DNA from: Bacteroidota bacterium
GTDB lineage: Bacteria > Bacteroidota > Bacteroidia > Flavobacteriales > Schleiferiaceae
Assembly: GCA_024742495.1 (NCBI GenBank)
Contig: JANSYJ010000002.1
Span: 558,001-622,000, forward strand
Reading direction: 5' to 3'
DNA: 64,000 nucleotides
Positions 1 through 64,000 of the stretch are shown one piece after another. Below the pieces are notes generated by a model. It saw only the letters and a list, made by a program, of their open reading frames with translations. It ran no database searches and was not told where the DNA came from. Positions within the stretch are counted from its first letter, which is position 1, and each line of letters opens with the position of its first letter. The position numbers and the translations under genes are program-made.

Positions 1-2955
1 GCTTCCTTACAGGGTAGTAATTTCTTGGGAGTAACTATTCAGGCTTCCACCTTTTATGCCCCACCGACTAGTCCTAATTATGTGGAGTTCGATAATAGTA
101 GCAACGTTAGCGATCCGCTTATGCTCACTTCTCCGCGCACAATCGATATGACTTTGGGCGATAAGCGCTTGCGTTTTAACATGCGTGAGGCATCAACCTT
201 CAATACCGCCCAAATGATAGTGGGTACGATGTCGAACCCCGTAGATGCCAGCACATTTAATCCTCTGGATACGATTAATCCAGATGATACCTGGCAAGAA
301 TACATCGTTAATCTAGATGCTACTAATGGCTATAATGGTAGCGATGAATACTTTGCTTTTGCCCACGATTTAGGCGGCACATTCGACTATATTTTTATTG
401 ATGAATTGCGTTATGAAGTAATTCCCACTTGCGTTCGTCCGAATACGGTTACAGTAGGAACTTTAACTCAAAGTACTGCTGGTGTATCCTGGCTAAATGC
501 CAATGGTAATATCAGTCCTAACTACGAAGTAGAATATGGTACCGGCCCATTGGGTTCCACCTCCAACACCCGTATTTCACATTCGAGTAATAGCATTAGT
601 CTTAGTGGGTTAACAGCAGGCACAGGTTACTGTATTTGGATTCGTGAAATTTGTTCGGCTGGAGATACCAGTTTCTGGCAAGGACCAACTTGTTTTGCCA
701 CTCCTTGTCCAACTAGTTATTCAGCTCCTTATTCTACCAACTTCGAAGGAATTTCAATTGGAATTGCCAGTGGAACTCCAGCGGGTTGGGAAAATTGTTG
801 GACCCATGTTCAAGGTCCTGGTACGGTTCGTTGGGAATCTGAAGATGCCAGTGGTGCCAATGAAAACTCCTTTGGTACCGGACCATTTTTAGATAATTCC
901 TTAGCTCCTGCACCGGGTGGAACTTATATGTATTTGGAAACATCGAGTTCTGGAGGTCCAGCGGAGCTTATATCTCCAGGAATTGATATTGGCACCGTGA
1001 CTAACCCTGAGTTGGAATATTACTATCACATGCATGGAGCAACCATGAATAAATTGGTGGTTTATGCTGAAAATTCAGCGGGAACGCGAACCGCTATCGA
1101 TAGTATTATTGGTCAGCAACAAGTAGCACAAGCTGATCCGTTTTTACGCCGGAATGTGTCTTTAGGGTCCTTGCCTACAGGCGTTTATAACTTTGTGTTT
1201 GAAGGTCATAGAGGAACTTCCTTTACCGGTGATATTTCTATTGATGATGTATCGGTACAACAAGGATCTTCTTGTCCTAGTCCCTTAAGTTTAAGTGGTG
1301 ATCCAATTAGTCAAACTAGCGCTATCGCCCGTTGGGGAGGCACTAGCCAAGCCAATTCCTATCAAGTTGAATATGGACCTACTGGCTTTAGTCCTGGCAG
1401 CGGAACGCTAAGTATCACTGCTGTAGATTCCATTACGCTCACCTTCGCCAGTGCAAATAATCTTTGTCAAGATGTATATGTACGTGCCATTTGTTCGGCT
1501 GGGGATACCAGTAATTGGGTAGGTCCAACCGCCGTTTGTCCAGAAGAAGTAACCTGCGATAGCTTGGATCAATACAACTCTAGTTTAGAGATTTATGATC
1601 AATCGGCATTGTTTGTACCATGGGCAGGAGCAGCTGGTGATGTGGAGATTGCTACTACTCAGTCTAGCTCTTCACCAAACTCGGTGCGCATACATGATGC
1701 AGGCACCAATAGCTTTAGTGATTTAGTGGCTTTATTTGATACCCTGAGCAGCGGCGCTTGGGAAGTTTCCTTCGATATGTATATCCCCACCGGGAAAGGT
1801 GCCTATTTCAATATCCAGCAGAATTACATCGGCGGTGCTGCTGGTAATTTATGGGGTGGAGAAGTTTACTTCCTCGATAATGGATCTGCAGATGCCGTTT
1901 ATACCACAGGATCTACCTTGGCGGGAACCTTTAATTATACCCAGAATACCTGGTTTACCATGTCAACAGTAATCGATTTGGATAATGATTCCATTTGGTT
2001 TGAAATAAATGGTAGCAGTACCAATGTAGGCTATACCTATTCCGCCGCTAATGCCGGAGGACCCATACAGTTTAATGGGGTTAATTTCTTCTCAGGTGTT
2101 CGTCAAGGCTTAACTTATAGCTGTGATTATTACTTTGATAATTTCTGCATTAATCCAAGAACAATTGCAACGAATTGCCCCGATCCGAGTGGATTGGCCG
2201 CTACATCTAATGTAGGTTGTGATAGTGTGGAACTCAATTGGACTAGCCGTAGCGGTAGCTCGCTATTGGAGTACGGTCCGGCCGGCTTCACGCCAGGAAC
2301 CGGAAGCAGTGTGAATGTATCGAGTACGCCATATGTAGTAACTGGATTAAACCCCGGTACATCCTATGATTTCTTAGTTTCTGATATCTGCGGCAGCGAT
2401 ACCAGTAATGCCATCACCACCAATGAAACTACCGCTAGTGGACCACTACCGGTGGCATCCTTTACCACCAGTCACATGTTTGTTGGTAATACGATCGAAC
2501 TTTACGTTGATGCGAGTGCATCTACTGGGGCAACAAGCTATTCTTGGGACTTCGGTAATGGAACCAGTGGCGCCGGGATGTTAGACACCAACACTTATCT
2601 CGGTGGCGGAACCTATACAGTAACCTTGGTGGTGACCAATGGTTGCGGGAGCGATACGGCCGTTCAAACGGTATCCTTTAGTAGTTTGGATGAAAGCTTA
2701 TTAGCCCAAACCATTAATGCTTATCCAAACCCAAGTGAGGAGAGCTTATGGGTTGAGGCAGATTTGGATGGTTCCCAAACGATTAGCATCCGATTGATTG
2801 ATGGGCAGGGACGATCTGTTTATGTACTTGAAGAAGAAGGACATAATGGTCACTTAAAAACGCAATTAGATGTTTCCAACTTGGCCGCTGGAATGTATAT
2901 GCTGGAAATTCGTCAAGGTATGCATCGCGCAAGCCGTCGAATATCCATTAAATAG
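1..2955 (+). CDS. T9SS-secreted multidomain surface protein (5'-partial)
   Basis: The reading frame is open from base 1, so the true start lies outside the window; the first in-frame initiator-like codon is a TTG at 25. The visible 985 codons encode a large Ser/Thr/Gly-rich extracellular protein. Counted from that TTG, fibronectin type III-like segments lie near residues 140-225, 415-505 and 715-800, MAM or jelly-roll-like segments lie between them, and a PKD domain lies near 805-890 with the usual SYSWDFGNG core. The last 80 residues form a type A sorting domain (start NAYPNPS, later LAAGMYMLEI), the signal for export and surface attachment by the type IX secretion system. It is probably an adhesin or a carrier for an upstream catalytic domain. 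No catalytic motif is visible. A strong terminator follows. Confidence 0.85.
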   Translation, partial: ASLQGSNFLGVTIQASTFYAPPTSPNYVEFDNSSNVSDPLMLTSPRTIDMTLGDKRLRFNMREASTFNTAQMIVGTMSNPVDASTFNPLDTINPDDTWQEYIVNLDATNGYNGSDEYFAFAHDLGGTFDYIFIDELRYEVIPTCVRPNTVTVGTLTQSTAGVSWLNANGNISPNYEVEYGTGPLGSTSNTRISHSSNSISLSGLTAGTGYCIWIREICSAGDTSFWQGPTCFATPCPTSYSAPYSTNFEGISIGIASGTPAGWENCWTHVQGPGTVRWESEDASGANENSFGTGPFLDNSLAPAPGGTYMYLETSSSGGPAELISPGIDIGTVTNPELEYYYHMHGATMNKLVVYAENSAGTRTAIDSIIGQQQVAQADPFLRRNVSLGSLPTGVYNFVFEGHRGTSFTGDISIDDVSVQQGSSCPSPLSLSGDPISQTSAIARWGGTSQANSYQVEYGPTGFSPGSGTLSITAVDSITLTFASANNLCQDVYVRAICSAGDTSNWVGPTAVCPEEVTCDSLDQYNSSLEIYDQSALFVPWAGAAGDVEIATTQSSSSPNSVRIHDAGTNSFSDLVALFDTLSSGAWEVSFDMYIPTGKGAYFNIQQNYIGGAAGNLWGGEVYFLDNGSADAVYTTGSTLAGTFNYTQNTWFTMSTVIDLDNDSIWFEINGSSTNVGYTYSAANAGGPIQFNGVNFFSGVRQGLTYSCDYYFDNFCINPRTIATNCPDPSGLAATSNVGCDSVELNWTSRSGSSLLEYGPAGFTPGTGSSVNVSSTPYVVTGLNPGTSYDFLVSDICGSDTSNAITTNETTASGPLPVASFTTSHMFVGNTIELYVDASASTGATSYSWDFGNGTSGAGMLDTNTYLGGGTYTVTLVVTNGCGSDTAVQTVSFSSLDESLLAQTINAYPNPSEESLWVEADLDGSQTISIRLIDGQGRSVYVLEEEGHNGHLKTQLDVSNLAAGMYMLEIRQGMHRASRRISIK

Positions 2956-2976
2956 AAATTTTAATTTCTAGAATTA

Positions 2977-3018
2977 AAGGCCCGCCCTCGAAATTAAAAC
3001 GAGAGCGGGCCTTATTTT
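2977..3018 (+). terminator. Rho-independent terminator after the T9SS protein
   Basis: A 14-bp GC-rich stem (AAGGCCCGCCCTCG pairing with CGAGAGCGGGCCTT, one mismatch) with a 9-nt A-rich loop is followed by a short T-rich tail. It lies 21 bases after the stop codon and ends just before the Smr gene. Confidence 0.8.
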
Positions 3019-3024
3019 TGCGCC

Positions 3025-3531
3025 ATGGCATTTAAAGTTGGTGATATTGTAAGCCTCATTAATGGTACGGAGACCGGCACAATCCTTCAGCTTGAAGCAG
3101 ATCGTGCGGAACTTATGATGGATCATGGTTTTGAGGAATGGATTCCCCTAAATGAATTGGTGCCACGCAAGCCTTTACCAATTGGAGAGGTGCGTTCCAA
3201 GGATAGACCGGCAACGCGTTTAGAAAAAGGTCGTGCACAGGCACATGCGCCAGAACAGCTGGAACTCGACCTTCATTTTGAAAGCCTGGTCGATTTCCCT
3301 AAAAACTTCTCGGCCCACGAAAAACTACAAATTCAATTAAAGGAAGCACGTAATATTATTGATCGGGCAAGGAGAGGCGGCATAAAAAGGGTGATTTTAA
3401 TTCACGGAGTAGGGCAAGGGCGCCTAAGGGATGAGATTTATCATCTGCTTGAGCGCATGGATCGACTCGATTTTTTTGATGCTTCCTTCGCGCGCTATGG
3501 AAAAGGCGCAACGGAAGTAGTACTGCGCTAA
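3025..3531 (+). CDS. Smr/MutS2 C-terminal domain protein
   Basis: 168-aa cytoplasmic protein. Residues 1-50 form a small beta-rich domain (KVGDIVSLING...) common at the N terminus of Bacteroidota Smr proteins. Residues about 80-168 are an Smr domain, shown by the LDLHFE start and the IHGVGQGRLRDEI motif (HGxGxG). Smr domains bind or nick branched DNA or act as RNA endonucleases; which applies here cannot be told from sequence. The ATG start at 3025 lies just after a terminator, so the gene has its own promoter or depends on readthrough. RNase P RNA follows 20 bases downstream. Confidence 0.85.
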   Translation: MAFKVGDIVSLINGTETGTILQLEADRAELMMDHGFEEWIPLNELVPRKPLPIGEVRSKDRPATRLEKGRAQAHAPEQLELDLHFESLVDFPKNFSAHEKLQIQLKEARNIIDRARRGGIKRVILIHGVGQGRLRDEIYHLLERMDRLDFFDASFARYGKGATEVVLR

Positions 3532-3551
3532 ATTCTAATGTAACTTTGCCG

Positions 3552-3913
3552 AAACAGGCCGCCTTATCGCTCCTAATTTAATAGGGGAGGAAAGTCCGGA
3601 CAATATAGAGTACCGTGCTCTTTGAAAGGAGAGGTGTTTCGAAAGGAATTTTGAGATAACAGATAGTACCGCAGAGAATATATTTCTCTTTTGTACTTAG
3701 GACAATGTTCTAAATGCAGAAAAGTAAAGGTGAAAAGGTGCGGTAAGAGCGCACCGCGCTATTGGCGACAATAGTGGCAGGGTAAACCTCACGGATTGCA
3801 ATACCACGTATACCGGGGCTTAAGTGTTACTCGCACGATCCCGGAGGGTAGGTAGCTTAGATAAATGATAAGGATCCCAATTGGGAAACAGAATCTGGCT
3901 TATAGGCCTGTTT
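3552..3913 (+). ncRNA. rnpB: RNase P RNA, bacterial type A
   Basis: Catalytic RNA of ribonuclease P, which matures tRNA 5' ends. The ends pair as P1 (AAACAGGCC at 3552 with GGCCTGTTT at 3905). Conserved cores are present: GAGGAAAGTCCGGAC near 3587 (P4/CR I), GCAGGGTAAACCTCACG near 3777, and the 3' block ACAGAATCTGGCTTA near 3889 (P4/CR V). The length of about 362 nt is normal for type A. The P1 stem followed by a T-rich run (TTTTATTTTTTT) probably doubles as the terminator. Confidence 0.95.
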
Positions 3914-3926
3914 TATTTTTTTCGCC

Positions 3927-4097
3927 ATGGCAAGGAAAGGTTGGAAATACTACAAGCAAGTTCGGAAAGAGCAAGGATGGAAGGGCCTCGTTAAAGAAGC
4001 AGGCTGGCCGGTGGCTATCGGGCTATTCCTTTTCTTCTTGATCAAAGGCTTAATCTGGTTAGCGGTTTTCTACGGTTTATTCAAGGCGGTAGACTAG
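3927..4097 (+). CDS. Small basic single-span membrane protein (56 aa)
   Basis: Too short for ordinary ORF thresholds but coherent. ATG at 3927 opens a 56-codon frame beginning MARKGWKYYKQ, with a Lys/Arg/Trp-rich N-terminal half. One hydrophobic span (about residues 28-52, VAIGLFLFFLIKGLIWL) and a short acidic end follow. The start lies 14 bases after the rnpB 3' end, so it could be expressed by readthrough of rnpB. The positive-inside rule puts the N terminus in the cytoplasm. Function is unknown. Confidence 0.6.
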   Translation: MARKGWKYYKQVRKEQGWKGLVKEAGWPVAIGLFLFFLIKGLIWLAVFYGLFKAVD

Positions 4098-4128
4098 GCT
4101 GGTCTTCTAAAATTTGAGCTATAAAGGA

Positions 4129-4677
4129 CTATAGCTCAAAATCTAATAGCATTTCATTCTTCAAAAGCGCTCCCTCGTTGGTGGCTATGCTCAGGCTAAT
4201 TGTATAGGGGCCTTCCTCATAAAATTGGGCATCGCTCATAAACTCTGCTGGAAAATCGACCGATAGATCGCCCCAAAAAATGTCTACCCTTAAATCTTCT
4301 AAATGTTTGAAATTTTCTCCGGCCGAAATGGTATCATTCTGAAAGCTAAAGGCCTTATTAAAGCTTATTGAGAAAGAGGCGGAGTCTGGCTCGTTTAGGT
4401 AATTCTGGGGACAGGTGGTCGCAAAGCTTTGGCTCAATAATCCAGCTTTGGACCTTTGAGCAACGGCGCTTATTTCATGATTTACAGTTATCAAAAAAGG
4501 GCCTGTTATTTGCCCTTGCTCATCTTGGGTGAAATTGCGTTCGGTTTCAAAATCATAGGCCTCGATAAATCCTTCGCTGGTAATGCGCAAATTGGTTTCT
4601 TCACAGCAGGCATAGCTAATAACGGAGAGACTTAAAAAAGCGAGGTAGAGTTTTAGGCTTGTTTTTAGGGACTTCAT
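4129..4677 (-). CDS. Hypothetical lipoprotein
   Basis: 182 aa. The N terminus (MKSLKTSLKLYLAFLSLSV) is a signal peptide ending near ISYACC; Cys24 is a plausible lipidation site, although the lipobox is atypical. The mature part is beta-rich and acidic and carries a second Cys near residue 90. It resembles short Bacteroidota lipoproteins of the LRITSEGFI type, but I cannot assign a family. It stands alone, convergent with the small gene upstream on the other strand. Confidence 0.65.
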   Translation of the reverse strand: MKSLKTSLKLYLAFLSLSVISYACCEETNLRITSEGFIEAYDFETERNFTQDEQGQITGPFLITVNHEISAVAQRSKAGLLSQSFATTCPQNYLNEPDSASFSISFNKAFSFQNDTISAGENFKHLEDLRVDIFWGDLSVDFPAEFMSDAQFYEEGPYTISLSIATNEGALLKNEMLLDFEL

Positions 4678-4748
4678 AGAGTTTGTTTTTCTTTTAGATG
4701 TGCTTCCCGCTAAAAGGGTTGGAAGTCGATGGCAACTTTAGCGGGGAA

Positions 4749-5159
4749 TTATTCACGCTCTGGTGGACAAGCGGCTTTATTTGGGGAATCGATATCAAAA
4801 ACCTTTTTTCGGTGCTCACTACCCCAGCGATGTAATTCGCTCATCACACTGCGGCAGCTTTTGCCATATTCCGTAATAGTGTAGCTAATTTTTACGGGCC
4901 GAGTATTTTCCACCCTTCGTTCAATGAGTAAATGCTCTTCTAAAAACCTTAATTCTTTGGATAGCATTTTAGGGCTAATGCCTTCAACAATGCGCTCCAG
5001 CTCCTTAAAGCCACAGGAATCGTAAAAGCTTAAGGCGGTAATGATCGGTATTTTCCATTTGCCACTAAAAACCTCCAAAGCATCCCGCATAGGAACCATA
5101 TAATTGCCAAAATGCTCCTTTAGCGGTATTTTTTGATTCTTTGAGTTTTTCGATTCCAT
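4749..5159 (-). CDS. HxlR-family winged-helix transcriptional regulator
   Basis: 136 aa. The central HxlR domain shows the family pattern: ALEVFSGKWKIPII, then a recognition region (GFKELERIVEGISPKMLSKEL) and a wing (RPVKISYTITEYGKS). HxlR proteins are small dimeric regulators, often sensing aldehydes, quinones or redox state through Cys. Cys is present here at SCGFKEL and KSCRS. It is divergent from a DoxX-like gene across 94 bases, a common pairing in which the regulator controls both genes. Confidence 0.9.
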   Translation of the reverse strand: MESKNSKNQKIPLKEHFGNYMVPMRDALEVFSGKWKIPIITALSFYDSCGFKELERIVEGISPKMLSKELRFLEEHLLIERRVENTRPVKISYTITEYGKSCRSVMSELHRWGSEHRKKVFDIDSPNKAACPPERE

Positions 5160-5253
5160 CCAGGTATACTTTAGGTAAGCGCTATATTTTCTATAGTTGG
5201 TTTACAAGGTAAATTTAAATTTTAGGTTTGCCCTCTCATACAATCAAATACTC

Positions 5254-5607
5254 ATGACGAAGAGAAATCAAATTGCCTATTATATCGTAACCGCCATTTT
5301 CAGTTTAATGATTTTAGGAGGTGCCATTACCTACTTTGTAGATTATGATAATACGGCAGCAATGTTTACCAGCTTGGGCGTATCAAAGTCCCTTATTTAC
5401 CCTTTAGCCATCGCTAAAATTTTAGGGGTTCTTGCCATTTGGTTAATTCCGAGTCGCTTAATTAAAAACCTGGCCTATCTTGGTTTTGCCCTTAATTTAC
5501 TAATGGCTATTGGCAGTCATATATTGGCTAATGATGGACTTTTTTATGGTCCCATTGTTCCTTTGGTATTATTAACGGTATCCTATTGGCTATTCCGCAA
5601 GAAATAG
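5254..5607 (+). CDS. DoxX-like integral membrane protein
   Basis: 117 aa with four predicted membrane spans. The frame extends upstream to a TTG at 5197, but the ATG at 5254 (MTKRNQIAYYIVTAIFSL) is the better start because it opens directly with a charged N terminus and the first span. Features typical of DoxX-like/DUF4870-type proteins include SKSLIYPLAIAKILGVLAIW. Family members are membrane partners in redox or detoxification loci. Divergent from the HxlR regulator, which probably controls it. Confidence 0.75.
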   Translation: MTKRNQIAYYIVTAIFSLMILGGAITYFVDYDNTAAMFTSLGVSKSLIYPLAIAKILGVLAIWLIPSRLIKNLAYLGFALNLLMAIGSHILANDGLFYGPIVPLVLLTVSYWLFRKK

Positions 5608-5780
5608 TTGGTAGAAATAGCAAAGCAATAATTAAGCTCGTGCTTTGATTGGCCTTGCTATGCGCAGTAGGATAGATGTACGAGTTCATTATTTGAATTT
5701 AGGTGAGTCTTGGGGAATCTAGTCCACTCCAAGGCTAGAGGAATATTTTTCCATTAAATAGCCTTTCTTTTGTGCTCTTG

Positions 5781-6959
5781 ATGAAAGTCCCAAAGCACAT
5801 TCTTCCACTTATTGTAATTTCTCAGCTGGGTTGCACCTCCATGTGGTTTGCAGGCAATGCCGTGATGCCCGAATTAATGAAAGCCTTTACTCTGGATTCA
5901 TCTGCATTAGGCTATCTTACTTCCAGTGTGCAGGTTGGATTCATTATCGGTACTTTGGTTTTTGCCCTGCTATCTATTGCCGATCGCTTTTCGCCTTCCA
6001 AGGTGTTTTTCATTTGTGCGCTTTTAGGAGCGAGCTTTAATTTGGCAGTAATTTGGGAAGGGAACAGCAGTATTAGCCTTCTGCTTTTTAGGTTTTTAAC
6101 CGGCTTCTTTTTGGCGGGCATCTATCCAGTAGGAATGAAAATCGCGGCGGACTATTACCAAAATGGTTTGGGACGTTCTCTGGCTTATTTGGTTGGAGCC
6201 TTAGTATTAGGCACTGCTAGTCCGCACTTACTAAAAGATCTTATCGGAAGCAAATGGCCTTGGCAATCAATACTTATTAGCACTTCTTTATTGGCAGCAT
6301 TTGGTGCCTTTTTAATCCGTTTCTTTCTTAGCGACGGTCCATTTCGCAAGGCCGGAAATGGAATTGACTTAAAAGCTATTCCCAAGGTGTTTAGAGATCG
6401 AAAGTTTCGCACCGCGGCCTTTGGCTACTTTGGCCATATGTGGGAGCTTTATGCGTTTTGGGCTTTTATCCCCTTAATGCTAAGCTGGTTTCAAAGCGCT
6501 CATCCCGAAATACAATTAAACATTCCCTTACTTTCGTTTTTAAGTATTGCAGTGGGCGGCCCAGCTTGCATTATGGGCGCAAGGTGGGCCCAAAGTGCCG
6601 GCCCCGATAATGTGGCGCATTGGGTTTTATTAATTTCAGGCTTTTGTGGATTAGCGCTGCCCTTTATGTTTCTTCAAAGCTCTGCCATTGTATTTATAGC
6701 CTTCCTGTTTTTTTGGGGCATGTTCGTTATTGCCGATTCACCACTGTTTTCCAGTTTGGTGGCGCAAAACGCACCTCCGCAATTGAAAGGCACGGCCCTT
6801 ACTATGGTAAACTGTATCGGCTTTGCCTTAACCATAGTTAGCATACAAGGACTGAGTTATTTGACGATTCACTTTAAGTCCCCTTTTGTATTTGCAATCT
6901 TAAGCATCGGACCCTTAATTACCTTTCTGCATTGGAGCTATAAAAAAAGGCGAGCCTAG
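5781..6959 (+). CDS. Major facilitator superfamily transporter
   Basis: 392 aa, about 12 hydrophobic spans in two six-span halves, inner membrane. An in-frame GTG lies nine bases upstream (5772), but the ATG at 5781 gives the normal N terminus. The loop between spans 2 and 3 carries IADRFSPSKVF (motif A-like), and GFFLAGIYPVGMKIAADYY in span 4-5 resembles sugar or cyanate/aromatic-type MFS carriers. Substrate is unknown. No obvious operon partner. Confidence 0.85.
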   Translation: MKVPKHILPLIVISQLGCTSMWFAGNAVMPELMKAFTLDSSALGYLTSSVQVGFIIGTLVFALLSIADRFSPSKVFFICALLGASFNLAVIWEGNSSISLLLFRFLTGFFLAGIYPVGMKIAADYYQNGLGRSLAYLVGALVLGTASPHLLKDLIGSKWPWQSILISTSLLAAFGAFLIRFFLSDGPFRKAGNGIDLKAIPKVFRDRKFRTAAFGYFGHMWELYAFWAFIPLMLSWFQSAHPEIQLNIPLLSFLSIAVGGPACIMGARWAQSAGPDNVAHWVLLISGFCGLALPFMFLQSSAIVFIAFLFFWGMFVIADSPLFSSLVAQNAPPQLKGTALTMVNCIGFALTIVSIQGLSYLTIHFKSPFVFAILSIGPLITFLHWSYKKRRA

Positions 6960-7063
6960 TTTTAGTTTAAGATGCACTTGAATTTGGAAATGATTTAGCA
7001 ATACAAAGGGAAATGGCCTACATTAGATTCATGAGCGAAAGGAAGGCCTTGATAAAGTATAAG

Positions 7064-7522
7064 ATGCTAGTCATCAGGATGTCAATCTTTTTTTCAGTCC
7101 TATATCTTGGTGGCTGTGGCCGAGATAATTCCGCCTCCATTCAGAATGCAAGCGATAATCCCCTTGTATTGGAATTAAGCTTAAATGATGTTAAGCAAGA
7201 CCCCACCAAGTATTTTTTGGAGGATGCTCTAAATGGTGCTTTAAAATCTAGTAAAGGGGAGCATGGGGCCAATAACTACCTTCTTGCTTTTGACAGTTTA
7301 AATAATGTTTTAAGTCTTAAACTAGAGGCTGGAGAGCGATTGCAATTGGGGACTTTAAGGCTCGATAAAAGTAGAGATAGCATTGAGGACTGGGAATTTC
7401 ATTCGATTAAGGCTAAAGGCGAATATCTCTTTATAAAGGCTGATGGAGCAGCTATTTTGAACTACGTAGAAAAGGAAAGTTCCTTATTTCGTCAAACTAA
7501 TTATGCCTTAATATTGAAATAA
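7064..7522 (+). CDS. Hypothetical lipoprotein
   Basis: 152 aa from the ATG at 7064; in-frame ATGs also exist at 7013, 7031 and 7079. The chosen start gives a short signal peptide (MLVIRMSIFFSVLYLGGC) with a lipobox LGGC. The mature protein is charged and mixed alpha/beta, with no recognised domain. It lies 48 bases upstream of the nitrilase gene on the same strand and may be co-transcribed. Confidence 0.6.
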   Translation: MLVIRMSIFFSVLYLGGCGRDNSASIQNASDNPLVLELSLNDVKQDPTKYFLEDALNGALKSSKGEHGANNYLLAFDSLNNVLSLKLEAGERLQLGTLRLDKSRDSIEDWEFHSIKAKGEYLFIKADGAAILNYVEKESSLFRQTNYALILK

Positions 7523-7570
7523 ATCTCTAGCGCTCCCTCTGGGCCTAGAGGTTTAAATAGCAAAAGAATC

Positions 7571-8518
7571 ATGAGTAATTTAAAGGTAGCCTTGGCTCAG
7601 ATAGCGCCGGTGTGGCTTAATAAAGAGCAAACTTTAAAAAAGGTATTGGCTTCTATAGAGGAGGCGGGCGAGAAGAACTGCGATCTCATTGTTTTTGGAG
7701 AAGGCCTTTTACCAGGTTATCCTTTTTGGTTGGCGCTTACCGATGGTGCTGCTTGGGATAATACCATGCAAAAGGAAATGCATGCCCATTATTTGAGGAA
7801 TGCAGTACAAATTGAAAGTGGAGACTTAGAGGCCGTTCAAGATTTAGCGCGAAAACATGCTATTAGTATTTACCTGGGGATAATAGAGCGGCCGCAAGAT
7901 CGGGGAGGACATAGCCTTTACTGTTCTTTGGTTTATATAAATGCTGAGGGTGCTATATTATCTGTTCATCGAAAATTACAACCCACTTATGAGGAACGTT
8001 TAACTTGGTCGCCGGGAGATGGCCATGGCTTGCAAGTTCATCCCTTAAAGGAGTTTAGGCTTGGCGGATTAAACTGCTGGGAGAACTGGATGCCTTTGGC
8101 TCGAACTGCTTTATATGGCCTTGGTGAAAACCTACATATTGCTGTATGGCCGGGTTGTGTGCGTAATACTATTGATATTAGTCGCTTTATAGCCTTGGAA
8201 TCCAGATCCTTTGTTATTTCAGTCTCCAGCTTAATGCGGCAAAAGGATATTCCAGAAGATTGCCCTCATGGCGATTTAATTAAGGAAAAATCGAATGAAG
8301 TGATTGCCGATGGCGGCTCTTGCATTGTGGGGCCCGATGGTAAATGGATTGTTGAGCCCCAGGCTAATTATGAAGGACTAATCATTCAAGAATTAGATTT
8401 AAACCGGGTAAGGGAAGAAAGACAGAATTTTGATCCCGCCGGTCATTATTCTCGACCGGATATCACCAAATTGCATCTCAACCGCGAGCGCCAATCCATT
8501 TTGGGGATTGATGATTAG
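7571..8518 (+). CDS. Nitrilase-family carbon-nitrogen hydrolase
   Basis: 315-aa cytoplasmic enzyme of the nitrilase superfamily. The catalytic triad is visible: Glu44 (FGEGLLPGYPFW), Lys135 (HRKLQPTYEE) and Cys169 (GGLNCWENWMP). The NCWEN signature and the length favour the true nitrilase branch (nitrile to carboxylate plus ammonia) over amidases, but the substrate is not determined. The C-terminal part (DGGSCIVGPDGKWI) is typical. A hairpin downstream probably ends the transcript. Confidence 0.88.
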   Translation: MSNLKVALAQIAPVWLNKEQTLKKVLASIEEAGEKNCDLIVFGEGLLPGYPFWLALTDGAAWDNTMQKEMHAHYLRNAVQIESGDLEAVQDLARKHAISIYLGIIERPQDRGGHSLYCSLVYINAEGAILSVHRKLQPTYEERLTWSPGDGHGLQVHPLKEFRLGGLNCWENWMPLARTALYGLGENLHIAVWPGCVRNTIDISRFIALESRSFVISVSSLMRQKDIPEDCPHGDLIKEKSNEVIADGGSCIVGPDGKWIVEPQANYEGLIIQELDLNRVREERQNFDPAGHYSRPDITKLHLNRERQSILGIDD

Positions 8519-8545
8519 ATTTTACAGGCCAACTTAAAAAGCTTT

Positions 8546-8575
8546 CGCTTTGCTTTAAGGCAAGCGCTATTTTTG
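8546..8575 (+). terminator. Probable terminator after the nitrilase gene
   Basis: An imperfect stem (CGCTTTGC with GCAAGCG, loop TTTAAG) is followed by CTATTTTT. It lies 28 bases past the stop codon. Confidence 0.4.
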
Positions 8576-8675
8576 AAATTGTAAAGCAATTAGCCGCTAG
8601 AATTTATTGGGATTAGGCCTTAAAAGCGAATTGGCAATTGTCTTCTACCTTAATTAGTAATGTAATTTAGATACT

Positions 8676-9122
8676 ATGATAATAGATAAAATTGAAAATC
8701 AAGGATTGTATTCGAGCTTAAGTGCAAGGATGGGGCTAGCATTTAGCTATCTCAATGACAACGATTTGCTTCATACTCCAAACGGGAAGTACGAGATAGA
8801 CGGGGAAAATGTTTTCGCAATCGTAATGGAATATGAAACCAAGGAGGAAAGCGAATGCAAACTAGAAGGACATCATAAATACATTGACCTGCAATATATT
8901 GTGTCTGGACATGAGCTAATTGGTCTAAGTACCCTAACAGATCAAAAACCCTATGAGCAAAATAAGGAGCATGACTACGACCTCTATGAAGTAGAATCAG
9001 ATTTAATTAATTTTAATTCAGGAATGTTTATGATTTTCTTTCCCGATGATATTCATATGCCAGGGGTAAGAAAGGGCGAAAATTCGATGGTAAAGAAGGT
9101 GGTGGTGAAGATCAAAATATAA
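8676..9122 (+). CDS. YhcH/YjgK/YiaL-family protein (DUF386)
   Basis: 148 aa, single cupin-like beta-barrel domain. Family landmarks are GHHKYIDLQYIVSG (near residue 68) and the metal-binding C-terminal FFPDDIHMPG (near 127), where a His and acidic residues would bind a metal ion. Relatives include YiaL and TabA (biofilm regulation) and sugar-linked enzymes acting on 2,3-diketogulonate or sialic acid pathways. The exact role is unknown. Solitary gene with 157 bases upstream. Confidence 0.85.
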   Translation: MIIDKIENQGLYSSLSARMGLAFSYLNDNDLLHTPNGKYEIDGENVFAIVMEYETKEESECKLEGHHKYIDLQYIVSGHELIGLSTLTDQKPYEQNKEHDYDLYEVESDLINFNSGMFMIFFPDDIHMPGVRKGENSMVKKVVVKIKI

Positions 9123-9317
9123 GTTAGCAGTTCAGCTTAAAACTTAAAGCTTTGTTGAATAGTTTGAATCGGGCCTCGGGAGAAAATGCCTTTGATCTAA
9201 TGTTATTTTCAAGCGGCCCAGAATAGAATAATTAACCACATTTCGAACTTGGCAGCAAGCCAAGCAAAATCTATCTCCAAAATCAAGATTCGGTAACTAT
9301 GATAAAATTTGTTAATA

Positions 9318-9560
9318 ATGGATCTGCAGACGCGAAAACTTGAGTTTATTAAGGATTTTTTGAAACTGAACAGTGAGGAGGCGGTGATTAAGTTGGAAAA
9401 GCTTTTGAGAAGACAAAAACAAGAGGACTCCGAACGTGACTTAGTACCTATGACATTAGACGAGTTGAATTCTCGAATTGACAAGTCAATGCTAGATTCG
9501 CAAAGTGGTCGATTAACTAATTCAGAGAAAGTAAAGTCTGAAATCGACAAATGGACTTAG
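9318..9560 (+). CDS. Antitoxin-like small protein of a RelBE/ParDE-type module
   Basis: 80 aa from the ATG at 9318; a TTG nine bases earlier is in frame. Charged and mainly helical (LEKLLRRQKQEDSERD), with a repeated acidic pattern in the C-terminal half (MTLDELNSRIDKSMLDS), as in antitoxins that wrap around RelE/ParE toxins. The stop overlaps the start of the next gene by 10 bases, the usual antitoxin-first order. Its partner toxin is frameshifted (next entry), so the antitoxin is probably left without a target. Confidence 0.65.
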   Translation: MDLQTRKLEFIKDFLKLNSEEAVIKLEKLLRRQKQEDSERDLVPMTLDELNSRIDKSMLDSQSGRLTNSEKVKSEIDKWT

Positions 9561-9881
9561 ATGTTTTTTGGACGGATTTTGCTAAAGGGGAACTTCGAAA
9601 AATTTTTGACCATTACAAGGAATTACAAGGAAAACGCAAATTTGACCGTTGCCAGAAAAGTGGTAAATGGAATTTATCAAGCAACTGTTCCACTCAGGAA
9701 GAAACCAGAAATAGGTCAAAAGGAAGAACTGCTCTCAGAAAGACCGGAAGGTTTTCGATATTTGGTGCATACCAACTATAAAATCATCTATTGGATCAAT
9801 CCTGAATTAGAAATAATCGAGATCAGTGATGTTTTCGACTCAAGGCAAAACCCAGTTAAAATAAAAAGGGAGAAAGAATAA
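9551..9881 (+). pseudogene. RelE/ParE-type toxin, frameshifted by a 10-bp duplication
   Basis: The N-terminal frame starts at 9551 (MDLDVFWTDFAKGELRK) and the rest (TVARKVVNGIYQ through FRYLVHTNYKIIYWI to VFDSRQNP) is in another frame. The joint falls on an exact tandem duplication of TTACAAGGAA (9613-9622 and 9623-9632). Removing one copy gives a continuous 106-aa RelE/ParE toxin ending at the same stop. As it stands the upstream frame ends near 9781 as a nonsense product. Toxins of this family cleave mRNA at the ribosome or poison gyrase; the arm, core sheet and C-terminal strand all appear present once the frame is repaired. Confidence 0.8.
9613..9632 (+). repeat. 10-bp tandem duplication breaking the toxin gene
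   Basis: Two perfect copies of TTACAAGGAA in direct contact. Ten is not a multiple of three, so the second copy shifts the toxin frame. Collapsing to one copy restores the toxin. Confidence 0.9.
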
Positions 9882-9890
9882 AAAAGTCAG

Positions 9891-9916
9891 TTGCCAACAG
9901 TACCTATACGCAACGC
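9891..9916 (+). repeat. Gene-3'-end element, copy 1 (cassette-end-like)
   Basis: Begins 9 bases after the toxin stop with TTGCCAACAGT and continues to TATACGCAACGC. It matches, by eye, elements directly behind three other small accessory genes (minus strand, ending at 41923, 43886 and 45463). Shared core: CAACA, then 8-13 bases, then TA(T/A)ACGCAA. It ends five bases before the first copy of the 400-bp direct repeat. Confidence 0.5.
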
Positions 9917-9921
9917 TTTTC

Positions 9922-10320
9922 GGGCTGCTGCGCACGGCTGAAACCTTGCCTCCCAAGCTTCAACATATATAGTTTCATATACCAACTCAAGCTAAATGCC
10001 AAAAGCATTAAAAATAGCTTTAACACTACCTTCCTTATTGGGATTTAGCTATCTTTTGATAGCTTGGTTTCCTGAAGAATTTCATTGGTTAGTGCCTTCC
10101 ATAAAAGCCCATTATATTCAAATTGCGAGTTTCAGGGATTAATCATTTTGCAGCTTGTGGTACTGATCCGGAAACTTTGGTCAATTGAGGGCTTAGCTAA
10201 GTCGAAAAAGAAGGAATGGACCTGGCTTTTGATTTTATATGGCCTAGTGACCGCGCCAATTTTTATTTGGAAACGAATGGATGAATTTGCCAGCCTTGAT
10301 GGAGAAATAAGCTGATTGCT
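9922..10320 (+). repeat. Direct repeat, copy 1 (399 bp)
   Basis: Nearly identical by eye to 11226-11625. Both begin GGGCTGCTGCGCAC and end GCTGATTGCT, and carry the same small membrane-protein gene. Copy 1 is one base shorter because of the deletion that breaks its gene. Confidence 0.9.
9996..10315 (+). pseudogene. Small membrane protein gene, frameshifted copy
   Basis: Same gene as the intact copy at 11300-11620. At about 10130 the intact copy reads GCGAGCCTACAGGG and this one GCGAGTTTCAGGG, a net loss of one base. The N-terminal half (from ATG 9996, MPKALKIALTLPSLLGFS) and C-terminal half (to TGA at 10313) are in different frames. Apart from this, only a few substitutions separate the copies, so the damage looks recent. 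Confidence 0.8.
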
Positions 10321-10422
10321 CGAGAAAATGATTTAGTTTTGAGTAGGGCTAAATTATGTAAGCACTTCAGAAAGGAGGAAAACTTCATTTCCCTCTTTTA
10401 TTTATTTTGTATTGATGTAGAA

Positions 10423-10998
10423 GTGAAAAGATTATTTGTCATCGCGGGTTGCAACGGAGCGGGAAAAACAACTGCATCATACACCATATTACCAGAAATA
10501 TTGGGATGTGATGAATTCGTAAATGCCGATGAAATTGCTAAAGGACTTTCCCCATTTAACCCGGAATCAGAAGCTATTGCAGCAGGTAGGTTGATGCTAA
10601 CCAAAATTGATAGACTGATTGAAAAAGGACAGGATTTTGGGTTTGAAACAACTTTAGCAACGAAAAGCTATAAGAACCTTGTCATACATGCTCAAAAAAG
10701 TGGTTATCGGATCACACTATTGTTTTTCTGGCTTAGAAACCCACAGCTGGCAGTAAAACGAGTAGAGACTAGAGTAAAAGAAGGAGGACATAATATTCCG
10801 GAAGATGTTATTAGAAGAAGATACAATAATGGACTTAAGAACTTCTTTGCGATATTTGAGCCCATCGTAGATGACTGGATGTTTATTGATAATTCTGGTG
10901 AACCATATCAAATAGTGGCTCGTAAAAACTCTAAAGGGTTAACAATCAACAATAAAATTTTGTGGGAAGAACTAAAACTCAAATACCAAAATGGCTGA
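10423..10998 (+). CDS. Zeta-toxin-like P-loop kinase
   Basis: 191 aa from the GTG at 10423; the frame continues upstream to a TTG at 10339, but that part looks non-coding. The protein starts at the first beta strand (KRLFVIAGCNGAGKTT), a Walker A loop with GxNGAGKTT. Further family landmarks are NADEIAKGLSPF, GFETTLATKSY and a helical part with VKRVETRVKEGGHNIPEDVIRRRY, the basic lid seen in zeta toxins and their relatives. Zeta toxins phosphorylate UDP-N-acetylglucosamine; the same fold is also used by kinases of unknown substrate, so toxicity is inferred. It overlaps a 57-aa gene by 8 bases and sits between two copies of a 400-bp repeat. Confidence 0.8.
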   Translation: MKRLFVIAGCNGAGKTTASYTILPEILGCDEFVNADEIAKGLSPFNPESEAIAAGRLMLTKIDRLIEKGQDFGFETTLATKSYKNLVIHAQKSGYRITLLFFWLRNPQLAVKRVETRVKEGGHNIPEDVIRRRYNNGLKNFFAIFEPIVDDWMFIDNSGEPYQIVARKNSKGLTINNKILWEELKLKYQNG

Positions 10999-11164
10999 TA
11001 TAGATAATGCGGATAAAATAATAGTTGGACTGGAAAGCGCCTACAAGAAGCTTATTGAATTCAAAAAATATAAGAAGTCTCCCATAATTGTATTCAAGAA
11101 TGGAAAAGTAGTTGAGCTAAACGCAGAGAAAGTTAGTCCCAAGGGAAATGTTTATAGCAAATAG
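10991..11164 (+). CDS. Small partner protein of the zeta-like kinase (57 aa)
   Basis: ATG at 10991 overlaps the kinase stop (TGA 10996-10998) by 8 bases, implying translational coupling. The protein (MADIDNADKIIVGLES...) has a helical first half (LESAYKKLIEFKKYKK) and a short beta element PIIVFKNGKVVELNAEKV. It is a candidate antitoxin or accessory factor by position only. No recognised family. Confidence 0.6.
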   Translation: MADIDNADKIIVGLESAYKKLIEFKKYKKSPIIVFKNGKVVELNAEKVSPKGNVYSK

Positions 11165-11225
11165 GCATTTTGTGCTTTTTGGATCTGTATCAAGAGGAAA
11201 TACATAGCCTAAAAATATCCCCTTA

Positions 11226-11625
11226 GGGCTGCTGCGCACAGCTGAAACCTTGCCTCCCAAGCTTCAACATATCTAGTTCTATATACCAACCCAAGCTAAA
11301 TGACGAAGGCATTAAAAATAGCTTTAACAATACCTTCCTTATTGGGATTTAGCTATCTTTTGATAGCTTGGTTTCCTGAAGAATTTCATTGGTTAGTGCC
11401 TTCCATAAAAGCCCATTATATTCAAATTGCGAGCCTACAGGGATTAATCATTTTGCAGCTTGTGGTACTGATCCGGAAACTCTGGTCTTTTGAGGGCTTA
11501 GCTAAGTCGAAAAAGAAGGAATGGACCTGGCTTTTGATTTTATATGGCCTAGTGACCGCGCCAATTTTTATTTGGAAACGAATGGATGAATTTGCCAGCC
11601 TTGATGGAGAAATAAGCTGATTGCT
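11226..11625 (+). repeat. Direct repeat, copy 2 (400 bp)
   Basis: Second copy of the unit at 9922-10320, in the same orientation about 1.3 kb downstream. The zeta-like kinase and its partner lie between the copies. Similarity continues weakly past both ends (for example GTAAGCA at 10360 and 11661). Confidence 0.9.
11300..11620 (+). CDS. Small membrane protein, intact copy (106 aa)
   Basis: ATG at 11300. Three hydrophobic stretches are visible: residues about 5-24 (IALTIPSLLGFSYLLIAWF), 43-60 (SLQGLIILQLVVLIRKLW) and 74-92 (WTWLLILYGLVTAPIFIW), with a conserved-looking KSKKKEW loop before the last. No family recognised. A frameshifted duplicate lies at 9996-10315. Confidence 0.65.
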   Translation: MTKALKIALTIPSLLGFSYLLIAWFPEEFHWLVPSIKAHYIQIASLQGLIILQLVVLIRKLWSFEGLAKSKKKEWTWLLILYGLVTAPIFIWKRMDEFASLDGEIS

Positions 11626-11749
11626 GACTTGAAAGATTTAGCTTTGACATGGGCCTGTTTTTGTAAGCAGTCTAAAAAGGGATAAACCTTCAAGCCTCTC
11701 TTTTTTTTACCTTGGACAGGTTTGGTTTTTATGGGAAAAGAGAATTTGT

Positions 11750-12126
11750 ATGCAACTAGAAGGCATAAAATATCGGCTGCAGGACATCCTTAAAGAAAAG
11801 AACTACGTGATTAACACGAGCCCGTCTAAAGGTGAGATGATAAAAGGTTTCGATCAATTTTCGATAAGGTGGAGCGAGGGTGGTTTGAAAAATTGATTCA
11901 GATATATCCGGAGATTTCAAGAAGTGGTCATATTAAAAACTGGAATATTTGGATTTGTGCTAGCAAAGACACAACAAAGGGAAGGTATTGGTGGAAAAAA
12001 ACCATTTGCACAAAAAGAAGCAAGAGTGTTATTCTCGGCCTAGCGAGGATCAAAATCGAAACAGGAATACAGGAACTTAACCAGATAGAGGAAACTGATT
12101 TAGAGTTCATTCTGGAATGGGACTAA
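11750..12126 (+). pseudogene. Hypothetical gene split by a one-base frameshift
   Basis: ATG at 11750 gives MQLEGIKYRLQDILKEKNY... up to FDQFSIRWSEGG, then a stop near 11900. The frame starting about 11836 continues with FDKVERGWFEKLIQIYPEIS and ends at 12126 (EFILEWD). Adding one T to the TTTT run near 11860 joins them into a continuous protein of about 125 aa. Either the gene is broken or the assembly lost a base in the homopolymer. No family recognised. Confidence 0.45.
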
Positions 12127-12224
12127 TTAGTCCAATTGAATACTATTAAGATGGGGAGGGCAGTTAAGAAACTGTAATGATCCAATTTTTTGCATTTAGT
12201 GGAACCCATAATTCGGATGAGTAA

Positions 12225-13529
12225 ATGAATATAAAAGGCTATCAACTAATCCTAAGCGTATTTTTTGCTTTTACTATTGCTCAAGGTAGCATGCAGGCTT
12301 GCAGCATGTACAAAATTACAGTAGATGGGAAAACCATGATGGCTTGCAATCATGATGCATGGCTAACCACACCTAAAATATGGTTTGAAAATGCGAGACA
12401 GGCGAATGAATATGGAGCGGCCTTTACCGGAGCTAGAGAAGTATCCAAGAACAGAACAACTCCCCAGTCGGGTATGAATACGGCAGGGCTTAGCTTTTCT
12501 CGACTAACTTCCTATCATCCTATCCAAGACGAGCCATTTAAAGGCCAGTTAAAAATTAATGATGAAGCAGAGTATTTATCCGACATTTTGCATAAATGTG
12601 CTAGTATTAAAGAGCTCAAAGAATACATTGAGAGATTCGACCACAGCTTTTTTATTAATGATGTTTTCATTTACGTTGACAGCTTAGGTGATTACTTAAT
12701 TGTTGAGCCCTACAGGCTTATAGAGGGTAACAAGCCTAATTACATTTTGGCTAATTTTTGCCCGTCGATTACGGATCGTGAGGAAGCAAGGAAGTTTGAA
12801 AGATACCGGAAAGGAGAAGACTTTTTAAATTCCAATAGGGCAATAGCTTCACTCGACTTTTGCAGAACCCTTTCGGATACCATGAGCGTTTGTAGAGGGA
12901 GAAATAGAGATGGGACATTGCTGACCTCCATTTGGGATAGCGAAAATCAAATGCTAAGCCTGTACTTTTATCACAACTATGATACCCTGGCGCAGTTTAA
13001 CTTGATAGATGAGCTTGCAAAAGGAGATCATAGTCTGAACGTCCCAAGTATTTTCCCGAGAAACCCTGATTTTGAAAGACTTGTTAATTACAAGACCCCT
13101 TCTAATACGGTTCAGTTAAGAGTGCTGCTATTAATATTTTCGCTCTTACTGGCTTTATTCCCTTTGGTTTTATCGGTTTCTAAGTTTTGGAAAAACGGAA
13201 GTAATGCGATTTCAGGAAAATTTATCCTATCCATTGGCCTAGTCAATCTCCTACTCATGGGCTATATTTTTATTTTAATTACCAATAAAGGTATTTTTTA
13301 CTTTGAAGCCCCCTATAAGCATTATGGCTCTAGAATAATTAGCTACTTTTCCTATATGCCCTTTTTGCTCTTGCTTGTAGTGGGACCTATGGCCTACTAT
13401 ACGATAAGAGTCCTGAAATCAGGGAAAACAAAGTCTTGGCTCAATATAGTGTTGGTTTCCAATAAATTAATTTACCTATTCCTTGTTCTAGGATTTTCGT
13501 ATTGGGGATTGTACAGTGTTTGGATATAA
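12225..13529 (+). CDS. Secreted Ntn-type linear amide C-N hydrolase with membrane tail
   Basis: 434 aa. The signal peptide ends at QA/C, so Cys26 would become the N-terminal nucleophile of the choloylglycine hydrolase / acid ceramidase-like Ntn fold (CSMYKITVDGKTMMACNHDAW). Further family features are GMNTAGLSFSRLT (near residue 87) and FFINDVFIYVDSLGDYLIVE. The hydrolase domain covers about residues 26-285; four hydrophobic spans follow (about 300-430), so the enzyme would be anchored in the membrane, facing the periplasm. The natural substrate, possibly an N-acyl amide or peptide-like amide, is unknown. Confidence 0.75.
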   Translation: MNIKGYQLILSVFFAFTIAQGSMQACSMYKITVDGKTMMACNHDAWLTTPKIWFENARQANEYGAAFTGAREVSKNRTTPQSGMNTAGLSFSRLTSYHPIQDEPFKGQLKINDEAEYLSDILHKCASIKELKEYIERFDHSFFINDVFIYVDSLGDYLIVEPYRLIEGNKPNYILANFCPSITDREEARKFERYRKGEDFLNSNRAIASLDFCRTLSDTMSVCRGRNRDGTLLTSIWDSENQMLSLYFYHNYDTLAQFNLIDELAKGDHSLNVPSIFPRNPDFERLVNYKTPSNTVQLRVLLLIFSLLLALFPLVLSVSKFWKNGSNAISGKFILSIGLVNLLLMGYIFILITNKGIFYFEAPYKHYGSRIISYFSYMPFLLLLVVGPMAYYTIRVLKSGKTKSWLNIVLVSNKLIYLFLVLGFSYWGLYSVWI

Positions 13530-13667
13530 GGGAACTATCATTTGAAATTGCAGAAAATAGGGGCAGGACCAAATCAAATTATTGCAAAATCAAAAGCCTG
13601 AAAAAACTATTACTTTTAGAAGATATTCAGGCAAGAAGCTACCTTCATCAAAACTTAATTTACCGCC

Positions 13668-14237
13668 ATGAACCTATTGCGAAATTTATTATCCTTTGCC
13701 GCCCTATTATGCTTTTTACTAGCAACAAATGGAGCAGAGGCCCAAACGATTAAAGCGGAGCGTGGCTTTGATGATCAAATAGGAGCTACCTTTTCCATGA
13801 TGGAGGATCTGAAACGGAGGGTAACAAACTCAGTGCAGAATTTAAACCAGGCAGAAACGGATTTCCTATTGGATTCGATGGCTAACAGTCCGGGAGCCAT
13901 GATTTTACACCTTGCTGCGGTGGAGGCCTATTATCAGGTTTATACTTTCGAGAATCGAGGTTTTAATGCCGCCGAAAAAGCAAAGTGGGAGCTAGCTTTA
14001 AATCTTGGCGATGAGGCTCGGGAAGAATTAAGAGGCAAACCGATGCAGTACTATCTGGATATATGGGATGAGGTTAGAGCCGAAAGTAAGCGATTGCTAA
14101 AAAGCAAGGAGGACGATTGGCTAAAGGAGAAAGTGAATGGTACTAGCATGAATAACTATTGGGCCTGGTATCATGTGATGGAACATCAGGCCAATCACAT
14201 GGGGCAAATTCGATTGATTCTTAAGCGTATTCCCTAA
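13668..14237 (+). CDS. DinB-family protein with signal peptide
   Basis: 189 aa. Signal peptide MNLLRNLLSFAALLCFLLA..GAEAQ, then a four-helix bundle of the DinB/YfiT superfamily. Candidate metal-ligand His residues are in AMILHLAAVEAYY and near the C terminus (WYHVMEHQANHMGQI), a spacing typical of metal-binding DinB proteins. Thiol-dependent S-transferases belong to the same fold. Export to the periplasm is unusual for this fold but seen in Bacteroidota. Convergent with trxB. Confidence 0.75.
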   Translation: MNLLRNLLSFAALLCFLLATNGAEAQTIKAERGFDDQIGATFSMMEDLKRRVTNSVQNLNQAETDFLLDSMANSPGAMILHLAAVEAYYQVYTFENRGFNAAEKAKWELALNLGDEAREELRGKPMQYYLDIWDEVRAESKRLLKSKEDDWLKEKVNGTSMNNYWAWYHVMEHQANHMGQIRLILKRIP

Positions 14238-14250
14238 CGGAGTTTTAAGC

Positions 14251-14290
14251 AAAAAAAAAGTCGGAGTAAACCTTCATTTACTCCGACCTA
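14251..14290 (-). terminator. Terminator of trxB, possibly bidirectional
   Basis: A perfect 11-bp stem (GTCGGAGTAAA with TTTACTCCGAC, loop CCTTCA). On the minus strand it is followed by a run of nine T (AAAAAAAAA at 14251 on the plus strand), so it mainly ends trxB. The DinB gene may use the same stem. Confidence 0.85.
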
Positions 14291-14309
14291 AAATTAAATG
14301 TAAAAGGTT

Positions 14310-15260
14310 CTAGCCTTCTACCAATTCTTCATGTTCCTGTAAATACCTCTCCGATTCCAGGGCGCCCATACAGCCTGTACCAGCGGCGGTAATGGCCTGA
14401 CGGTAAATTTTATCCTGGGCATCGCCAGTAGCGAAAACACCTGGTAAATTGGTGCTTGTTGTTCCAGGCTTGGTTTGAATATAGCCCGTTTCGTCCATGT
14501 CTATCTGCCCTTTAAATATGTCGGTATTAGGCTTGTGACCAATGGCCACAAAAAAGCCTTCGGCAGCTACTACCTTCTCTTCTCCAGTTTGATTGTTTTT
14601 CACTCGAACGCCGCTCACCGTCTTTTCGCCTAAAACTTCTACGGTCTCGGTATTCCAAAGAATTTCAATATTCTCGGTATTCTCAACCCTTTGTTGCATA
14701 ATCTGTGATGCACGCATTTGATCCTTGCGCACCAGAAGGGTAACCTTAGGACAGAGCTTAGCGAGGTAAGTTGCTTCTTCTGCAGCGGTATCGCCACCGC
14801 CCACAACTACAACTTCTTTCCCCTTGTAGAAAAAGCCATCACAAACCGCACAAGCAGATACACCATGACCCATCATTTTCTTTTCCGACTCTAAGCCTAA
14901 ATACTTGGCCGTGGCACCGGTAGCAATGATTACTGTTTTGGCATATACCTCTTTACTTTCGTCGATGGTGAGTTTGTGGTATTCCCCCGGGATTTTACTC
15001 AACTCGGTTTTCGTAACCATTCCAAAACGAATGTCGGTACCAAAACGCTCGGCTTGCTTTTTTAGCTCCTCCATCATTTCGGGTCCGGTAATACCATCAG
15101 GGTAACCAGGGAAATTCTCCACCTCATTTGTGGTGGTTAACTGTCCACCAGGCTCTAAGCCCGTGTATATAATAGGGTTCAGATCAGCGCGAGCCGCGTA
15201 AATTGCTGCAGTATAACCAGCGGGGCCAGTTCCGATAATCACGCAATCGTGTTTTTCCAT
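14310..15260 (-). CDS. trxB: Thioredoxin-disulfide reductase
   Basis: 316-aa cytoplasmic flavoenzyme passing electrons from NADPH to thioredoxin. FAD site GTGPAGYTAA (near residue 10), redox-active CAVC (near 137), NADPH site GGGDTAAEEA (near 155) and the C-terminal FAD motif GVFATGDAQDKIYRQ are all present. Length is normal. It lies 83 bases downstream of pyruvate carboxylase on the same strand and ends at a strong terminator. Confidence 0.95.
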   Translation of the reverse strand: MEKHDCVIIGTGPAGYTAAIYAARADLNPIIYTGLEPGGQLTTTNEVENFPGYPDGITGPEMMEELKKQAERFGTDIRFGMVTKTELSKIPGEYHKLTIDESKEVYAKTVIIATGATAKYLGLESEKKMMGHGVSACAVCDGFFYKGKEVVVVGGGDTAAEEATYLAKLCPKVTLLVRKDQMRASQIMQQRVENTENIEILWNTETVEVLGEKTVSGVRVKNNQTGEEKVVAAEGFFVAIGHKPNTDIFKGQIDMDETGYIQTKPGTTSTNLPGVFATGDAQDKIYRQAITAAGTGCMGALESERYLQEHEELVEG

Positions 15261-15343
15261 TTCTTAAAATTTTCAACAAAGTTAATTTTTCCATTTTGCC
15301 TAGAAAGGCCCTAAATCAGCTTCTATAATAATATAAAGAGATT

Positions 15344-18300
15344 CTAGCTTTCTAAACTCAGAACAAGATCATCCTGAGCGACCATGCTATTGTCGCTTAA
15401 GTCAATATTCCTGACAGTTCCCGGACGAGTGGCCAGCACTGTACTTTCCATTTTCATGGCTTCAATCACAAATAGAGGATCATTCTTTTCAACCCTGTCG
15501 CCGACTTTAACCAGCACTTGCACTAATTTACCTTGCAGTGGGGATCCTATTTCATGCTCCTCAATAGCCTTTTTATTTTGTACCGTAGAGACTTCAATCA
15601 TACGATCTAAAACTTCAACATGACGGTTTTGGCCATTGAGTTTGAAATAGACCTGACGATAGCCCATTTCATTAGGTTCGGTGATACCCAAGAAGCGAAC
15701 GAGGATGGTTTTCCCCTGATCAATCTCCACCATTACTTCTTCATTTTGCTTGAGGCCATACCAAAAAGCTAAACTGGGAATGCGCCATACATCTCCAAAC
15801 TCGCGTTTGAATTTTAAATAGTCTAAAAATACTTTTGGATAGAGGCGATAACTCAAGAAATCGAGTTCACTTAAATCCTTTCCGTATTCCTTTTGAAAGG
15901 CCTGCATTTCGTTATCAAAGTCAACCGGATCCAGGTGGGCATTAGGTCTTTCCTTAAATGGCTTTTCGTTTTTTAGGACGAGCTTTTGAAAAAGAATTGG
16001 GAAGCCACCATGAGGTTGTCCCAGTTCACCCTTAAAGAAACTAATGAGGGAGTCGGGGAAGGAGATATCGCCACCTTTAGCCATCAGGTCTTCCTTGCTG
16101 TATCCGTTGGTGGTCATGAACATCGCTAAATCGCCCACCACCTTAGAGGATGGCGTAACTTTTACCAGGTCTCCCATAAGTTGATTAGCGATTTTATAAT
16201 TCTTTTTGATGGTTTCAAATTGATCTTCAATTCCCAATCCTCTAGCCTGCGGTCTAAGGTTGGAATACTGTCCACCGGGTATTTCGTGATCGTAAAGTTG
16301 CGCCGTTCCCGACTTTAAACCAGATTCGAAGGGATAATACCAATCTCTTATCCTTTCCCAATAAACACTCATTTCATTCATTTTCTGAAGGTCCATGGGG
16401 TTTTCACGCTCATGGCCTTGCAGAGCGGCGAGCATCGAGTTGAAATTGGGTTGAGAGGTAAGGCCGCTCATAGAGTCAATTGCCACATCTACCACATCAA
16501 CCCCAGCTTCAATTGCTTTAAGATAGGTTGCCGATTGAATTCCGGCGGTATCATGGGTATGCAAATGAATGGGAATGGAAATGCTCTTTTTTAGTTCTTT
16601 GATTAGTTTTTCTGCTGCATAAGGTTTTAATAAACCGGCCATATCTTTAATGGCCAAAATATGGGCTCCCATATCTTCAATCCTCTTGGCCAAATCGAGG
16701 TAATACTCTAAACTGTATTTGGGATGGTTTTTCGGATCGCTAATGTCGCCAGTATAACAAATGCTTACTTCGGCCAAACCTTCAGTTTCCCTCAAAACGG
16801 CCTGGGTAGAAACCTTAAGCTGCTCGGTCCAGTTAAGGGAATCAAAAATTCGAAAAACATCTACCCCATTTTCCCAAGACTTGGCGATAAATTTTTCTAC
16901 CAAATTATCGGGATAGGCTTTATAGCCTACCGCATTACTCGCTCGGATAAGCATTTGGGTTAAAACGTTGGGCATGGCTTGCCTTAATAAGCGCAGTCTT
17001 TCCCAAGGGTCTTCTTTTAGGAAGCGCATGCAGACGTCAAAGGTGGCTCCTCCCCAAATTTCCGCAGAAAAGAGTTGAGGTGCACTTTTACTATAGCTTT
17101 CAGCAATATTCAAAAGGTCGATGGTGCGCACACGGGTGGCTAATAGCGATTGATGAGCATCGCGAAAGGTGGTATCGGTAAAGTATATTTTTTTCTGATC
17201 CTTAAGCCACTCAGACAGGCCTGCTGGCCCTAGCTCCGTGAGTAGATTTTTGGTGCCTGGGGTATGCGCCGAATGCCGATCGTATTCGGGTACAATGGCC
17301 TCCTGAAATTTGCGATTGGGATCGTGATTTTTAATTTCCGGGTTGCCGTTTACAATCACTTCCGACATATAACTTAATACTCGGGTGCCGCGATTCCGGG
17401 TTTTTTGAATCTCTAATAAATCGGGATGGTTTTCAATAAATCCTACTCTCTGCTGCCCGCTCCTAAAAACGGGATGGGCAATTACATTTTGCAAAAAGGG
17501 GATATTGGTTTGTACGCCTCTAATTCTAAATTCCGATAATGCACGGCGCATGCGATCGCTGGCAACATCAAGGCTGGTTCCCCAGGCAGAAACCTTAACC
17601 AGCATAGAGTCGAAGAAAGGTGAAATTTTCACCCCTGGGTAGCTACTTCCTTCATCAAGACGAATACCCATTCCCGCAGCATTGCGATAGGCGATAATAG
17701 TTCCATAATCCGGACTAAAACCATTGGCGGGATCTTCGGTGGTAATTCGGCATTGAATGGCATGACCATTAACTTTAATGGCCTCTTGATTTGGAATGCC
17801 GATCATTGGGCCATCTAATGGCTCGCCTTGGGCAACTTGAATTTGAGCTTTTACAATATCGTAACCGGTAATTTCCTCGGTAATGGTGTGCTCTACTTGA
17901 ATTCGAGGGTTCACCTCAATGAAATAGATATTTTCGTTTTTATCAACCAAAAACTCCACCGTTCCAGCATGAGTATAATTCACTGCTTTGGCTATGCGCA
18001 GGGCATACTCGTGCAATTGTTTGCGGGTGGCCATATTTAGGGTAGAGGCTGGGGCTACTTCTACCACTTTTTGAAAACGTCTTTGTACCGAGCAATCTCT
18101 TTCATGCAGGTGCACTAAATTACCGTGCAGGTCGCCCAAGAGTTGTACTTCGATATGCTTGGGATCTTCTACAAACTTTTCAAGAAAAATGGTGGGATCG
18201 CCAAAGGCCTTGGCCGCTTCACCAGAAGCTTCTCTGTAGGCCGATAATAAACTTTTAAGATCGCGCACTACCCGCATGCCACGACCGCCGCCACCAGAGG

Positions 18301-18784
18301 CTGCCTTTAGCATAATGGGGAAGCCAATTTTCTCTGCCGCGGCAATTATTTCTGCTTCTTCCTTCAGACCATCGGCCCCTTCTATCATGGGAACCCCCAC
18401 TTTTTTCGCGAGATTTTTCGCGGCAATTTTATTGCCCAATTGCTCCATAATGGCCGCTTCAGGACCAATAAAGGTGATGCCCTCTTCTTTACAACGGCGA
18501 GCAAAGTCAATATTCTCGCTTAGAAACCCGTAACCAGGATGAATGGCATCAATTTTTTTCCGCTTGGCAATTCGCAGTATTTCTTCAATATCTAAATAAG
18601 GGCGCAGTGGTTCTTCATTAGGACCAATTTGATAAGATTCATCGGCCTTATAGCGGTGAAGGGAATAACGATCTTCATAACTATAAATGGCAACGGTACG
18701 CAGTTTTAACTCCGTAGCGGCGCGGAAAATACGGATTGCAATTTCACCGCGGTTGGCAACGAGAAGCCTTTCTATTTTCGGCAT
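15344..18784 (-). CDS. pyc: Pyruvate carboxylase
   Basis: 1146-aa single-chain enzyme converting pyruvate, bicarbonate and ATP to oxaloacetate. Domains in order: biotin carboxylase (residues about 1-455, with LVANRGEIAIRI, ATP-grasp GGGGRGMR and ERDCSVQRRFQK), carboxyltransferase (about 530-800, starting DTTFRDAHQSL, with IKDMAGLLKPY and HLHTHDTAG), PYC/allosteric tether, and a C-terminal biotinyl domain with EAMKMES, the biotinylated Lys near residue 1111. Full length, cytoplasmic, anaplerotic. Divergent from the cytochrome operon. Confidence 0.97.
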   Translation of the reverse strand: MPKIERLLVANRGEIAIRIFRAATELKLRTVAIYSYEDRYSLHRYKADESYQIGPNEEPLRPYLDIEEILRIAKRKKIDAIHPGYGFLSENIDFARRCKEEGITFIGPEAAIMEQLGNKIAAKNLAKKVGVPMIEGADGLKEEAEIIAAAEKIGFPIMLKAASGGGGRGMRVVRDLKSLLSAYREASGEAAKAFGDPTIFLEKFVEDPKHIEVQLLGDLHGNLVHLHERDCSVQRRFQKVVEVAPASTLNMATRKQLHEYALRIAKAVNYTHAGTVEFLVDKNENIYFIEVNPRIQVEHTITEEITGYDIVKAQIQVAQGEPLDGPMIGIPNQEAIKVNGHAIQCRITTEDPANGFSPDYGTIIAYRNAAGMGIRLDEGSSYPGVKISPFFDSMLVKVSAWGTSLDVASDRMRRALSEFRIRGVQTNIPFLQNVIAHPVFRSGQQRVGFIENHPDLLEIQKTRNRGTRVLSYMSEVIVNGNPEIKNHDPNRKFQEAIVPEYDRHSAHTPGTKNLLTELGPAGLSEWLKDQKKIYFTDTTFRDAHQSLLATRVRTIDLLNIAESYSKSAPQLFSAEIWGGATFDVCMRFLKEDPWERLRLLRQAMPNVLTQMLIRASNAVGYKAYPDNLVEKFIAKSWENGVDVFRIFDSLNWTEQLKVSTQAVLRETEGLAEVSICYTGDISDPKNHPKYSLEYYLDLAKRIEDMGAHILAIKDMAGLLKPYAAEKLIKELKKSISIPIHLHTHDTAGIQSATYLKAIEAGVDVVDVAIDSMSGLTSQPNFNSMLAALQGHERENPMDLQKMNEMSVYWERIRDWYYPFESGLKSGTAQLYDHEIPGGQYSNLRPQARGLGIEDQFETIKKNYKIANQLMGDLVKVTPSSKVVGDLAMFMTTNGYSKEDLMAKGGDISFPDSLISFFKGELGQPHGGFPILFQKLVLKNEKPFKERPNAHLDPVDFDNEMQAFQKEYGKDLSELDFLSYRLYPKVFLDYLKFKREFGDVWRIPSLAFWYGLKQNEEVMVEIDQGKTILVRFLGITEPNEMGYRQVYFKLNGQNRHVEVLDRMIEVSTVQNKKAIEEHEIGSPLQGKLVQVLVKVGDRVEKNDPLFVIEAMKMESTVLATRPGTVRNIDLSDNSMVAQDDLVLSLES

Positions 18785-18881
18785 TTGAATGGGCTTAAGG
18801 ATTGTTGCCCCAAATTACAAAATAGCCTATTGCTTAGGGAGCAATAATCAGTATAAATAAGCGCTACTGTAGCTAAGGCCA

Positions 18882-18912
18882 GTTTTAGTTTGTTTTTTAT
18901 GATAAATTTGAA
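18882..18912 (+). promoter_or_regulatory. Candidate Bacteroidota promoter of the cytochrome operon
   Basis: TAAATTTG at 18903-18910 fits the Bacteroidota -7 consensus TAnnTTTG, and a T-rich TTTTAG lies about 20 bases upstream near the -33 position. It lies 38 bases before the ATG of the first operon gene. The assignment is by pattern only. Confidence 0.35.
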
Positions 18913-18948
18913 TTGAGCTAAAACCAAACCGTCCTAACCTAATATTTT

Positions 18949-19806
18949 ATGGCTCGAAAGTCCAAGCTTAAACTCGGACATCTTATATACCAATCTATAT
19001 TGGTGCTTATTGTAATGATTGTTAGCCTTTGGTTAGCAATTCACGGTTACGATTATTATCAAACCCCGCTTGAGGAACGATTTTACCACCCTGAACACGA
19101 GTGGTTTAAAGCATCAGGTTTATTTGGGCATGGATTGGGAGTAATTGGTACCCTGCTTATTTGTATCGGTGTTTTTGGCTATATACCGGCTAAAAAGTAT
19201 GGCTTCCTGGAAAAGTACATTCGCCTACGCTACCTTTTAGAGTTCCATATTTTTCTCTGCACATTAGGTCCAGTTTTGATTCTCTTTCACACTACCTTCA
19301 AATTTGGTGGGGTGGTATCCATTGCTTTTTGGTCCATGGTTTTGGTGGTCTTGTCGGGTGTTGTTGGGCGCTATATTTATTTACAAATCCCCCGAAGCAT
19401 TTCCGGACGAGAGCTCAGTAAGCAGGAAATCAGAGAAACTCAAAAGGAACATTTAAAGGGCCTGAATTTATTAAAGGAACAGGCACCAGAATTATACCTG
19501 CAGATTAGCAATTTTAATAAGGGTGAAGAAGGACAATGGCAAGGTCGCTCTGCATTTAAAAAGCAGTTTAAACAATTGAAGAAAAACCTGGCCGTTTCTT
19601 CTTTATCAGGGAAGGAACAAAGAAGTCTTTTAGCGGATTTTAAAAATGAGCAGGTTTTACAGCGCAAAATTGAGCGCTTGGAATACATGCAAAAGCTTTT
19701 TAAATATTGGCATGTGGCCCACCGTCCTTTTGCATTAATAATGCTCATTGTATTGATCTTACATATCGTGGTGACTATGGGAATGGGCTATACTTGGATT
19801 TTTTAA
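18949..19806 (+). CDS. Membrane cytochrome b-like subunit, first gene of the multiheme operon
   Basis: 285 aa. Spans lie near residues 10-32, 55-78, 93-113, 120-143 and 258-282, with a soluble charged segment (about 150-255) rich in Lys/Glu/Gln. Membrane His residues come in several pairs: FGHGLGVIG, EFHIFLC, LFHTTF, AHRPFALI and LILHIVV. This suggests one or two b-type hemes in a four-helix bundle. I do not recognise a named family. The next gene, an Fe-S/flavin oxidoreductase, starts 2 bases after its stop, so this protein probably takes electrons from it or from quinol and feeds the periplasmic cytochromes. Confidence 0.65.
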   Translation: MARKSKLKLGHLIYQSILVLIVMIVSLWLAIHGYDYYQTPLEERFYHPEHEWFKASGLFGHGLGVIGTLLICIGVFGYIPAKKYGFLEKYIRLRYLLEFHIFLCTLGPVLILFHTTFKFGGVVSIAFWSMVLVVLSGVVGRYIYLQIPRSISGRELSKQEIRETQKEHLKGLNLLKEQAPELYLQISNFNKGEEGQWQGRSAFKKQFKQLKKNLAVSSLSGKEQRSLLADFKNEQVLQRKIERLEYMQKLFKYWHVAHRPFALIMLIVLILHIVVTMGMGYTWIF

Positions 19807-19808
19807 GC

Positions 19809-21128
19809 ATGTGGGAGGCCCTCATCTATAGCATCGTTATTCTAATAGCCGCATTTATAGTTTGGTATTATTTGCGTGCTGGTATCCAACAATCTAAGTC
19901 AATTGAAGGTAAGGTAAAGCAGGCCCAAGAAGAAGGTCGTTTTCAACCGGTTTCTCTTCATCCTCATATCGATCCCAATCGCTGCATTGGCAGTGGTGCC
20001 TGCATACGCGCCTGCCCAGAGGAGGATATCATTGGGCTTTTGGATGGTAGAGCTACCTTAATTAATGCTAGCAGTTGTATTGGACATGGAGCCTGTTTTC
20101 ATTCTTGTCCGGTGGACGCTATTAGTCTGCGAATTGGCACCGAAGAAAGAGGAATTGACCTACCCCATGTAAAACCCGATTACGAAACCAATATTAGTGG
20201 AATATACATTGCCGGTGAATTAGGAGGAATGGGGCTTATTAAGAATAGCGCTGATCAAGGGGTGCAAGCCTGCACTAATGCAGCTGCTGCTCTGCCAAAG
20301 GAAGTGGCCTGCGATCTCGATTTAGTGATCATTGGAGCCGGTCCCGCTGGAATTGCGGCTGCATTAAGAGCAAAGGAGTTGGGCCTTAATTTTAAGCTTT
20401 TGGAACAGGATTCTTTGGGAGGCACCGTCTTTACCTATCCGCGTGAAAAGGTCGTGATGACGCAGCCCATGGATTTGCCTCTCTTCGGGAAGCTTAAGTT
20501 TTATAATACTAATAAAGAAGAGCTCCTAAGTACTTGGTCAAAGCTCATTGAGGATCATGCTATACCCTTACAGGAACATAGCAAGGTGAAGGCTATCTCG
20601 GAGCAAGGCGATTACCATTTTAAACTCGAATTGGCATCAGGCGAAAGCCTCGAATGCCGCTCAGTAATAATTGCAATTGGTCGTAGAGGTAGCCCCCGTA
20701 AATTGGGAGTAGCCGGTGAAGAATCGGAAAAAGTAGCCTATCGGTTATTGGAACCCGAGAACATTCAAAATCAGAAGGTGCTGGTAGTAGGTGGTGGCGA
20801 CTCGGCAGTTGAGGCGGCCTTACTATTAATGAATCACAATCAGGTAAGTATCTCTTATCGAAAGGCGCATTTTGCACGCATTAAGAAGGGAAACCAGATA
20901 AAGTTGGAAGAGGCTTTGGCAAGTGGAAAGATTAAGCCACTACTTGAAACGAATTTAAAAGCGATTGAAAAGGAGGCGGTATTCCTACTGGATAAGGAAG
21001 GCCAAGAATTGAGAATAGACAATCAAAAGGTATTCATTTTTGCCGGTGGAGAATTGCCAATTTCATTTTTACAGTCGGCGGGAATTACAGTTGAAAAAAC
21101 CTTCGGGAAAACCCTAAAGAAACATTGA
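19809..21128 (+). CDS. Membrane-anchored ferredoxin / pyridine nucleotide-disulfide-type flavin oxidoreductase
   Basis: 439 aa from the ATG at 19809; the upstream frame overlaps the preceding gene and is not used. Residues 1-25 are one hydrophobic span (LIYSIVILIAAFIVWYY). Two 4Fe-4S sites follow (CIGSGACIRACP near residue 60, CIGHGACFHSCP near 90). A FAD/NAD(P) oxidoreductase domain follows, with GAGPAGIAAALRA near 180, VVGGGDSAVEAALL near 330 and IFAGGELPI near the end. The flavin part resembles YpdA/thioredoxin-reductase-like enzymes but has no CxxC disulfide motif. It would oxidise NAD(P)H or ferredoxin at the cytoplasmic face and pass electrons to the adjacent b-type subunit. Confidence 0.8.
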   Translation: MWEALIYSIVILIAAFIVWYYLRAGIQQSKSIEGKVKQAQEEGRFQPVSLHPHIDPNRCIGSGACIRACPEEDIIGLLDGRATLINASSCIGHGACFHSCPVDAISLRIGTEERGIDLPHVKPDYETNISGIYIAGELGGMGLIKNSADQGVQACTNAAAALPKEVACDLDLVIIGAGPAGIAAALRAKELGLNFKLLEQDSLGGTVFTYPREKVVMTQPMDLPLFGKLKFYNTNKEELLSTWSKLIEDHAIPLQEHSKVKAISEQGDYHFKLELASGESLECRSVIIAIGRRGSPRKLGVAGEESEKVAYRLLEPENIQNQKVLVVGGGDSAVEAALLLMNHNQVSISYRKAHFARIKKGNQIKLEEALASGKIKPLLETNLKAIEKEAVFLLDKEGQELRIDNQKVFIFAGGELPISFLQSAGITVEKTFGKTLKKH

Positions 21129-22723
21129 AGCATAGAGTTTACATAGCAGTGTTCTTTAGCCTTTTAAGCCTAAATTCTTTGATGGCTCAGTTTTCACCTG
21201 GCAAACTCTCGGAAGCGCATGCTGAATTTGAGGGCTTAGATAATTGCACCCTTTGCCATAAAATTGGCGCCCAAGTTTCGGAACAGAAATGTTTGGAATG
21301 CCATAAGGAGCTGCAAAGCTTATTGGATGCGAATAGAGGATATCATTCATCTAAAGAGGTTCAGGCGAAAACCTGCGTGAATTGCCACAGCGAGCATCAC
21401 GGAAGAAAGTTTGATGCCTTGCATTTTGATGAAGATCAATTTGATCATGAACTGGCGGGATACCCCTTAGAAGGTGCTCACGATCGCATCGACTGTAGAG
21501 ATTGCCACAAACCCGATTACATCGCAGATCCTGAGCTGGCCAAAAGGACTAAAACATTTCTAGGTTTAGAAGCCGCCTGTTTAAGTTGTCATGTGGATTA
21601 TCATCAAGAAGACTTGGGAGCAGATTGCCTTTCTTGTCATAACTATGAAAGTTTTAAAGAAACCCCAGGTTTTGATCATGATGAGACTGATTTTCCCTTA
21701 GTTGGGGCGCATCAGGAAGTTCAATGTTTAGACTGCCATCCAAAGGTGATGAAGGCGGGCAGGGACTTTCAGCAATTCTCCAATCTTTCCTTTCAAAAAT
21801 GTACCGATTGCCATGAGGATAGCCACAATGGTAAATTTGGAGAAAACTGCACGGATTGCCATCGTGAAGAGTCTTGGTCTATTTTAAAGAATAAGCATCG
21901 ATTTAATCACAATCTTACCGACTACCCATTAGAAGGCCAACATAAATTAGTTGCCTGTAATGACTGCCATCGCTCGGGAAACTTTCAAGCGAGTATGCCT
22001 TTTGCGCGTTGTACCGATTGCCATGAAGACTATCATCAGGGTGAAATAAGTGCAATAAGCAGTGGTGTAAAGGATTGCGATGCTTGTCATGCTTTAACGA
22101 GTCCTTTTACTTCATCCTCTTACGATTGGCAGGATCATCAAGAAAGTGACTTTGCCCTTGAGGGAGCACATTTAGCAACGCCGTGTTTCGCCTGCCACAA
22201 GGAAACTGAGAATAGCCGCTGGGATTTTCAATTCGAAAGCCAATCCTGTGTTTCCTGTCATGATGATGTCCATCAGGATTTTCTCAGTGAGAAATACTAT
22301 CCAAATCAAGACTGCGAAGCTTGTCATACGGCTGAAGCTTGGTCGGATATCAAATTTGATCACAAAGAAACCGGTTGGAACCTAGATGGGGCTCATGCTA
22401 AAGAAAATTGCCGAGCCTGCCATTATAATTCTAATTTGCAACGTTTTAAAGTATTAAGCGGCGATTGCGTGGAATGCCATGATAATGTACATGGTTCTCA
22501 ATTTGAGGCCAAAGGGACAAATAACTGCTTATTATGCCATCGCAGTGCTTTAACTTGGAATGCGGATAATTTTGATCATCAGCAAAGCCAATTCCCCCTA
22601 GAAGGAAAGCATGCTATTGTAGATTGCAAAGCCTGCCATAAGCCGGAATTGCAAAGCGATGGTGCAGAAATGATTATTTATAAAATTGAAAAGTTTGAAT
22701 GCATAGATTGCCACGGTTCTTAG
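21125..22723 (+). CDS. 20-heme cytochrome c
   Basis: 532 aa. The start is a TTG at 21125 overlapping the previous stop; the first ATG (21182) would cut off most of the signal peptide MKHRVYIAVFFSLLSLNSL, so TTG must be used. I count 20 CxxCH heme-binding motifs evenly spread from residue about 40 to the last residues (final CIDCH). They are organised as a repeated unit of the form FDH..TDFPLxGAH..VxCxxCH, with extra His residues for distal ligation. It is exported and matured in the periplasm, and probably forms a long heme wire. Overlaps the next cytochrome gene by 25 bases. Confidence 0.9.
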   Translation: MKHRVYIAVFFSLLSLNSLMAQFSPGKLSEAHAEFEGLDNCTLCHKIGAQVSEQKCLECHKELQSLLDANRGYHSSKEVQAKTCVNCHSEHHGRKFDALHFDEDQFDHELAGYPLEGAHDRIDCRDCHKPDYIADPELAKRTKTFLGLEAACLSCHVDYHQEDLGADCLSCHNYESFKETPGFDHDETDFPLVGAHQEVQCLDCHPKVMKAGRDFQQFSNLSFQKCTDCHEDSHNGKFGENCTDCHREESWSILKNKHRFNHNLTDYPLEGQHKLVACNDCHRSGNFQASMPFARCTDCHEDYHQGEISAISSGVKDCDACHALTSPFTSSSYDWQDHQESDFALEGAHLATPCFACHKETENSRWDFQFESQSCVSCHDDVHQDFLSEKYYPNQDCEACHTAEAWSDIKFDHKETGWNLDGAHAKENCRACHYNSNLQRFKVLSGDCVECHDNVHGSQFEAKGTNNCLLCHRSALTWNADNFDHQQSQFPLEGKHAIVDCKACHKPELQSDGAEMIIYKIEKFECIDCHGS

Positions 22724-23727
22724 CTCTGATTTTGATCCTGGGTTTAAGTGTAAGCTTAACTGGTCAAAATCCCCATGGAGAGGATTTTCGAATTAATTGC
22801 GCAGATTGCCATAATGCAGGCTCCTGGCAAGTAGCGATTAATGCAATAAAGTTCGATCATAGTTCTACGGGCTTTGCTTTGGAAGGGCAACACTCCACCG
22901 TTGCTTGCATGGATTGTCATCAAGATTTAGATTTTAAAACTGTAGAATCGGAATGTGTTACTTGTCATGAGGATGTGCATCAGATGAGCGTTGGTAACGA
23001 TTGTATGCGCTGTCATGATAGTCAATCTTGGCTGGTTTTTGAGATTCCCGAATTGCATGAGCAAAATGGCTTTCCCTTACAGGGAGCTCATACCGCCTTG
23101 GCCTGTGTTGATTGCCATGATAATAGCAATAATCTAGTTTGGGAGCGATTAGGGCAGGAGTGCATGGACTGTCATCAAAGGGATTTTTTGCAAACCACCA
23201 ATCCCAATCATGTAGAAGCAGGATTTTCGATGAATTGCGTGGCCTGCCATGAGCCATTTAGTCAAGCTTGGAGTGGCGATAACTTTCATTATTTCTTTCC
23301 CCTCACGCAGGGTCACGATGGCTTAGACTGCCGTGATTGCCATCAGTCTGATGCTTATGACCAGCTTAGCCCCAATTGCGTTTCTTGCCATTTGGAAGAT
23401 TATCAAAATACCCAAAACCCAAATCATTTGGCATCGGGAATCCCTCGAGATTGCGCCCTTTGCCATAGCACCGCCCCAGGTTGGATGCCGGCCAATTTCC
23501 GATCTCATGATGATTTGTACTTCCCTATTTACAGCGGAAATCATCAAGGAGAATGGAACTCTTGTATCGAATGCCATCTAGACCCAAATAATTACAGCAA
23601 TTTTAGTTGCATCGACTGCCATGAGCATAATGACGAAGCGGATATGCGCGATGAACATGACGGGGTAGGTGGCTATCGCTTCGAGAGTAATGCCTGCCTA
23701 AGTTGCCATCCCGATGGATCGGAATAA
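22699..23727 (+). CDS. 13-heme cytochrome c
   Basis: 342 aa. ATG at 22699 lies inside the end of the preceding gene (25-base overlap); a TTG at 22708 is a possible alternative. Signal peptide RFLALILILGLSVSLTGQ. I count 13 CxxCH motifs with the same repeat style (FDHSSTGFALEGQHSTVACMDCH), but with more irregular spacing near the C terminus, where the last motif CLSCH is six residues from the end. Sequence similarity to the previous gene suggests duplication. Predicted periplasmic or outer-membrane-associated electron carrier. Confidence 0.88.
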   Translation: MHRLPRFLALILILGLSVSLTGQNPHGEDFRINCADCHNAGSWQVAINAIKFDHSSTGFALEGQHSTVACMDCHQDLDFKTVESECVTCHEDVHQMSVGNDCMRCHDSQSWLVFEIPELHEQNGFPLQGAHTALACVDCHDNSNNLVWERLGQECMDCHQRDFLQTTNPNHVEAGFSMNCVACHEPFSQAWSGDNFHYFFPLTQGHDGLDCRDCHQSDAYDQLSPNCVSCHLEDYQNTQNPNHLASGIPRDCALCHSTAPGWMPANFRSHDDLYFPIYSGNHQGEWNSCIECHLDPNNYSNFSCIDCHEHNDEADMRDEHDGVGGYRFESNACLSCHPDGSE

Positions 23728-23729
23728 GA

Positions 23730-25343
23730 ATGCTTGAAAGGAAAATCAAATATGGCCTCCTACTGCTAATTTGCACCCTAAGCCTTAAAGCTCAGGAAAA
23801 GCGCGAGGCAAGCGTGTCTTTTATAAGCGGGGAGAGTGTTTACCTGCGATTCGAAAGTACCGAAGGGGTTGCGGAGGGCGACACACTTTTTCAAGTGAGC
23901 GAGCAAAAACCATGTTTACGGATTTTAAAGGTTTCTTCCGTTTCGGTCTTAGCGGAATCTATCGGTTCCTGTTTTATTGAGAAAGGGTCAGTCTTCCATC
24001 TGAAGTTAAAATCGAAGCCCAGTAAGCTTGATAATACGGTGTCTGACGCCGAGCTTCAAATTGCCGCGGGCCCGGCAGAAAGCAGGGAGGATAGTTTAAG
24101 TATTAAGCAAAATAAAGGGCTTCCCGAGGCAAGAATTTACAAGAATAATTATCTAAACCTTGGCATAAGTAGTGCCTTAACGCAAAGTACCAATGGCCGG
24201 AGTAATATAAGATCCGTTTTTAGAGCCAATCTCCGAATGGATAGTTTATTTGGAAAAGACATTCGATTTGAGAGCTTTGGGAACTTTCAGGATTTCCGCC
24301 GGACTTATGAAAGTGATGCCGATCCCTTTAGGGCCAACCTTTATAATATGGCCCTAACATATCGTTCCAAGGAACATCATCAAATTAGCTTGGGTCGTAA
24401 GATAAACCGTCGTGTGGCCTCCTTAGGAGCTATAGACGGATTGCAGTGGGAGGCAAATTATAATAATTATCGCTTGGGACTAATTGCAGGATCTAGGCCA
24501 GATTTCGAAAACTTCTCCTTTAATCCAAGCCTCATGCAGTATGGCCTTTACGGGGCTTATGATTGGCGAGGAAAAACTGGGTCTGGACAAATAAGCCTGG
24601 GGATTTTGGAACAGAGAAATGATGGCCAAATAGATCGAAGGTATCTATATACCCAGCAAAATTTTCACCTTAAACGCTTCAGTGCTTTCGCTTCCGCAGA
24701 AATAGATCTTTATGAAAACTTCGATACTGCCACCGCTGCTAATGCCTTTAAATTAAGCTCTTTATTTCTCTCAGCACGATATCGGATAAATTCAAGATGG
24801 AATGTATTCGCTTCTTATGATAGCCGCCAACAGATAATTTTCTTTGAGCGCTATGACTCTGAAATTGAACGATTACTAGCAGAGCAAGGAGCGCGACAGG
24901 GTTTAAGATTGCGTAGTGATTACCGATTTTTTAAGGCTACGAGCTTAGGTGTTTCATACAATTTCCGCACTAATCCCAGCTTTGGGAATAATAGCGAGAA
25001 TATCCAAATTTACCTGCGGCAGGGCTCCATACCCTGGATCGGTGGTGCTCTTTTATATCGCTTCAATAAAAATGAGAATGGCAATCTTTCTTCAGAAATA
25101 AACTCCATTCGCTATTCGCGAAACTTTCCGGCGAATTGGCGCTTTTCAATGAATTACCGTTATGTGGCTTATAATTATACTCTTTGGGATATTAGCCAAG
25201 ATCCACAAATGTATTATGGTTTAGAGCTTTCCAAAAGCATCAATCAAAATTGGAACATCGCCTTAATGGGAGAGTATAGCCAACTTAATGAGGAAGATCT
25301 CATCCGCGTATTTATTCGGATTAACAAAAGACTTAGATTTTAA
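23730..25343 (+). CDS. Outer-membrane beta-barrel protein of the cytochrome operon
   Basis: 537 aa from the ATG at 23730 (MLERKIKYGLLLLICTLSLKAQ signal peptide). An upstream in-frame ATG at 23703 overlaps the preceding gene. Residues about 25-120 form a small soluble domain. From about 140 to the end there are many alternating polar/aromatic strands (LGISSALTQS, FESFGNFQDF, WRFSMNYRYVAYNY), ending in IRVFIRINKRLRF, a typical barrel closure with terminal Phe. In this position it probably forms the porin sleeve of a porin-cytochrome conduit, although it shows no sequence match that I can see to MtrB. That role is inference from neighbours. Confidence 0.65.
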   Translation: MLERKIKYGLLLLICTLSLKAQEKREASVSFISGESVYLRFESTEGVAEGDTLFQVSEQKPCLRILKVSSVSVLAESIGSCFIEKGSVFHLKLKSKPSKLDNTVSDAELQIAAGPAESREDSLSIKQNKGLPEARIYKNNYLNLGISSALTQSTNGRSNIRSVFRANLRMDSLFGKDIRFESFGNFQDFRRTYESDADPFRANLYNMALTYRSKEHHQISLGRKINRRVASLGAIDGLQWEANYNNYRLGLIAGSRPDFENFSFNPSLMQYGLYGAYDWRGKTGSGQISLGILEQRNDGQIDRRYLYTQQNFHLKRFSAFASAEIDLYENFDTATAANAFKLSSLFLSARYRINSRWNVFASYDSRQQIIFFERYDSEIERLLAEQGARQGLRLRSDYRFFKATSLGVSYNFRTNPSFGNNSENIQIYLRQGSIPWIGGALLYRFNKNENGNLSSEINSIRYSRNFPANWRFSMNYRYVAYNYTLWDISQDPQMYYGLELSKSINQNWNIALMGEYSQLNEEDLIRVFIRINKRLRF

Positions 25344-25344
25344 A

Positions 25345-26103
25345 ATGAAGTATTTAAGAATTGCGGTGGCATTTGGCTTAATGGCATCTTGTCAACAAGG
25401 ACCAAAAGTTTTAGAGGCCGAAGAAAGTGAAGCCAAGGAAATTTTTAATTCCGAAACCGAGCAAAGCAGCGCTTCAGGCCATTCAGGAGCACATCATGTT
25501 GTAGTTAAGGATACGCTGCAGGGCGACCGCTATACTTATTTAAAGGTTTTGGAAGGCGACCACGAATATTGGCTGGCAACCTTAAAAGGTGATTTTCAAC
25601 TGGAAGAGGAATATCATTTTGAAAATGGACTTTATAAAACTGACTATTATTCTACCACCTTTGATCGCAATTTTGCGGAGCTCTATTTGGTTAGTGAGCT
25701 AAGGCCAGCCTTTAGTAAGGGACAGAAAAACGCTTTGAACGCAATATTCAATCAGGGAAACGACACTCAAGTCAAGACTGGAAATGGTACAGAGACTGGC
25801 GACATTGAAGCGCTAGAAGGATCTATTAGCATTAAAGAATTAATCCAAAACGCCGATGATTGGATCGGGAAGGAGGTTCAAATTACCGCTAAGGTAACGA
25901 AGCTCAATGCCCATATTATGGATCGTCATTGGCTACATTTAAAAGATGGCAGTTTTGATAGTTTCGACATGGTGGCGACTTCACAAACCGCTGTACCCGT
26001 GGGACATATTGTAAGCCTAAAAGCTACCCTCAATAAAAATGTTGATTTCGGAGCGGGCTATTCTTACGATCTGATTTTAGAGAATGCCGAACTTATTCCC
26101 TAA
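25345..26103 (+). CDS. Lipoprotein with C-terminal OB-fold-like domain
   Basis: 252 aa from the ATG at 25345, one base after the barrel stop. Lipobox LMASC (Cys near residue 15). A Glu/Ser-rich linker is followed by a His-containing segment (SGHSGAHHVVVKD). The domain at about 170-252 starts ISIKELIQNADDWIGKEVQITAKVTK and contains HWLHLKDGS, the pattern of OB-fold proteins found next to cytochrome and nitrite reductase genes (NrfJ-like, bOB). It may help metal or heme handling at the periplasmic side of the complex. Confidence 0.65.
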   Translation: MKYLRIAVAFGLMASCQQGPKVLEAEESEAKEIFNSETEQSSASGHSGAHHVVVKDTLQGDRYTYLKVLEGDHEYWLATLKGDFQLEEEYHFENGLYKTDYYSTTFDRNFAELYLVSELRPAFSKGQKNALNAIFNQGNDTQVKTGNGTETGDIEALEGSISIKELIQNADDWIGKEVQITAKVTKLNAHIMDRHWLHLKDGSFDSFDMVATSQTAVPVGHIVSLKATLNKNVDFGAGYSYDLILENAELIP

Positions 26104-26118
26104 TCTATTCGATATTAA

Positions 26119-29100
26119 ATGAAGAAGATTTTGAATCTGCTATTGGGGCGCAAGTCGGCCTTGGTCTATATTTTATTATTTGCTCTCGCTATTGCGGTGG
26201 CCACCTTTATTGAAAATGATTTTGGTACCGATAGCGCCCAGAAGGTGATTTACAAGACTTTGTGGTTCGAGGTGCTCTTGGCCTTATTCGGATTATCAAT
26301 TCTCTACAATATGATTGAGATGCGACTTTTTCAGCGTCGCATGTGGTCGGTGGCCTGCTTTCATTTGGCGATTTTAGTAATTATCGCGGGAGCGGCTGTC
26401 ACGCGATATTTCGGCTATGAAGGAATGATGCACATTCGAGAAGCATCAAGCAGTAATAGCTTTTTGTCAAGTGAAACATACCTCAAGCTAAATTTCGAAA
26501 AAGACGGACAGATATACCCAATTGAAGAACCGGTTTTATGGTCTTCCTTAGGTGCCAATAATTTTAATGAATCCTATCAAATTGGCGCCGATATCATTGA
26601 GGTGAATTTAAAGCAATGTCTTGTAAATCCCGAATACTCCATGCAAGAAGTTGCCAATGGCTCGGCGATTTTAAAGTTAGTATTCGGCGGTGCCAATGGG
26701 CGTAAAGAGTATTTTCTGATGTACGGTACTAGCGCCAATTACGGCGGAGTTCCTTTTTACTTTGGTCCGGGAACTAAAGCAGGCTTTTTTAGCATTGGTC
26801 TAGGTGTCGATGGTCAGCCGATGGTTTATAGTGATCAAGATTACCGTTATCAAAGGATGGCCGATCGCCAACAGTTTTCCATTCCCAAAGATAGTGTGGC
26901 AGGCTTGGCATTGCGGAGCTTATACCAATGGGGGACGGCCTCCTTCGTTTTTGGCGATTATCTACCATCAGCTCAGCTAGACCGCCGCCAAGGCGCTTTA
27001 AAAATTGAATCAGCTTCTACCATTGGGCTTTTATTTGAAGTTAGGAAAGGCGATCAGACACAGGAATTATACCTCGAGGGTCGTAAGGCATTTCTTGGTC
27101 AGGAAGAGTTTTTGAACTTTGATGGTCTCCATCTTTCTATTAGTTATGGTGCTAAGCTTCGCGAACTTCCATTTTCGCTATTCCTCCATGATTTTGAAAT
27201 GGAAAGATATCCCGGAACTAATTCTCCCGCCTCTTATGCCAGTGAGGTGAGCTTGCAAGATTCAAGGACCGCCACTGCCTTCGACTTTCGAATTTTCATG
27301 AATAACATTTTAAATTATGATGGGTATCGCTTTTTTCAATCTTCCTATGATCGAGATGAGAAAGGCACCTATTTAAGCGTAAATAACGACTATTGGGGTT
27401 CCTTGCTGTCCTATATCGGTTATGGTCTTTTAACCTTAGGGATGCTATGGACCTTGGTTTCGGGCAATAGCAGATTCGCTATGCTTAGGAAGCAAGTGAA
27501 GGCTCTGCGTGCGAAACGTGCTGCGATTATTCTCTTACTTTTTAGCATTGCCCTTCCCATGCAGGCACAAAAAAAGCTGGAGTCGGAGCTGAGGGCGGTA
27601 GATGCGGTTCATGCCGAGCTTTTTAGTACCGTTTTGGTGCAGGATGTTCGCGGCCGCATGAAACCGATGCATACCCTAAGCAGAGAGGTTATTCGAAAAC
27701 TGATGGGCAAAGAAAGCTACCGTGGCTTAGATGCCGATCAGCTACTGCTTAGTGTTTGGGCCGATAACCAAGCTTGGTATGCCGAAGCAATGATTAAGCT
27801 TCCGCATCATCCCAAATTTGAGTCACTTGGATTTGAAGATGATTATCAGGCTTATAAGGCCTTCTTTAATCCCGATGGTAGCTATAAACTAAGCGCTGAG
27901 GTGCAAGCAGCTAATGCTGTTATTGACAAGGAAAAAGGAACCTGGGAAAAGGCCCTCTTGAAGCTCGATGAAAAAGTAAACATCTTTAATATGATGCTTT
28001 CGGGCTACCTATTAAAAGTAGTGCCATTGGAGGAGGATATTAATAACACCTGGGTTTCCGCTTATGCCCACGGTGAGCAAAGCTCTATTGTTGCCGATAA
28101 ACTTTTCCCTGCTTATAAAGAAGCGCTTAAACGAGGCCTGGAAAATGGCGATTTTAAATTGGCCAATGAGATTATTCTTGAGTTAATGAAGTATCAAAAC
28201 GCTCAAAGTCCAGAATTACTGCCTAGCGATGGACAGCGAAGTTTGGAAATACTCTTAAATAAGCTTAAGGTTTTTAATCGCTTGGCGCTGATCAATATCC
28301 TGTTGGGTTTAGGCTTTTTGGCCCTGCTTTTTATTCAGATTTTTAGGCCTCGTGCATCCTATCTAAAAGCTCATCAAATTCTATTTGGAGCAATGGCTTT
28401 GGCATTTATTCTTCACACTATTGGATTGGGCCTGCGCTGGTATGTTTCCGGTCGCGCGCCTTGGAGTAATGGTTATGAAAGTATGATATACATTGCTTGG
28501 ACTTCCAGCTTGGCAGGACTTCTTTTTAGTCGAAAAAGCAGCGGTGCCTTAGCGGCTACCAATGTATTAAGTGGCTTGGTGCTCATAATCGCAATGCTGA
28601 GTTATTTAAATCCGGAGATTACACCTTTAGTGCCGGTTCTACGATCGTATTGGCTAACTATTCACGTTTCACTGGAGGCTGGCTCCTATGGATTTCTCAT
28701 GTTGGGCGCCCTAATTGGCATTATTAATTTGATGCTGATGATTTTCCTTAGTCCGAATAATAAGAGTCGAATTAAAGACACCGTTTCAGAAATGACCAAG
28801 CTTAGCGAGATGACCTTAATTGGTGGACTTTTTATGCTGAGCATTGGAACCTATTTGGGTGGAGTTTGGGCCAATGAAAGTTGGGGCCGCTATTGGGGAT
28901 GGGATGCAAAGGAAACCTGGGCTTTGGTGTCTATTTTGGTTTATGCATTTTTATTGCACATGCGCTTTGTGCCAGGCCTTAGAGGTTTATTCGCTTTTAA
29001 CTTTGCCAGTCTCTTCGGCTTAGCCTCCATCATTATGACCTATTACGGAGTTAACTATTATTTAAGTGGCTTGCACAGCTATGCTGCTGGTGACCCAGTG

Positions 29101-29196
29101 CCAGTGCCGGCTTGGGTTTATTATTCCGTGGCCGGATTGATTTGTATTAGTGCTCTGGCTTGGTTTCGACAGCGTAAAATTTGGAGGACGAGCTAA
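26119..29196 (+). CDS. ccsBA: Fused cytochrome c synthetase CcsBA (ResB-CcsA fusion)
   Basis: 1025-aa multi-span inner-membrane protein that moves heme to the periplasm and links it to CxxCH motifs (system II). The N-terminal half is ResB/CcsB-like (spans near 14-33, 52-70 and 77-97, then a large periplasmic domain to about 430 and a span near 435-455). Residues about 490-720 form a second soluble region beginning with a signal-like span. The C-terminal third is CcsA, with the heme-handling WWD motif WGRYWGWDAKETW near 935 and conserved membrane His. Ends the operon, so the cytochromes are made together with their own maturation enzyme. Stops 4 bases inside the convergent vWA gene. Confidence 0.9.
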   Translation: MKKILNLLLGRKSALVYILLFALAIAVATFIENDFGTDSAQKVIYKTLWFEVLLALFGLSILYNMIEMRLFQRRMWSVACFHLAILVIIAGAAVTRYFGYEGMMHIREASSSNSFLSSETYLKLNFEKDGQIYPIEEPVLWSSLGANNFNESYQIGADIIEVNLKQCLVNPEYSMQEVANGSAILKLVFGGANGRKEYFLMYGTSANYGGVPFYFGPGTKAGFFSIGLGVDGQPMVYSDQDYRYQRMADRQQFSIPKDSVAGLALRSLYQWGTASFVFGDYLPSAQLDRRQGALKIESASTIGLLFEVRKGDQTQELYLEGRKAFLGQEEFLNFDGLHLSISYGAKLRELPFSLFLHDFEMERYPGTNSPASYASEVSLQDSRTATAFDFRIFMNNILNYDGYRFFQSSYDRDEKGTYLSVNNDYWGSLLSYIGYGLLTLGMLWTLVSGNSRFAMLRKQVKALRAKRAAIILLLFSIALPMQAQKKLESELRAVDAVHAELFSTVLVQDVRGRMKPMHTLSREVIRKLMGKESYRGLDADQLLLSVWADNQAWYAEAMIKLPHHPKFESLGFEDDYQAYKAFFNPDGSYKLSAEVQAANAVIDKEKGTWEKALLKLDEKVNIFNMMLSGYLLKVVPLEEDINNTWVSAYAHGEQSSIVADKLFPAYKEALKRGLENGDFKLANEIILELMKYQNAQSPELLPSDGQRSLEILLNKLKVFNRLALINILLGLGFLALLFIQIFRPRASYLKAHQILFGAMALAFILHTIGLGLRWYVSGRAPWSNGYESMIYIAWTSSLAGLLFSRKSSGALAATNVLSGLVLIIAMLSYLNPEITPLVPVLRSYWLTIHVSLEAGSYGFLMLGALIGIINLMLMIFLSPNNKSRIKDTVSEMTKLSEMTLIGGLFMLSIGTYLGGVWANESWGRYWGWDAKETWALVSILVYAFLLHMRFVPGLRGLFAFNFASLFGLASIIMTYYGVNYYLSGLHSYAAGDPVPVPAWVYYSVAGLICISALAWFRQRKIWRTS

Positions 29197-31109
29197 TACT
29201 CCCGCTGTACCTCTTGCATAAAAGCACGGATCACACTTTGTCGTGGACCTTTGTTATAAGGCTGCGAACGGTAATCGCATTTTAGGAGATTTGGGTCAAA
29301 AAGGAAATTTTCAAATTTTTCACGACTCACGGTGTAGAAGCTTTCGCTAAGCGGATCAAATAGGGCGGTGGCAGTGCGCATTTCAACTATGGGATCAATG
29401 GCAAAATAATATTGCAAAACACAGGTGCTTAAGTTTAATTCGGCTTCAGCCTGACTTAAATTAACCATCATGCTGCGAAGTCGAAGTAATTCAACCGTGG
29501 CTAAGTCGCTGAGCAGAATGATAACATTGGAGCGCTGATCATTAATGGTGGAGATATGAGTGAGCGCTTTTTGAACCCCGTACTTCGGTTTAGTTCCACC
29601 CAAAACTTCAATGCTACGAAGAATCGAATCTACCTGAAAGCTAGGAATATCGGCACGTTTTCCAGCTATAACTAATTCCGCTTCATGGTTAAAGAGACTA
29701 ATGGAAATAAGCGATTGAGGCGGTACTTTGCTATAGAGATCAAGGAGGCCTTTTCTAAAATCTTCATTTTCTTGAAGGGTGGAGCCAGAGTAATCAAAAA
29801 CAAAATGATAGTTCCTTTCCTTTGGGAAGCTATCCACACAGGGACAGGCTTCAGCATTAATGGCCTGAAATTGATTCTTGCTGATAGCATAAAAACTTCG
29901 ATGAATTTCGGGAGGACTAATGTGCATGTATCCGCCCATATAGGGTTTTAGGCGATTTACATTTAAAGCGCGATTGCCAATTTGGATGAAAATTAACTGC
30001 CGATGGTACTGTTCATATTGGCTTCGTACTAATTCCACCATTTCATCTTCTACGGGGAAACGTCCATCAGAAATAAGGATGACCAAGGCCGAATCGATGC
30101 TTTCTGTTGCTCGGCTGGCATAAGCCATTTTTAATCCTTCGAAAGCATTGGTAGATCCCTTTACTGAAACCCTTTGTAGGGCTTCATCAATCTTTTGGGC
30201 GCTGGCTCTATTCTTTTGGCCTTGCTCTAACAATTCCGCTTGGGCTGCGAATTTTGTAAAACTTAAGGGGCTGCCATCTGGCAAATCGTTTAGAAAGTCA
30301 CTTAACTCGTAGCGAAGGCTATCAAAATAGTCTTTCTTTAGCATAGACTCCGAAGCATCTAATGCAAATAGGTAGGGCCTCTGATTTTGTGGGCTTGGCG
30401 CTGAAGTCGGCGGTGCACAGCTACACTTAATACTATCCTTTAAGGGATTTAGGGAGATATTATCGAAAAGGTAAAAAGCTTGATCATGGTATCCATCCCG
30501 ATCAGGGAAGTATTCGATATTTAATGCCTTAAGCGAATAAGCCTTTTCCCTACCAAACTTGCCGATACTTATAAAGCGCTCACCGCCACTGGCTTCATAA
30601 TAAGCGCAGTACTTCTGCCACTTGCTATTGCTTATGGGCTTGCCTTCATTGGCGTAAATAGTGGCTTGCAAACTTTGGGGATCTTCAATTTCACGGAGAA
30701 GATTTTTATCCCGGTGAAGGATAAGCCCAATTTCCGAAGCGGCAAATTGCGAACTGCGATGCAATAGGACTTCAAAGCATAAACAATAGTTCTCACCTTG
30801 CTTTAATGGGGATTTCAATCTACCGCTGAGATAGCTATTGTAAGGCCGGTTCCAAAGATCACCAAGAATGAGCCCTATGGCCTTTTTTCCCTCTGCCGCT
30901 TTGGCGACATAAGCTTCTGGCTCAGCGAATAGATAAACCTCATTCTCTAGTGGGTTCCACCATGAAAAGAGAAGGTTTTCATCCTGCCCTATTTCAAAAA
31001 TGCCATCCTCTTTCTTGCTGACTTCAAAACTGGGGTTCTGCACCAAATTAGCTTGAGCAAAGCTTAATAATGGCCAGCATAGTAAGTATAGGATTTGCCT
31101 AAATCTCAT
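29193..31109 (-). CDS. Secreted protein with two von Willebrand factor A domains
   Basis: 638 aa. Signal peptide MRFRQILYLLCWPLLSFAQA. Residues about 22-225 form a jelly-roll/carbohydrate-binding-like domain (NLVQNPSFEVSKKE at its start, FYLFDNISL at its end), as in OmpA-linked Bacteroidota proteins. Two vWA domains follow, with metal sites LDASESM (near 250) and FDYSGST (near 435); DxSxS is intact in both. Probably a cell-surface protein-protein binding module. Convergent with ccsBA, overlapping it by 4 bases. Confidence 0.7.
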   Translation of the reverse strand: MRFRQILYLLCWPLLSFAQANLVQNPSFEVSKKEDGIFEIGQDENLLFSWWNPLENEVYLFAEPEAYVAKAAEGKKAIGLILGDLWNRPYNSYLSGRLKSPLKQGENYCLCFEVLLHRSSQFAASEIGLILHRDKNLLREIEDPQSLQATIYANEGKPISNSKWQKYCAYYEASGGERFISIGKFGREKAYSLKALNIEYFPDRDGYHDQAFYLFDNISLNPLKDSIKCSCAPPTSAPSPQNQRPYLFALDASESMLKKDYFDSLRYELSDFLNDLPDGSPLSFTKFAAQAELLEQGQKNRASAQKIDEALQRVSVKGSTNAFEGLKMAYASRATESIDSALVILISDGRFPVEDEMVELVRSQYEQYHRQLIFIQIGNRALNVNRLKPYMGGYMHISPPEIHRSFYAISKNQFQAINAEACPCVDSFPKERNYHFVFDYSGSTLQENEDFRKGLLDLYSKVPPQSLISISLFNHEAELVIAGKRADIPSFQVDSILRSIEVLGGTKPKYGVQKALTHISTINDQRSNVIILLSDLATVELLRLRSMMVNLSQAEAELNLSTCVLQYYFAIDPIVEMRTATALFDPLSESFYTVSREKFENFLFDPNLLKCDYRSQPYNKGPRQSVIRAFMQEVQREY

Positions 31110-31164
31110 ATTCGTAAAAACGACAAACAGCCTCAGGAGTTCAGGGTTTTAGGGATTAATTAGT

Positions 31165-32958
31165 CTATTCTCGCTTGGCCGTAAAAGTGCCATTGGGTTG
31201 CATAAGGATCATGTTCATGTTTTCCTCCTGAGCTTCAAATTTCACTTTATAGCCTTGCAGTCCTTCAATCCGAAATTCTTTATCGGCAATGGGAATCAAG
31301 CTGTATTCGGGCTGCCCCGGTACTAAGGCCATTAGAACACCATCTTTTACTGAAACTTGGATACTAATTCCTGAAAGGTGGTAAGCGCCAACAAGTGTCT
31401 CTAATTCGGCCGGACTTAATTCAAAATCAAGTGGTTTTCGTTTAAAGGATAGGGCCTCTAAAGTGGGTTCGAACTTTATATTAACCCCTTGGATGTCACC
31501 TAAATTATTAGTCTGGAAGTTTAACTTTAAAGATGAACCCGCTTCGATATCTACTTTATCATCCTCCATAAAATACAAATCGAAGATGTCGTAGAATTTT
31601 GGTTTTAGGTAGGCCTTTTCAATGGGGAATTTTGCGAATAGAGAATCATTGGTCGTGAATACTTTAAAACTTCCATATCCTGGATGATGATAAAAGCCTT
31701 GGTATTCTTCAGGCAGGTGCACCGAACTGCCCGGAATTTCCGTAACTGCTTCATTCTCCTGCGTTTCTTCCTCCGCTTTTTTGGCTTGATCTAATCGCTC
31801 CTTATGCAAGTCATGCCAATTGGTTTTATTCAGATCTAAAAGCATATCTGAAATAAGATTGCGTGCCAACGGGGGTAGGGAGGAGCCGTTTTGATTGCAG
31901 AGGATAACAATGCCTAAATCGTCTTCGGGGAACAAGCAAACATTGGCGGAAAAACCATCAATATTGCCGCCATGCTCCATGCGGTAATGTCCTTTATAGG
32001 AGGCTATAAACCAGCCATATCCGTAAGAAGCCAAATGGATATCGGGAAACTGAGGGTCGGAGATTCCACTGCCAATTAGCATTAAGGGGTTTTGGGCCTT
32101 TCTTATATAGGCCGCAGGTAAAACCTGTTGATCATTGTAATTTCCTTCATTCAGCCAAAGCTTTAGCCAGTTGGCCATTTCCTTTGCGCTGGAGTTAATG
32201 CTGCCCGCCGGACCCATGGCCGCAATATCATAATAGAGAAGGACCTTACTTTTTGAGTCTCCATCCAAACCATATCCTTTTGAAGCATTTTCATCTTGCT
32301 CTAAAGCGGAAATACTAAGGTTTGATCGCTTCATCTCCAGCGGATTAAAAAAATCAGACTGAATATTGGCTTCCCAGGATTTACCGCTAATTTTTTCGGC
32401 AATCATTCCTTGAGCGAGGAACATGAAATTATTGTAATACCAATTTTGCCTCAGGCCACTAAAGGGTTCTTGAAATTCTACTCGGGCTAAGAGGCTATCG
32501 CGATTTTGAGTAGGGAATAAATACCAAGAGAAATCATGGCGCGGTAAACCGCTGCGATGCGAGACCATATCAAGCACCTTCAATTGATTGTTGAGCTCAT
32601 CATTATAGAATTTTAAATCTGGGAGGTAATCGCTGGGACTGTCCTCAAAGGAAAAATCACCCTCGGCTTCCATCGCGCCAAGCAAAGCCGTGGTAAAAGC
32701 CTTGGAACTGGATCCAATTGCAAAAAGAGTGTTTTCATCTGCTTTAAGCTTATTCTCCAAATCTCGATAACCAAAGCCCTTGGCATAAATAAGTTCATCC
32801 TTATGTACAATGGCCACCGAGAAACCTACCGTTTTGGTTAAAGCTTGCAGCTCAGCTAGTTTTTTATCAAGCTTTTTAGCGTCCAGCTTTAGCTGTGCGA
32901 ATCCTATGGTGGAGCAAGCAAGAAATAAAAGTAGAAATAGAGGTCGGAGGAATTTCAT
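31165..32958 (-). CDS. Beta-lactamase-family serine hydrolase (class C / penicillin-binding-like)
   Basis: 597 aa with a signal peptide. The catalytic domain covers residues about 25-390: nucleophile motif SSKAF (SxxK) in AIGSSSKAFTTALLG near 85, the YNN motif in NWYYNNFMFLAQ near 175, and an HGG triad in YRMEHGGNIDGFS near 335. The C-terminal 170 residues are a lipocalin-like beta domain common in Bacteroidota serine hydrolases of this family (Pab87/FmtA-like). Likely a periplasmic peptidase or esterase rather than an antibiotic-resistance enzyme. Confidence 0.85.
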   Translation of the reverse strand: MKFLRPLFLLLFLACSTIGFAQLKLDAKKLDKKLAELQALTKTVGFSVAIVHKDELIYAKGFGYRDLENKLKADENTLFAIGSSSKAFTTALLGAMEAEGDFSFEDSPSDYLPDLKFYNDELNNQLKVLDMVSHRSGLPRHDFSWYLFPTQNRDSLLARVEFQEPFSGLRQNWYYNNFMFLAQGMIAEKISGKSWEANIQSDFFNPLEMKRSNLSISALEQDENASKGYGLDGDSKSKVLLYYDIAAMGPAGSINSSAKEMANWLKLWLNEGNYNDQQVLPAAYIRKAQNPLMLIGSGISDPQFPDIHLASYGYGWFIASYKGHYRMEHGGNIDGFSANVCLFPEDDLGIVILCNQNGSSLPPLARNLISDMLLDLNKTNWHDLHKERLDQAKKAEEETQENEAVTEIPGSSVHLPEEYQGFYHHPGYGSFKVFTTNDSLFAKFPIEKAYLKPKFYDIFDLYFMEDDKVDIEAGSSLKLNFQTNNLGDIQGVNIKFEPTLEALSFKRKPLDFELSPAELETLVGAYHLSGISIQVSVKDGVLMALVPGQPEYSLIPIADKEFRIEGLQGYKVKFEAQEENMNMILMQPNGTFTAKRE

Positions 32959-32988
32959 AGGGTGATATTTTCCCTAAAGGTATTAATC

Positions 32989-34017
32989 CTAAAGTGGTCT
33001 TCGAATCAAGACTATCTTATCATCTAGAATACGCATTTTGTAATAGAGATAAGCTGCCTTTTTCAGCTCCTCATCCTTGAGTTTAGGATTGAGCCTTAGA
33101 GCCAATAGCAGTTCATTAGACACATCGATACTATTGCTAGCTTCCCCTTTATACAGCTCAAGGCTGAAAAAAATGGCTTCATTATCGGCATTGGTGTAAA
33201 TAGTATCCGGTGGTAGTTCATAAAAAACGGTTTGATCAGATTGATTGAGGTAATCCGCATCACCAAAGGGATTTTGAAAGCGGATTTCCACCACTTTAAT
33301 ACTAGAGTCTATTGGCTCAAGCTTTCTTTTACTGTTTTGCTCTACAGTTTTAAAGCGCCGGTATAGGTATTCGGAGTGCAGAGTATCACATACTTTTACT
33401 TTAGTATTCTCCACGGGGAGATTGGATTTTAGTAGCTTTAATTCAAACTTTCGCTCATTAAAATTACCGCTGAGTTCATAGACCTGATCGCATAGTTGTT
33501 GTTCCGTTTTAGTCATGGCCTGGAAGCAGATGCTGTCAAGATCTAAAAGAGTATGCGGAGAGATATGGGCATAAAACTCAAATTTTTCATGGCTCCATTT
33601 CTCATCCAGTTGTTGCCAGAAGTGATCTTCAGATGTTTTAATACTGCGAGTCTCAGATGCCACTGAATCGAAAAATGTGGACGAATACTGCTTATTGATA
33701 TAGGGAATGGAAAATTGGTTATAAGCCTGTTCAAAACAACAAACGATAAACTGATTATTATGCTTAACGCGGATGCCTTGGTGCTTTAAAACCTGATAGT
33801 AAATCGCCTGGCTGCGGTGATTTGGACCAGTATGGCTTTGGAAAACATAGCAATAGCCCTCTTTTAAATGCTTTTGAAAGACTTGCTGCGCGCTATCTAA
33901 ATCCTCTTCTTCAAAATAGCGTTGGTCATTCGGCTCCAGCTCCCATTGGCCCCAAAGATTGCTACTGGAAAAGACTGAGAAACTCAGAAGGAGCAAGTAT
34001 TTAATGCCGTTTTTCAT
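32989..34017 (-). CDS. Hypothetical secreted protein
   Basis: 342 aa. Signal peptide MKNGIKYLLLLSFSVFSSSNLWGQ. The rest is soluble and mixed alpha/beta, rich in Glu/Lys/Tyr with several Cys (CYVFQ, CCFEQA, CFQAM, LCDQV, KVCDTL). No recognised domain. It lies 30 bases upstream of the serine hydrolase on the same strand, so the two may be co-transcribed. Confidence 0.6.
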   Translation of the reverse strand: MKNGIKYLLLLSFSVFSSSNLWGQWELEPNDQRYFEEEDLDSAQQVFQKHLKEGYCYVFQSHTGPNHRSQAIYYQVLKHQGIRVKHNNQFIVCCFEQAYNQFSIPYINKQYSSTFFDSVASETRSIKTSEDHFWQQLDEKWSHEKFEFYAHISPHTLLDLDSICFQAMTKTEQQLCDQVYELSGNFNERKFELKLLKSNLPVENTKVKVCDTLHSEYLYRRFKTVEQNSKRKLEPIDSSIKVVEIRFQNPFGDADYLNQSDQTVFYELPPDTIYTNADNEAIFFSLELYKGEASNSIDVSNELLLALRLNPKLKDEELKKAAYLYYKMRILDDKIVLIRRPL

Positions 34018-34091
34018 CTATCAAAATGATTTAGCCTAAGGTAAAGACATAAGTAATGGAGGGGAAAATCTGCTGCTGCTTTTTTTCTTAT

Positions 34092-35060
34092 TCACGAATT
34101 GCGGGCCTTTTTTAGGCGGTAGCTGGTTTTGTTAAAGCTTCCGGTGCTTTCGAAAAGATTCATTTCAATGCCTGCTTTTAGATCGCGGCTAGCGGTGGCC
34201 GAGGAAATGGTCTTAAAAATGTTCATGTAATCCTTTCTGGTGAAATCGCCTTTCTGCTTTGCGCTAAAGTATTTCAAGCGATCCATTTGGCTCAAAGGAT
34301 TGTTGTTGTATTTGAGGATTTCAGATAAGGACTCATTGATGATCCTTAGCATATATTCAATAAAAAGAGTAGAATTTCCCGCTTTGTCGCATTCTGCTAG
34401 AACGCGATAGTATTCATCTTGACTTTGGCTAATTAGAGACTCGAAGGGTAGGTGTTCAAAAACCTCATAATCGTCATAAAGGATCAAGGTTTGCCATAAG
34501 CGCCCCATCCTTCCATTTCCATCTAGGAATGGATGGATAAACGCCATTTCGTAATGAAATACACAGCTTTTAATTAGGCCTAGTTCATCGGGGTCATTTA
34601 AATATTCGAAAAGCGCACGCATTAAAAAAGGTACCTTCGATGGAGGAGGGGCAAAGTGAGCAACTTTATCTCCTTTTACAATGCCAACTTCTTTGCTTCT
34701 ATAGCTTCCAGGATTAACAAGCAGATCCTCCATTAAGGTTTTATGAGCACTTAAAAAGGATTTTTCCGATTTGGGGTCTAGGGCATCTAGGTTTTCATAA
34801 ATCCTAATTGCATTAAGAACTTCTTTGATGTCTTTTATAGGACCAATCACCGGTTCATTATCAATTAATCCAGATATCTGTTCTTCACTTAAGGTGTTGC
34901 CCTCAATTTTAAGGGAGTTATGAATAGTTCTAATTTTATTCTGTTTCCTCAGTTGAGGACTAGGTTTATCCATGAAACCAGATTTTACCGCTCCAATTTT
35001 TTCAGAGACTTCTGAAATCAGCTTTAGAATCTTAGCATTTATATGATAAGGTGGCTTCAT
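34092..35060 (-). CDS. Fic-domain protein (AMPylase/NMPylase), class II
   Basis: 322 aa from the ATG at 35060 (MKPPYHINAKI); a longer frame begins at 35099, but a palindromic operator lies between them, so the inner start is preferred. The N-terminal inhibitory motif SLKIEG (S/TxxxE-G/N) marks a class II Fic, which is autoinhibited. The Fic core near residue 190 reads HPFLDGNGRMGR (HxFx(D/E)GNGRxxR), so catalysis is possible. The C-terminal part (about 250-322) is a winged-helix-like domain (RDLKAGIEMNLFESTG). Fic enzymes transfer AMP from ATP to a target hydroxyl. The target is unknown. Confidence 0.9.
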   Translation of the reverse strand: MKPPYHINAKILKLISEVSEKIGAVKSGFMDKPSPQLRKQNKIRTIHNSLKIEGNTLSEEQISGLIDNEPVIGPIKDIKEVLNAIRIYENLDALDPKSEKSFLSAHKTLMEDLLVNPGSYRSKEVGIVKGDKVAHFAPPPSKVPFLMRALFEYLNDPDELGLIKSCVFHYEMAFIHPFLDGNGRMGRLWQTLILYDDYEVFEHLPFESLISQSQDEYYRVLAECDKAGNSTLFIEYMLRIINESLSEILKYNNNPLSQMDRLKYFSAKQKGDFTRKDYMNIFKTISSATASRDLKAGIEMNLFESTGSFNKTSYRLKKARNS

Positions 35061-35062
35061 GG

Positions 35063-35080
35063 TAGTATCATATGATACTA
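35063..35080. promoter_or_regulatory. Perfect 18-bp palindrome upstream of the Fic gene
   Basis: TAGTATCATATGATACTA is a perfect inverted repeat lying 2 bases upstream of the preferred start of the Fic gene. It is the size and symmetry of a dimeric repressor operator. The winged-helix tail of the Fic protein makes self-control plausible. Confidence 0.6.
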
Positions 35081-35297
35081 TCAAAGTTAAGCTTTCCAAA
35101 CAAAACCAATAAGCTTTGAGCTAGATCTTTGAGAAAGAAAATATTTGGCAAACTTAAGTTTTCGACTCTCCAAATCTATGCGAAGAAATTCCATCAAGCT
35201 AAGGTTCTGGAATTCGCAAAATGATACTTAAAGGTTTTGAAAAGGAATTATGAATAGTCGCTAGATGCAGAGCTTGGTATGAGCCGTTATTTTTTTT

Positions 35298-36521
35298 TTA
35301 GACAGGTGAGCTTGGAATTACCAATTGATAAAAACAATTTGGATAACAATATTTTGCCTCTATGCCATTCAATAGCTTTTGATATCGTTCATCGTTAGAC
35401 CAGAAGAAAGCTTGTGACAGTAACAATTCCCATTTTTTTGGTTCTTTACTACCTAAATCTTGAAAGGGCCAATTGGACTGATTTCCAATGTAGGGAGTAA
35501 GATAATCAAGGGCAACTTTAATAGAAGAGCCAGCGGGAGACTGGTAGTTCCATAAATCTATTCCAACTTGTTTGGCATAGGCTGCTAAGGCAAAAAATGC
35601 CCGAATGTTGTATAAGCTGTAGTGTAAACTTCTTCCTCGAGTGACTTCCAAAGGCTGTTCTCCATTGCTCTTGATTTGTTTGTCAATCCTGGAAAAACTA
35701 TACTTTTTTAAATGATTTTTCGCTTTTTCCATTTGCTCCAGATAAATGGCTAATGAAATGTACTGCACATCATACCAGGTTCCATGGTTGTTCGGGCGTG
35801 TTTTTTCCTTTTCTCCATGGTCGCTTTTTTCTAACCACTTTAGATAGTCCGAAAACCATTTCTTAATTTTTACTTCCCGCTCAGAAGTCCAAGTCTTTGA
35901 GCTTTCTAAAATTTTAATGGCATCAAGGACATTAGAAAGAAACCTGAGTTCATTGATACCTGCGCGTCTTCCAAAATCTTTCTTCCCTAAGATGATTTGG
36001 CCTCCTTGGGCATTTGGGTTCATATAAGTTGCGGTGTCGAGAAACCAAACATCAATAAACTGTGCAGCCTTTAAAGCATATTTTTCTTTATCGGAATAGA
36101 AATAGGCCAGCGCTAATAAATGAACGGCATTTGCCATTTTAGTGAACGCCTTGTCATCACCCTTATCTCGTAATTCGTGATTTATTTCGCCATCTCTTCT
36201 TACATAAGGGAGTCCAGTTTTTGTTGATGGGTTTGGCCACCAGTAAGGTGCATAGCTAACATAGTCATGTGAATCGGCCCCTAAAGGCGAACTAGAGTCA
36301 TCAATTACTGATGGTGGTTCAATTTCCATAAAAGCTTGAGCTTGCTCAAGCATGGATTGGAATTGTTTAGATAAGATTTTATCGCCATTAATAATTTTGA
36401 CCTTTATTAGATTAAGTTCATTGACGGTATAGCCCATGGGTAGAGCTAAGTCGTTGTTTGCTAATAGTTTACTTCCAGGTTGGAAAAGGAAGATGAAGGA
36501 TAGGAGGATTGAAAGTCTCAT
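35298..36521 (-). CDS. Alginate lyase-domain protein (PL5-like)
   Basis: 407 aa. Signal peptide MRLSILLSFIFLFQPGSKLLA. The alpha-toroid alginate-lyase domain shows YVSYAPYWWPNPS (near 90), NAVHLLALAYFYS (near 135) and NNHGTWYDVQY (near 245), positions that in PL5 carry the catalytic Asn/His/Tyr. The expected action is beta-elimination of mannuronate- or uronate-containing polymers in the periplasm. Last gene of an AraC / deacetylase / lyase set; its ATG overlaps the deacetylase stop by 4 bases. Confidence 0.85.
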   Translation of the reverse strand: MRLSILLSFIFLFQPGSKLLANNDLALPMGYTVNELNLIKVKIINGDKILSKQFQSMLEQAQAFMEIEPPSVIDDSSSPLGADSHDYVSYAPYWWPNPSTKTGLPYVRRDGEINHELRDKGDDKAFTKMANAVHLLALAYFYSDKEKYALKAAQFIDVWFLDTATYMNPNAQGGQIILGKKDFGRRAGINELRFLSNVLDAIKILESSKTWTSEREVKIKKWFSDYLKWLEKSDHGEKEKTRPNNHGTWYDVQYISLAIYLEQMEKAKNHLKKYSFSRIDKQIKSNGEQPLEVTRGRSLHYSLYNIRAFFALAAYAKQVGIDLWNYQSPAGSSIKVALDYLTPYIGNQSNWPFQDLGSKEPKKWELLLSQAFFWSNDERYQKLLNGIEAKYCYPNCFYQLVIPSSPV

Positions 36522-37483
36522 AAGCCTAAGCGGTCCATTTTTTTCTTCTCATATCTGGAATCCTCTCCAGGATACCTCAAAATACTATCAAACCTGCCAC
36601 TTTCCTTAGCCATCGCCCAAATCAAGCTTTGACCAGCCGGTAAGGTTTCGGGTTTGTATTTATAAATAGGGTCTGATATTGCCTCTTTGTAATTAATCGG
36701 CTGCCAACCATTTTCTCTAAAATGTTGGATCAATTCATCTAAAAAAAGTGCTGCCACTAAGTTGTGATGCAATAAAATAGTGTGCTTTATTTTTCTTCCA
36801 TTAAGTTCAGTGGCCAGGGAATCATAAAAGAGAGCACGTTCAAAAAGATGTTTGATATAAAATTCTTTGTAGGCTTCAAGATTTACTTCCTTATCACCCT
36901 TCAGAGCCTTAATTAATCTTGAATTTATATACCAATCAGAAGCGTCAATAGTAACATGACCGTTTTTATATGCTTTAGCATCTAGGAAGTCTCTAAATCC
37001 ATCTCGCTTAGCTGTCGTATTACCTTCACTTAAGTACGGAAATCTAAAAATATTTACGTGATTAGAATAAACGTTAATAAGGGAATCCGTTTTTTTCAGC
37101 TCTTGCTTCATGGAATCTAGACTTACTTTATCACTACTAAAATAAGGATGGTGATAGGTGTGGTTGCCAATGAAATGACCCGCATCGTTCCACTGTTGCA
37201 TGATTTCCTTTCCTCTCACATTATTTAAGTTTATACCTTTTACAAAAAGAATGGCCTGTAGATTATTCTTATTGAGGTTTTCTAGGAGCTTTCTATTCCA
37301 TTGGGTATTAGATAAAATACGGTAGTCATCGATTGAGCCGTCATCAAAGGAAAAGGAAATCATTGGTTTCTCTTTTTCAATAGCAGATTTCTTCGATATA
37401 CCATTGGTGAATAGTAAAATAGCGAATAGGCAAATAATTATACCTGAAAGTTTGTGAATCATATATGGCTTATTCTGGCTCAA
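36518..37483 (-). CDS. Polysaccharide deacetylase (NodB homology, CE4-like)
   Basis: 321 aa with an N-terminal membrane or signal segment (IIICLFAILLFTNGI). The NodB core shows SFSFDDGSIDDYR (catalytic/metal Asp pair near residue 50), the metal-binding NHTYHHP (near 112), FRFPYLSEG (near 147) and a late HTILLHHN (near 235), all expected for CE4 enzymes. It would remove acetyl groups from a polysaccharide in the periplasm. Start and stop overlap the neighbouring genes by 4 bases each, so the three are one transcript. In-frame ATG at 37462 is an alternative start. Confidence 0.85.
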   Translation of the reverse strand: MSQNKPYMIHKLSGIIICLFAILLFTNGISKKSAIEKEKPMISFSFDDGSIDDYRILSNTQWNRKLLENLNKNNLQAILFVKGINLNNVRGKEIMQQWNDAGHFIGNHTYHHPYFSSDKVSLDSMKQELKKTDSLINVYSNHVNIFRFPYLSEGNTTAKRDGFRDFLDAKAYKNGHVTIDASDWYINSRLIKALKGDKEVNLEAYKEFYIKHLFERALFYDSLATELNGRKIKHTILLHHNLVAALFLDELIQHFRENGWQPINYKEAISDPIYKYKPETLPAGQSLIWAMAKESGRFDSILRYPGEDSRYEKKKMDRLGL

Positions 37484-38295
37484 TTGAGCACCAGTTTTTT
37501 GCTTACTTCATCCATTCCATTAATAGTCTTTCTTAGAAAACCAGGGGTGACACTGGAGAAGGCTTTAAAATCTCGAATAAAATGTGCCTGATCATAATAT
37601 CCGGCGTCTAGGCCAATTTTGGTGAGGGATTTATCAGGAAGCGATCCAATCATTTGAAGGGCTCCATCAAATCTGGCAATTCTAAGATAGGATGAAATTG
37701 AAACGCCGGTTGAAGAAAGAAACCGTTGTTCAATCCTTCTTTTGCCAATTCCAATTTGAGGAATAATTCTGCTTAGCTGGTTTTTACTGGGTGCCTTTAA
37801 AATTTGGCGAGTGATAAATTCAGATACTTCATCTATTGGCCTAGGGACTAACTTCTCAGCTAGGTATTGATCGAAGAGGGTTTTAATTTCGGAATGGCCG
37901 GAAGCTGCAAAAACGCTATCCGCTAAATCTGAATCCTTATCTAAATCGGAAAAATCACTTCTCTTATTGGTGAAATTATTGGCAGGTATACCAAATAACA
38001 GGTTTCCGGCCCAGGGTTGAAATGAAATACCAGCCGAGCGAAAAGGCGAGCTTAGGTTAATGGTAATCGAACGATCATGTTGCCCGGTGAAAAAACCATT
38101 AGGGCCCACACTGGATGAGATGTTTTCCGTTTTCATATCTCTTTGAAAAACGAGTTCAAACCAGCCATAAGGCATAATGGCTTTTGGGCTCAATAGATCA
38201 TGTTCGTCTACACTTAGCAGCCAATAGTGCTTCACGTATCGCTGTAAAGGAGGTGAACATGGTATGACAGTATACTCCATTTCGCTCTGATACAA
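37480..38295 (-). CDS. AraC-family transcriptional regulator
   Basis: 271 aa. The N-terminal domain (about 1-150) is of the DUF6597 type (CSPPLQRYVKHYWLL, later IMPYGWFELVFQ and GPNGFFTGQ). The C-terminal HTH_18 domain (about 165-260) shows IGKRRIEQRFLSSTGVSISSYLR and AGYYDQAHFIRDFKAF. Heads the operon with the deacetylase and alginate lyase and probably controls it. ATG at 38295 or at 38280 (MEYTVI). Confidence 0.88.
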   Translation of the reverse strand: MYQSEMEYTVIPCSPPLQRYVKHYWLLSVDEHDLLSPKAIMPYGWFELVFQRDMKTENISSSVGPNGFFTGQHDRSITINLSSPFRSAGISFQPWAGNLLFGIPANNFTNKRSDFSDLDKDSDLADSVFAASGHSEIKTLFDQYLAEKLVPRPIDEVSEFITRQILKAPSKNQLSRIIPQIGIGKRRIEQRFLSSTGVSISSYLRIARFDGALQMIGSLPDKSLTKIGLDAGYYDQAHFIRDFKAFSSVTPGFLRKTINGMDEVSKKLVLN

Positions 38296-38544
38296 TTTTT
38301 ATAAAGTAAACCTAGCTAATCTTGCTTAAACTTAGACGGGACTGAGGCCAATGTCTTTCCTTAAGTTTAAGCTATAGAGGCAAGCATTATTATAAGAAAG
38401 GCAGTATGTTGCAACTTAAGCAGTAATACAAGGGCTTATTTTTTAATCTAAAAATGCTGTTCCTTCTTGTTTTAATGAATGCCGACCTTTGATGTTTTTT
38501 GGGGATAAAGCCCTAAGGATTTATAAATTAAACAATATTGAAGC

Positions 38545-39675
38545 TTGAAAAGAATACAGGAAATTGATGCATTGAGGGGATTTGCCTTGTTCGGAATTCT
38601 TTTGGTGAACGTATTTGTATTTCACGCGCCATTGAGCCACTATGGCGAATTTTACGGGGCCTTTGAAGGATTTGAAAAGCAGACGGTGGAATTTGTGGTA
38701 AACTTTGCTGGAGGCAAGTTCATGTTCATATTTGCCTTTCTATTCGGATATGGAATTGTACTTCAGCAACAATCGCGCAAGGAAAACTTTAAAGCCTATT
38801 TCCGGCGCAGAATGTTGGTGCTTTTGTTGTTCGGGACTATCCATATTCTTGTTTTTTGGTTTGGTGATATCTTGGCCTCCTACGCTCTTCTCGGTTTCAT
38901 GATACTCCCATTTCTGCAATTACCCAACAGAGCGCTACTTGCCTTAGGCTTGCTTTTCATCATGTTTCGGCCGCTGTACTATTGCTTTGTGCTCTTTTTT
39001 AATTTCCCTACCCTGGATACAGAACATGCTGTAGATCTGAGCGAGTTTATTACCATTTATGCCAGCGGTAATTATTGGCAGATATTTGATCTTAGGATGA
39101 AAGAATTTTGGGCTTTTATGCCGGAAAACCTTATTTGGTATATTCCTAAAACATGGGGCTTGTTTTTTATTGGTGTTTACGCGGCAAGGCAGGAGTGGGT
39201 CAGTAGCATTAAAAAGGAGGCTAGAAAATACCTTGCTATTTCACTTTCCTTAATTCTAATTGCTAGCATTTGGCAATACTTTAAAATGGATGTCTTTAGC
39301 ATGGTCAATTTAGAGACCGATCCATTTTGGCGTCCGATACTAATTGGCCTTAATGTAGTTTTCGAGACCGCTCTTGGCTTTGGATATATAAACGGGCTCA
39401 TCATTGTGCTAGGATCTATCCCATGGCTTTCTGAGTTATTGGCTAAAACCGGTCGCTTGGCATTAACAAACTACATGTTTCAATCACTGGTTTGCGTACT
39501 TATATTTTATGGGTATGGGCTAGGTTTTTATGGCAAGCTTAAACCGAGTGAGCTTGTTTACATTACCATTGTCGTATTCGGATTCAATTTGGTTTTTAGT
39601 CATTTCTACCTGAAAAGAAAGGCAATTGGTCCATTAGAATTCTTGTGGAGGAAGGCTATAAGCTTACTGAAATAA
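38545..39675 (+). CDS. DUF418-domain membrane protein
   Basis: 376 aa with about eight to ten spans. TTG start at 38545 gives KRIQEIDALRGFALFGILLVN, the family's standard N terminus; no ATG lies near. The C-terminal DUF418 domain shows GRLALTNYMFQSLVCVLIFYGYG and LKPSELVYITIVVFGFN. The family resembles heparan-alpha-glucosaminide acetyltransferases/OafA-like membrane acyltransferases in topology, but its role is unknown. Confidence 0.88.
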   Translation: MKRIQEIDALRGFALFGILLVNVFVFHAPLSHYGEFYGAFEGFEKQTVEFVVNFAGGKFMFIFAFLFGYGIVLQQQSRKENFKAYFRRRMLVLLLFGTIHILVFWFGDILASYALLGFMILPFLQLPNRALLALGLLFIMFRPLYYCFVLFFNFPTLDTEHAVDLSEFITIYASGNYWQIFDLRMKEFWAFMPENLIWYIPKTWGLFFIGVYAARQEWVSSIKKEARKYLAISLSLILIASIWQYFKMDVFSMVNLETDPFWRPILIGLNVVFETALGFGYINGLIIVLGSIPWLSELLAKTGRLALTNYMFQSLVCVLIFYGYGLGFYGKLKPSELVYITIVVFGFNLVFSHFYLKRKAIGPLEFLWRKAISLLK

Positions 39676-39703
39676 TGCTAAAAGGAGAAAAACGAGCTAA
39701 GTA

Positions 39704-40240
39704 ATGATTATAGAATCAAATAGGCTTATTCTGCAGCCAGTGGAAAAGGAAAATGCCGTGAGTATTTTTTCATATCGATCGGATGTAGAAACGAATAGGT
39801 ACCAGGGTTTTCAACCAAAATCTGTCGCGGAGGTAGAGGCCTTTATTGCTAAAGTGTCAGAGGAGTTCAACATTCCCAGCACCTGGTTCCAGATGCTTAT
39901 TATTCAAAAGGAATCGCGGGAAGTAATGGGCGATGTGGGCATTCATTTTATGGATGAACAGCAAGTGGAGTTGGGCTGCACCCTCTCTAAAAAGTACCGT
40001 GGAAATGGATTCGCAAGCGAAGCAATGACGCAAGTAATCGATTTCTTTTTTGCTAAGTTTCAAAAGCATAGAATAGTCGCTTCGGTTGATCCGGAAAATT
40101 TTAGTTCTATTGCTTTAATGAAAAGGCTAGGGTTTAGGCAAGAAGCTCATTTTAAGCAAAGTATTGAAATGAACGGCCTATGGCACGATGATATGGTTTT
40201 TGCTACGCTGAGAGAGGAATGGATTCAGAGTCAAAAGTGA
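39704..40240 (+). CDS. GNAT-family N-acetyltransferase (RimJ/RimL type)
   Basis: 178 aa. Starts 28 bases after the DUF418 gene. Typical landmarks are SNRLILQPVE, QVELGCTLSKKYRGNGFASEAMT (acetyl-CoA binding, Q/RxxGxG/A-like), and ASVDPENFSSIALMKRLGF near residue 130. It would acetylate an amino group on a protein or small molecule; the substrate is unknown. Confidence 0.88.
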   Translation: MIIESNRLILQPVEKENAVSIFSYRSDVETNRYQGFQPKSVAEVEAFIAKVSEEFNIPSTWFQMLIIQKESREVMGDVGIHFMDEQQVELGCTLSKKYRGNGFASEAMTQVIDFFFAKFQKHRIVASVDPENFSSIALMKRLGFRQEAHFKQSIEMNGLWHDDMVFATLREEWIQSQK

Positions 40241-40406
40241 ATCGCAAACGACTAGTTTTTACGCAGAACATGGGGCTATTGCTTTAGGAGTTGATTGGCA
40301 AGGCTTATAGCTTTCCCTTTTATTGCGAAGGCCTGTAGTTGGCTTGGGTGGTGAGAGGGGTGAAAGCGTTCTTAATCAAGGGCAGAGTCGTCCAATCGAT
40401 TTGCAG

Positions 40407-41708
40407 CTATTTTTCTAAAAACTTTGCAATTGCATCTTCTGTGCTAAGAGAAAATAGTTTATTTCTTCCTTCTTTCTCTTCTTTTATCAAGCCTATTCTC
40501 AGCAATTCATTTAAGTCTTTTCTGGCTGTTTGTCTTACTATATTGTGCTTCTCCGAGTAAGCGGTTAAATTTATTTTGCTTTTAGGATTGCCGAACAAAA
40601 AGCCGATTAAGTCAGCTTGCCTTCTTAAAAGACCATGTTCCATAATTTTATAGGCTATTAAATTCGCATTTTCCTTTTGTGTTTTCTTTTTATCTCGGTA
40701 TTTGATCAAACTTTCAAAAGCAACTCTCAAGTTCTTCATTGAATAGTTGATGAAATAGGTTAAATCTTTATTGTCGTTTTCAGTTTTCAAGAATGCCTTG
40801 TCATACTGTGTTCTGGAATTGAGTATGGCCCTAGAAATTGAGACGTTCTCAATTAGAGAGTATTCTTTTTTTATTAAGTACCAATAAAAAAGTGCCCGAG
40901 CGGTTCTTCCATTGCCATCCATGAATGGATGAATATATCCGAACATAAAATGAATAATGGAAGCTTTGATTATTGGATGCATAAATGCCTTTTCAGAATT
41001 AACAAAATCGACTAGGTCATTAATGTAAGAGTCGACTGAATCATGACTTGGAGGTACATGGGCGATTTCGCCATCTACATGATCTTGAACATATATTTGC
41101 TCTTTTCTAAAACCACCAGCGCAATATTCAGCACTTGTATTAGCGGTCATCATTCTATGGATTTCAATAATCAATTCTTTAGTTAGAGGCTTTTCGACTT
41201 CTTCTTTAATAAATCTAATTCCTCTTAAATTATTGAAAATCATTTGTTCTGATTCATCTCGAGGTTCTCGTCCTTTTTTGAGCATGTCAAATGCTGCTTC
41301 GGTAGTTGTAGCAGCTCCTTCAATTTGAGAGCTAGCGACAGCTTCCTCAAGAATTGAGTTTTTTAAATACTCAGCTTTATCATATTCTGTTATTGGAGAT
41401 TTATACAATCCAACAATTAGTTTTAAATCAAATTCATGAAGGTATTGTTGAATTGGTGTTGTGAGAAAGTAATGGAACACTTCACCTCCGAACTTTACTT
41501 TTTTGTAATTACCTTGTCTATGAAGCTTTACCAAAGACCATGTGATCAAGGGGTCTTTATAAGGAAGATCTTTACGATGTTTTATTTCGTCCCAGTAAAA
41601 ATACCTTTGATCAGTTTTCTGGAGAAACTCAGAGTATTTTCCAGAGAAAAAATCCTTGAATACTTGATCTTCAAGCTTTGAGGTTTCTGGAGGAGTTTCG
41701 AACTTCAT
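40407..41708 (-). CDS. Fic-domain protein with N-terminal DUF4172-like and C-terminal winged helix
   Basis: 433 aa from the ATG at 41708; a longer frame reaches 41756 but crosses the inverted repeat at 41717-41750. Class II inhibitory motif SSQIEG (near residue 140), Fic core HPFMDGNGRTARAL (near 255), then a helical linker. The C-terminal winged helix (KSKINLTAYSEKHNIVRQTARKDL) could bind DNA. It differs strongly from the other Fic protein here (34092-35060). Located at the edge of an AT-rich accessory island. Confidence 0.9.
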   Translation of the reverse strand: MKFETPPETSKLEDQVFKDFFSGKYSEFLQKTDQRYFYWDEIKHRKDLPYKDPLITWSLVKLHRQGNYKKVKFGGEVFHYFLTTPIQQYLHEFDLKLIVGLYKSPITEYDKAEYLKNSILEEAVASSQIEGAATTTEAAFDMLKKGREPRDESEQMIFNNLRGIRFIKEEVEKPLTKELIIEIHRMMTANTSAEYCAGGFRKEQIYVQDHVDGEIAHVPPSHDSVDSYINDLVDFVNSEKAFMHPIIKASIIHFMFGYIHPFMDGNGRTARALFYWYLIKKEYSLIENVSISRAILNSRTQYDKAFLKTENDNKDLTYFINYSMKNLRVAFESLIKYRDKKKTQKENANLIAYKIMEHGLLRRQADLIGFLFGNPKSKINLTAYSEKHNIVRQTARKDLNELLRIGLIKEEKEGRNKLFSLSTEDAIAKFLEK

Positions 41709-41716
41709 TATGGGTA

Positions 41717-41750
41717 AATATGTTAAACATGAATTCAAATTTAACATATT
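41717..41750. promoter_or_regulatory. Perfect 11-bp inverted repeat upstream of the second Fic gene
   Basis: AATATGTTAAA at 41717-41727 and its exact complement TTTAACATATT at 41740-41750 are separated by 12 bases. The pair lies 8 bases upstream of the Fic start. Arm spacing (about two helical turns between centres) suits a dimeric or tetrameric regulator, possibly the Fic protein itself. Confidence 0.6.
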
Positions 41751-41835
41751 ATTCAATTTGTCCTAATTATCTTGACTTAATTGCTGCCAAGGGTTTTATT
41801 TAAACGCAAAGCGACTTAATCCGAGGGTTTATAAA

Positions 41836-41923
41836 AACATAAGATTTCTCCGTCCACCGTAAACGCCTTGCCAGAGCGGGTTTAATGCCAACTTGCGTTT
41901 ATTTTTTGTGGTGTTGCGGTTTT
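41836..41923 (-). repeat. Gene-3'-end element, copy 2 (88 bp)
   Basis: Aligns without gaps with 45376-45463. Shared blocks on the plus strand include AGATTTCT, GTCCACCGTAAA, GAGCGGG and CTTGCGTTTATTT. Read on the minus strand it starts directly after the stop of the gene at 41924 and can fold into an imperfect hairpin (AAACGC with GCGTTT). Confidence 0.7.
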
Positions 41924-42379
41924 TTAATTCTGCGTTCTTAGTTCAATAGTCTTTTTTCCTCCATTGTAACAAGTTAACCATATTACCAAATAATGTCCAT
42001 CTTGTATTCCTGTAAAGTCAATATCTGTCGAGAGAATTGGATTTTCAAAACTCATTGGGTCATCAACTTTAAGGTTCGCTTTAAATCTTTCATATTCTGA
42101 TTGTAGGTAAACTATTATGTGAGTCATACTACCACCTTTAGGGAGTCTGACAAGTATACTGTCCTTGGTTGAAGTCCTTGAAATAACTAAGGGCAGGGAT
42201 GAATTGATATCTGATCGCAGACTGTCCATGTGGCCTAGGTCTACCTCGTAAATGATCTTTGTGTTGGAGTCATAAGCAAAAAACGCAAATAGGCTAAGGA
42301 AGGTAATTCCGATTAATGCCATCATGCTCCAAAGAATTCTAGAGTTTGGTTTTAGATATTTTCGTCTTGGTTTGATCAT
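41924..42379 (-). CDS. Hypothetical single-span membrane protein
   Basis: 151 aa. Basic N terminus (MIKPRRKYLKPNSRIL), one span (residues about 14-32, MMALIGITFLSLFAFFA), then a periplasmic beta-rich domain with no recognised family. It is flanked 5' by a 78-bp block shared with the gene at 43887-44483 and 3' by an 88-bp element shared with the gene at 45464-45877, so it looks like a mobile cassette. Confidence 0.6.
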   Translation of the reverse strand: MIKPRRKYLKPNSRILWSMMALIGITFLSLFAFFAYDSNTKIIYEVDLGHMDSLRSDINSSLPLVISRTSTKDSILVRLPKGGSMTHIIVYLQSEYERFKANLKVDDPMSFENPILSTDIDFTGIQDGHYLVIWLTCYNGGKKTIELRTQN

Positions 42380-42457
42380 TTCAAATTCTGACTAAGGGTA
42401 AAATTATCAAATCGTATTTTACTGTAAATGAGTGTTTCTCAATTTCATCCTTAGCAG
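42380..42457 (-). repeat. Shared upstream block, copy 1 (78 bp)
   Basis: Almost identical to 44484-44563; differences are a run of T that is two longer in the other copy and one A/T change. On the minus strand it runs right up to the ATG of an unrelated gene in each case, so it probably carries a promoter and leader shared by both genes. Confidence 0.85.
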
Positions 42458-42508
42458 TTAGCCTTTCGTTATGATAAAGGCTCAATTTATACTACTTGGA
42501 ATTTTAAC

Positions 42509-43294
42509 TCAATCATATTCTGACTCTATCAACTCAATGAGATGCTCTCCTTTTTTTATTAATTCAGTGTATCCTTCATAAATATTTCGATCATCAAGGT
42601 TGACAAGATGAAATGAAGCTAGAAAATGGCTGTTAACAAATTTGTTAAACCATATTTGATGCTTCTCTGTTATCAATTTTGGATTAGACATATAATCAAA
42701 TAATTCAATACCCCCAACTTCCACAAAAAGTTCTCTATTAGAATAACTTAAAGTTTCAAAAAACAGAGCATCCCATTTTTCTGATTTTCCAATTATATCA
42801 TAATAATCAATTAAAGCATCTCGGATATTTTCGTTCTTTATTTTAGTCATTAGTCCGGAGCTGATTAAAGAATTGAAAGCATTTTTATTGAAAACCAATT
42901 TTTTGCTACCATTAGGATTATATTTAGCGTTCAAGACTTTATCAAAATCTTGAATGCCAAGCTGAATATTGCTATTAATATATTTTAATGATTGATAGGA
43001 ATAATATTTAGAAGAGTCCCTGTAAATTTTTATTTCTTTGACTTCAGTAACAACTGTTGAAATGTCATCTTTAATAATATTTAAAAAGTCTTTTATTTCA
43101 TTTTGACGTTTTCTATTCTCAACATTTGTGTTGATAGATAATGCTATTAGGATTCCAACTATAACAAGTGAAATTTCACCCAAAGCATATTTAAAATATT
43201 TTCCAGTTTTGTTTTCCAAAAGCAAGTTTTGGCGGATTTTTCTAAAGAATTGTGTCATTTTTTGCAATTTGCTATAAGGTTCGTTAAGATTCAT
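42509..43294 (-). CDS. DUF6090-family membrane protein
   Basis: 261 aa. Starts at 43294 or at the internal ATG 43258 (MTQFFRKIRQNLL), the usual beginning for this family. The N-terminal landmark NKTGKYFKYALGEISLVIVGILIALSIN gives one membrane span near residue 45, followed by a helical periplasmic domain. The family is found almost only in Bacteroidota and often occurs in clusters; its role is unknown. Confidence 0.8.
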   Translation of the reverse strand: MNLNEPYSKLQKMTQFFRKIRQNLLLENKTGKYFKYALGEISLVIVGILIALSINTNVENRKRQNEIKDFLNIIKDDISTVVTEVKEIKIYRDSSKYYSYQSLKYINSNIQLGIQDFDKVLNAKYNPNGSKKLVFNKNAFNSLISSGLMTKIKNENIRDALIDYYDIIGKSEKWDALFFETLSYSNRELFVEVGGIELFDYMSNPKLITEKHQIWFNKFVNSHFLASFHLVNLDDRNIYEGYTELIKKGEHLIELIESEYD

Positions 43295-43320
43295 CGTTTA
43301 CACAAGTCATAGATTAGAGT

Positions 43321-43638
43321 TTACATTAGATTCGTTTCTAGCCTTACTGATTGTTCTTTGGATCTTAATTCATTTTCATTGAAGTATCCTAAAAATACAT
43401 TTCTATAAAACACCCGCCAAATTCCGTTCCCTATCTCTTGAGCTCCGATGTATTTTCCTTGCAAAGATGCAGATACATACACCCAGTTGTAAGAGCCCCA
43501 TCTTACTGATCCATTTCTGGTTACTTTCAAGACTTTCAGCTCCAAGTGGTAATCAAAATTCAAAGTCCGTTCATGAAACGTACGTGTAGAAAGTTCATGC
43601 ATGGAAGCAGATGTTGATGGCTGTAGCAGCTCATAAGC
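43321..43638 (-). pseudogene. Transposase C-terminal remnant (IS481-like, DDE family)
   Basis: The frame is open from 43638 to the stop near 43321 but closed upstream. It matches the C-terminal tail of IS481-type transposases: AYELLQPSTSA, then VTRNGSVRWGSYNWVYVS, LQGKYIGAQE and IWRVFYRNVFLGYF. The catalytic DDE core is absent, so only the last 100 or so residues remain. No intact terminal inverted repeat is visible in the 250 bases upstream. Confidence 0.65.
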
Positions 43639-43851
43639 TTAAAAACTGCCCAAACATGCTAAACCATCAATTAAAAGTGTGGCTAACATTAAGGTCCTTT
43701 GCCAAGGTAGACCAGCGCTTGAAAAAGTGATCTGTTGCCAAGTTTTAAGGCGATTTAAGCACCCTGAAATAGTGCTAACCTGAACGTAAAAAGTAAAGTA
43801 AGTGGCCTTAAAACGACGCTAAGTGGATCTGGATTTATCGTTTTCGGAGGG

Positions 43852-43886
43852 TTGTGCAATGGCTATCGTTGTTGTAACACGTTTTT
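43852..43886 (-). repeat. Gene-3'-end element, copy 3 (partial similarity)
   Basis: On the minus strand, directly after the stop of the 43887 gene: an A-run, then GTTACAACAACGATAGCC and ATTGCACAAC. Similar in position and start to the elements at 9891, 41836 and 45376, but it diverges after about 35 bases. The remaining 210 bases up to the transposase remnant show nothing I can name. Confidence 0.4.
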
Positions 43887-44483
43887 TTATTCTTCGTCAT
43901 CTTCTTGGTACAGATACTCGTTCAATGCTGTTTTGTCAGAAGCGTCAACAATTACGTTCAGCCTTCTATCCACTAAAACTAAATTCCAATTTAAGCATAC
44001 ACGGTGTATCACAGGTTCAAGTTGAGTGCGCACTTCATCTTTCAGCCAAGTCGGATGCAGGTCAAACCAAATATGATTTGCTACGTCCCTAATTCGTTCT
44101 ACGATTATCGCACCACTTCTTACCCCATACGCTGTTGAAAACTTACTATCCTCTTGGATAGAAGAACTCCAAGTCGTAACCGTGTCAAATTTTTCAAGTC
44201 CACTGTCATTTAGGATTTTGAATACTTCGTTGATAGGGATATTTCTGTCAACCGTTTCAACATCCTTTTTTTCGATTACGTGAACCTTGAAAGATCCATA
44301 CTTACCTGAATGGTTTTCAGAGATATTTTGAATGGCTTTGGCATCTTTTGCTAGTTCCGTTATGTTCTCACGAGGGACAAGTTCCACTATCAGAAAGTCG
44401 TCCAATTCAGTCTGCAAAACTCTTCCTGCAAACTGTGGTTTGTATTCTTTCCTTTTCCGTTTGAAGATGTCGAATAGTCTCAT
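43887..44483 (-). CDS. Hypothetical cytoplasmic protein
   Basis: 198 aa, no signal peptide or membrane span. Basic start (MRLFDIFKRKRKEYKPQF), then mixed alpha/beta with a Trp-rich region (TVTTWSS, IWFDLHPTW, VCLNWNLV) and a very acidic end (YQEDDEE). No recognised family. It shares its 80-bp upstream block with the unrelated gene at 41924-42379. Confidence 0.6.
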   Translation of the reverse strand: MRLFDIFKRKRKEYKPQFAGRVLQTELDDFLIVELVPRENITELAKDAKAIQNISENHSGKYGSFKVHVIEKKDVETVDRNIPINEVFKILNDSGLEKFDTVTTWSSSIQEDSKFSTAYGVRSGAIIVERIRDVANHIWFDLHPTWLKDEVRTQLEPVIHRVCLNWNLVLVDRRLNVIVDASDKTALNEYLYQEDDEE

Positions 44484-44563
44484 TTTTCAAATTCTGACTA
44501 AGGGTAAAATTATCATATCGTATTTTACTGTAAATGAGTGTTTCTCAATTTCATCCTTAGCAG
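44484..44563 (-). repeat. Shared upstream block, copy 2 (80 bp)
   Basis: Second copy of the block at 42380-42457, in the same place relative to the downstream ATG. Similarity stops abruptly at the CCTTAGCAG end in both copies. Confidence 0.85.
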
Positions 44564-44714
44564 GAGTAATTTCTTAGCTTGGTACAAATTGATACTTTTT
44601 ATCTGCAATTTTGGGAGGGCTGCTGTGTGGAATATGCTATTAGGTTCTGGCTTAGAGCAGCGCCTTGTGAGGTATGCACTATTTGCCATGATACCTCCAG
44701 TATTTTCCTCTTTT

Positions 44715-45311
44715 TTAGAGTGGCCCGATTGCGAAAATAACTTCAATTGCGAACCTGTCCTTGTCAAGTTGTTCAATTTTGTCTAGCGATACAAATTGTC
44801 TGATTTCGCTTTCCCCAAATTCAATTTCCTCTTCAAGATTTATTTCGGTGTTAACATCCATGTAATTAGCCAGTGCAGAAAGTCCGGCTTTAATGTCAAT
44901 CGGTGAAATATTAGCTTGCTCAAGCTCACTTAATAGCTTGACCGTAATTTTGTGCCAAAATAAAATGTCAGTTATGTCAGCCTGAAATCGGGAGCTTTCA
45001 AATCGGTAGGTCTGCACAAAATACTCACAACCTTCGTGTCGAACAGCTATTCTGTCGCCATTGTCCAGAACAACCATCTCGATGGCAGTTGTTTTGTCAA
45101 TAAGTTGAAAATGGCTATTTGGAAAAACTACCGAGTCAAGCGATGGTTCTGGTTCTCCTCGGATACAGTCAAAGTCCTTCTCAGCCTGATGTGCCTCCAC
45201 TGCAATTTCGACGCTATCAATGGAAGCCTGTTCAATGGCTACATCCTTTTTGTTTGTTGAAGAGCAAGCAGCCAAAACGCAGGTCAATATTATGATTAGT
45301 ACTTTGTTCAT
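44715..45311 (-). CDS. Hypothetical lipoprotein
   Basis: 198 aa. Signal peptide MNKVLIIILTCVLAAC with lipobox LAAC (Cys16). The mature protein is acidic, with two Cys (FDCIRGE, GCEYFV) and a helical C-terminal half (ELEQANISPIDIKAGL). No family recognised. Part of the run of small minus-strand orphan genes. Confidence 0.6.
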   Translation of the reverse strand: MNKVLIIILTCVLAACSSTNKKDVAIEQASIDSVEIAVEAHQAEKDFDCIRGEPEPSLDSVVFPNSHFQLIDKTTAIEMVVLDNGDRIAVRHEGCEYFVQTYRFESSRFQADITDILFWHKITVKLLSELEQANISPIDIKAGLSALANYMDVNTEINLEEEIEFGESEIRQFVSLDKIEQLDKDRFAIEVIFAIGPL

Positions 45312-45375
45312 TTTAAAGTTGGAGACAAGGTTTTAACAAAAGCAGAACGGCTTGGTCCGCGGTGTTGCAAAGGAG

Positions 45376-45463
45376 AACATGAGATTTCTATGTCCACCGT
45401 AAAGCCTCTGCCGGAGCGGGATTAAAGCAGCCTTGCGTTTATTTGTTGTTGGCAAATGTTTTT
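45376..45463 (-). repeat. Gene-3'-end element, copy 4 (88 bp)
   Basis: Same 88-bp element as 41836-41923. On the minus strand it starts just behind the stop of the 45464 gene with TTTGCCAACAACAAATAAACG and folds around a TTTAATCCCGC loop region (AAACGCAAGGCTGC pairing imperfectly with GGCAGAGGCTTT). Confidence 0.7.
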
Positions 45464-45877
45464 TTATTCGGTTGAGCAAAGTCTTAAAGTTGGGCTTTCT
45501 CCGTACTCGTTAAAGTCAAACTCTCTAACAATAGAGTCATTTTTTAAGATAGCTAAGCCGTTATAAAAGGCACAACCTCTAATTTTTAGACCGTCTTCTG
45601 TTTCCATTTGAAATATTCGGCATAATTTCAAATTCACTTTTCCACGTTCGAGGGTCGTATCATTTTTATTAACCCAGAATCTGGCATTAACATCTTTATT
45701 CGTGGTGAAGTAGGTGAACTCATAAATATCATATAACTCAAACGAAGTTGAGTCTATGGATGAAATCACAATTTCAATATCTTTTTCCAAAGGAATTGTT
45801 TCTATCTTATTCTCTTGTTGTCCGAAGAGATTTAGACAGCAAAATAAAGTCAATATTAGAGTTAGAATTTTGTTCAT
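45464..45877 (-). CDS. Hypothetical secreted protein
   Basis: 137 aa. Signal peptide MNKILTLILTLFCCLNLFGQ, then a beta-rich domain (IVISSIDSTSFELYDIYEF) with Cys in LKLCRIFQ, RGCAFYNG and LRLCSTE. No recognised family. Cassette-like position ahead of the 88-bp 3' element. Confidence 0.55.
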   Translation of the reverse strand: MNKILTLILTLFCCLNLFGQQENKIETIPLEKDIEIVISSIDSTSFELYDIYEFTYFTTNKDVNARFWVNKNDTTLERGKVNLKLCRIFQMETEDGLKIRGCAFYNGLAILKNDSIVREFDFNEYGESPTLRLCSTE

Positions 45878-46012
45878 TTCAAATATTTGCCGACGTTTCG
45901 CATAAGAATAGTAGCCGATTTAGTGGCACTTTCCTATTAAGTTACAAGAAAGTTGAAGCGGGCTAAAACCCTTGAATTCACTACTGTTTCGGTTATTGTT
46001 TTCATACAATCT

Positions 46013-46451
46013 GTGTGCCTGGCAAGGACAACAGGTATCAAAGGTACCTAAATTCCAGAGGGTGACCTGCCCGAATGAATTCGTTAAGGCGGGAAGTCCC
46101 TTAATGGAATTTGGTGAAGCTATTTAAAGCTGCAAGATTGCCGAGAGTTAGGGGAGAGAAGGATTAGAGGTGCACATTCCGGTACTGTCAAGCAGAAAGT
46201 ACTTAGAAGGACTTACAGTGGCACAAATAGAACAGAAATCACTGGCACTATTTGAACCGTGTTAGCCAGCTGTGGTAAGAAGAGTATATCATATACAACC
46301 CACGCTCTCACGAAATTGGGAAGGAAAGGTAGTTGAACTAGGTTGGGTGGTGTAAGCATGCATTATTATTTTTTTAGAAATGCTTGAGCTCGCTTTGCTC
46401 GGTTGAGAGGCGCACCTTAGTCCTGCTTAGGGCTGAGGCCGACTACTCGAT
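46013..46451 (+). mobile_element. Group II intron remnant lacking its reverse transcriptase
   Basis: Non-coding stretch with group II intron-like sequence. The 5' end GTGTGCCTGGC fits the GUGYG rule. Internal blocks resemble domain I parts of bacterial introns (GAGGGTGACCTGCCCGAA, CCGGTACTGTC, AGAAGGACTTACAGTG, GGTAAGAAGAG, CTCACGAAATTGGGAAGG, GGGTGGTGTAAGC). The 3' end GAGAGGCGCACC ... GACTACTCGAT resembles domain VI and the usual 3' terminus. At 439 bp it is far shorter than the usual 2 kb or more, so the intron-encoded protein and most of domain IV are gone. The flanks CATACAAT and ATTGTATG form an 8-bp inverted repeat split by the element. Identified by pattern memory, not by a covariance search. 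Confidence 0.5.
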
Positions 46452-46486
46452 TGTATGCCGTTTTTACTTTATTCATCTGCTATTTC

Positions 46487-46606
46487 TTTCCGGAAAATTC
46501 CGGTTTAATATTTTATTTTTTCCGGATATCTTTTTCCGGGTTTGCATCTTATCCGGAAATTTTCCGGATAGGGCTTCTTTTTTTCCGGATAGCTTTCTCC
46601 GGAAAA
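46487..46606. repeat. Array of eight CCGG-centred short repeats
   Basis: Eight copies of CCGG in about 115 bases, mostly as TTTCCGGAAA, TTCCGGATA or TCCGGAAA. The array lies directly behind the stop codon of the deaminase-ATPase gene. In that gene's frame the minus strand stays open for about 48 further codons with a Lys/Arg-rich repeat (KLSGKKEALSGKFPDK), so it may be an eroded repeat tail of the protein. Confidence 0.7.
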
Positions 46607-46610
46607 TACC

Positions 46611-48113
46611 TTAATCAAAAAGCGCATATTTAGTAGCCGGTCCAGAACCCTCTTGTTTTAGGACCTTTTCCATGCCCTTGTAATAGTTTCTAACAGTCCG
46701 GTCCGATTTGCCTATGATCTTGGCGTAATCTCCGGAGCTCGTTGGACCATTTTGGGCGACATAACGATAGAATTTAATTTGTTTCTCATTTATCTCGGCG
46801 AGAAGAGGGTTTGATTTCTCTTCTGCTGTGAGTTCAAATACTTCTTCTTGAACCGTAGTCCTATAAATGGTAGTTACAAAGTAGGACTCTTCCATTCTGA
46901 ATGAAGGGGCTTTTACATTGTTCGTTTCTTTGAAAGTCTTGAGTTCTTTCATTCCTATGTTTCGTTCTTCAACCAAACGGGTTTTATAGAAAATATAGGC
47001 AATTTTCGGATTCTTACTTTGAGAAGGCACATCAAAGGCTTTAAACTTTTCCATGCTGAACAAAGGTTTTCCAGGACTCCAAATTTCAATTTTATTAGCG
47101 CTGGCCAATACTTTAATTTGTGCACCTTCTATTGTGTAATCTCTATGAACGATAGCATTGATAATTAACTCTCTCAATAATTTCTTAGAGACTTTAGTTA
47201 ATTCTTCCCTATGAAAACCATCCCTATTAATTTCTGTCAGAAACGCGGCATCCAATAAGTCTTCTACTTTTTTGGGCATCAATAAAATTGGCCCTTCAAT
47301 TTCTGATATAAAAGGTTCTTGATTTTCTCTTTCTATAGTAAACTTGATTCTTGATTGCGGGAAATTAGCTTGAGGATTTCGGCCTAAAATCAACAAACCT
47401 AAACCAGTCGGTTTAAAGACTTTGGATCGGTTTGGTTTGGCTAATAAATTCAAATCAGATAAATACTCATAAAAGCCTTCATTTCCTTGCTTATAGGGAA
47501 GCGACATGCGTGTAATCATATCTTTTTGGGCATCATCAGATAAAGCATCTACATCATAGTTGTTAAGAGCTTGTTCAAATGGTTTTGCAGGAGATGTAAA
47601 TACTTTTTGTTTCTTTTCTTTAGCTTTAATTTCTGCCTGATCGAAAAACTGCTTATTCTCTTCGTAAATATGATCTTGCAGGTGCTTCGGAAAGAAATCT
47701 ATTTCAATACCATTATCCTTTAGAAAGTCTCTGCCTTCACCAGCAACAGTAGGGTCGGGATCAATGTAACCAATATAAACTTTTCCAATTCTGGCATTGA
47801 AAATACGTTCAGCACAAGATAGTTTAGGATGATTTCGAGCTCCTGGCGCACAAGGCTCCAATGTGGCATAAAGCACCATTCCCGTTAAGTTCTTATCTCT
47901 GTTTTTGCGTTCTAAAACGGTAAATTCTGCATGGTCACCATCTCTTAGTTCACCTCTATGAGCTGTGCCTATAATTTCACCGTGTGGTGTAGCTAAAATA
48001 GCACCAACTTGAGGATTGATTTTGTCATCATCTCTGCCATTATCTGGAACTGATTTTTTCATTTCTTCAACGGCCAGGGCCATCAACTCTTCTGGTGTAT
48101 GTTTTTTAGACAT
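46611..48113 (-). CDS. Deaminase-ATPase fusion protein (CMP/dCMP-type deaminase plus GHKL-like domain and winged helix)
   Basis: 500 aa, cytoplasmic. Residues about 1-160 are a zinc-dependent cytidine-deaminase-like domain: GDHAEFTVLE (HAE, metal His and catalytic Glu near 80) and LEPCAPGARNHPKLSCAE (PC...C zinc Cys pair near 110), with the loop RibD-like in length. Residues about 190-420 match AlbA-like/GHKL ATP-binding regulators (LLRELIINAIVHRDY is the ATPase N-box, IWSPGKPLF the G-box). The C-terminal part (about 440-500) is a winged helix (SGDYAKIIGKSDRTVRNYY). The combination suggests a nucleotide- or nucleic-acid-modifying regulator or defence factor. Function is inferred only. Confidence 0.75.
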   Translation of the reverse strand: MSKKHTPEELMALAVEEMKKSVPDNGRDDDKINPQVGAILATPHGEIIGTAHRGELRDGDHAEFTVLERKNRDKNLTGMVLYATLEPCAPGARNHPKLSCAERIFNARIGKVYIGYIDPDPTVAGEGRDFLKDNGIEIDFFPKHLQDHIYEENKQFFDQAEIKAKEKKQKVFTSPAKPFEQALNNYDVDALSDDAQKDMITRMSLPYKQGNEGFYEYLSDLNLLAKPNRSKVFKPTGLGLLILGRNPQANFPQSRIKFTIERENQEPFISEIEGPILLMPKKVEDLLDAAFLTEINRDGFHREELTKVSKKLLRELIINAIVHRDYTIEGAQIKVLASANKIEIWSPGKPLFSMEKFKAFDVPSQSKNPKIAYIFYKTRLVEERNIGMKELKTFKETNNVKAPSFRMEESYFVTTIYRTTVQEEVFELTAEEKSNPLLAEINEKQIKFYRYVAQNGPTSSGDYAKIIGKSDRTVRNYYKGMEKVLKQEGSGPATKYALFD

Positions 48114-48336
48114 TTTATATTTCTTCTATTAATGGCATACAACATTTGCATATGACTATTTTCCAATCCCTCTTCAATAAGCAATCAAATACTTATTGCC
48201 CACACCCTAAGCCGTTTCTAAGCTAAACATAATCAACAAAAACCGATTTTTATATACCAGCTTTTTGCTTTAACAAAAGGCCAAAGCTCCCAGCTGATTT
48301 CCCCTCATCTTAATAATAGTGCTTTAAGCTAAGCCT

Positions 48337-49554
48337 TTAACTGATTTCCCTAGCAGTTGAGGAAGCTGTCCCGGCTCTCGCCGCGTATATCCCAGCAAAA
48401 ACAAAGAATAGAATGCCAAGCAACATCGCTATACTGGCGGTGATTAAGCCTATTTGATGAATGTTAAAGGATAGGCCTCGAAAAACCAGTAATACTTCAC
48501 TGCCCACAAAACCACAAAAGAGGAGGGAGGCGCCAAGCTTCGTGAACCAATGATTAGGGAGATACTTTTTAGCAAGCAACAGGGCCAAAAGCAAAAAGGA
48601 AATCGTGCCGATTAAGCTCAAATGCAAATAGGCAATAATGATGGCTTTGTTAAAGAAGGCTAAGTCCTTAAAAGCAGGAATGACGGAACTGAGTTGAAGT
48701 ATAGTCTTGGCAACAAAGGAGGCTAAAAAAACGAACAATAGTAACTTTAGCCAAGGATTCAATTTTGCTTTTAGGGTTTGGATGCTATTTTTAATCGACC
48801 GAAGGAAATAGACTAATGCAAGGCTTAGCAAAAGGGCCGCGAGGTAGCCTAGTATTATAATCTTTGAGGCAAAGCTCATCCCCAATAGGGACAAAGCGAT
48901 GGCAGGAAAAACCGATAGACTTAAAAACTGATAAAAGCGCTTTCCAAATTGCAAGGAGTAGGGAAGCTGATGCTCATCTAGAAACTTATAAAACAAGCCG
49001 AGGGCTACGAATAAAAACCAGGCATTGTATTGCAAATGAAGGAAGCTGAATACCAAAGAATGGTAGGCCTCACTTGCTTTAAGGCCTTGAGCAGCTAAGG
49101 CCCCAATAGCAAAAGGTAGCAGGGTAGAGATCAGCCCAAATATTAATCCGGTCTTTATAAATACCAAAGCGAGGCTTTGACCTTTAGCATCTTTGAAAAA
49201 GCGATAAATAAACCAATAATTTAAACCTTGGAAAAGGGTGGAGAGAATGATGGAGTACAAAGCATAACCCTGCAAACTAAAGGCAATGAGAATGGCCAAG
49301 ACCAGGAACATACTCAGTTTAAACTGCAGTAAATATTTACCTTTCTTAATTTGAACTTCTTCTAAAAAGCCATTGACCAAGAGCAGAAACATGCTGCCGT
49401 AAATCCAGGCCTGAAAGGCGACATGAGAATGGGCATGAACCAGATGGCCATATTCAAAGGGCAATTGAAAATAAGCACTGGCCCGCAAGCCATTGCCTAT
49501 TAAGGCGGCGATAAATAGAAAGGAAAGCGGTAAAATGTTCCAGGCTTTTTTCAT
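48337..49554 (-). CDS. Polytopic membrane protein with conserved-looking His (heme-copper-oxidase-like topology)
   Basis: 405 aa with about 12 spans. Membrane His residues occur in HLVHAHSHVAFQAWIYG (near 40), FSFLHLQYNAWF (near 172), IAYLHLSLIG (near 305) and NIHQIGL (near 370). This recalls NnrS or heme-copper oxidase subunit I topology, but the full ligand set is not present, so a heme- or metal-binding role is only suggested. The lipoprotein gene at 49603 lies 48 bases upstream on the same strand. Confidence 0.55.
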   Translation of the reverse strand: MKKAWNILPLSFLFIAALIGNGLRASAYFQLPFEYGHLVHAHSHVAFQAWIYGSMFLLLVNGFLEEVQIKKGKYLLQFKLSMFLVLAILIAFSLQGYALYSIILSTLFQGLNYWFIYRFFKDAKGQSLALVFIKTGLIFGLISTLLPFAIGALAAQGLKASEAYHSLVFSFLHLQYNAWFLFVALGLFYKFLDEHQLPYSLQFGKRFYQFLSLSVFPAIALSLLGMSFASKIIILGYLAALLLSLALVYFLRSIKNSIQTLKAKLNPWLKLLLFVFLASFVAKTILQLSSVIPAFKDLAFFNKAIIIAYLHLSLIGTISFLLLALLLAKKYLPNHWFTKLGASLLFCGFVGSEVLLVFRGLSFNIHQIGLITASIAMLLGILFFVFAGIYAARAGTASSTAREIS

Positions 49555-49602
49555 AAGGCCAAAAGAAAATAACTAGGCTTTAGAATCGTAAAACTTAATC
49601 CC

Positions 49603-50007
49603 TTATTTAAAAAAGTCGTGAAAGACTTGGAAGGAGTCCTCTAGATCATCCACAATGCCTTCGGCTTGTTCAGGGTTTTCCGCCTTCCCAAGCTTGCTAA
49701 TCAGATCCATATGGGGATGCAGCCATTTGTGTAATTCATCATGACTGGCCCCTTTCATGGTGCAGCTTTTTATTAGGGCCTGATTCTGTTCCTTGAGCTT
49801 ATTGGCTAGCTGCAGATAGTCTTGATCTTCATTAACTTCATAAGCTTTTAAAATGTCTTCACCTTTTTCAATATGGGGCTTCATGGCACTATTTACTTCC
49901 CATTTTTCACCTTCATTAAGATTGATGTCAATTTGAGGCTTAGAGCTACAAGACCAAATTAAAAGGCCGCTAAATAAGATAGGGAGTATTCGGTTTAAGA
50001 TTTTCAT
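49603..50007 (-). CDS. Small helical lipoprotein
   Basis: 134 aa. Signal peptide MKILNRILPILFSGLLIWSC with lipobox IWSC. The mature part is all-helical (KPHIEKGEDILKAYEV, LANKLKEQNQALIKSC) and includes His-containing stretches (GASHDELHKWLHPHM), reminiscent of four-helix metal or heme binders. No recognised family. Upstream partner of the His-rich membrane protein at 48337. Confidence 0.6.
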   Translation of the reverse strand: MKILNRILPILFSGLLIWSCSSKPQIDINLNEGEKWEVNSAMKPHIEKGEDILKAYEVNEDQDYLQLANKLKEQNQALIKSCTMKGASHDELHKWLHPHMDLISKLGKAENPEQAEGIVDDLEDSFQVFHDFFK

Positions 50008-50019
50008 GGTTTTGCTTCT

Positions 50020-50160
50020 TTAAGGTTCGAAGCATCTTTTAGCCCCGAAATATTTATTGAAGGTCGCATATTTGGCTTTGCTATCAAAGGGCTCTCCACA
50101 ATGTTTTTCAAATTTCCGACGGAGTGATTGCTTCAAATCCCATGCCTTGAAACCCTTCAA
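50020..50160 (-). CDS. Possible small basic protein (46 aa)
   Basis: A 46-codon frame from a TTG at 50158-50160 to the stop at 50020, between the aquaporin terminator and the lipoprotein gene. Composition is coherent and basic (KGFKAWDLKQSLRRKFEKH, then KYATFNKYFGAKRCFEP), unlike random translation. No ATG start exists, and no family is known to me. It may be the end of a longer broken gene, since the frame is open to about 50185. Confidence 0.35.
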   Translation of the reverse strand: MKGFKAWDLKQSLRRKFEKHCGEPFDSKAKYATFNKYFGAKRCFEP

Positions 50161-50203
50161 GAATCCCTGCTGTCCGAGGTGTAAATAAAAGGGTCTAAAC
50201 CTA

Positions 50204-50233
50204 AAAAACCCCTCTTGTTGCCAAGAAGGGTTT
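50204..50233 (-). terminator. Terminator downstream of aqpZ
   Basis: Stem AAACCCCTCTTG with CAAGAAGGGTTT around a TTGC loop (one mismatch), followed on the minus strand by T-rich sequence. Lies 31 bases beyond the aquaporin stop. Confidence 0.7.
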
Positions 50234-50264
50234 AAAGTTTTAAAACAATTAAAAATCGTTTCGA

Positions 50265-50954
50265 CTAGGCTTTTTCCTCAGGAGATAGATACTTGTAAAC
50301 CACACCAGCAAGGATGGCCCCAACAATAGGAGCTAGCCAAAAGAGCCATAACTGTCCCAGGGCCCAATCGCCAGCAAAAATGGCCTGACTAGTACTGCGG
50401 GCCGGATTTACGGAGGTGTTGGTTACGGGAATACTAATAAGGTGAATTAGGGTGAGACCCAAGCCAATCGCTAGTCCAGCAAAGCCTTTTGGCGCCTTAG
50501 AATGAGTAACGCCCAAAATGATCATTAAGAACATAAAGGTCATTACAATTTCCGTGACTAAGGCCGACATCATATTATAGCCATCAGGTGAGTGCTCACC
50601 ATATCCATTGGCTGCAAATCCGCCAATTTCAAAGCTTTCCTTGCCACTCACAATGATGTAAAGGACTGCGGCCCCGGCAATTCCGCCAAGTACCTGGGCA
50701 ACGATATAGGGCAATAAGTCTTTCTTGTCAAAACGACCACCCATCCATAATCCAATGGAAACCGCTGGATTTAAATGACAGCCAGAAATATGCCCAATAG
50801 CATAAGCCATGGTTACTACGGTTAAGCCAAAAGCCAAGGCTACCCCAACAAAGCCAATACCCAGGTTTGGAAAGCCAGCGGCCAATACCGCGCTGCCACA
50901 GCCGCCAAGTACGAGCCAAAATGTCCCGATAAATTCTGCAATAGATTTTTTCAT
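50265..50954 (-). CDS. aqpZ: Aquaporin Z (MIP family water channel)
   Basis: 229 aa with six spans. The two NPA boxes are present: [11 protein letters not shown] near residue 63 and [10 protein letters not shown] near 185. The selectivity filter is consistent with an AqpZ-type water channel (second-NPA Arg in place, small residues around it). The start [22 protein letters not shown] is typical of bacterial AqpZ. Single gene with its own terminator. Confidence 0.95.
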
Positions 50955-51197
50955 GTCCCTAAAATTTAAAATTGATTGGTTGTTATTAATTGACGTTCAA
51001 GCTAAGCTAAATCCCACAATCTGTGGAACTTGTCCTAGCATTAAAAATCATTCTCCATCAATAATAAATAGAAAGGAGCAAGGAAGCCATAAGAGTGTAT
51101 TCGCCTTAGGCCTTAAAAATTTGACTTTAGCTGGGGCTGATGGACCAGCATTTAGCCACTCGATTTATGCTGAAAGGAAAGCTAGGTAGGACCTTAA

Positions 51198-51908
51198 TTA
51201 AAAGTTCGGTTTTAGCATGTACTTAAGGTAGAAGTCTTCAATCACTTCCACCGCCTCATCGGCAGTATCCACTAACTTGAAGAGCTCCAAGTCTTTCTCA
51301 CTGATATTGTTTTCCGCCTCAAGCAAGGTGGTTTTAATCCATTCTAATAATCCGCCCCAAAATTTCTTTCCTACCAATACAATTGGGAAGCGTCCGATTT
51401 TATAAGTCTGAATGAGGGTTAAAGCTTCAAATAATTCATCCAAGGTGCCAAAGCCACCGGGCATCACCACAAAGCCCTGAGAGTATTTTACAAAGATCAC
51501 CTTGCGAACGAAGAAGTAGTCAAAGTCTAAGCTTTTATCGGGATCGATATAAGGATTGGGCTCTTGCTCCATCGGGAGGTCGATATTTAATCCAACCGAA
51601 TTGCCCTTGCCTTCCTTAGCGCCCTTATTCCCTGCTTCCATAATGCCTGGACCACCGCCGGTAATAATTCCAAAACCGCTTTGGGTGAGCTTAAAAGCTA
51701 CTTCTTGCGATAGCTTGTAATAGGGATTGTCGGGTTTAGTTCTAGCCGATCCGAAGATGGAAACGCAAGGCCCCATGCGGGCCATAGACTCATATCCATT
51801 TACAAATTCGCTCATGATTTTAAATATTCCCCAGGAATCGTTGGTACGAATCTCATTCCAACTTTTAGGTTCAAAAGCGCGCTGTAGTTGATCTTCGGAT
51901 TTTGCCAT
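51198..51908 (-). CDS. LOG-family protein (TIGR00730, cytokinin-riboside phosphoribohydrolase-like)
   Basis: 236 aa, Rossmann-like. The diagnostic motifs are GGGPGIMEAGNKGA (near residue 83) and MPGGFGTLDELFE (PGGxGTxxE, near 150). LOG enzymes cleave nucleoside monophosphates to base and ribose 5-phosphate; in bacteria the physiological role is unclear. Starts exactly at the base after the uvrA stop, so translation is coupled to uvrA. Confidence 0.9.
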   Translation of the reverse strand: MAKSEDQLQRAFEPKSWNEIRTNDSWGIFKIMSEFVNGYESMARMGPCVSIFGSARTKPDNPYYKLSQEVAFKLTQSGFGIITGGGPGIMEAGNKGAKEGKGNSVGLNIDLPMEQEPNPYIDPDKSLDFDYFFVRKVIFVKYSQGFVVMPGGFGTLDELFEALTLIQTYKIGRFPIVLVGKKFWGGLLEWIKTTLLEAENNISEKDLELFKLVDTADEAVEVIEDFYLKYMLKPNF

Positions 51909-54734
51909 TTAATTTCTTTTTAATTCTGTTTCTAAGAAGCGTGCGGTATGTCCAACCTGCTTCTTAATTAATTTTTCAGGCGTACCTTCAAAAACGATGT
52001 TCCCGCCTTTGGCACCCCCTTCTGGACCAATATCCACAATGTGATCCGCTAATTTTATAACGTCCATATTGTGTTCAATAATCAAGACCGTATTGCCACG
52101 TTCCACTAGTTTCTCCAAGACTTCCATCAAAACGCGAACATCCTCAAAGTGCAAGCCTGTAGTGGGCTCGTCTAGGATGTATAAAGTTTTCCCGGTATCT
52201 CTTTTGCTAAGTTCGGTCGCCAACTTTACCCGTTGGGCTTCACCGCCCGAAAGAGTGGTTGATTGTTGTCCCAAGGTAATATAACCAAGGCCAACATCCT
52301 GCAAGGTTTTTAATTTTTGATAAATTTTCGGAATACTTTCAAAAAAGCTCACCGCATGGTTGATGCTCATATTGAGCACATCAGCAATGCTTTTTCCCTT
52401 ATAACGAACTTCGAGGGTTTCGCGATTAAAACGCTTGCCCTGACACGTTTCACAATCGACATAAACATCGGGTAAGAAGTTCATTTCAATCACTCTAATA
52501 CCAGCGCCTTCGCAGGTTTCGCAGCGCCCACCCTTCACGTTAAAGCTAAACCTACCGGGTTTGTAACCGCGCACTTTAGATTCGGGAAGGTTGGCAAATA
52601 AATCGCGAATACTGGATAAAACCCCGGTATAAGTGGCGGGATTAGACCGAGGGGTACGCCCAATTGGACTTTGGTCAATATCAATAACCTTATCAATATG
52701 CTCTAGTCCTTTTAAGGATTTAAAGGGTAGTGGCTCCTTTACCGATTTATAAAACACTTTAGAAATCGCGGGATAAAGCGTTTCATTGATTAAGGTTGAT
52801 TTCCCTGAACCTGAAACGCCTGTAACTACAATCAATTGACCCAATTGCAGTTTGAGACTAACGTTTTTAAGATTATTTCCAGTAGCCGATTTAAGTTCGA
52901 TAAAGTTTCCATTTCCGGGTCTCCTTTCGGTAGGTACCGCAATTTCCCGCTTACCATTAAGGTATTGGGCGGTTATGCTTTCGCTGGCGCGGATGTCATC
53001 TATATTTCCTTGGGCTACAATTTCGCCACCATGACGACCGGCTCCCGGGCCGATGTCTAAAATAAAATCGGCCTCTTCAATCATATCGCGATCATGCTCT
53101 ACCACAATCACGGAGTTGCCAAGGTCACGAAGTTCTTTTAAACTATCGATGAGTTTTTCATTATCGCGTTGGTGTAATCCAATACTCGGTTCATCTAAGA
53201 TGTAGAGCACATTTACCAGCTGTGAACCAATCTGCGTAGCCAATCTAATTCTTTGGGCTTCGCCACCCGATAGGGATTTTGCCGGTCGGTTTAAGCTCAG
53301 GTAATTTAAACCCACATTTAGGAGGAAGTTGCTGCGGGTTAATAATTCCTTAATAATCTCGGTTCCAATGCGTTTTTGCTGCTCGGTCATGCTCTCGGAG
53401 GCCGACTGCAACCACTGATGAAGACCCGCAATATCCATGCGCGCTAAATCGGAAATGCTTTTTTGATCGATCTTAAAATGACGAGACTCTTTTCGCAAAC
53501 GGTCACCATCACAGCTGGGGCAAGTCACCTCATTCATAAAGCCTTCCGCCCAGCGTTTAATATTGCGGCTCTTAGTTTCTTCGCTTTGCTGATTGATGAA
53601 GTTTACTACGCCTTCAAATTTCAAACTGTATTTGCGGGTAATGCCCAAGGTTTTATTAGGAACCTCAAAAACTTCATCGGCTCCATAAAGAATGGTTTTT
53701 AGGCCTTCCTCGGGAATATCTTTAATAGGCGTGTTCAGCTTAAAGCCATAACGGTCGCCGATAATTTCAATCTGATTAAAAATCCAATTGGCCTTAAATT
53801 CCCCTAAAGGGGCTAATCCTCCCTGTTTGATGGTTTTTTTCGGATCGGGAATAACCTTTGCTAAATCTATCTCACTTACGCGTCCCAGGCCATTGCATTT
53901 GGGGCAAGCGCCTTTGGGACTGTTAAAGGAAAAGGTATTGGGTTCCGGTTCTGGATAGGCGATACCGGTGGTAGGACACATTAATTTACGACTGAAAAAA
54001 TGCGCTTTTTCCTCTTCAAACTTTTGAAGCATTAATACTCCATTACCTTGAGAGATGGCGGTTTGTATCGACTCTAAGAGGCGCTTTTCATCTTGGCCAT
54101 CCACGCGCAAGCGATCAATAACCACTTCAATGTCGTGGGTCTTATAACGATCCACGCGCATGCCGTGAGTGATGTCTTTTATCTCGCCATCAATCCGCAC
54201 CTTTAAAAAGCCTTGCTTAGCCACCGAAGCAAAAAGCTCGCGATAATGCCCCTTCCTTGAACGAATTAATGGAGCAAGAATATAAACCCGTTCTCCTTCA
54301 AACTGCTCAACTATAAGCTGCTTTATTTGATCTTGGGTATAGCTCACCATTTTTTCGCCGGTCTCATAGGAATAGGCGGTTGAAGCCCGGGCGTATAAAA
54401 GTCGCAGGAAATCGTAAATCTCAGTTACCGTTCCTACCGTGGAGCGCGGGTTTTTACTGGTGGTTTTTTGTTCAATGGAAATTACCGGACTCAAACCATT
54501 AATCTTATCAACATCTGGTCGGTCCATATTGCCTAAAAACTGACGGGCATAAGCCGAAAATGTCTCAATATAACGACGCTGTCCTTCTGCATAAATAGTA
54601 TCGAAAGCCAGCGATGATTTACCACTACCGCTTAAGCCGGTGATCACCACCAATTCATCACGGGGAATGGCTACGTCTAAGTCTTTAAGGTTGTGCACTC
54701 GAGCACCGAGTACTTCAATTTTATTTGCTTCCAA
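51909..54734 (-). CDS. uvrA: Excinuclease ABC subunit A
   Basis: 941 aa, normal UvrA length. Damage-recognising ATPase of nucleotide excision repair. It has two ABC modules, with Walker [11 protein letters not shown] (near 35) and [10 protein letters not shown] (near 635) and signatures [12 protein letters not shown] and [12 protein letters not shown]. Zinc fingers are CPKCNGLG (near 275, with the CPSCDGDRL insertion near 400) and CETCEGAG ... CETCQGKR (near 740). First gene of a two-gene unit with the LOG protein. The frame and all motifs are intact. Confidence 0.97.
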
Positions 54735-55026
54735 TAGGGAATGGGTTCAAATTCGGGCAAAAATACATTCTTTTTAACCGGTCAAATAGAGGGAATGTTT
54801 TATTTCTTAAACGGATGATGAGCAATTGTAAAATGATTTTCCCGGAAGCTTGATGCTATTCGAGGAATTCTAGAAATCGACCTTCGAAAGCTACCATGGT
54901 AGCGGGAAAAAAGCGCCTTTTATTTTTAGCAATTCCTTTAACCTAATACTGTGGAATACTTCTTGAGAAAAGGCGTTTGGACTAGGCTAAAGCACGTAAT
55001 TTTGTGCCTTAAATACATTGAAATCC

Positions 55027-57957
55027 ATGCCCCGTATCTCCATTTTTCTTTTAACCCTTCTTTTCTGCTTTTCAGCTCAAGCTCAAAACGCAGTTATTTA
55101 CCAAGCCGATACCAATTGGGTAAATCAGAAGATGGACAGTATGACCATGGAGGAAAAGATTGGTCAGCTTTTTATGGTGGCGGCCTATTCAAATAAGGGC
55201 AAGGCGCATGAGCAGAAAATATTAAAGCTTATCAAGGAAGAGCAAATTGGAGGATTAATCTTCTTTCAAGGCAGTCCAGAACAACAGGCCTGGCTTACCA
55301 ACGCTTATCAGCAACAAGCTAAAACTCCCTTAATGATAGCCATGGATGCGGAGTGGGGTTTAGCCATGCGCCTACCGAATACTTTTAAATTCCCTTGGCC
55401 GATTACTTTAGGTGCTATTCAAGATACGGTGCTGGCTTATGAATATGGAAAAGCCATTGGCGAACATTGCCGCGCTTTAGGCATACACATCAATTTTGCG
55501 CCGGTAGTAGATATCAATACCAATCCCAAAAATCCAATTATTGGCGCTCGCTCCTTTGGGGAAGATCCCGAGAAGGTGAGTGAAATTGCAGCGGCAGTGA
55601 TGCGCGGTATGCAATCGGTGAATGTATTGGCGGTAGCGAAACATTTCCCGGGTCATGGTGATACGGATGCAGATTCGCATAAAACCTTGCCTACCGTAAG
55701 TGCCAGTATGGACCGTTTGGAAGAAGTAGAATTGTATCCTTATCGCCAATTAAGCAAAAGCGGTTTAGGCGGCGTAATTGTAGCCCATTTAAATGTTCCC
55801 GCTATTGACCCCAGTGGAAAACCTACTTCTTTAAGTAAGCCGGCCTTTGACTTGCTGCGTAATGATATTGGTTTTGACGGATTAACCTTTACCGATGCCC
55901 TAAACATGCAAGGGGTGGCCAGGGATTATGCTCCCGGCTTGGTGGATTTGGAGTCCATCAAAGCGGGTAATGATGTTTTAGTTTTAAGTCAGGATGTAAA
56001 GCTTGCCAAAAGTAAAATTATAGAAGCGCTTAAGGACGGAAGTATCGATACGGCAGATATTGAGGCCAGTGTAGCCCGAATTCTAGCCGCTAAGTATTGG
56101 TTTGGTTTACAGCAGAAAGAGCATATTGAATCTACCTTATTGGACAGTCGATTGAATCGTGAAAGTGATCAAATTCTAAATCGTAACATATACGCCGAAG
56201 CGAGTACCCTTTTAATTAATAAGAATAAAACCGTTCCCTTAAAGGATTTGGCTAATGCCAAGATAGCCTGCGTTGGCGCCGGTACCGAGGTGAGTCCTCA
56301 TTTTGGTAAGATGCTTAAGAAGTATAGCCAAGTAGAGTATTTTGAATATTCCGAAGAGCAGGAAGAAAGCATAATTGCCGCTTTGGCGGATTACGATTAT
56401 GTGATTTTAGGGGTTTATACCTCCAATGCCAATCCTTGGAAATCCTATAAAGTTTCTTCTTCTGTTCGTCGTTTTACTCGCCGAATCGGATTGCAAAATA
56501 AATTGATTATTAGCGTTTTCGCTAATCCCTATTCGCTCATCAATTATCCTGAAGCGCAATCGGCGGAAGCCTTGTTAATGGCTTATCAGAATAATGTTGA
56601 TGCCGAAAGTGTGGCTGCTCAAATCATTTTTGGAGCTTTAGGAGCTAAGGGCCGATTACCGGTTTCAGCGGGCGAGCCATTTGAGGTAGGCTTTGGCTTA
56701 AATACCGAGGCCATTGGTCGTTTAGGCTATCATTACCCGGGAGCAGTTGGCCTCGACCGTGAAACCCTTCAAGGCATTGACCGTATTGTAGAGGAAGCCA
56801 TAAATCAAGGTGCCACCCCCGGAGCACAGGTTTTGGTAGCGCGTAAAGGCCAAGTCATCTACAATAAGAATTTCGGATATATCGATTCTAAAAAAAAAAC
56901 GGAAGTCTTATCGGAGCATATCTATGATTTAGCCAGTATCACCAAGATTTCGGTTACCGTGCCGCTTTTAATGAGTTTAGTGGAAAGAGGAAAAATCAAC
57001 CTCGATAAAACCCTTGGTCATTATCTTCCCGAAGCCAAAGGAACCAACAAAGAAAAATTAGTTTTAAGGGAAATACTAGCCCATCAATCGGGCTTAAAGC
57101 CTTGGATTCCCTTCTATACCGAAACCCTCGATCAAGGAAAGTATAAGCCGGGCTATTACGGGAAGCAAAGGGATTTTAACCATCCTAATGTGGTTAGTGA
57201 AGGTCTTTACAGTCAGCGCTACATGCGCGATACCATTTTAAAACGCATCCTCGATTCCGATTTAAGGACTTCCAAAGATTACAAGTACAGCGATTTGGGC
57301 TACTACCTTTTCATGCAAATTATTGAACGCATAGAGGGCAAGCCTTTAAATGAACTAATTGATGAAAGGCTCTTCGGTCCCTTAGGGGCGAACACCATGG
57401 TTTATCGTCCGCTGGAGACCTATCCCCAGGAATTGATTGTTCCTACCGAGGACGACAAACTTTTCCGAAGATCTTTAATCCGCGGTTATGTGCATGATCA
57501 AGGGGCGGCCTTGCTGGGTGGCGTGGCAGGGCATGCCGGTTTATTTAGTACTGCCAACGATTTAGCCAAGCTCATGCAGATGTACATGCAGAAAGGAGAA
57601 TATGCGGGCGTTCGCTATTTTGATTCGGTAACCGTAAATGAGTTTATTCGCTGTCAATATTGCCAAACGAAGAACCGCAGAGGCATAGGTTTCGATAAAC
57701 CCCAATTGGAAGGTCCTGGCCCTACTTGCGGTTGCGTTTCAGATAAGAGTTTCGGTCACAGCGGTTTTACAGGTACCTTGGCTTGGGCCGATCCCGAAGA
57801 ACAAATTATTTATATTTTCCTTTCTAATCGGGTACACCCTGATGCAGGAAACAAGAAGTTATTAAGTTTATCCACTCGTACGAATATCCAAGAAGTAATC
57901 TATAATGCGATTAAAAACGACGATCCTACTACTGAGCTTATCGGTATGGCTCCCTAA
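55027..57957 (+). CDS. Secreted GH3 beta-N-acetylglucosaminidase fused to a serine beta-lactamase-like domain
   Basis: 976 aa from the ATG at 55027; a TTG three codons upstream is in frame. Signal peptide MPRISIFLLTLLFCFSAQAQ. Residues about 25-370 are a GH3 (NagZ-type) domain with the KHFPGHGDTDADSHKTLP loop (His/Asp pair near 200) and the TFTDALNMQGV nucleophile region. A GH3 C-terminal Rossmann domain follows (about 390-580). Residues about 595-960 form a class C beta-lactamase/DD-peptidase-like domain with ASITKISV (SxxK) and YSDLGY (YxN). The protein probably acts on cell wall muropeptides in the periplasm. Fusions of this order are known in Bacteroidota. Confidence 0.88.
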   Translation: MPRISIFLLTLLFCFSAQAQNAVIYQADTNWVNQKMDSMTMEEKIGQLFMVAAYSNKGKAHEQKILKLIKEEQIGGLIFFQGSPEQQAWLTNAYQQQAKTPLMIAMDAEWGLAMRLPNTFKFPWPITLGAIQDTVLAYEYGKAIGEHCRALGIHINFAPVVDINTNPKNPIIGARSFGEDPEKVSEIAAAVMRGMQSVNVLAVAKHFPGHGDTDADSHKTLPTVSASMDRLEEVELYPYRQLSKSGLGGVIVAHLNVPAIDPSGKPTSLSKPAFDLLRNDIGFDGLTFTDALNMQGVARDYAPGLVDLESIKAGNDVLVLSQDVKLAKSKIIEALKDGSIDTADIEASVARILAAKYWFGLQQKEHIESTLLDSRLNRESDQILNRNIYAEASTLLINKNKTVPLKDLANAKIACVGAGTEVSPHFGKMLKKYSQVEYFEYSEEQEESIIAALADYDYVILGVYTSNANPWKSYKVSSSVRRFTRRIGLQNKLIISVFANPYSLINYPEAQSAEALLMAYQNNVDAESVAAQIIFGALGAKGRLPVSAGEPFEVGFGLNTEAIGRLGYHYPGAVGLDRETLQGIDRIVEEAINQGATPGAQVLVARKGQVIYNKNFGYIDSKKKTEVLSEHIYDLASITKISVTVPLLMSLVERGKINLDKTLGHYLPEAKGTNKEKLVLREILAHQSGLKPWIPFYTETLDQGKYKPGYYGKQRDFNHPNVVSEGLYSQRYMRDTILKRILDSDLRTSKDYKYSDLGYYLFMQIIERIEGKPLNELIDERLFGPLGANTMVYRPLETYPQELIVPTEDDKLFRRSLIRGYVHDQGAALLGGVAGHAGLFSTANDLAKLMQMYMQKGEYAGVRYFDSVTVNEFIRCQYCQTKNRRGIGFDKPQLEGPGPTCGCVSDKSFGHSGFTGTLAWADPEEQIIYIFLSNRVHPDAGNKKLLSLSTRTNIQEVIYNAIKNDDPTTELIGMAP

Positions 57958-58606
57958 TTTAAGCAAGGCCCAGGAAACTACTATTAAGGCCGAAATTAGT
58001 AAAGAAGCCAAGCAGTATAGGGATACTACTATTGTTAAATACTGGCCCAATGGCTTGCCAAAGAAGCAAGAAAGCTTCGACTCGGAAGGACTTTTGACGG
58101 GACCATCTTTTAGTTTTCGTCAATCGGGAAGCATCACCAAAATGGAAACCTATTTTAAAGGACGCTTGCATGGCCCTATGCTAAAGGTGAATAACCGTGG
58201 CAAGATAAAAGAAGAAGCAAGCTATGTAAATGGTGAAGTTGATGGCCTAGTAATGAAATACTATGGCGATGGCAAAAAGCAGGAACAATCCAATTATAAG
58301 ATGGGCATTAAGGATGGTAAATCCATTTGGTATTATACCAATGGAAATATGAGTACCATGCTTAGTTACAGCGATAATAATCTTCAAGGAGAGGCCAAGA
58401 GCTTTTACAATGATGGTTCGGTAAAGGAAATTTACGCTTATGAGGAGAACCTCAAGGAAGGTCCTTATATGGAGTTTTATGAGGATGGCAAAACAAAGGT
58501 GCAGGGCCAGTATAAAAACGGCAAGCAAGAAGGAAAGTGGCTCTATTACTCCGAAAGCGGGGAACTATTAAAAACTGAAAAATACCGCAAGGGAGAATTA
58601 CGCTAA
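57905..58606 (+). CDS. YwqK-family MORN-like repeat protein
   Basis: 233 aa. Overlaps the GH3 fusion gene by 53 bases. Signal peptide MRLKTTILLLSLSVWLPNLSKA. The rest contains about seven 23-residue repeats with the pattern YxNGxxxxxxxYxxGxxxGxxxxYYxxG (KYYGDGKKQEQSNYKMGIKDG and similar), as in the antitoxin YwqK and MORN-type proteins. Such repeats bind other proteins. Despite the family name there is no sign of a toxin partner here. Secreted or periplasmic. Confidence 0.8.
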   Translation: MRLKTTILLLSLSVWLPNLSKAQETTIKAEISKEAKQYRDTTIVKYWPNGLPKKQESFDSEGLLTGPSFSFRQSGSITKMETYFKGRLHGPMLKVNNRGKIKEEASYVNGEVDGLVMKYYGDGKKQEQSNYKMGIKDGKSIWYYTNGNMSTMLSYSDNNLQGEAKSFYNDGSVKEIYAYEENLKEGPYMEFYEDGKTKVQGQYKNGKQEGKWLYYSESGELLKTEKYRKGELR

Positions 58607-58607
58607 A

Positions 58608-59735
58608 GTGAAGATTGGAATTGTTGGATATCCCACCTACGGGGGGAGCGGCGTTGTAGCTACAGAATTGGGCATGTACTTAGCCCGTCAAGGACATAAA
58701 GTTCATTTTATTTCCTATTCACAGCCGGTTAGGTTGGATGTTTTGGAACCCAATATTTACTACCATGAGGTAAATGTGCAAGACTATCCCTTGTTCGAGT
58801 ATCAGCCTTATGAGCTGGCGCTGAGTAGTAAAATGGTGAATGTAGCCTTGAAGTATAAATTGGAGGTAATACACGTACACTACGCTATTCCTCATGCTTA
58901 TGCCGCCTATATGGCAAAGCAAATTTTAAAAGACAAGGGCTTTGATTTACCAATTGTAACTACCCTTCACGGTACCGATATCACCTTAGTTGGTCGCAAT
59001 CCAAGTTATAAGCAAGCGGTAAACTTTAGTATAAACCACTCGGATGTTGTAAGTTCTGTAAGTGAAAGCCTAAAGCAGGATACCCTAGCCTTTTTTAGCA
59101 TCCATAAGGAGATTGATGTTATTCCCAATTTCGTAGACCTTGCGCTTTATAAACCTGATGATAGCTGTAAGCATAATTTTGCCCAAGAAGGGGAAAAGAT
59201 TATTACCCACGTCTCCAACTTTAGAAAGGTAAAAAGGATATCGGATGTTGTGGAGGTATTCTTTAGGCTACAGCAGAAAATTCCTTCGGTACTATTAATG
59301 CTTGGTGATGGCCCAGAAAAGGAAAGAGCTCGCAAGCAAGCCCAAGATTTAGGCATCGCCGATCGGGTGAAGTTTTTAGGGAAAACCTCAGAGGTAGAGC
59401 GCATTTTATGCATTTCGGACCTATTTATTTTACCCAGTGAAAAAGAGAGCTTCGGTCTGGCTGCCTTGGAGGCGATGGGAGCAGGGGTGCCTGTGATATC
59501 TTCCAATACAGGTGGATTAGGAGAAGTGAATATTCACGGTACCACTGGCTTTACCGCCGATGTAGGCGATGTGGAAGCCATGAGCAAAGGTGCAGTGCAT
59601 ATTTTGGAGGATAGCGATCGCCATTTACAGTTTGCCAAAGCCGCACGTAAGCAGGCGGAGCAATTTGCCATTGATAAGATTATCCCTGGTTATATGGCGC
59701 TTTACGAAAAGGCAATAAAGCTAAACAATGCCTGA
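58608..59735 (+). CDS. bshA: N-acetyl-alpha-D-glucosaminyl L-malate synthase
   Basis: 375-aa GT4 glycosyltransferase catalysing the first step of bacillithiol synthesis, from UDP-GlcNAc and L-malate. The GTG start at 58608 begins KIGIVGYPTYGGSGVVATELG, the characteristic BshA N terminus. Further marks are YAIPHAYAAYMA, LHGTDITLVG and the donor-binding EKESFGLAALEAMGAGVPVI (near 285). Only one base separates it from the upstream YwqK-like gene. Confidence 0.93.
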   Translation: MKIGIVGYPTYGGSGVVATELGMYLARQGHKVHFISYSQPVRLDVLEPNIYYHEVNVQDYPLFEYQPYELALSSKMVNVALKYKLEVIHVHYAIPHAYAAYMAKQILKDKGFDLPIVTTLHGTDITLVGRNPSYKQAVNFSINHSDVVSSVSESLKQDTLAFFSIHKEIDVIPNFVDLALYKPDDSCKHNFAQEGEKIITHVSNFRKVKRISDVVEVFFRLQQKIPSVLLMLGDGPEKERARKQAQDLGIADRVKFLGKTSEVERILCISDLFILPSEKESFGLAALEAMGAGVPVISSNTGGLGEVNIHGTTGFTADVGDVEAMSKGAVHILEDSDRHLQFAKAARKQAEQFAIDKIIPGYMALYEKAIKLNNA

Positions 59736-60249
59736 ATTAGTCATTCAGCGGAGGGATCACAGCGCTTACTTTGAAGCCTATCCGGTTTATATTAATCGTA
59801 AGCAGGTAGGCCGAATAGGATTTGCAGAGCGTATTAGTTTGGAATTAGAAGAAGGCCGATACCAAGTGCACTGTGGAGGCTTATTTGGAGTGGAAGCGGA
59901 AATTTGGGTGGACTTAAAGCAGCATCGAAAGGCCTTATTTTTAAGTGCCGAAAGCCTTGCTTGGCGCGAACGACCCTTTCCAAAATACTACCAATGTCAT
60001 TTTACAGAAACGGCACCATTACAATTGAAAGGAGAGGAGGAGCAAGGGCAATTAAAAGTGCAGCAGGGAAGAGCCCTTACTTATGCTTTTGCCTTTTTGG
60101 CTTTACTGTCTCTAGCCGCAGCTTGGTTATTTTGGCAAGCCGAAGAAAGTGGTGAAGCCCTATTAAACGTTTTTGCCTTTGTGGCTCTGGCCCTTATTCC
60201 ATGGGCCTATCGAGGAGTGCTGATCAGTCAACTAAAGCAAAAAGTTTAA
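59728..60249 (+). CDS. Hypothetical membrane protein
   Basis: 173 aa. Overlaps bshA by 8 bases, so translation is coupled. Residues 1-105 are a beta-rich cytoplasmic domain (VYINRKQVGRIGFAERISLELEEGRYQVHCGG). Two spans follow near 115-133 (LTYAFAFLALLSLAAAWLF) and 143-160, with a short tail. No family recognised. Confidence 0.6.
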   Translation: MPELVIQRRDHSAYFEAYPVYINRKQVGRIGFAERISLELEEGRYQVHCGGLFGVEAEIWVDLKQHRKALFLSAESLAWRERPFPKYYQCHFTETAPLQLKGEEEQGQLKVQQGRALTYAFAFLALLSLAAAWLFWQAEESGEALLNVFAFVALALIPWAYRGVLISQLKQKV

Positions 60250-60602
60250 CCACCTACGCGTTTGGTTAGGTAGCCTTGCTTTTTAAGGTAGTCGATTACC
60301 TTAGGACGTAAATCGCCTTGAATAATTATTTCCCCTTCTTTTACAGAGCCGCCGGTAGCACAGTGGGATTTTAAGCCTTTTGCTAAATCCTTAAGAGCTT
60401 GGTCGGAGCCTTGAAAGCCCTTAACCACTACCGCTGTTTTTCCGCCTCTACCTTTTTTCTCGAAATGAACTTCTAATAATTGCTCATTAGCTTGAAGATC
60501 TGCTTCTTCCTCGGCATCATCAAATCCTTGAAAACCGCTGTTTCCAGTGGAGTAAACCATTGATCCAAGGTCTTCAAGCGAATTGGTTTTTTTCTTGGCC
60601 AT
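60246..60602 (-). CDS. SUI1/eIF1-like translation factor (YciH)
   Basis: 118 aa from the ATG at 60602; the longer TTG start at 60620 adds only six residues. Disordered N-terminal part to about residue 45, then the SUI1 fold: VHFEKKGRGGKTAVVVKGFQG, LKDLAKGLKSHCATGGSVKEGEI and IQGDLRPKVIDYL. Relatives act in initiation fidelity in archaea/eukaryotes and bind the 30S subunit in bacteria. Convergent with the 59728 gene, with a 4-base overlap at the stops. Confidence 0.9.
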   Translation of the reverse strand: MAKKKTNSLEDLGSMVYSTGNSGFQGFDDAEEEADLQANEQLLEVHFEKKGRGGKTAVVVKGFQGSDQALKDLAKGLKSHCATGGSVKEGEIIIQGDLRPKVIDYLKKQGYLTKRVGG

Positions 60603-60626
60603 TTTGGAAATTTGTGGCAAAGGTAA

Positions 60627-61574
60627 TTATTGTTCCCAGCTCATCACCACCTTGCCAGGAGTTCGCATTTTTTCGATAAAGGCAATGGCTTTTGGAATTT
60701 GATCAGCGGGGTAAATTTTGTGAATTCGAGTTTTAAGATCGCCATGTTCAACCATTCTGGCTAGGCTTTCTAAGTCTTCACTATTGGCGGCCGCGGTGAA
60801 TTGTTTTAATGAGTATTTACTAAACATATTGCTGATTAATAGCTTCATCATGTGGCCCATGCCGGTAAATCCAATTAGGACCGCTCGTTTGGCGAGGCCT
60901 TTCAAATCCGAGTGATTCAGGTTTCCGTGACAATCTAATATCAAATCGTTCTGATCTTTGAAATTTTGTAGGTCATTTTCATCGTAAGCTAGGACTTCAT
61001 CAGCTCCCAAGCTTAAAACAAAATCGCGATTTTTTGCCGAACAAATACCGGTAACAATAGCGCCATGTGCCTTAGCAATTTGAACCGCAAAATGTCCAAC
61101 TCCACCGGAAGCACCATTGATAATTATACGTTCTCCCTTTTGCATTTTGCCATGCTCCATAAGGGCTTGCCATGCGGTTAGACCAGCGATTGGTAGGCCC
61201 GCCATTTCCTTAAAGCTAGAGCCGATGGGCATTTTGGCTAAGATATTTTCCTTGGCAACAAGGTACTCGGCAAAGGCATTGCCCAGATTTTCACCATAAA
61301 CGCGATCTCCAATATTTAGGTTTTCAACTTTTGAACCCTTCGCTTCTACAATGCCGGCGAAATCGGAACCAAGAATCGGATCTTTGGGTTTAAAGAGCCC
61401 GAAGCTTAAACGGGCAAAATAGGGCTTGCCACGAAGGATATGCCAATCGGCGGGATTAGCAGAATTGGCTTTTACCTTGATTAATACTTCATCTTCCTGG
61501 GCGAGAGGAATGGGCATTTCTTGAATGGATAGAACTTCGGGTCCGCCGTAAACTCTTTTTACTATGGCAAGCAT
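60627..61574 (-). CDS. Zinc-independent MDR-family NAD(P)H oxidoreductase (quinone-oxidoreductase-like)
   Basis: 315 aa. GroES-like N-terminal domain (VLIKVKANSANPADWHILRG, then GSDFAGIVEAKG) and a Rossmann domain with GASGGVGHFAVQIAKA near 150, the NADP-binding glycine loop. Structural and catalytic zinc Cys ligands are absent, which fits the quinone reductase/enoyl reductase branch. Substrate unknown. Twenty-four bases before the SUI1 gene on the same strand. Confidence 0.88.
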   Translation of the reverse strand: MLAIVKRVYGGPEVLSIQEMPIPLAQEDEVLIKVKANSANPADWHILRGKPYFARLSFGLFKPKDPILGSDFAGIVEAKGSKVENLNIGDRVYGENLGNAFAEYLVAKENILAKMPIGSSFKEMAGLPIAGLTAWQALMEHGKMQKGERIIINGASGGVGHFAVQIAKAHGAIVTGICSAKNRDFVLSLGADEVLAYDENDLQNFKDQNDLILDCHGNLNHSDLKGLAKRAVLIGFTGMGHMMKLLISNMFSKYSLKQFTAAANSEDLESLARMVEHGDLKTRIHKIYPADQIPKAIAFIEKMRTPGKVVMSWEQ

Positions 61575-61637
61575 TCAGCTAATTTTTGGTACATAGAAAT
61601 GACACCAATTTCAAGGCCTCCGTTGCCCTTAGGCGAA

Positions 61638-61979
61638 TTATTTCTTTTTACTGGATTTGGCTTCGGGATTATAGGCCAGGCAATCTTGAATCCATTGTTC
61701 TAAATCGGCATCCATATCAATGCCTTCAGCATCTACAAACACAAAGCCTTTCATGCTGCGGCCGGTAAAATTCATTTCCTTGGCACCAGTTCTTTGTAAT
61801 GCGGGCTCATATAGATCTGGTCCAACCCTAGCCATTAATTCGTTACGAACAATGCCCGCCAGCATTTTATCATCCACCATAAAACAGAGTCCGCCCATCA
61901 TCTTCTTTTCTTCAAAAGGAACGGAAGAACGATTGAGGATGATGCGAATACGTTCGGCTAATTGTTCGTCGAAGGCCAT
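61638..61979 (-). CDS. TfoX N-terminal domain protein
   Basis: 113 aa. Single TfoX_N domain: FDEQLAERIRIILNR, MMGGLCFMVDDKMLAGIVRNELMARVG, FTGRSMKGFVFVDAEG. TfoX/Sxy proteins control competence in gamma-proteobacteria, but in Bacteroidota the isolated domain has no proven role. Ends with a Lys-rich tail (KSSKKK). Confidence 0.85.
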   Translation of the reverse strand: MAFDEQLAERIRIILNRSSVPFEEKKMMGGLCFMVDDKMLAGIVRNELMARVGPDLYEPALQRTGAKEMNFTGRSMKGFVFVDAEGIDMDADLEQWIQDCLAYNPEAKSSKKK

Positions 61980-62004
61980 AATTGAAATTTAGTTTTCTAA
62001 AGAT

Positions 62005-62035
62005 AAAGCCTGCCTTTAATAAAAAGACAGGCTTT
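62005..62035 (-). terminator. Terminator of the vWA lipoprotein gene
   Basis: Stem AAAGCCTGCCTTT with AAAGACAGGCTTT (one mismatch), 22 bases downstream of the vWA stop on the minus strand, before the TfoX start. Confidence 0.5.
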
Positions 62036-62056
62036 AGGAGTTTTATCAGCAATAGG

Positions 62057-63475
62057 CTACTTGCGTTTCTTTTTCTTGTACTCGTAGTTCATGCTCTTAT
62101 TGGATTTTTGCATCTGTTTGCGATTTGATGCGGGCATGGACTCCACTTCATCGAGGCTTTCGGAATAAACCTTATAACCCTCCAGCTGCTTAATCAAGGT
62201 GCTGTCCATTTTAATATTATAGATATCATTTTGTTCCATGTACTTAATATTGGAACTCATTAATTCGCGCGCCTCATCAAATTTACCTTCATCTACCAAG
62301 GCCGCCACCCGCTCAACATTGTCAATGGCGGTAAAGGCTACTATGTTTTTCAAAACTTCGGCATTAGCACTTTCCTCAAAAGCCAATTGATTGCTGGTAG
62401 GCCTCATTTCCAGATTTAGCTTTTCGGTTTTTCGAACATAGCCATTTAGGACATCATCAAATTGCAGCTCAGCTTGAAAGTTTAGATTTTCGGAAAAACC
62501 TTCTTTCAGTTGAAATTTGATTAAGACTACCTTTTCTTCTTCAGCAAAAACATCATTAAAAGGAATGCTAATCTCATTGCCACTTACAGAGGCATCATAG
62601 CCATATACCTTTTGAAGGTCGAGCATATTTGCGGGGAAATCTATCTTTAAGTGGGTGTTTTGAGCTACCACTGATAGCAATCCATCCAGCTCCTGCTTGA
62701 AGATTTGGGGAATGTCATCCGCAGCAGAAATGAAGTAGTAATTTCCGCGACCGTATTCCGCTAAATTGGTCATCAGGTCTTCATTAAAATCGCTACCAAT
62801 GCCAAAGGTGGAGATGGCCATTTTCTCTTGATCGAATTTAGCCCGGCAGATTTTCTGCAGTTCCTCTTGGTCGGTGATCCCCTGATTGGCCAAACCATCG
62901 GACAAGAGTAAAATTCGATTTACGGCCTTTTCGAGCATGGTGCTTTTTACTTGACTATAGCCTTCCAACATGCCACCGCTGAGGTTGGTGGAGCCACCGC
63001 TAAAAATTTGATTCACCTTAGTCTCCAGTACCGATTTTAGTTCCAGTTTGCCTGATGGCTTTACCACCGCTACTTCATCATCGTAAGAAACAATAGAAAC
63101 CTGATCTTCGGCCTTTAGATGATCGAGTACCATAAGTACTGCTTCCTTGGCATTGCTGAGCTTTTCTTCAGAAGACATGGAGCCACTGCGATCAATAACC
63201 ATGGAAATGTTTAGTGGCGGTCTTTGCCTTTCGGCCGTGTCGGCTCCACCTTTTATACGAGCCATAAAATAGACTTCGCGATTGGCATTTCCGGTAAAAT
63301 AAAATTGATGATCGACCATCACCTCAAACTGGGTCTCGCTGGGATCAGCGGCTTTTACTTCCTCCTCTTCTAATAGAGCGAGGGTAGTGGTTTCAGTAGT
63401 TTCGGGGGGAGCGTTTTGGCAGCTGCTAAATAGCAATACCAGCCCCGTAGCGAGGAGGGAAAAGAGCTTCTTCAT
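62057..63475 (-). CDS. Secreted vWA-domain lipoprotein
   Basis: 472 aa from the ATG at 63475, which gives MKKLFSLLATGLVLLFSSC with lipobox FSSC; the longer frame to 63547 lacks a signal. The N-terminal beta domain is followed by a vWA domain (about residues 85-280) with the metal site VIDRSGSMS near 93 and GGSTNLSGGM near 167. The C-terminal part (about 320-445) resembles the DUF3520-type region of YfbK-like proteins. The end is very basic (MNYEYKKKKRK). Located in the periplasm or at the outer membrane. Partner unknown. Confidence 0.82.
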   Translation of the reverse strand: MKKLFSLLATGLVLLFSSCQNAPPETTETTTLALLEEEEVKAADPSETQFEVMVDHQFYFTGNANREVYFMARIKGGADTAERQRPPLNISMVIDRSGSMSSEEKLSNAKEAVLMVLDHLKAEDQVSIVSYDDEVAVVKPSGKLELKSVLETKVNQIFSGGSTNLSGGMLEGYSQVKSTMLEKAVNRILLLSDGLANQGITDQEELQKICRAKFDQEKMAISTFGIGSDFNEDLMTNLAEYGRGNYYFISAADDIPQIFKQELDGLLSVVAQNTHLKIDFPANMLDLQKVYGYDASVSGNEISIPFNDVFAEEEKVVLIKFQLKEGFSENLNFQAELQFDDVLNGYVRKTEKLNLEMRPTSNQLAFEESANAEVLKNIVAFTAIDNVERVAALVDEGKFDEARELMSSNIKYMEQNDIYNIKMDSTLIKQLEGYKVYSESLDEVESMPASNRKQMQKSNKSMNYEYKKKKRK

Positions 63476-63580
63476 AATGTGATTTGGTTTATTAGTACGG
63501 GAGACTAACGCCAACAAAGGCAGATTAAGCATAGGGCTATTGCACAAATACTCTTAAAAGAAAGCTAAAAATAATTGGGA

Positions 63581-63922
63581 CTAATCTTTACGGAAAACCC
63601 GATAGCCGTTAAAGGTCTTTACTGCAGCTTCCTCTTGCTGCCAAAACAAAACGGGAATAATAAAACTTAAGGTGCTGATGCCTCCATAAAATTGCCATAA
63701 AAAGAAGGTAAAGGCAATTCCCAAAAAAAGGCCGATTAGAACTACCGGAGGGCTCACTTGAGCATAAATATCATTAATGTGCCGCTCATCTCTGCGTGCG
63801 CAATTTGGACATTGAAGCTTGGCAAAGTCTCCGATTTTTTTTTGAAGATCCGGTCTAGTTTTGGCCCGGCCTTTAAAGGCAATTGGCTGATGACAGCCGC
63901 GGCAATTTGTTCTTAAACGCAT
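63581..63922 (-). CDS. Zinc-ribbon membrane protein
   Basis: 113 aa. N-terminal zinc ribbon with two Cys pairs (NCRGCHQP near 9 and QCPNCARR near 38), then two adjacent spans (about residues 55-90). A short basic tail follows. Similar small zinc-ribbon/membrane proteins are common in Bacteroidota but have no known function. Confidence 0.65.
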   Translation of the reverse strand: MRLRTNCRGCHQPIAFKGRAKTRPDLQKKIGDFAKLQCPNCARRDERHINDIYAQVSPPVVLIGLFLGIAFTFFLWQFYGGISTLSFIIPVLFWQQEEAAVKTFNGYRVFRKD

Positions 63923-63937
63923 AAAATGAAATTTTCA

Positions 63938-64000
63938 CTAATCAATCCATAGCTTGCGATGACTGCCATCTGCGTAAAGCAAAATAATAATTTGTTTTGA
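63938..64000 (-). CDS. C-terminal end of a truncated gene (window edge)
   Basis: A minus-strand frame is open from the window end to the stop at 63938, giving the last 20 residues KQIIILLYADGSHRKLWID. Too short to identify. It would be the gene upstream of the zinc-ribbon protein, 15 bases away. Confidence 0.35.
   Translation of the reverse strand, partial: SKQIIILLYADGSHRKLWID

Follow-up and report, generated by a model that had tools for sequence, protein, structure and literature searches.

Porin-cytochrome conduits such as MtrCAB/DmsEF and the PCC systems of Geobacter pair multiheme cytochromes with an outer-membrane barrel to which they are genetically linked, and the locus described here likewise encodes a predicted outer-membrane barrel together with multiheme cytochromes. 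It differs from them in that no sequence-related barrel was found and no outer lipoprotein cytochrome was seen, in that a dedicated NAD(P)H-linked module takes the place of the quinol oxidase at the inner membrane, and in having an extendable cytochrome. Strings of triheme c7 domains also make up the Geobacter c7 polymers GSU1996 and GSU2210. Each domain of GSU1996 has one His-Met heme, according to the part of PMC10138318 available to us, whereas in our locus a candidate second His exists for every heme, and the polymer lies in a barrel operon and ranges from 10 to 85 hemes. Giant multiheme cytochromes of Saprospiraceae from activated sludge (PMC11495043) are also very heme-rich, secreted and from Bacteroidota, and are possibly the same proteins as the second, B-type cytochrome of our locus; the available portion of that account deals with the proteins only, and says nothing of an operon, a barrel, an NAD(P)H module or a rule for heme counts. 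The FAD/NAD(P)H domain of the g2 product is common to flavoproteins of the YpdA/TrxR-like FNR group, but g2 is also anchored in the membrane and carries a 2x[4Fe-4S] domain in which a candidate His ligand is conserved.

The locus lies within a 64,000-nucleotide stretch of DNA, the whole of which was analysed and is referred to as the window. Seven plus-strand genes, g1 to g7, occupy positions 18949-29196 (Table 1). With the likeliest start codons, g1/g2, g4/g5, g5/g6 and g6/g7 are separated by gaps of 2, 2, 1 and 15 nucleotides, while g2/g3 and g3/g4 overlap by 4 and 25, so that these coordinates confirm an initial sequence-only reading of seven same-strand genes with overlaps or gaps of no more than 15 bases. 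The g3 start codon is TTG, and g4 starts within the last heme motif of g3; of 61 gene pairs of this type, 53 overlap by 22, 25 or 28 nt. The same reading took the operon for a self-contained seven-gene conduit. Its parts list, and the coherence of these parts as one system, are strongly supported, but the conserved core comprises five genes: g1, g2, the A-type cytochrome (g3), the B-type cytochrome (g4) and the barrel (g5), with the g6 lipoprotein and CcsBA as accessories. We favour, as reasonably probable, the interpretation that the operon encodes an electron conduit of the porin-cytochrome type that draws directly on the NAD(P)H of the cytoplasm.

Table 1. Features of the operon and its upstream neighbour (positions within the window)
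Feature	Position	Strand	Basis or remark
Pyruvate-carboxylase-like gene	15344-18784	-	neighbour of g1
Divergent intergenic region, presumed operon promoter	18785..18948	+	between pyruvate-carboxylase-like gene and g1
g1, inner-membrane protein with about five hydrophobic segments and a b-type diheme pattern	18949..19806	+	alignment of 16, hydropathy
g2, membrane-anchored by a hydrophobic N terminus, with 2x[4Fe-4S] ferredoxin and FAD/NAD(P)H domains (the latter of the YpdA/TrxR-like FNR group)	19809..21128	+	
g2 first Fe-S motif, CIGSGACIRACP	19983..20018	+	Ser replaces usual second Cys
g2 second Fe-S motif, CIGHGACFHSCP	20076..20111	+	His replaces usual second Cys
g3, A-type cytochrome, Sec-type signal, 20 CxxCH	21125..22723	+	
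g4, B-type cytochrome, Sec-type signal, 13 CxxCH	22699..23727	+	
g5, predicted outer-membrane beta-barrel	23730..25343	+	
g6, lipoprotein, accessory	25345..26103	+	Cys16 invariant in 24
g7, fused CcsBA (ResB + CcsA), system II cytochrome c assembly	26119..29196	+	

The membrane subunit encoded by g1 had been called His-rich. This description does not hold, as only 11 of its 285 residues are His; what matters instead is the spacing of those that are invariant. Five are invariant among 16 relatives, namely two HX13H pairs (H100/H114 and H258/H272) and H255. Both pairs lie in hydrophobic segments by hydropathy, as in diheme b-type proteins, and two hemes are predicted. Weak matches to DUF4405 and cytochrome b561 were obtained for 7 and 2 of the 16 relatives respectively, and a PDB sequence search with the g1 profile returned nothing usable. 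For g2, PF13738 and PF13237 both score above their Pfam cut-offs, which bears out the proposed ferredoxin-flavin oxidoreductase; TIGR04018 scores 150 against a cut-off of 339.9. The His of the second Fe-S motif is present in all 106 copies read (75/75 near and 31/31 distant). At the corresponding position of the first motif, the 75 near copies have Ser in 72 cases and Cys in one, and the 31 distant copies have Ser in 20 and Cys in nine. The distant copies, 31 from 39 stretches, were chosen by the spacing of the two motifs, which misses copies spaced otherwise. No CxxC was found when the g2 NAD(P)H domain was read, and g2 should therefore not be a disulfide reductase. g1 and g2 are adjacent in 79 of 80 loci. 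At locus L073, CcsBA lies upstream of g1 and no g2 occurs in the 1.7 kb after it; this locus counts against a conduit and was excluded from later counts.

The counts of 20 and 13 CxxCH motifs in g3 and g4 are exact as first reported, and both proteins match Cytochrome_C7 (PF14522) far above chance, scoring 87.3 bits (g3) and 61.8 bits (g4) where the cut-off is 24.8. PF22113, representing domain II/IV of MtrC/MtrF, scores 42.1 for g3 and 28.6 for g4 (cut-off 30), but higher scores on these same repeats were obtained with PF14522, PF14537 and PF02085, and shared CxxCH spacing may therefore account for the PF22113 match. The DmsE/MtrA decaheme model TIGR03508 gave 50.8 bits for g3 and 21.6 for g4, well under its cut-off of 192.2, and had no match at E 0.01 in three 10-heme relatives of g4. 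The c(7)-type triheme 'nanowire' domain TIGR04257 reached 22.7 bits in g3, below its threshold of 40, and was not listed for g4. A-type relatives of g3 have 20 or 23 hemes; in locus L130 this cytochrome is split as 5+15. In PDB sequence searches the 23-heme profile matched 3ov0, which we take to be GSU1996, at 8.8e-10, and the sole match of the B profile was the sixteen-heme cytochrome 1z1n (1.6e-5). The structure model of g4 had a mean pLDDT of 40; no reading was based on it, and it is listed against a conduit. No lipobox or C-terminal sorting domain was seen in the B cytochromes when the sequence ends were read by eye, which also counts against a conduit.

The 23-heme profile also matched a nitrite reductase chain, 1qdb, at 1.4e-5, as might be expected if the cytochromes formed a periplasmic enzyme system, for nitrite or another substrate, beside an unrelated barrel. 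However, invariant His residues outside CxxCH number 13 per 13 hemes, 23 per 23 and 21 per 20. Every heme thus has a candidate invariant second His, and therefore no open catalytic heme is evident. Given this nearly one-to-one correspondence, by which the cytochromes look like wires rather than enzymes, and the linkage of the barrel, an enzyme system is rated as highly improbable. No recurrent partner reductase was found, and this, together with the bis-His pattern, argues for a wire.

The outer-membrane beta-barrel first proposed for g5 was upheld by an AlphaFold2 model (pLDDT 82.6, pTM 0.65) of a wide barrel with 22 strands by count; the single Pfam match, Porin_4, fell below its cut-off. 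An N-terminal beta domain (aa 24-92) precedes the predicted 22-strand barrel (aa 141-536). Foldseek and VIA-align comparisons returned many large barrels, including ushers, the OprD family and TonB receptors, with Z up to 19.1, and these matches to the model are read only as 'large barrel'. No conduit porin, MtrB included, was among the best 50 rows of either structure comparison, and a PDB sequence search with the barrel gave no match at E 10; both results count against a conduit. Pfam matches of 42 barrels at E 0.01 included no MtrB/PioB model. A distant structural tie of the modelled barrel to MtrB/PioB may nevertheless exist. The assignment of g6 as a lipoprotein stood, whereas its OB-fold drew only a weak OB-like match (tRNA_anti-like, E 0.0014) in one of 24 aligned members, 15 of which contain a GW domain (PF13457). 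The window copy itself had no Pfam match, and a PDB sequence search with the g6 profile gave nothing usable. PF05140 and PF01578 both exceed their cut-offs within g7, identifying it as the system II CcsBA originally named, with TIGR03144 slightly under its cut-off (178.7 against 187.6). In each of seven genomes of the genus no other ResB-type gene was found, and CcsBA therefore probably serves the other c-type cytochromes too.

Several named carriers of the locus are aerobes not known for extracellular electron transfer, which counts against a conduit. Matches to g1 occurred in 85 of the sampled genomes; 45 were weak and were left out, leaving strong matches in 40 of 395 Bacteroidota genomes, 35 with a barrel match and five with g1 alone, while none had the barrel alone. 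Three of these five have a diverged barrel, bringing the barrel to 38 of 40, and in the other two the stretch reaches the contig end first. The barrel and g1 lie within 10 kb of each other in 31 of the 35 genomes. Matches in genome G194 are fragments and were left out. All 49 loci with enough sequence hold at least two cytochromes, and 39 of 44 hold the barrel; in the remaining five the last cytochrome ends about 450 bases or less from the end of the stretch. In a second sample, containing no stretches near-identical to the first (97% over 1.5 kb), the barrel accompanied the cytochromes in 36 of 39 stretches, the other three stopping at contig ends. The barrel is thus not found mostly without cytochromes, a pattern that would have spoken against the initial proposal: all 35 barrel genomes hold g1, and 35 of 36 barrel stretches hold at least two multiheme genes, the exception (L126) being cut by a contig end. 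All seven genes are present on the Emticicia plasmid pEMTOL02.

Apart from regulators and CusA-like pumps, which occur in a minority of loci, a search of the flanks for conserved genes found nothing. CusA-like efflux genes, some with histidine kinase/response regulator genes, occur in the flanks of 9 of 79 loci, among them L039 and L040 of the window's own clade. These would suit a metal or metalloid reductase that delivers electrons at the cell surface to ions such as those of Cu or Fe, serving detoxification or iron acquisition, yet no such genes lie beside the window operon or in the examined flank of the other 70 loci, and we regard this role as quite unlikely.

B cytochromes hold 10+3n hemes, from 10 to 85. 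The heme number of the second cytochrome was 1 mod 3 in 48 of 50 copies in the first sample and in 35 of 36 in the second, from which L125, L126 and L148, cut by contig ends, were omitted. The two exceptions in the first sample (L082 and L083) have 23 hemes and are A-type proteins in swapped order; that in the second, L141, has 38 by CxxCH, and the longer-spaced CTTGCH and CLGSGCH would bring it to 40. A set picked by conserved ends, not by count, obeyed the rule in 54 of 54 cases. Of 11 extra third cytochromes in the first sample, six were 1 mod 3 and five were not (26, 39, 39, 62 and 63); among the latter, L105 has a frame-shifted tail. In L151-L153, c9 proteins adjoin the barrel. Duplication of modules with three hemes apiece would be expected to give this rule, and the sequences show the second cytochrome lengthening in complete triheme units while its ends stay conserved. 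More surprising is how widely B ranges beside a nearly fixed A partner. The B cytochromes of Yeosuana marina and Y. aromativorans, for example, differ by nine hemes. At least 29 heme-count changes, a parsimony minimum, were required on a 50-row tree, which is quick and imperfect, with 13 of 47 inner branches drawn open. A tandem-repeat search detected an array of about 219-225 bases (also 444) in L114 and none in the L055 cytochromes or the window operon; many modules have therefore diverged.

Free variation in heme number might also be expected of storage size. B could then be a periplasmic capacitor, never exposed, that holds electrons during gaps in oxygen supply, with the barrel as a linked transporter or anchor. 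Parts of the literature available to us describe GSU1996 as a capacitor (PMC10138318) and suggest electron transfer or capacitor-like storage for the giant Saprospiraceae cytochromes (PMC11495043), and B has a Sec-type signal only. A pure store, however, needs no barrel, yet the barrel is found with the cytochromes in 36 of 39 stretches, and we consider storage alone unlikely.

From the parts, their co-conservation, the ligand counts and the module growth seen in the sequences, we infer for a conduit an order of transfer, an outward direction, a barrel-cytochrome complex, surface exposure and an outside acceptor. In such a conduit g2 would oxidise NAD(P)H via FAD and pass electrons through its two Fe-S clusters, one of them probably Cys3His-ligated, to the two b hemes of g1 and so across the inner membrane. 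The A cytochrome, of fixed length with 20 or 23 bis-His hemes, would carry them over the periplasm, and the B cytochrome, made up of successive triheme c7-like modules between conserved ends, would take them into the 22-strand barrel or through it; CcsBA would attach the hemes and g6 would be an accessory lipoprotein. The same parts could in principle run in reverse, from a low-potential outside donor to NAD(P)+, as sequence sets no direction. For most outside donors, however, NAD(P)+ is a poor acceptor by established redox potentials, and inward flow seems very unlikely. The genome containing the window has an apparent alternative complex III, and oxygen respiration is therefore likely to be its main chain, a further point against a conduit. 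As no proton pump is evident on the path of electron exit, the likeliest use of a conduit would be as a redox sink, or for acceptor reduction under oxygen limitation, rather than main respiration.

More tentatively, and short of calling it probable, we propose a phylum-wide, at least once plasmid-borne conduit from NAD(P)H to the cell surface, in which the reach of the wire evolves by gain and loss of triheme modules (10 to 85 hemes) beside a periplasm-spanning partner of 20 or 23. The second cytochrome offers a natural length series of one wire, in which the scaling of conduction or storage with heme number could be followed, and the Cys/His ferredoxin signature, CxxHxxCxxxCP, is a marker for finding the system. 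About one-tenth of the sampled Bacteroidota genomes (40/395) carry a strong g1 match. Should the system prove to be a working conduit, electron export would be widespread, cultured type strains included, in a phylum that plays a central part in carbon turnover on marine particles and in sludge. Extracellular electron transfer would then extend to Bacteroidota of marine and fresh waters that have until now passed for ordinary aerobes.

The seven plus-strand genes of the operon, and the 20 and 13 CxxCH motifs of its two cytochromes, had been reported by the sequence-only reading, and both positions and motif counts were borne out. Domain scans of the window genes confirmed the ferredoxin-FAD protein (g2), the c7-type cytochromes (g3 and g4) and CcsBA (g7). 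The sole match of g5 was to a porin model, below threshold; an AlphaFold2 model from a 42-row alignment gave a good 22-strand barrel following an N-terminal beta domain (mean pLDDT 82.6, pTM 0.65). The g6 product groups with GW-domain lipoproteins, and the Emticicia copy carries the same annotation. The window copy of g1 had no Pfam match; some of its relatives weakly matched DUF4405 and cytochrome b561, and two HX13H pairs are common to 16 g1 sequences, as is usual in diheme membrane cytochromes b. All seven genomes of the genus have one ResB gene, sited in the operon.

Features located in the window and in the compared loci (identities of the last four window features are our readings of translations)
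Stretch	Positions	Strand	Feature
window	18949-29196	+	seven-gene operon
window	20076-20111		second Fe-S motif of g2
window	10339-10998		zeta-toxin-like kinase
window	34092-35099		Fic-like protein
window	40407-41756		Fic-like protein
window	46611-48113		deaminase-like N-terminus apparently fused to ATP-binding/HTH-like C-terminus
L127	5899-8490		Rieske protein, DUF5777 barrel, YceI, c-type cytochrome domain protein, beside plasmid copy
L057	11620	opposite	second barrel homologue (34% identity), beside cluster
L073	1974-3705		CcsBA upstream of g1; no g2 within 1.7 kb after g1

Among 59 genomes ranging from genus to order, the barrel was found in 7/7 of the window's genus and 0/52 of the others. 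In a phylum sample of 395 genomes, g1 was matched in 85, 40 of them strongly (E under 1e-35, a threshold of our own read from the table), and all 35 genomes matched by the barrel profile were among these 40. The two genes lay within 10 kb of each other in 31 of the 35 (263 to 7453 bases), about 20 kb apart in G348 and on different contigs in G439, G137 and G376, both contigs of the last breaking off inside a multiheme gene. Of the five genomes with g1 only, three have a diverged barrel (L149, L155, L156; E 1.9e-6 to 2.7e-12, based on that stretch's frames alone), and in two (L148, L150) the contig ended before any barrel was reached. Scanning the collection with the g1 alignment yielded at least 556 loci. 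The best 80 of these formed the locus comparison sample, and every title naming a group named Bacteroidota; carriers among these 80 include Yeosuana, Lutibacter, Maribacter, Arenibacter, Flagellimonas and many Saprospiraceae.

All seven genes were also found on plasmid pEMTOL02 of Emticicia oligotrophica DSM 17448, with cytochromes of 23 and 40 hemes; the plasmid's annotations call the products hypothetical, NAD(P)-binding, cytochrome c3 family, GW dipeptide and CcsA. This was the only plasmid match for g1 and for the barrel (E 1e-5, 72,556 records). The neighbouring genes in this locus (L127) are possibly a second redox unit.

g1 and g2 adjoin in 79 of 80 loci; L073 perhaps has the gene order of distant lineages. 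Where enough sequence was present, a cytochrome lay within 1 kb of g2 in 68/70 loci, two or more cytochromes were found in 49/49, and 44 loci contained, on either strand, the barrel in 39, g6 in 32 and g7 in 27. In the five loci lacking a barrel, the last cytochrome reaches to no more than about 450 bases from the end of the stretch. Distant lineages have g2 placed behind the barrel, and their stretches mostly lack g6 and g7. These counts, together with the distant lineages, therefore define a core of g1, g2, an A cytochrome, a B cytochrome and the barrel. The two cytochrome genes overlap by 22-28 bases in 53 of 61 pairs; in the window the second begins within the last heme motif of the first, and this overlap suggests that translation of the two may be coupled. 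Next to its main cluster, L137 has another g1-like gene, a weaker match (E 1.2e-15), and two more cytochromes (34 and 10 hemes), perhaps a second or diverged system.

The two cytochromes differ in how their length varies. Complete first-position cytochromes had 23 hemes in 50 loci and 20 in 14; two others (16 and 13 hemes) were B types with the order swapped. In a second sample, with no near-identical stretch in common with the first, classified A types had 20 hemes in 34/37 and 23 in 3/37. Second-position B types had 13, 16, 19, 22, 25, 28, 31, 34, 37, 43, 46, 61, 64, 67, 73 or 85 hemes. The second-position count was 1 mod 3 in 48 of 50, the other two being A types in swapped order, and in 35 of 36 in the second sample, which added B counts of 10, 40, 49 and 58. 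The internal modules of B have a median length of 74 residues. Between loci the end modules are 56-57% identical, against 47% for the repeats, and within one giant copy repeats are up to 100% identical (two apart in L080, five apart in L116). Some giant copies show periods of two, three or five modules, and in L114 the array is visible at the DNA level. The heme count changes at least 29 times on a 50-row tree; two Yeosuana species have 31 and 22 hemes in B, and all six complete B copies of the window's genus (window, L038, L040, L041, L043, L158) have 13.

Invariant histidines outside CxxCH numbered 13 in the 13-heme B cytochrome (15 rows), 23 in the 23-heme A (21 rows) and 21, including the adjacent H91/H92, in the 20-heme A (15 rows). 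These counts equal the heme numbers or, in the 20-heme A, exceed them by one, and thus provide a candidate second axial histidine for every heme. By these alignments the cytochromes would be a wire and not an enzyme. The 23-heme A profile matched 3ov0, which we take to be GSU1996, at 8.8e-10. GSU1996 is described as having four triheme domains in series, each with one His-Met heme (PMC10138318).

The second Fe-S motif of g2 reads CxxHxxCxxxCP in all 75 near and all 31 distant copies read, histidine replacing the second cysteine. The same place in the first motif is serine in 72/75 near and 20/31 distant copies, and cysteine in 1 and 9. The second cluster would be Cys3His and the first Cys3Ser or similar, an apparently unusual ligation. 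The FAD domain is nearest to YpdA and TrxR-like reductases, but the NAD(P)H domain of g2 has no CxxC. A YRK...R stretch suggests that NADPH may be the substrate.

Elsewhere in the window genome, PF14522 matched an ActA-like protein, in what looks like an alternative complex III, and a protein with seven hemes whose start resembles that of a lipoprotein, both identities being our reading. The apparent deaminase-like fusion gene in the window is possibly a defence or regulatory gene. CusA-like heavy-metal efflux genes occur in the upstream flanks of the cluster in 9/79 loci of several lineages, as a raw count (L039, L040, L042, L044, L046, L051, L063, L102, L108); some of these flanks also hold histidine kinase or response regulator genes.

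The sequence-only reading knew of no characterised system of this composition in Flavobacteriales, and among the papers listed in our literature search we saw none describing the gene set; an unlabelled mention in supplements is possible. Judged by their accessible parts, the nearest published relatives are giant Saprospiraceae cytochromes in sludge, suggested to transfer electrons or store them (PMC11495043), a Bacteroidetes genome from an electrode enrichment that encodes a barrel and six multiheme genes, although of different make-up (PMC8258643), the conduit porins of Ignavibacteria (PMC7399161) and a wide survey of multiheme gene neighbourhoods whose main text lacks the term 'Bacteroid' (PMC11475568). 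The accessible parts of PMC9304909 and PMC13374861 do not mention the gene set. The gene set is real and occurs widely across the phylum, and none of the literature searched describes it as a unit. It is best read as belonging to the porin-cytochrome kind, from which an extendable wire and an NAD(P)H entry of its own would set it apart.

The sequences show which parts are present and that these are conserved. From them we infer the order and direction of transfer and the reach to the surface: electrons would pass from NAD(P)H to FAD, two Fe-S clusters and two b hemes, and then along the A wire to the B wire, which would sit in the barrel or pass through it. A multiheme wire spans about 1 nm per heme. 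At this spacing 20-23 hemes would match the periplasm, which would explain the fixed length of A and leave B free to vary. Outward electron flow by this route would cost, not build, membrane potential. A redox sink, or the reduction of an acceptor where oxygen is scarce, would therefore fit better than a role in main respiration.
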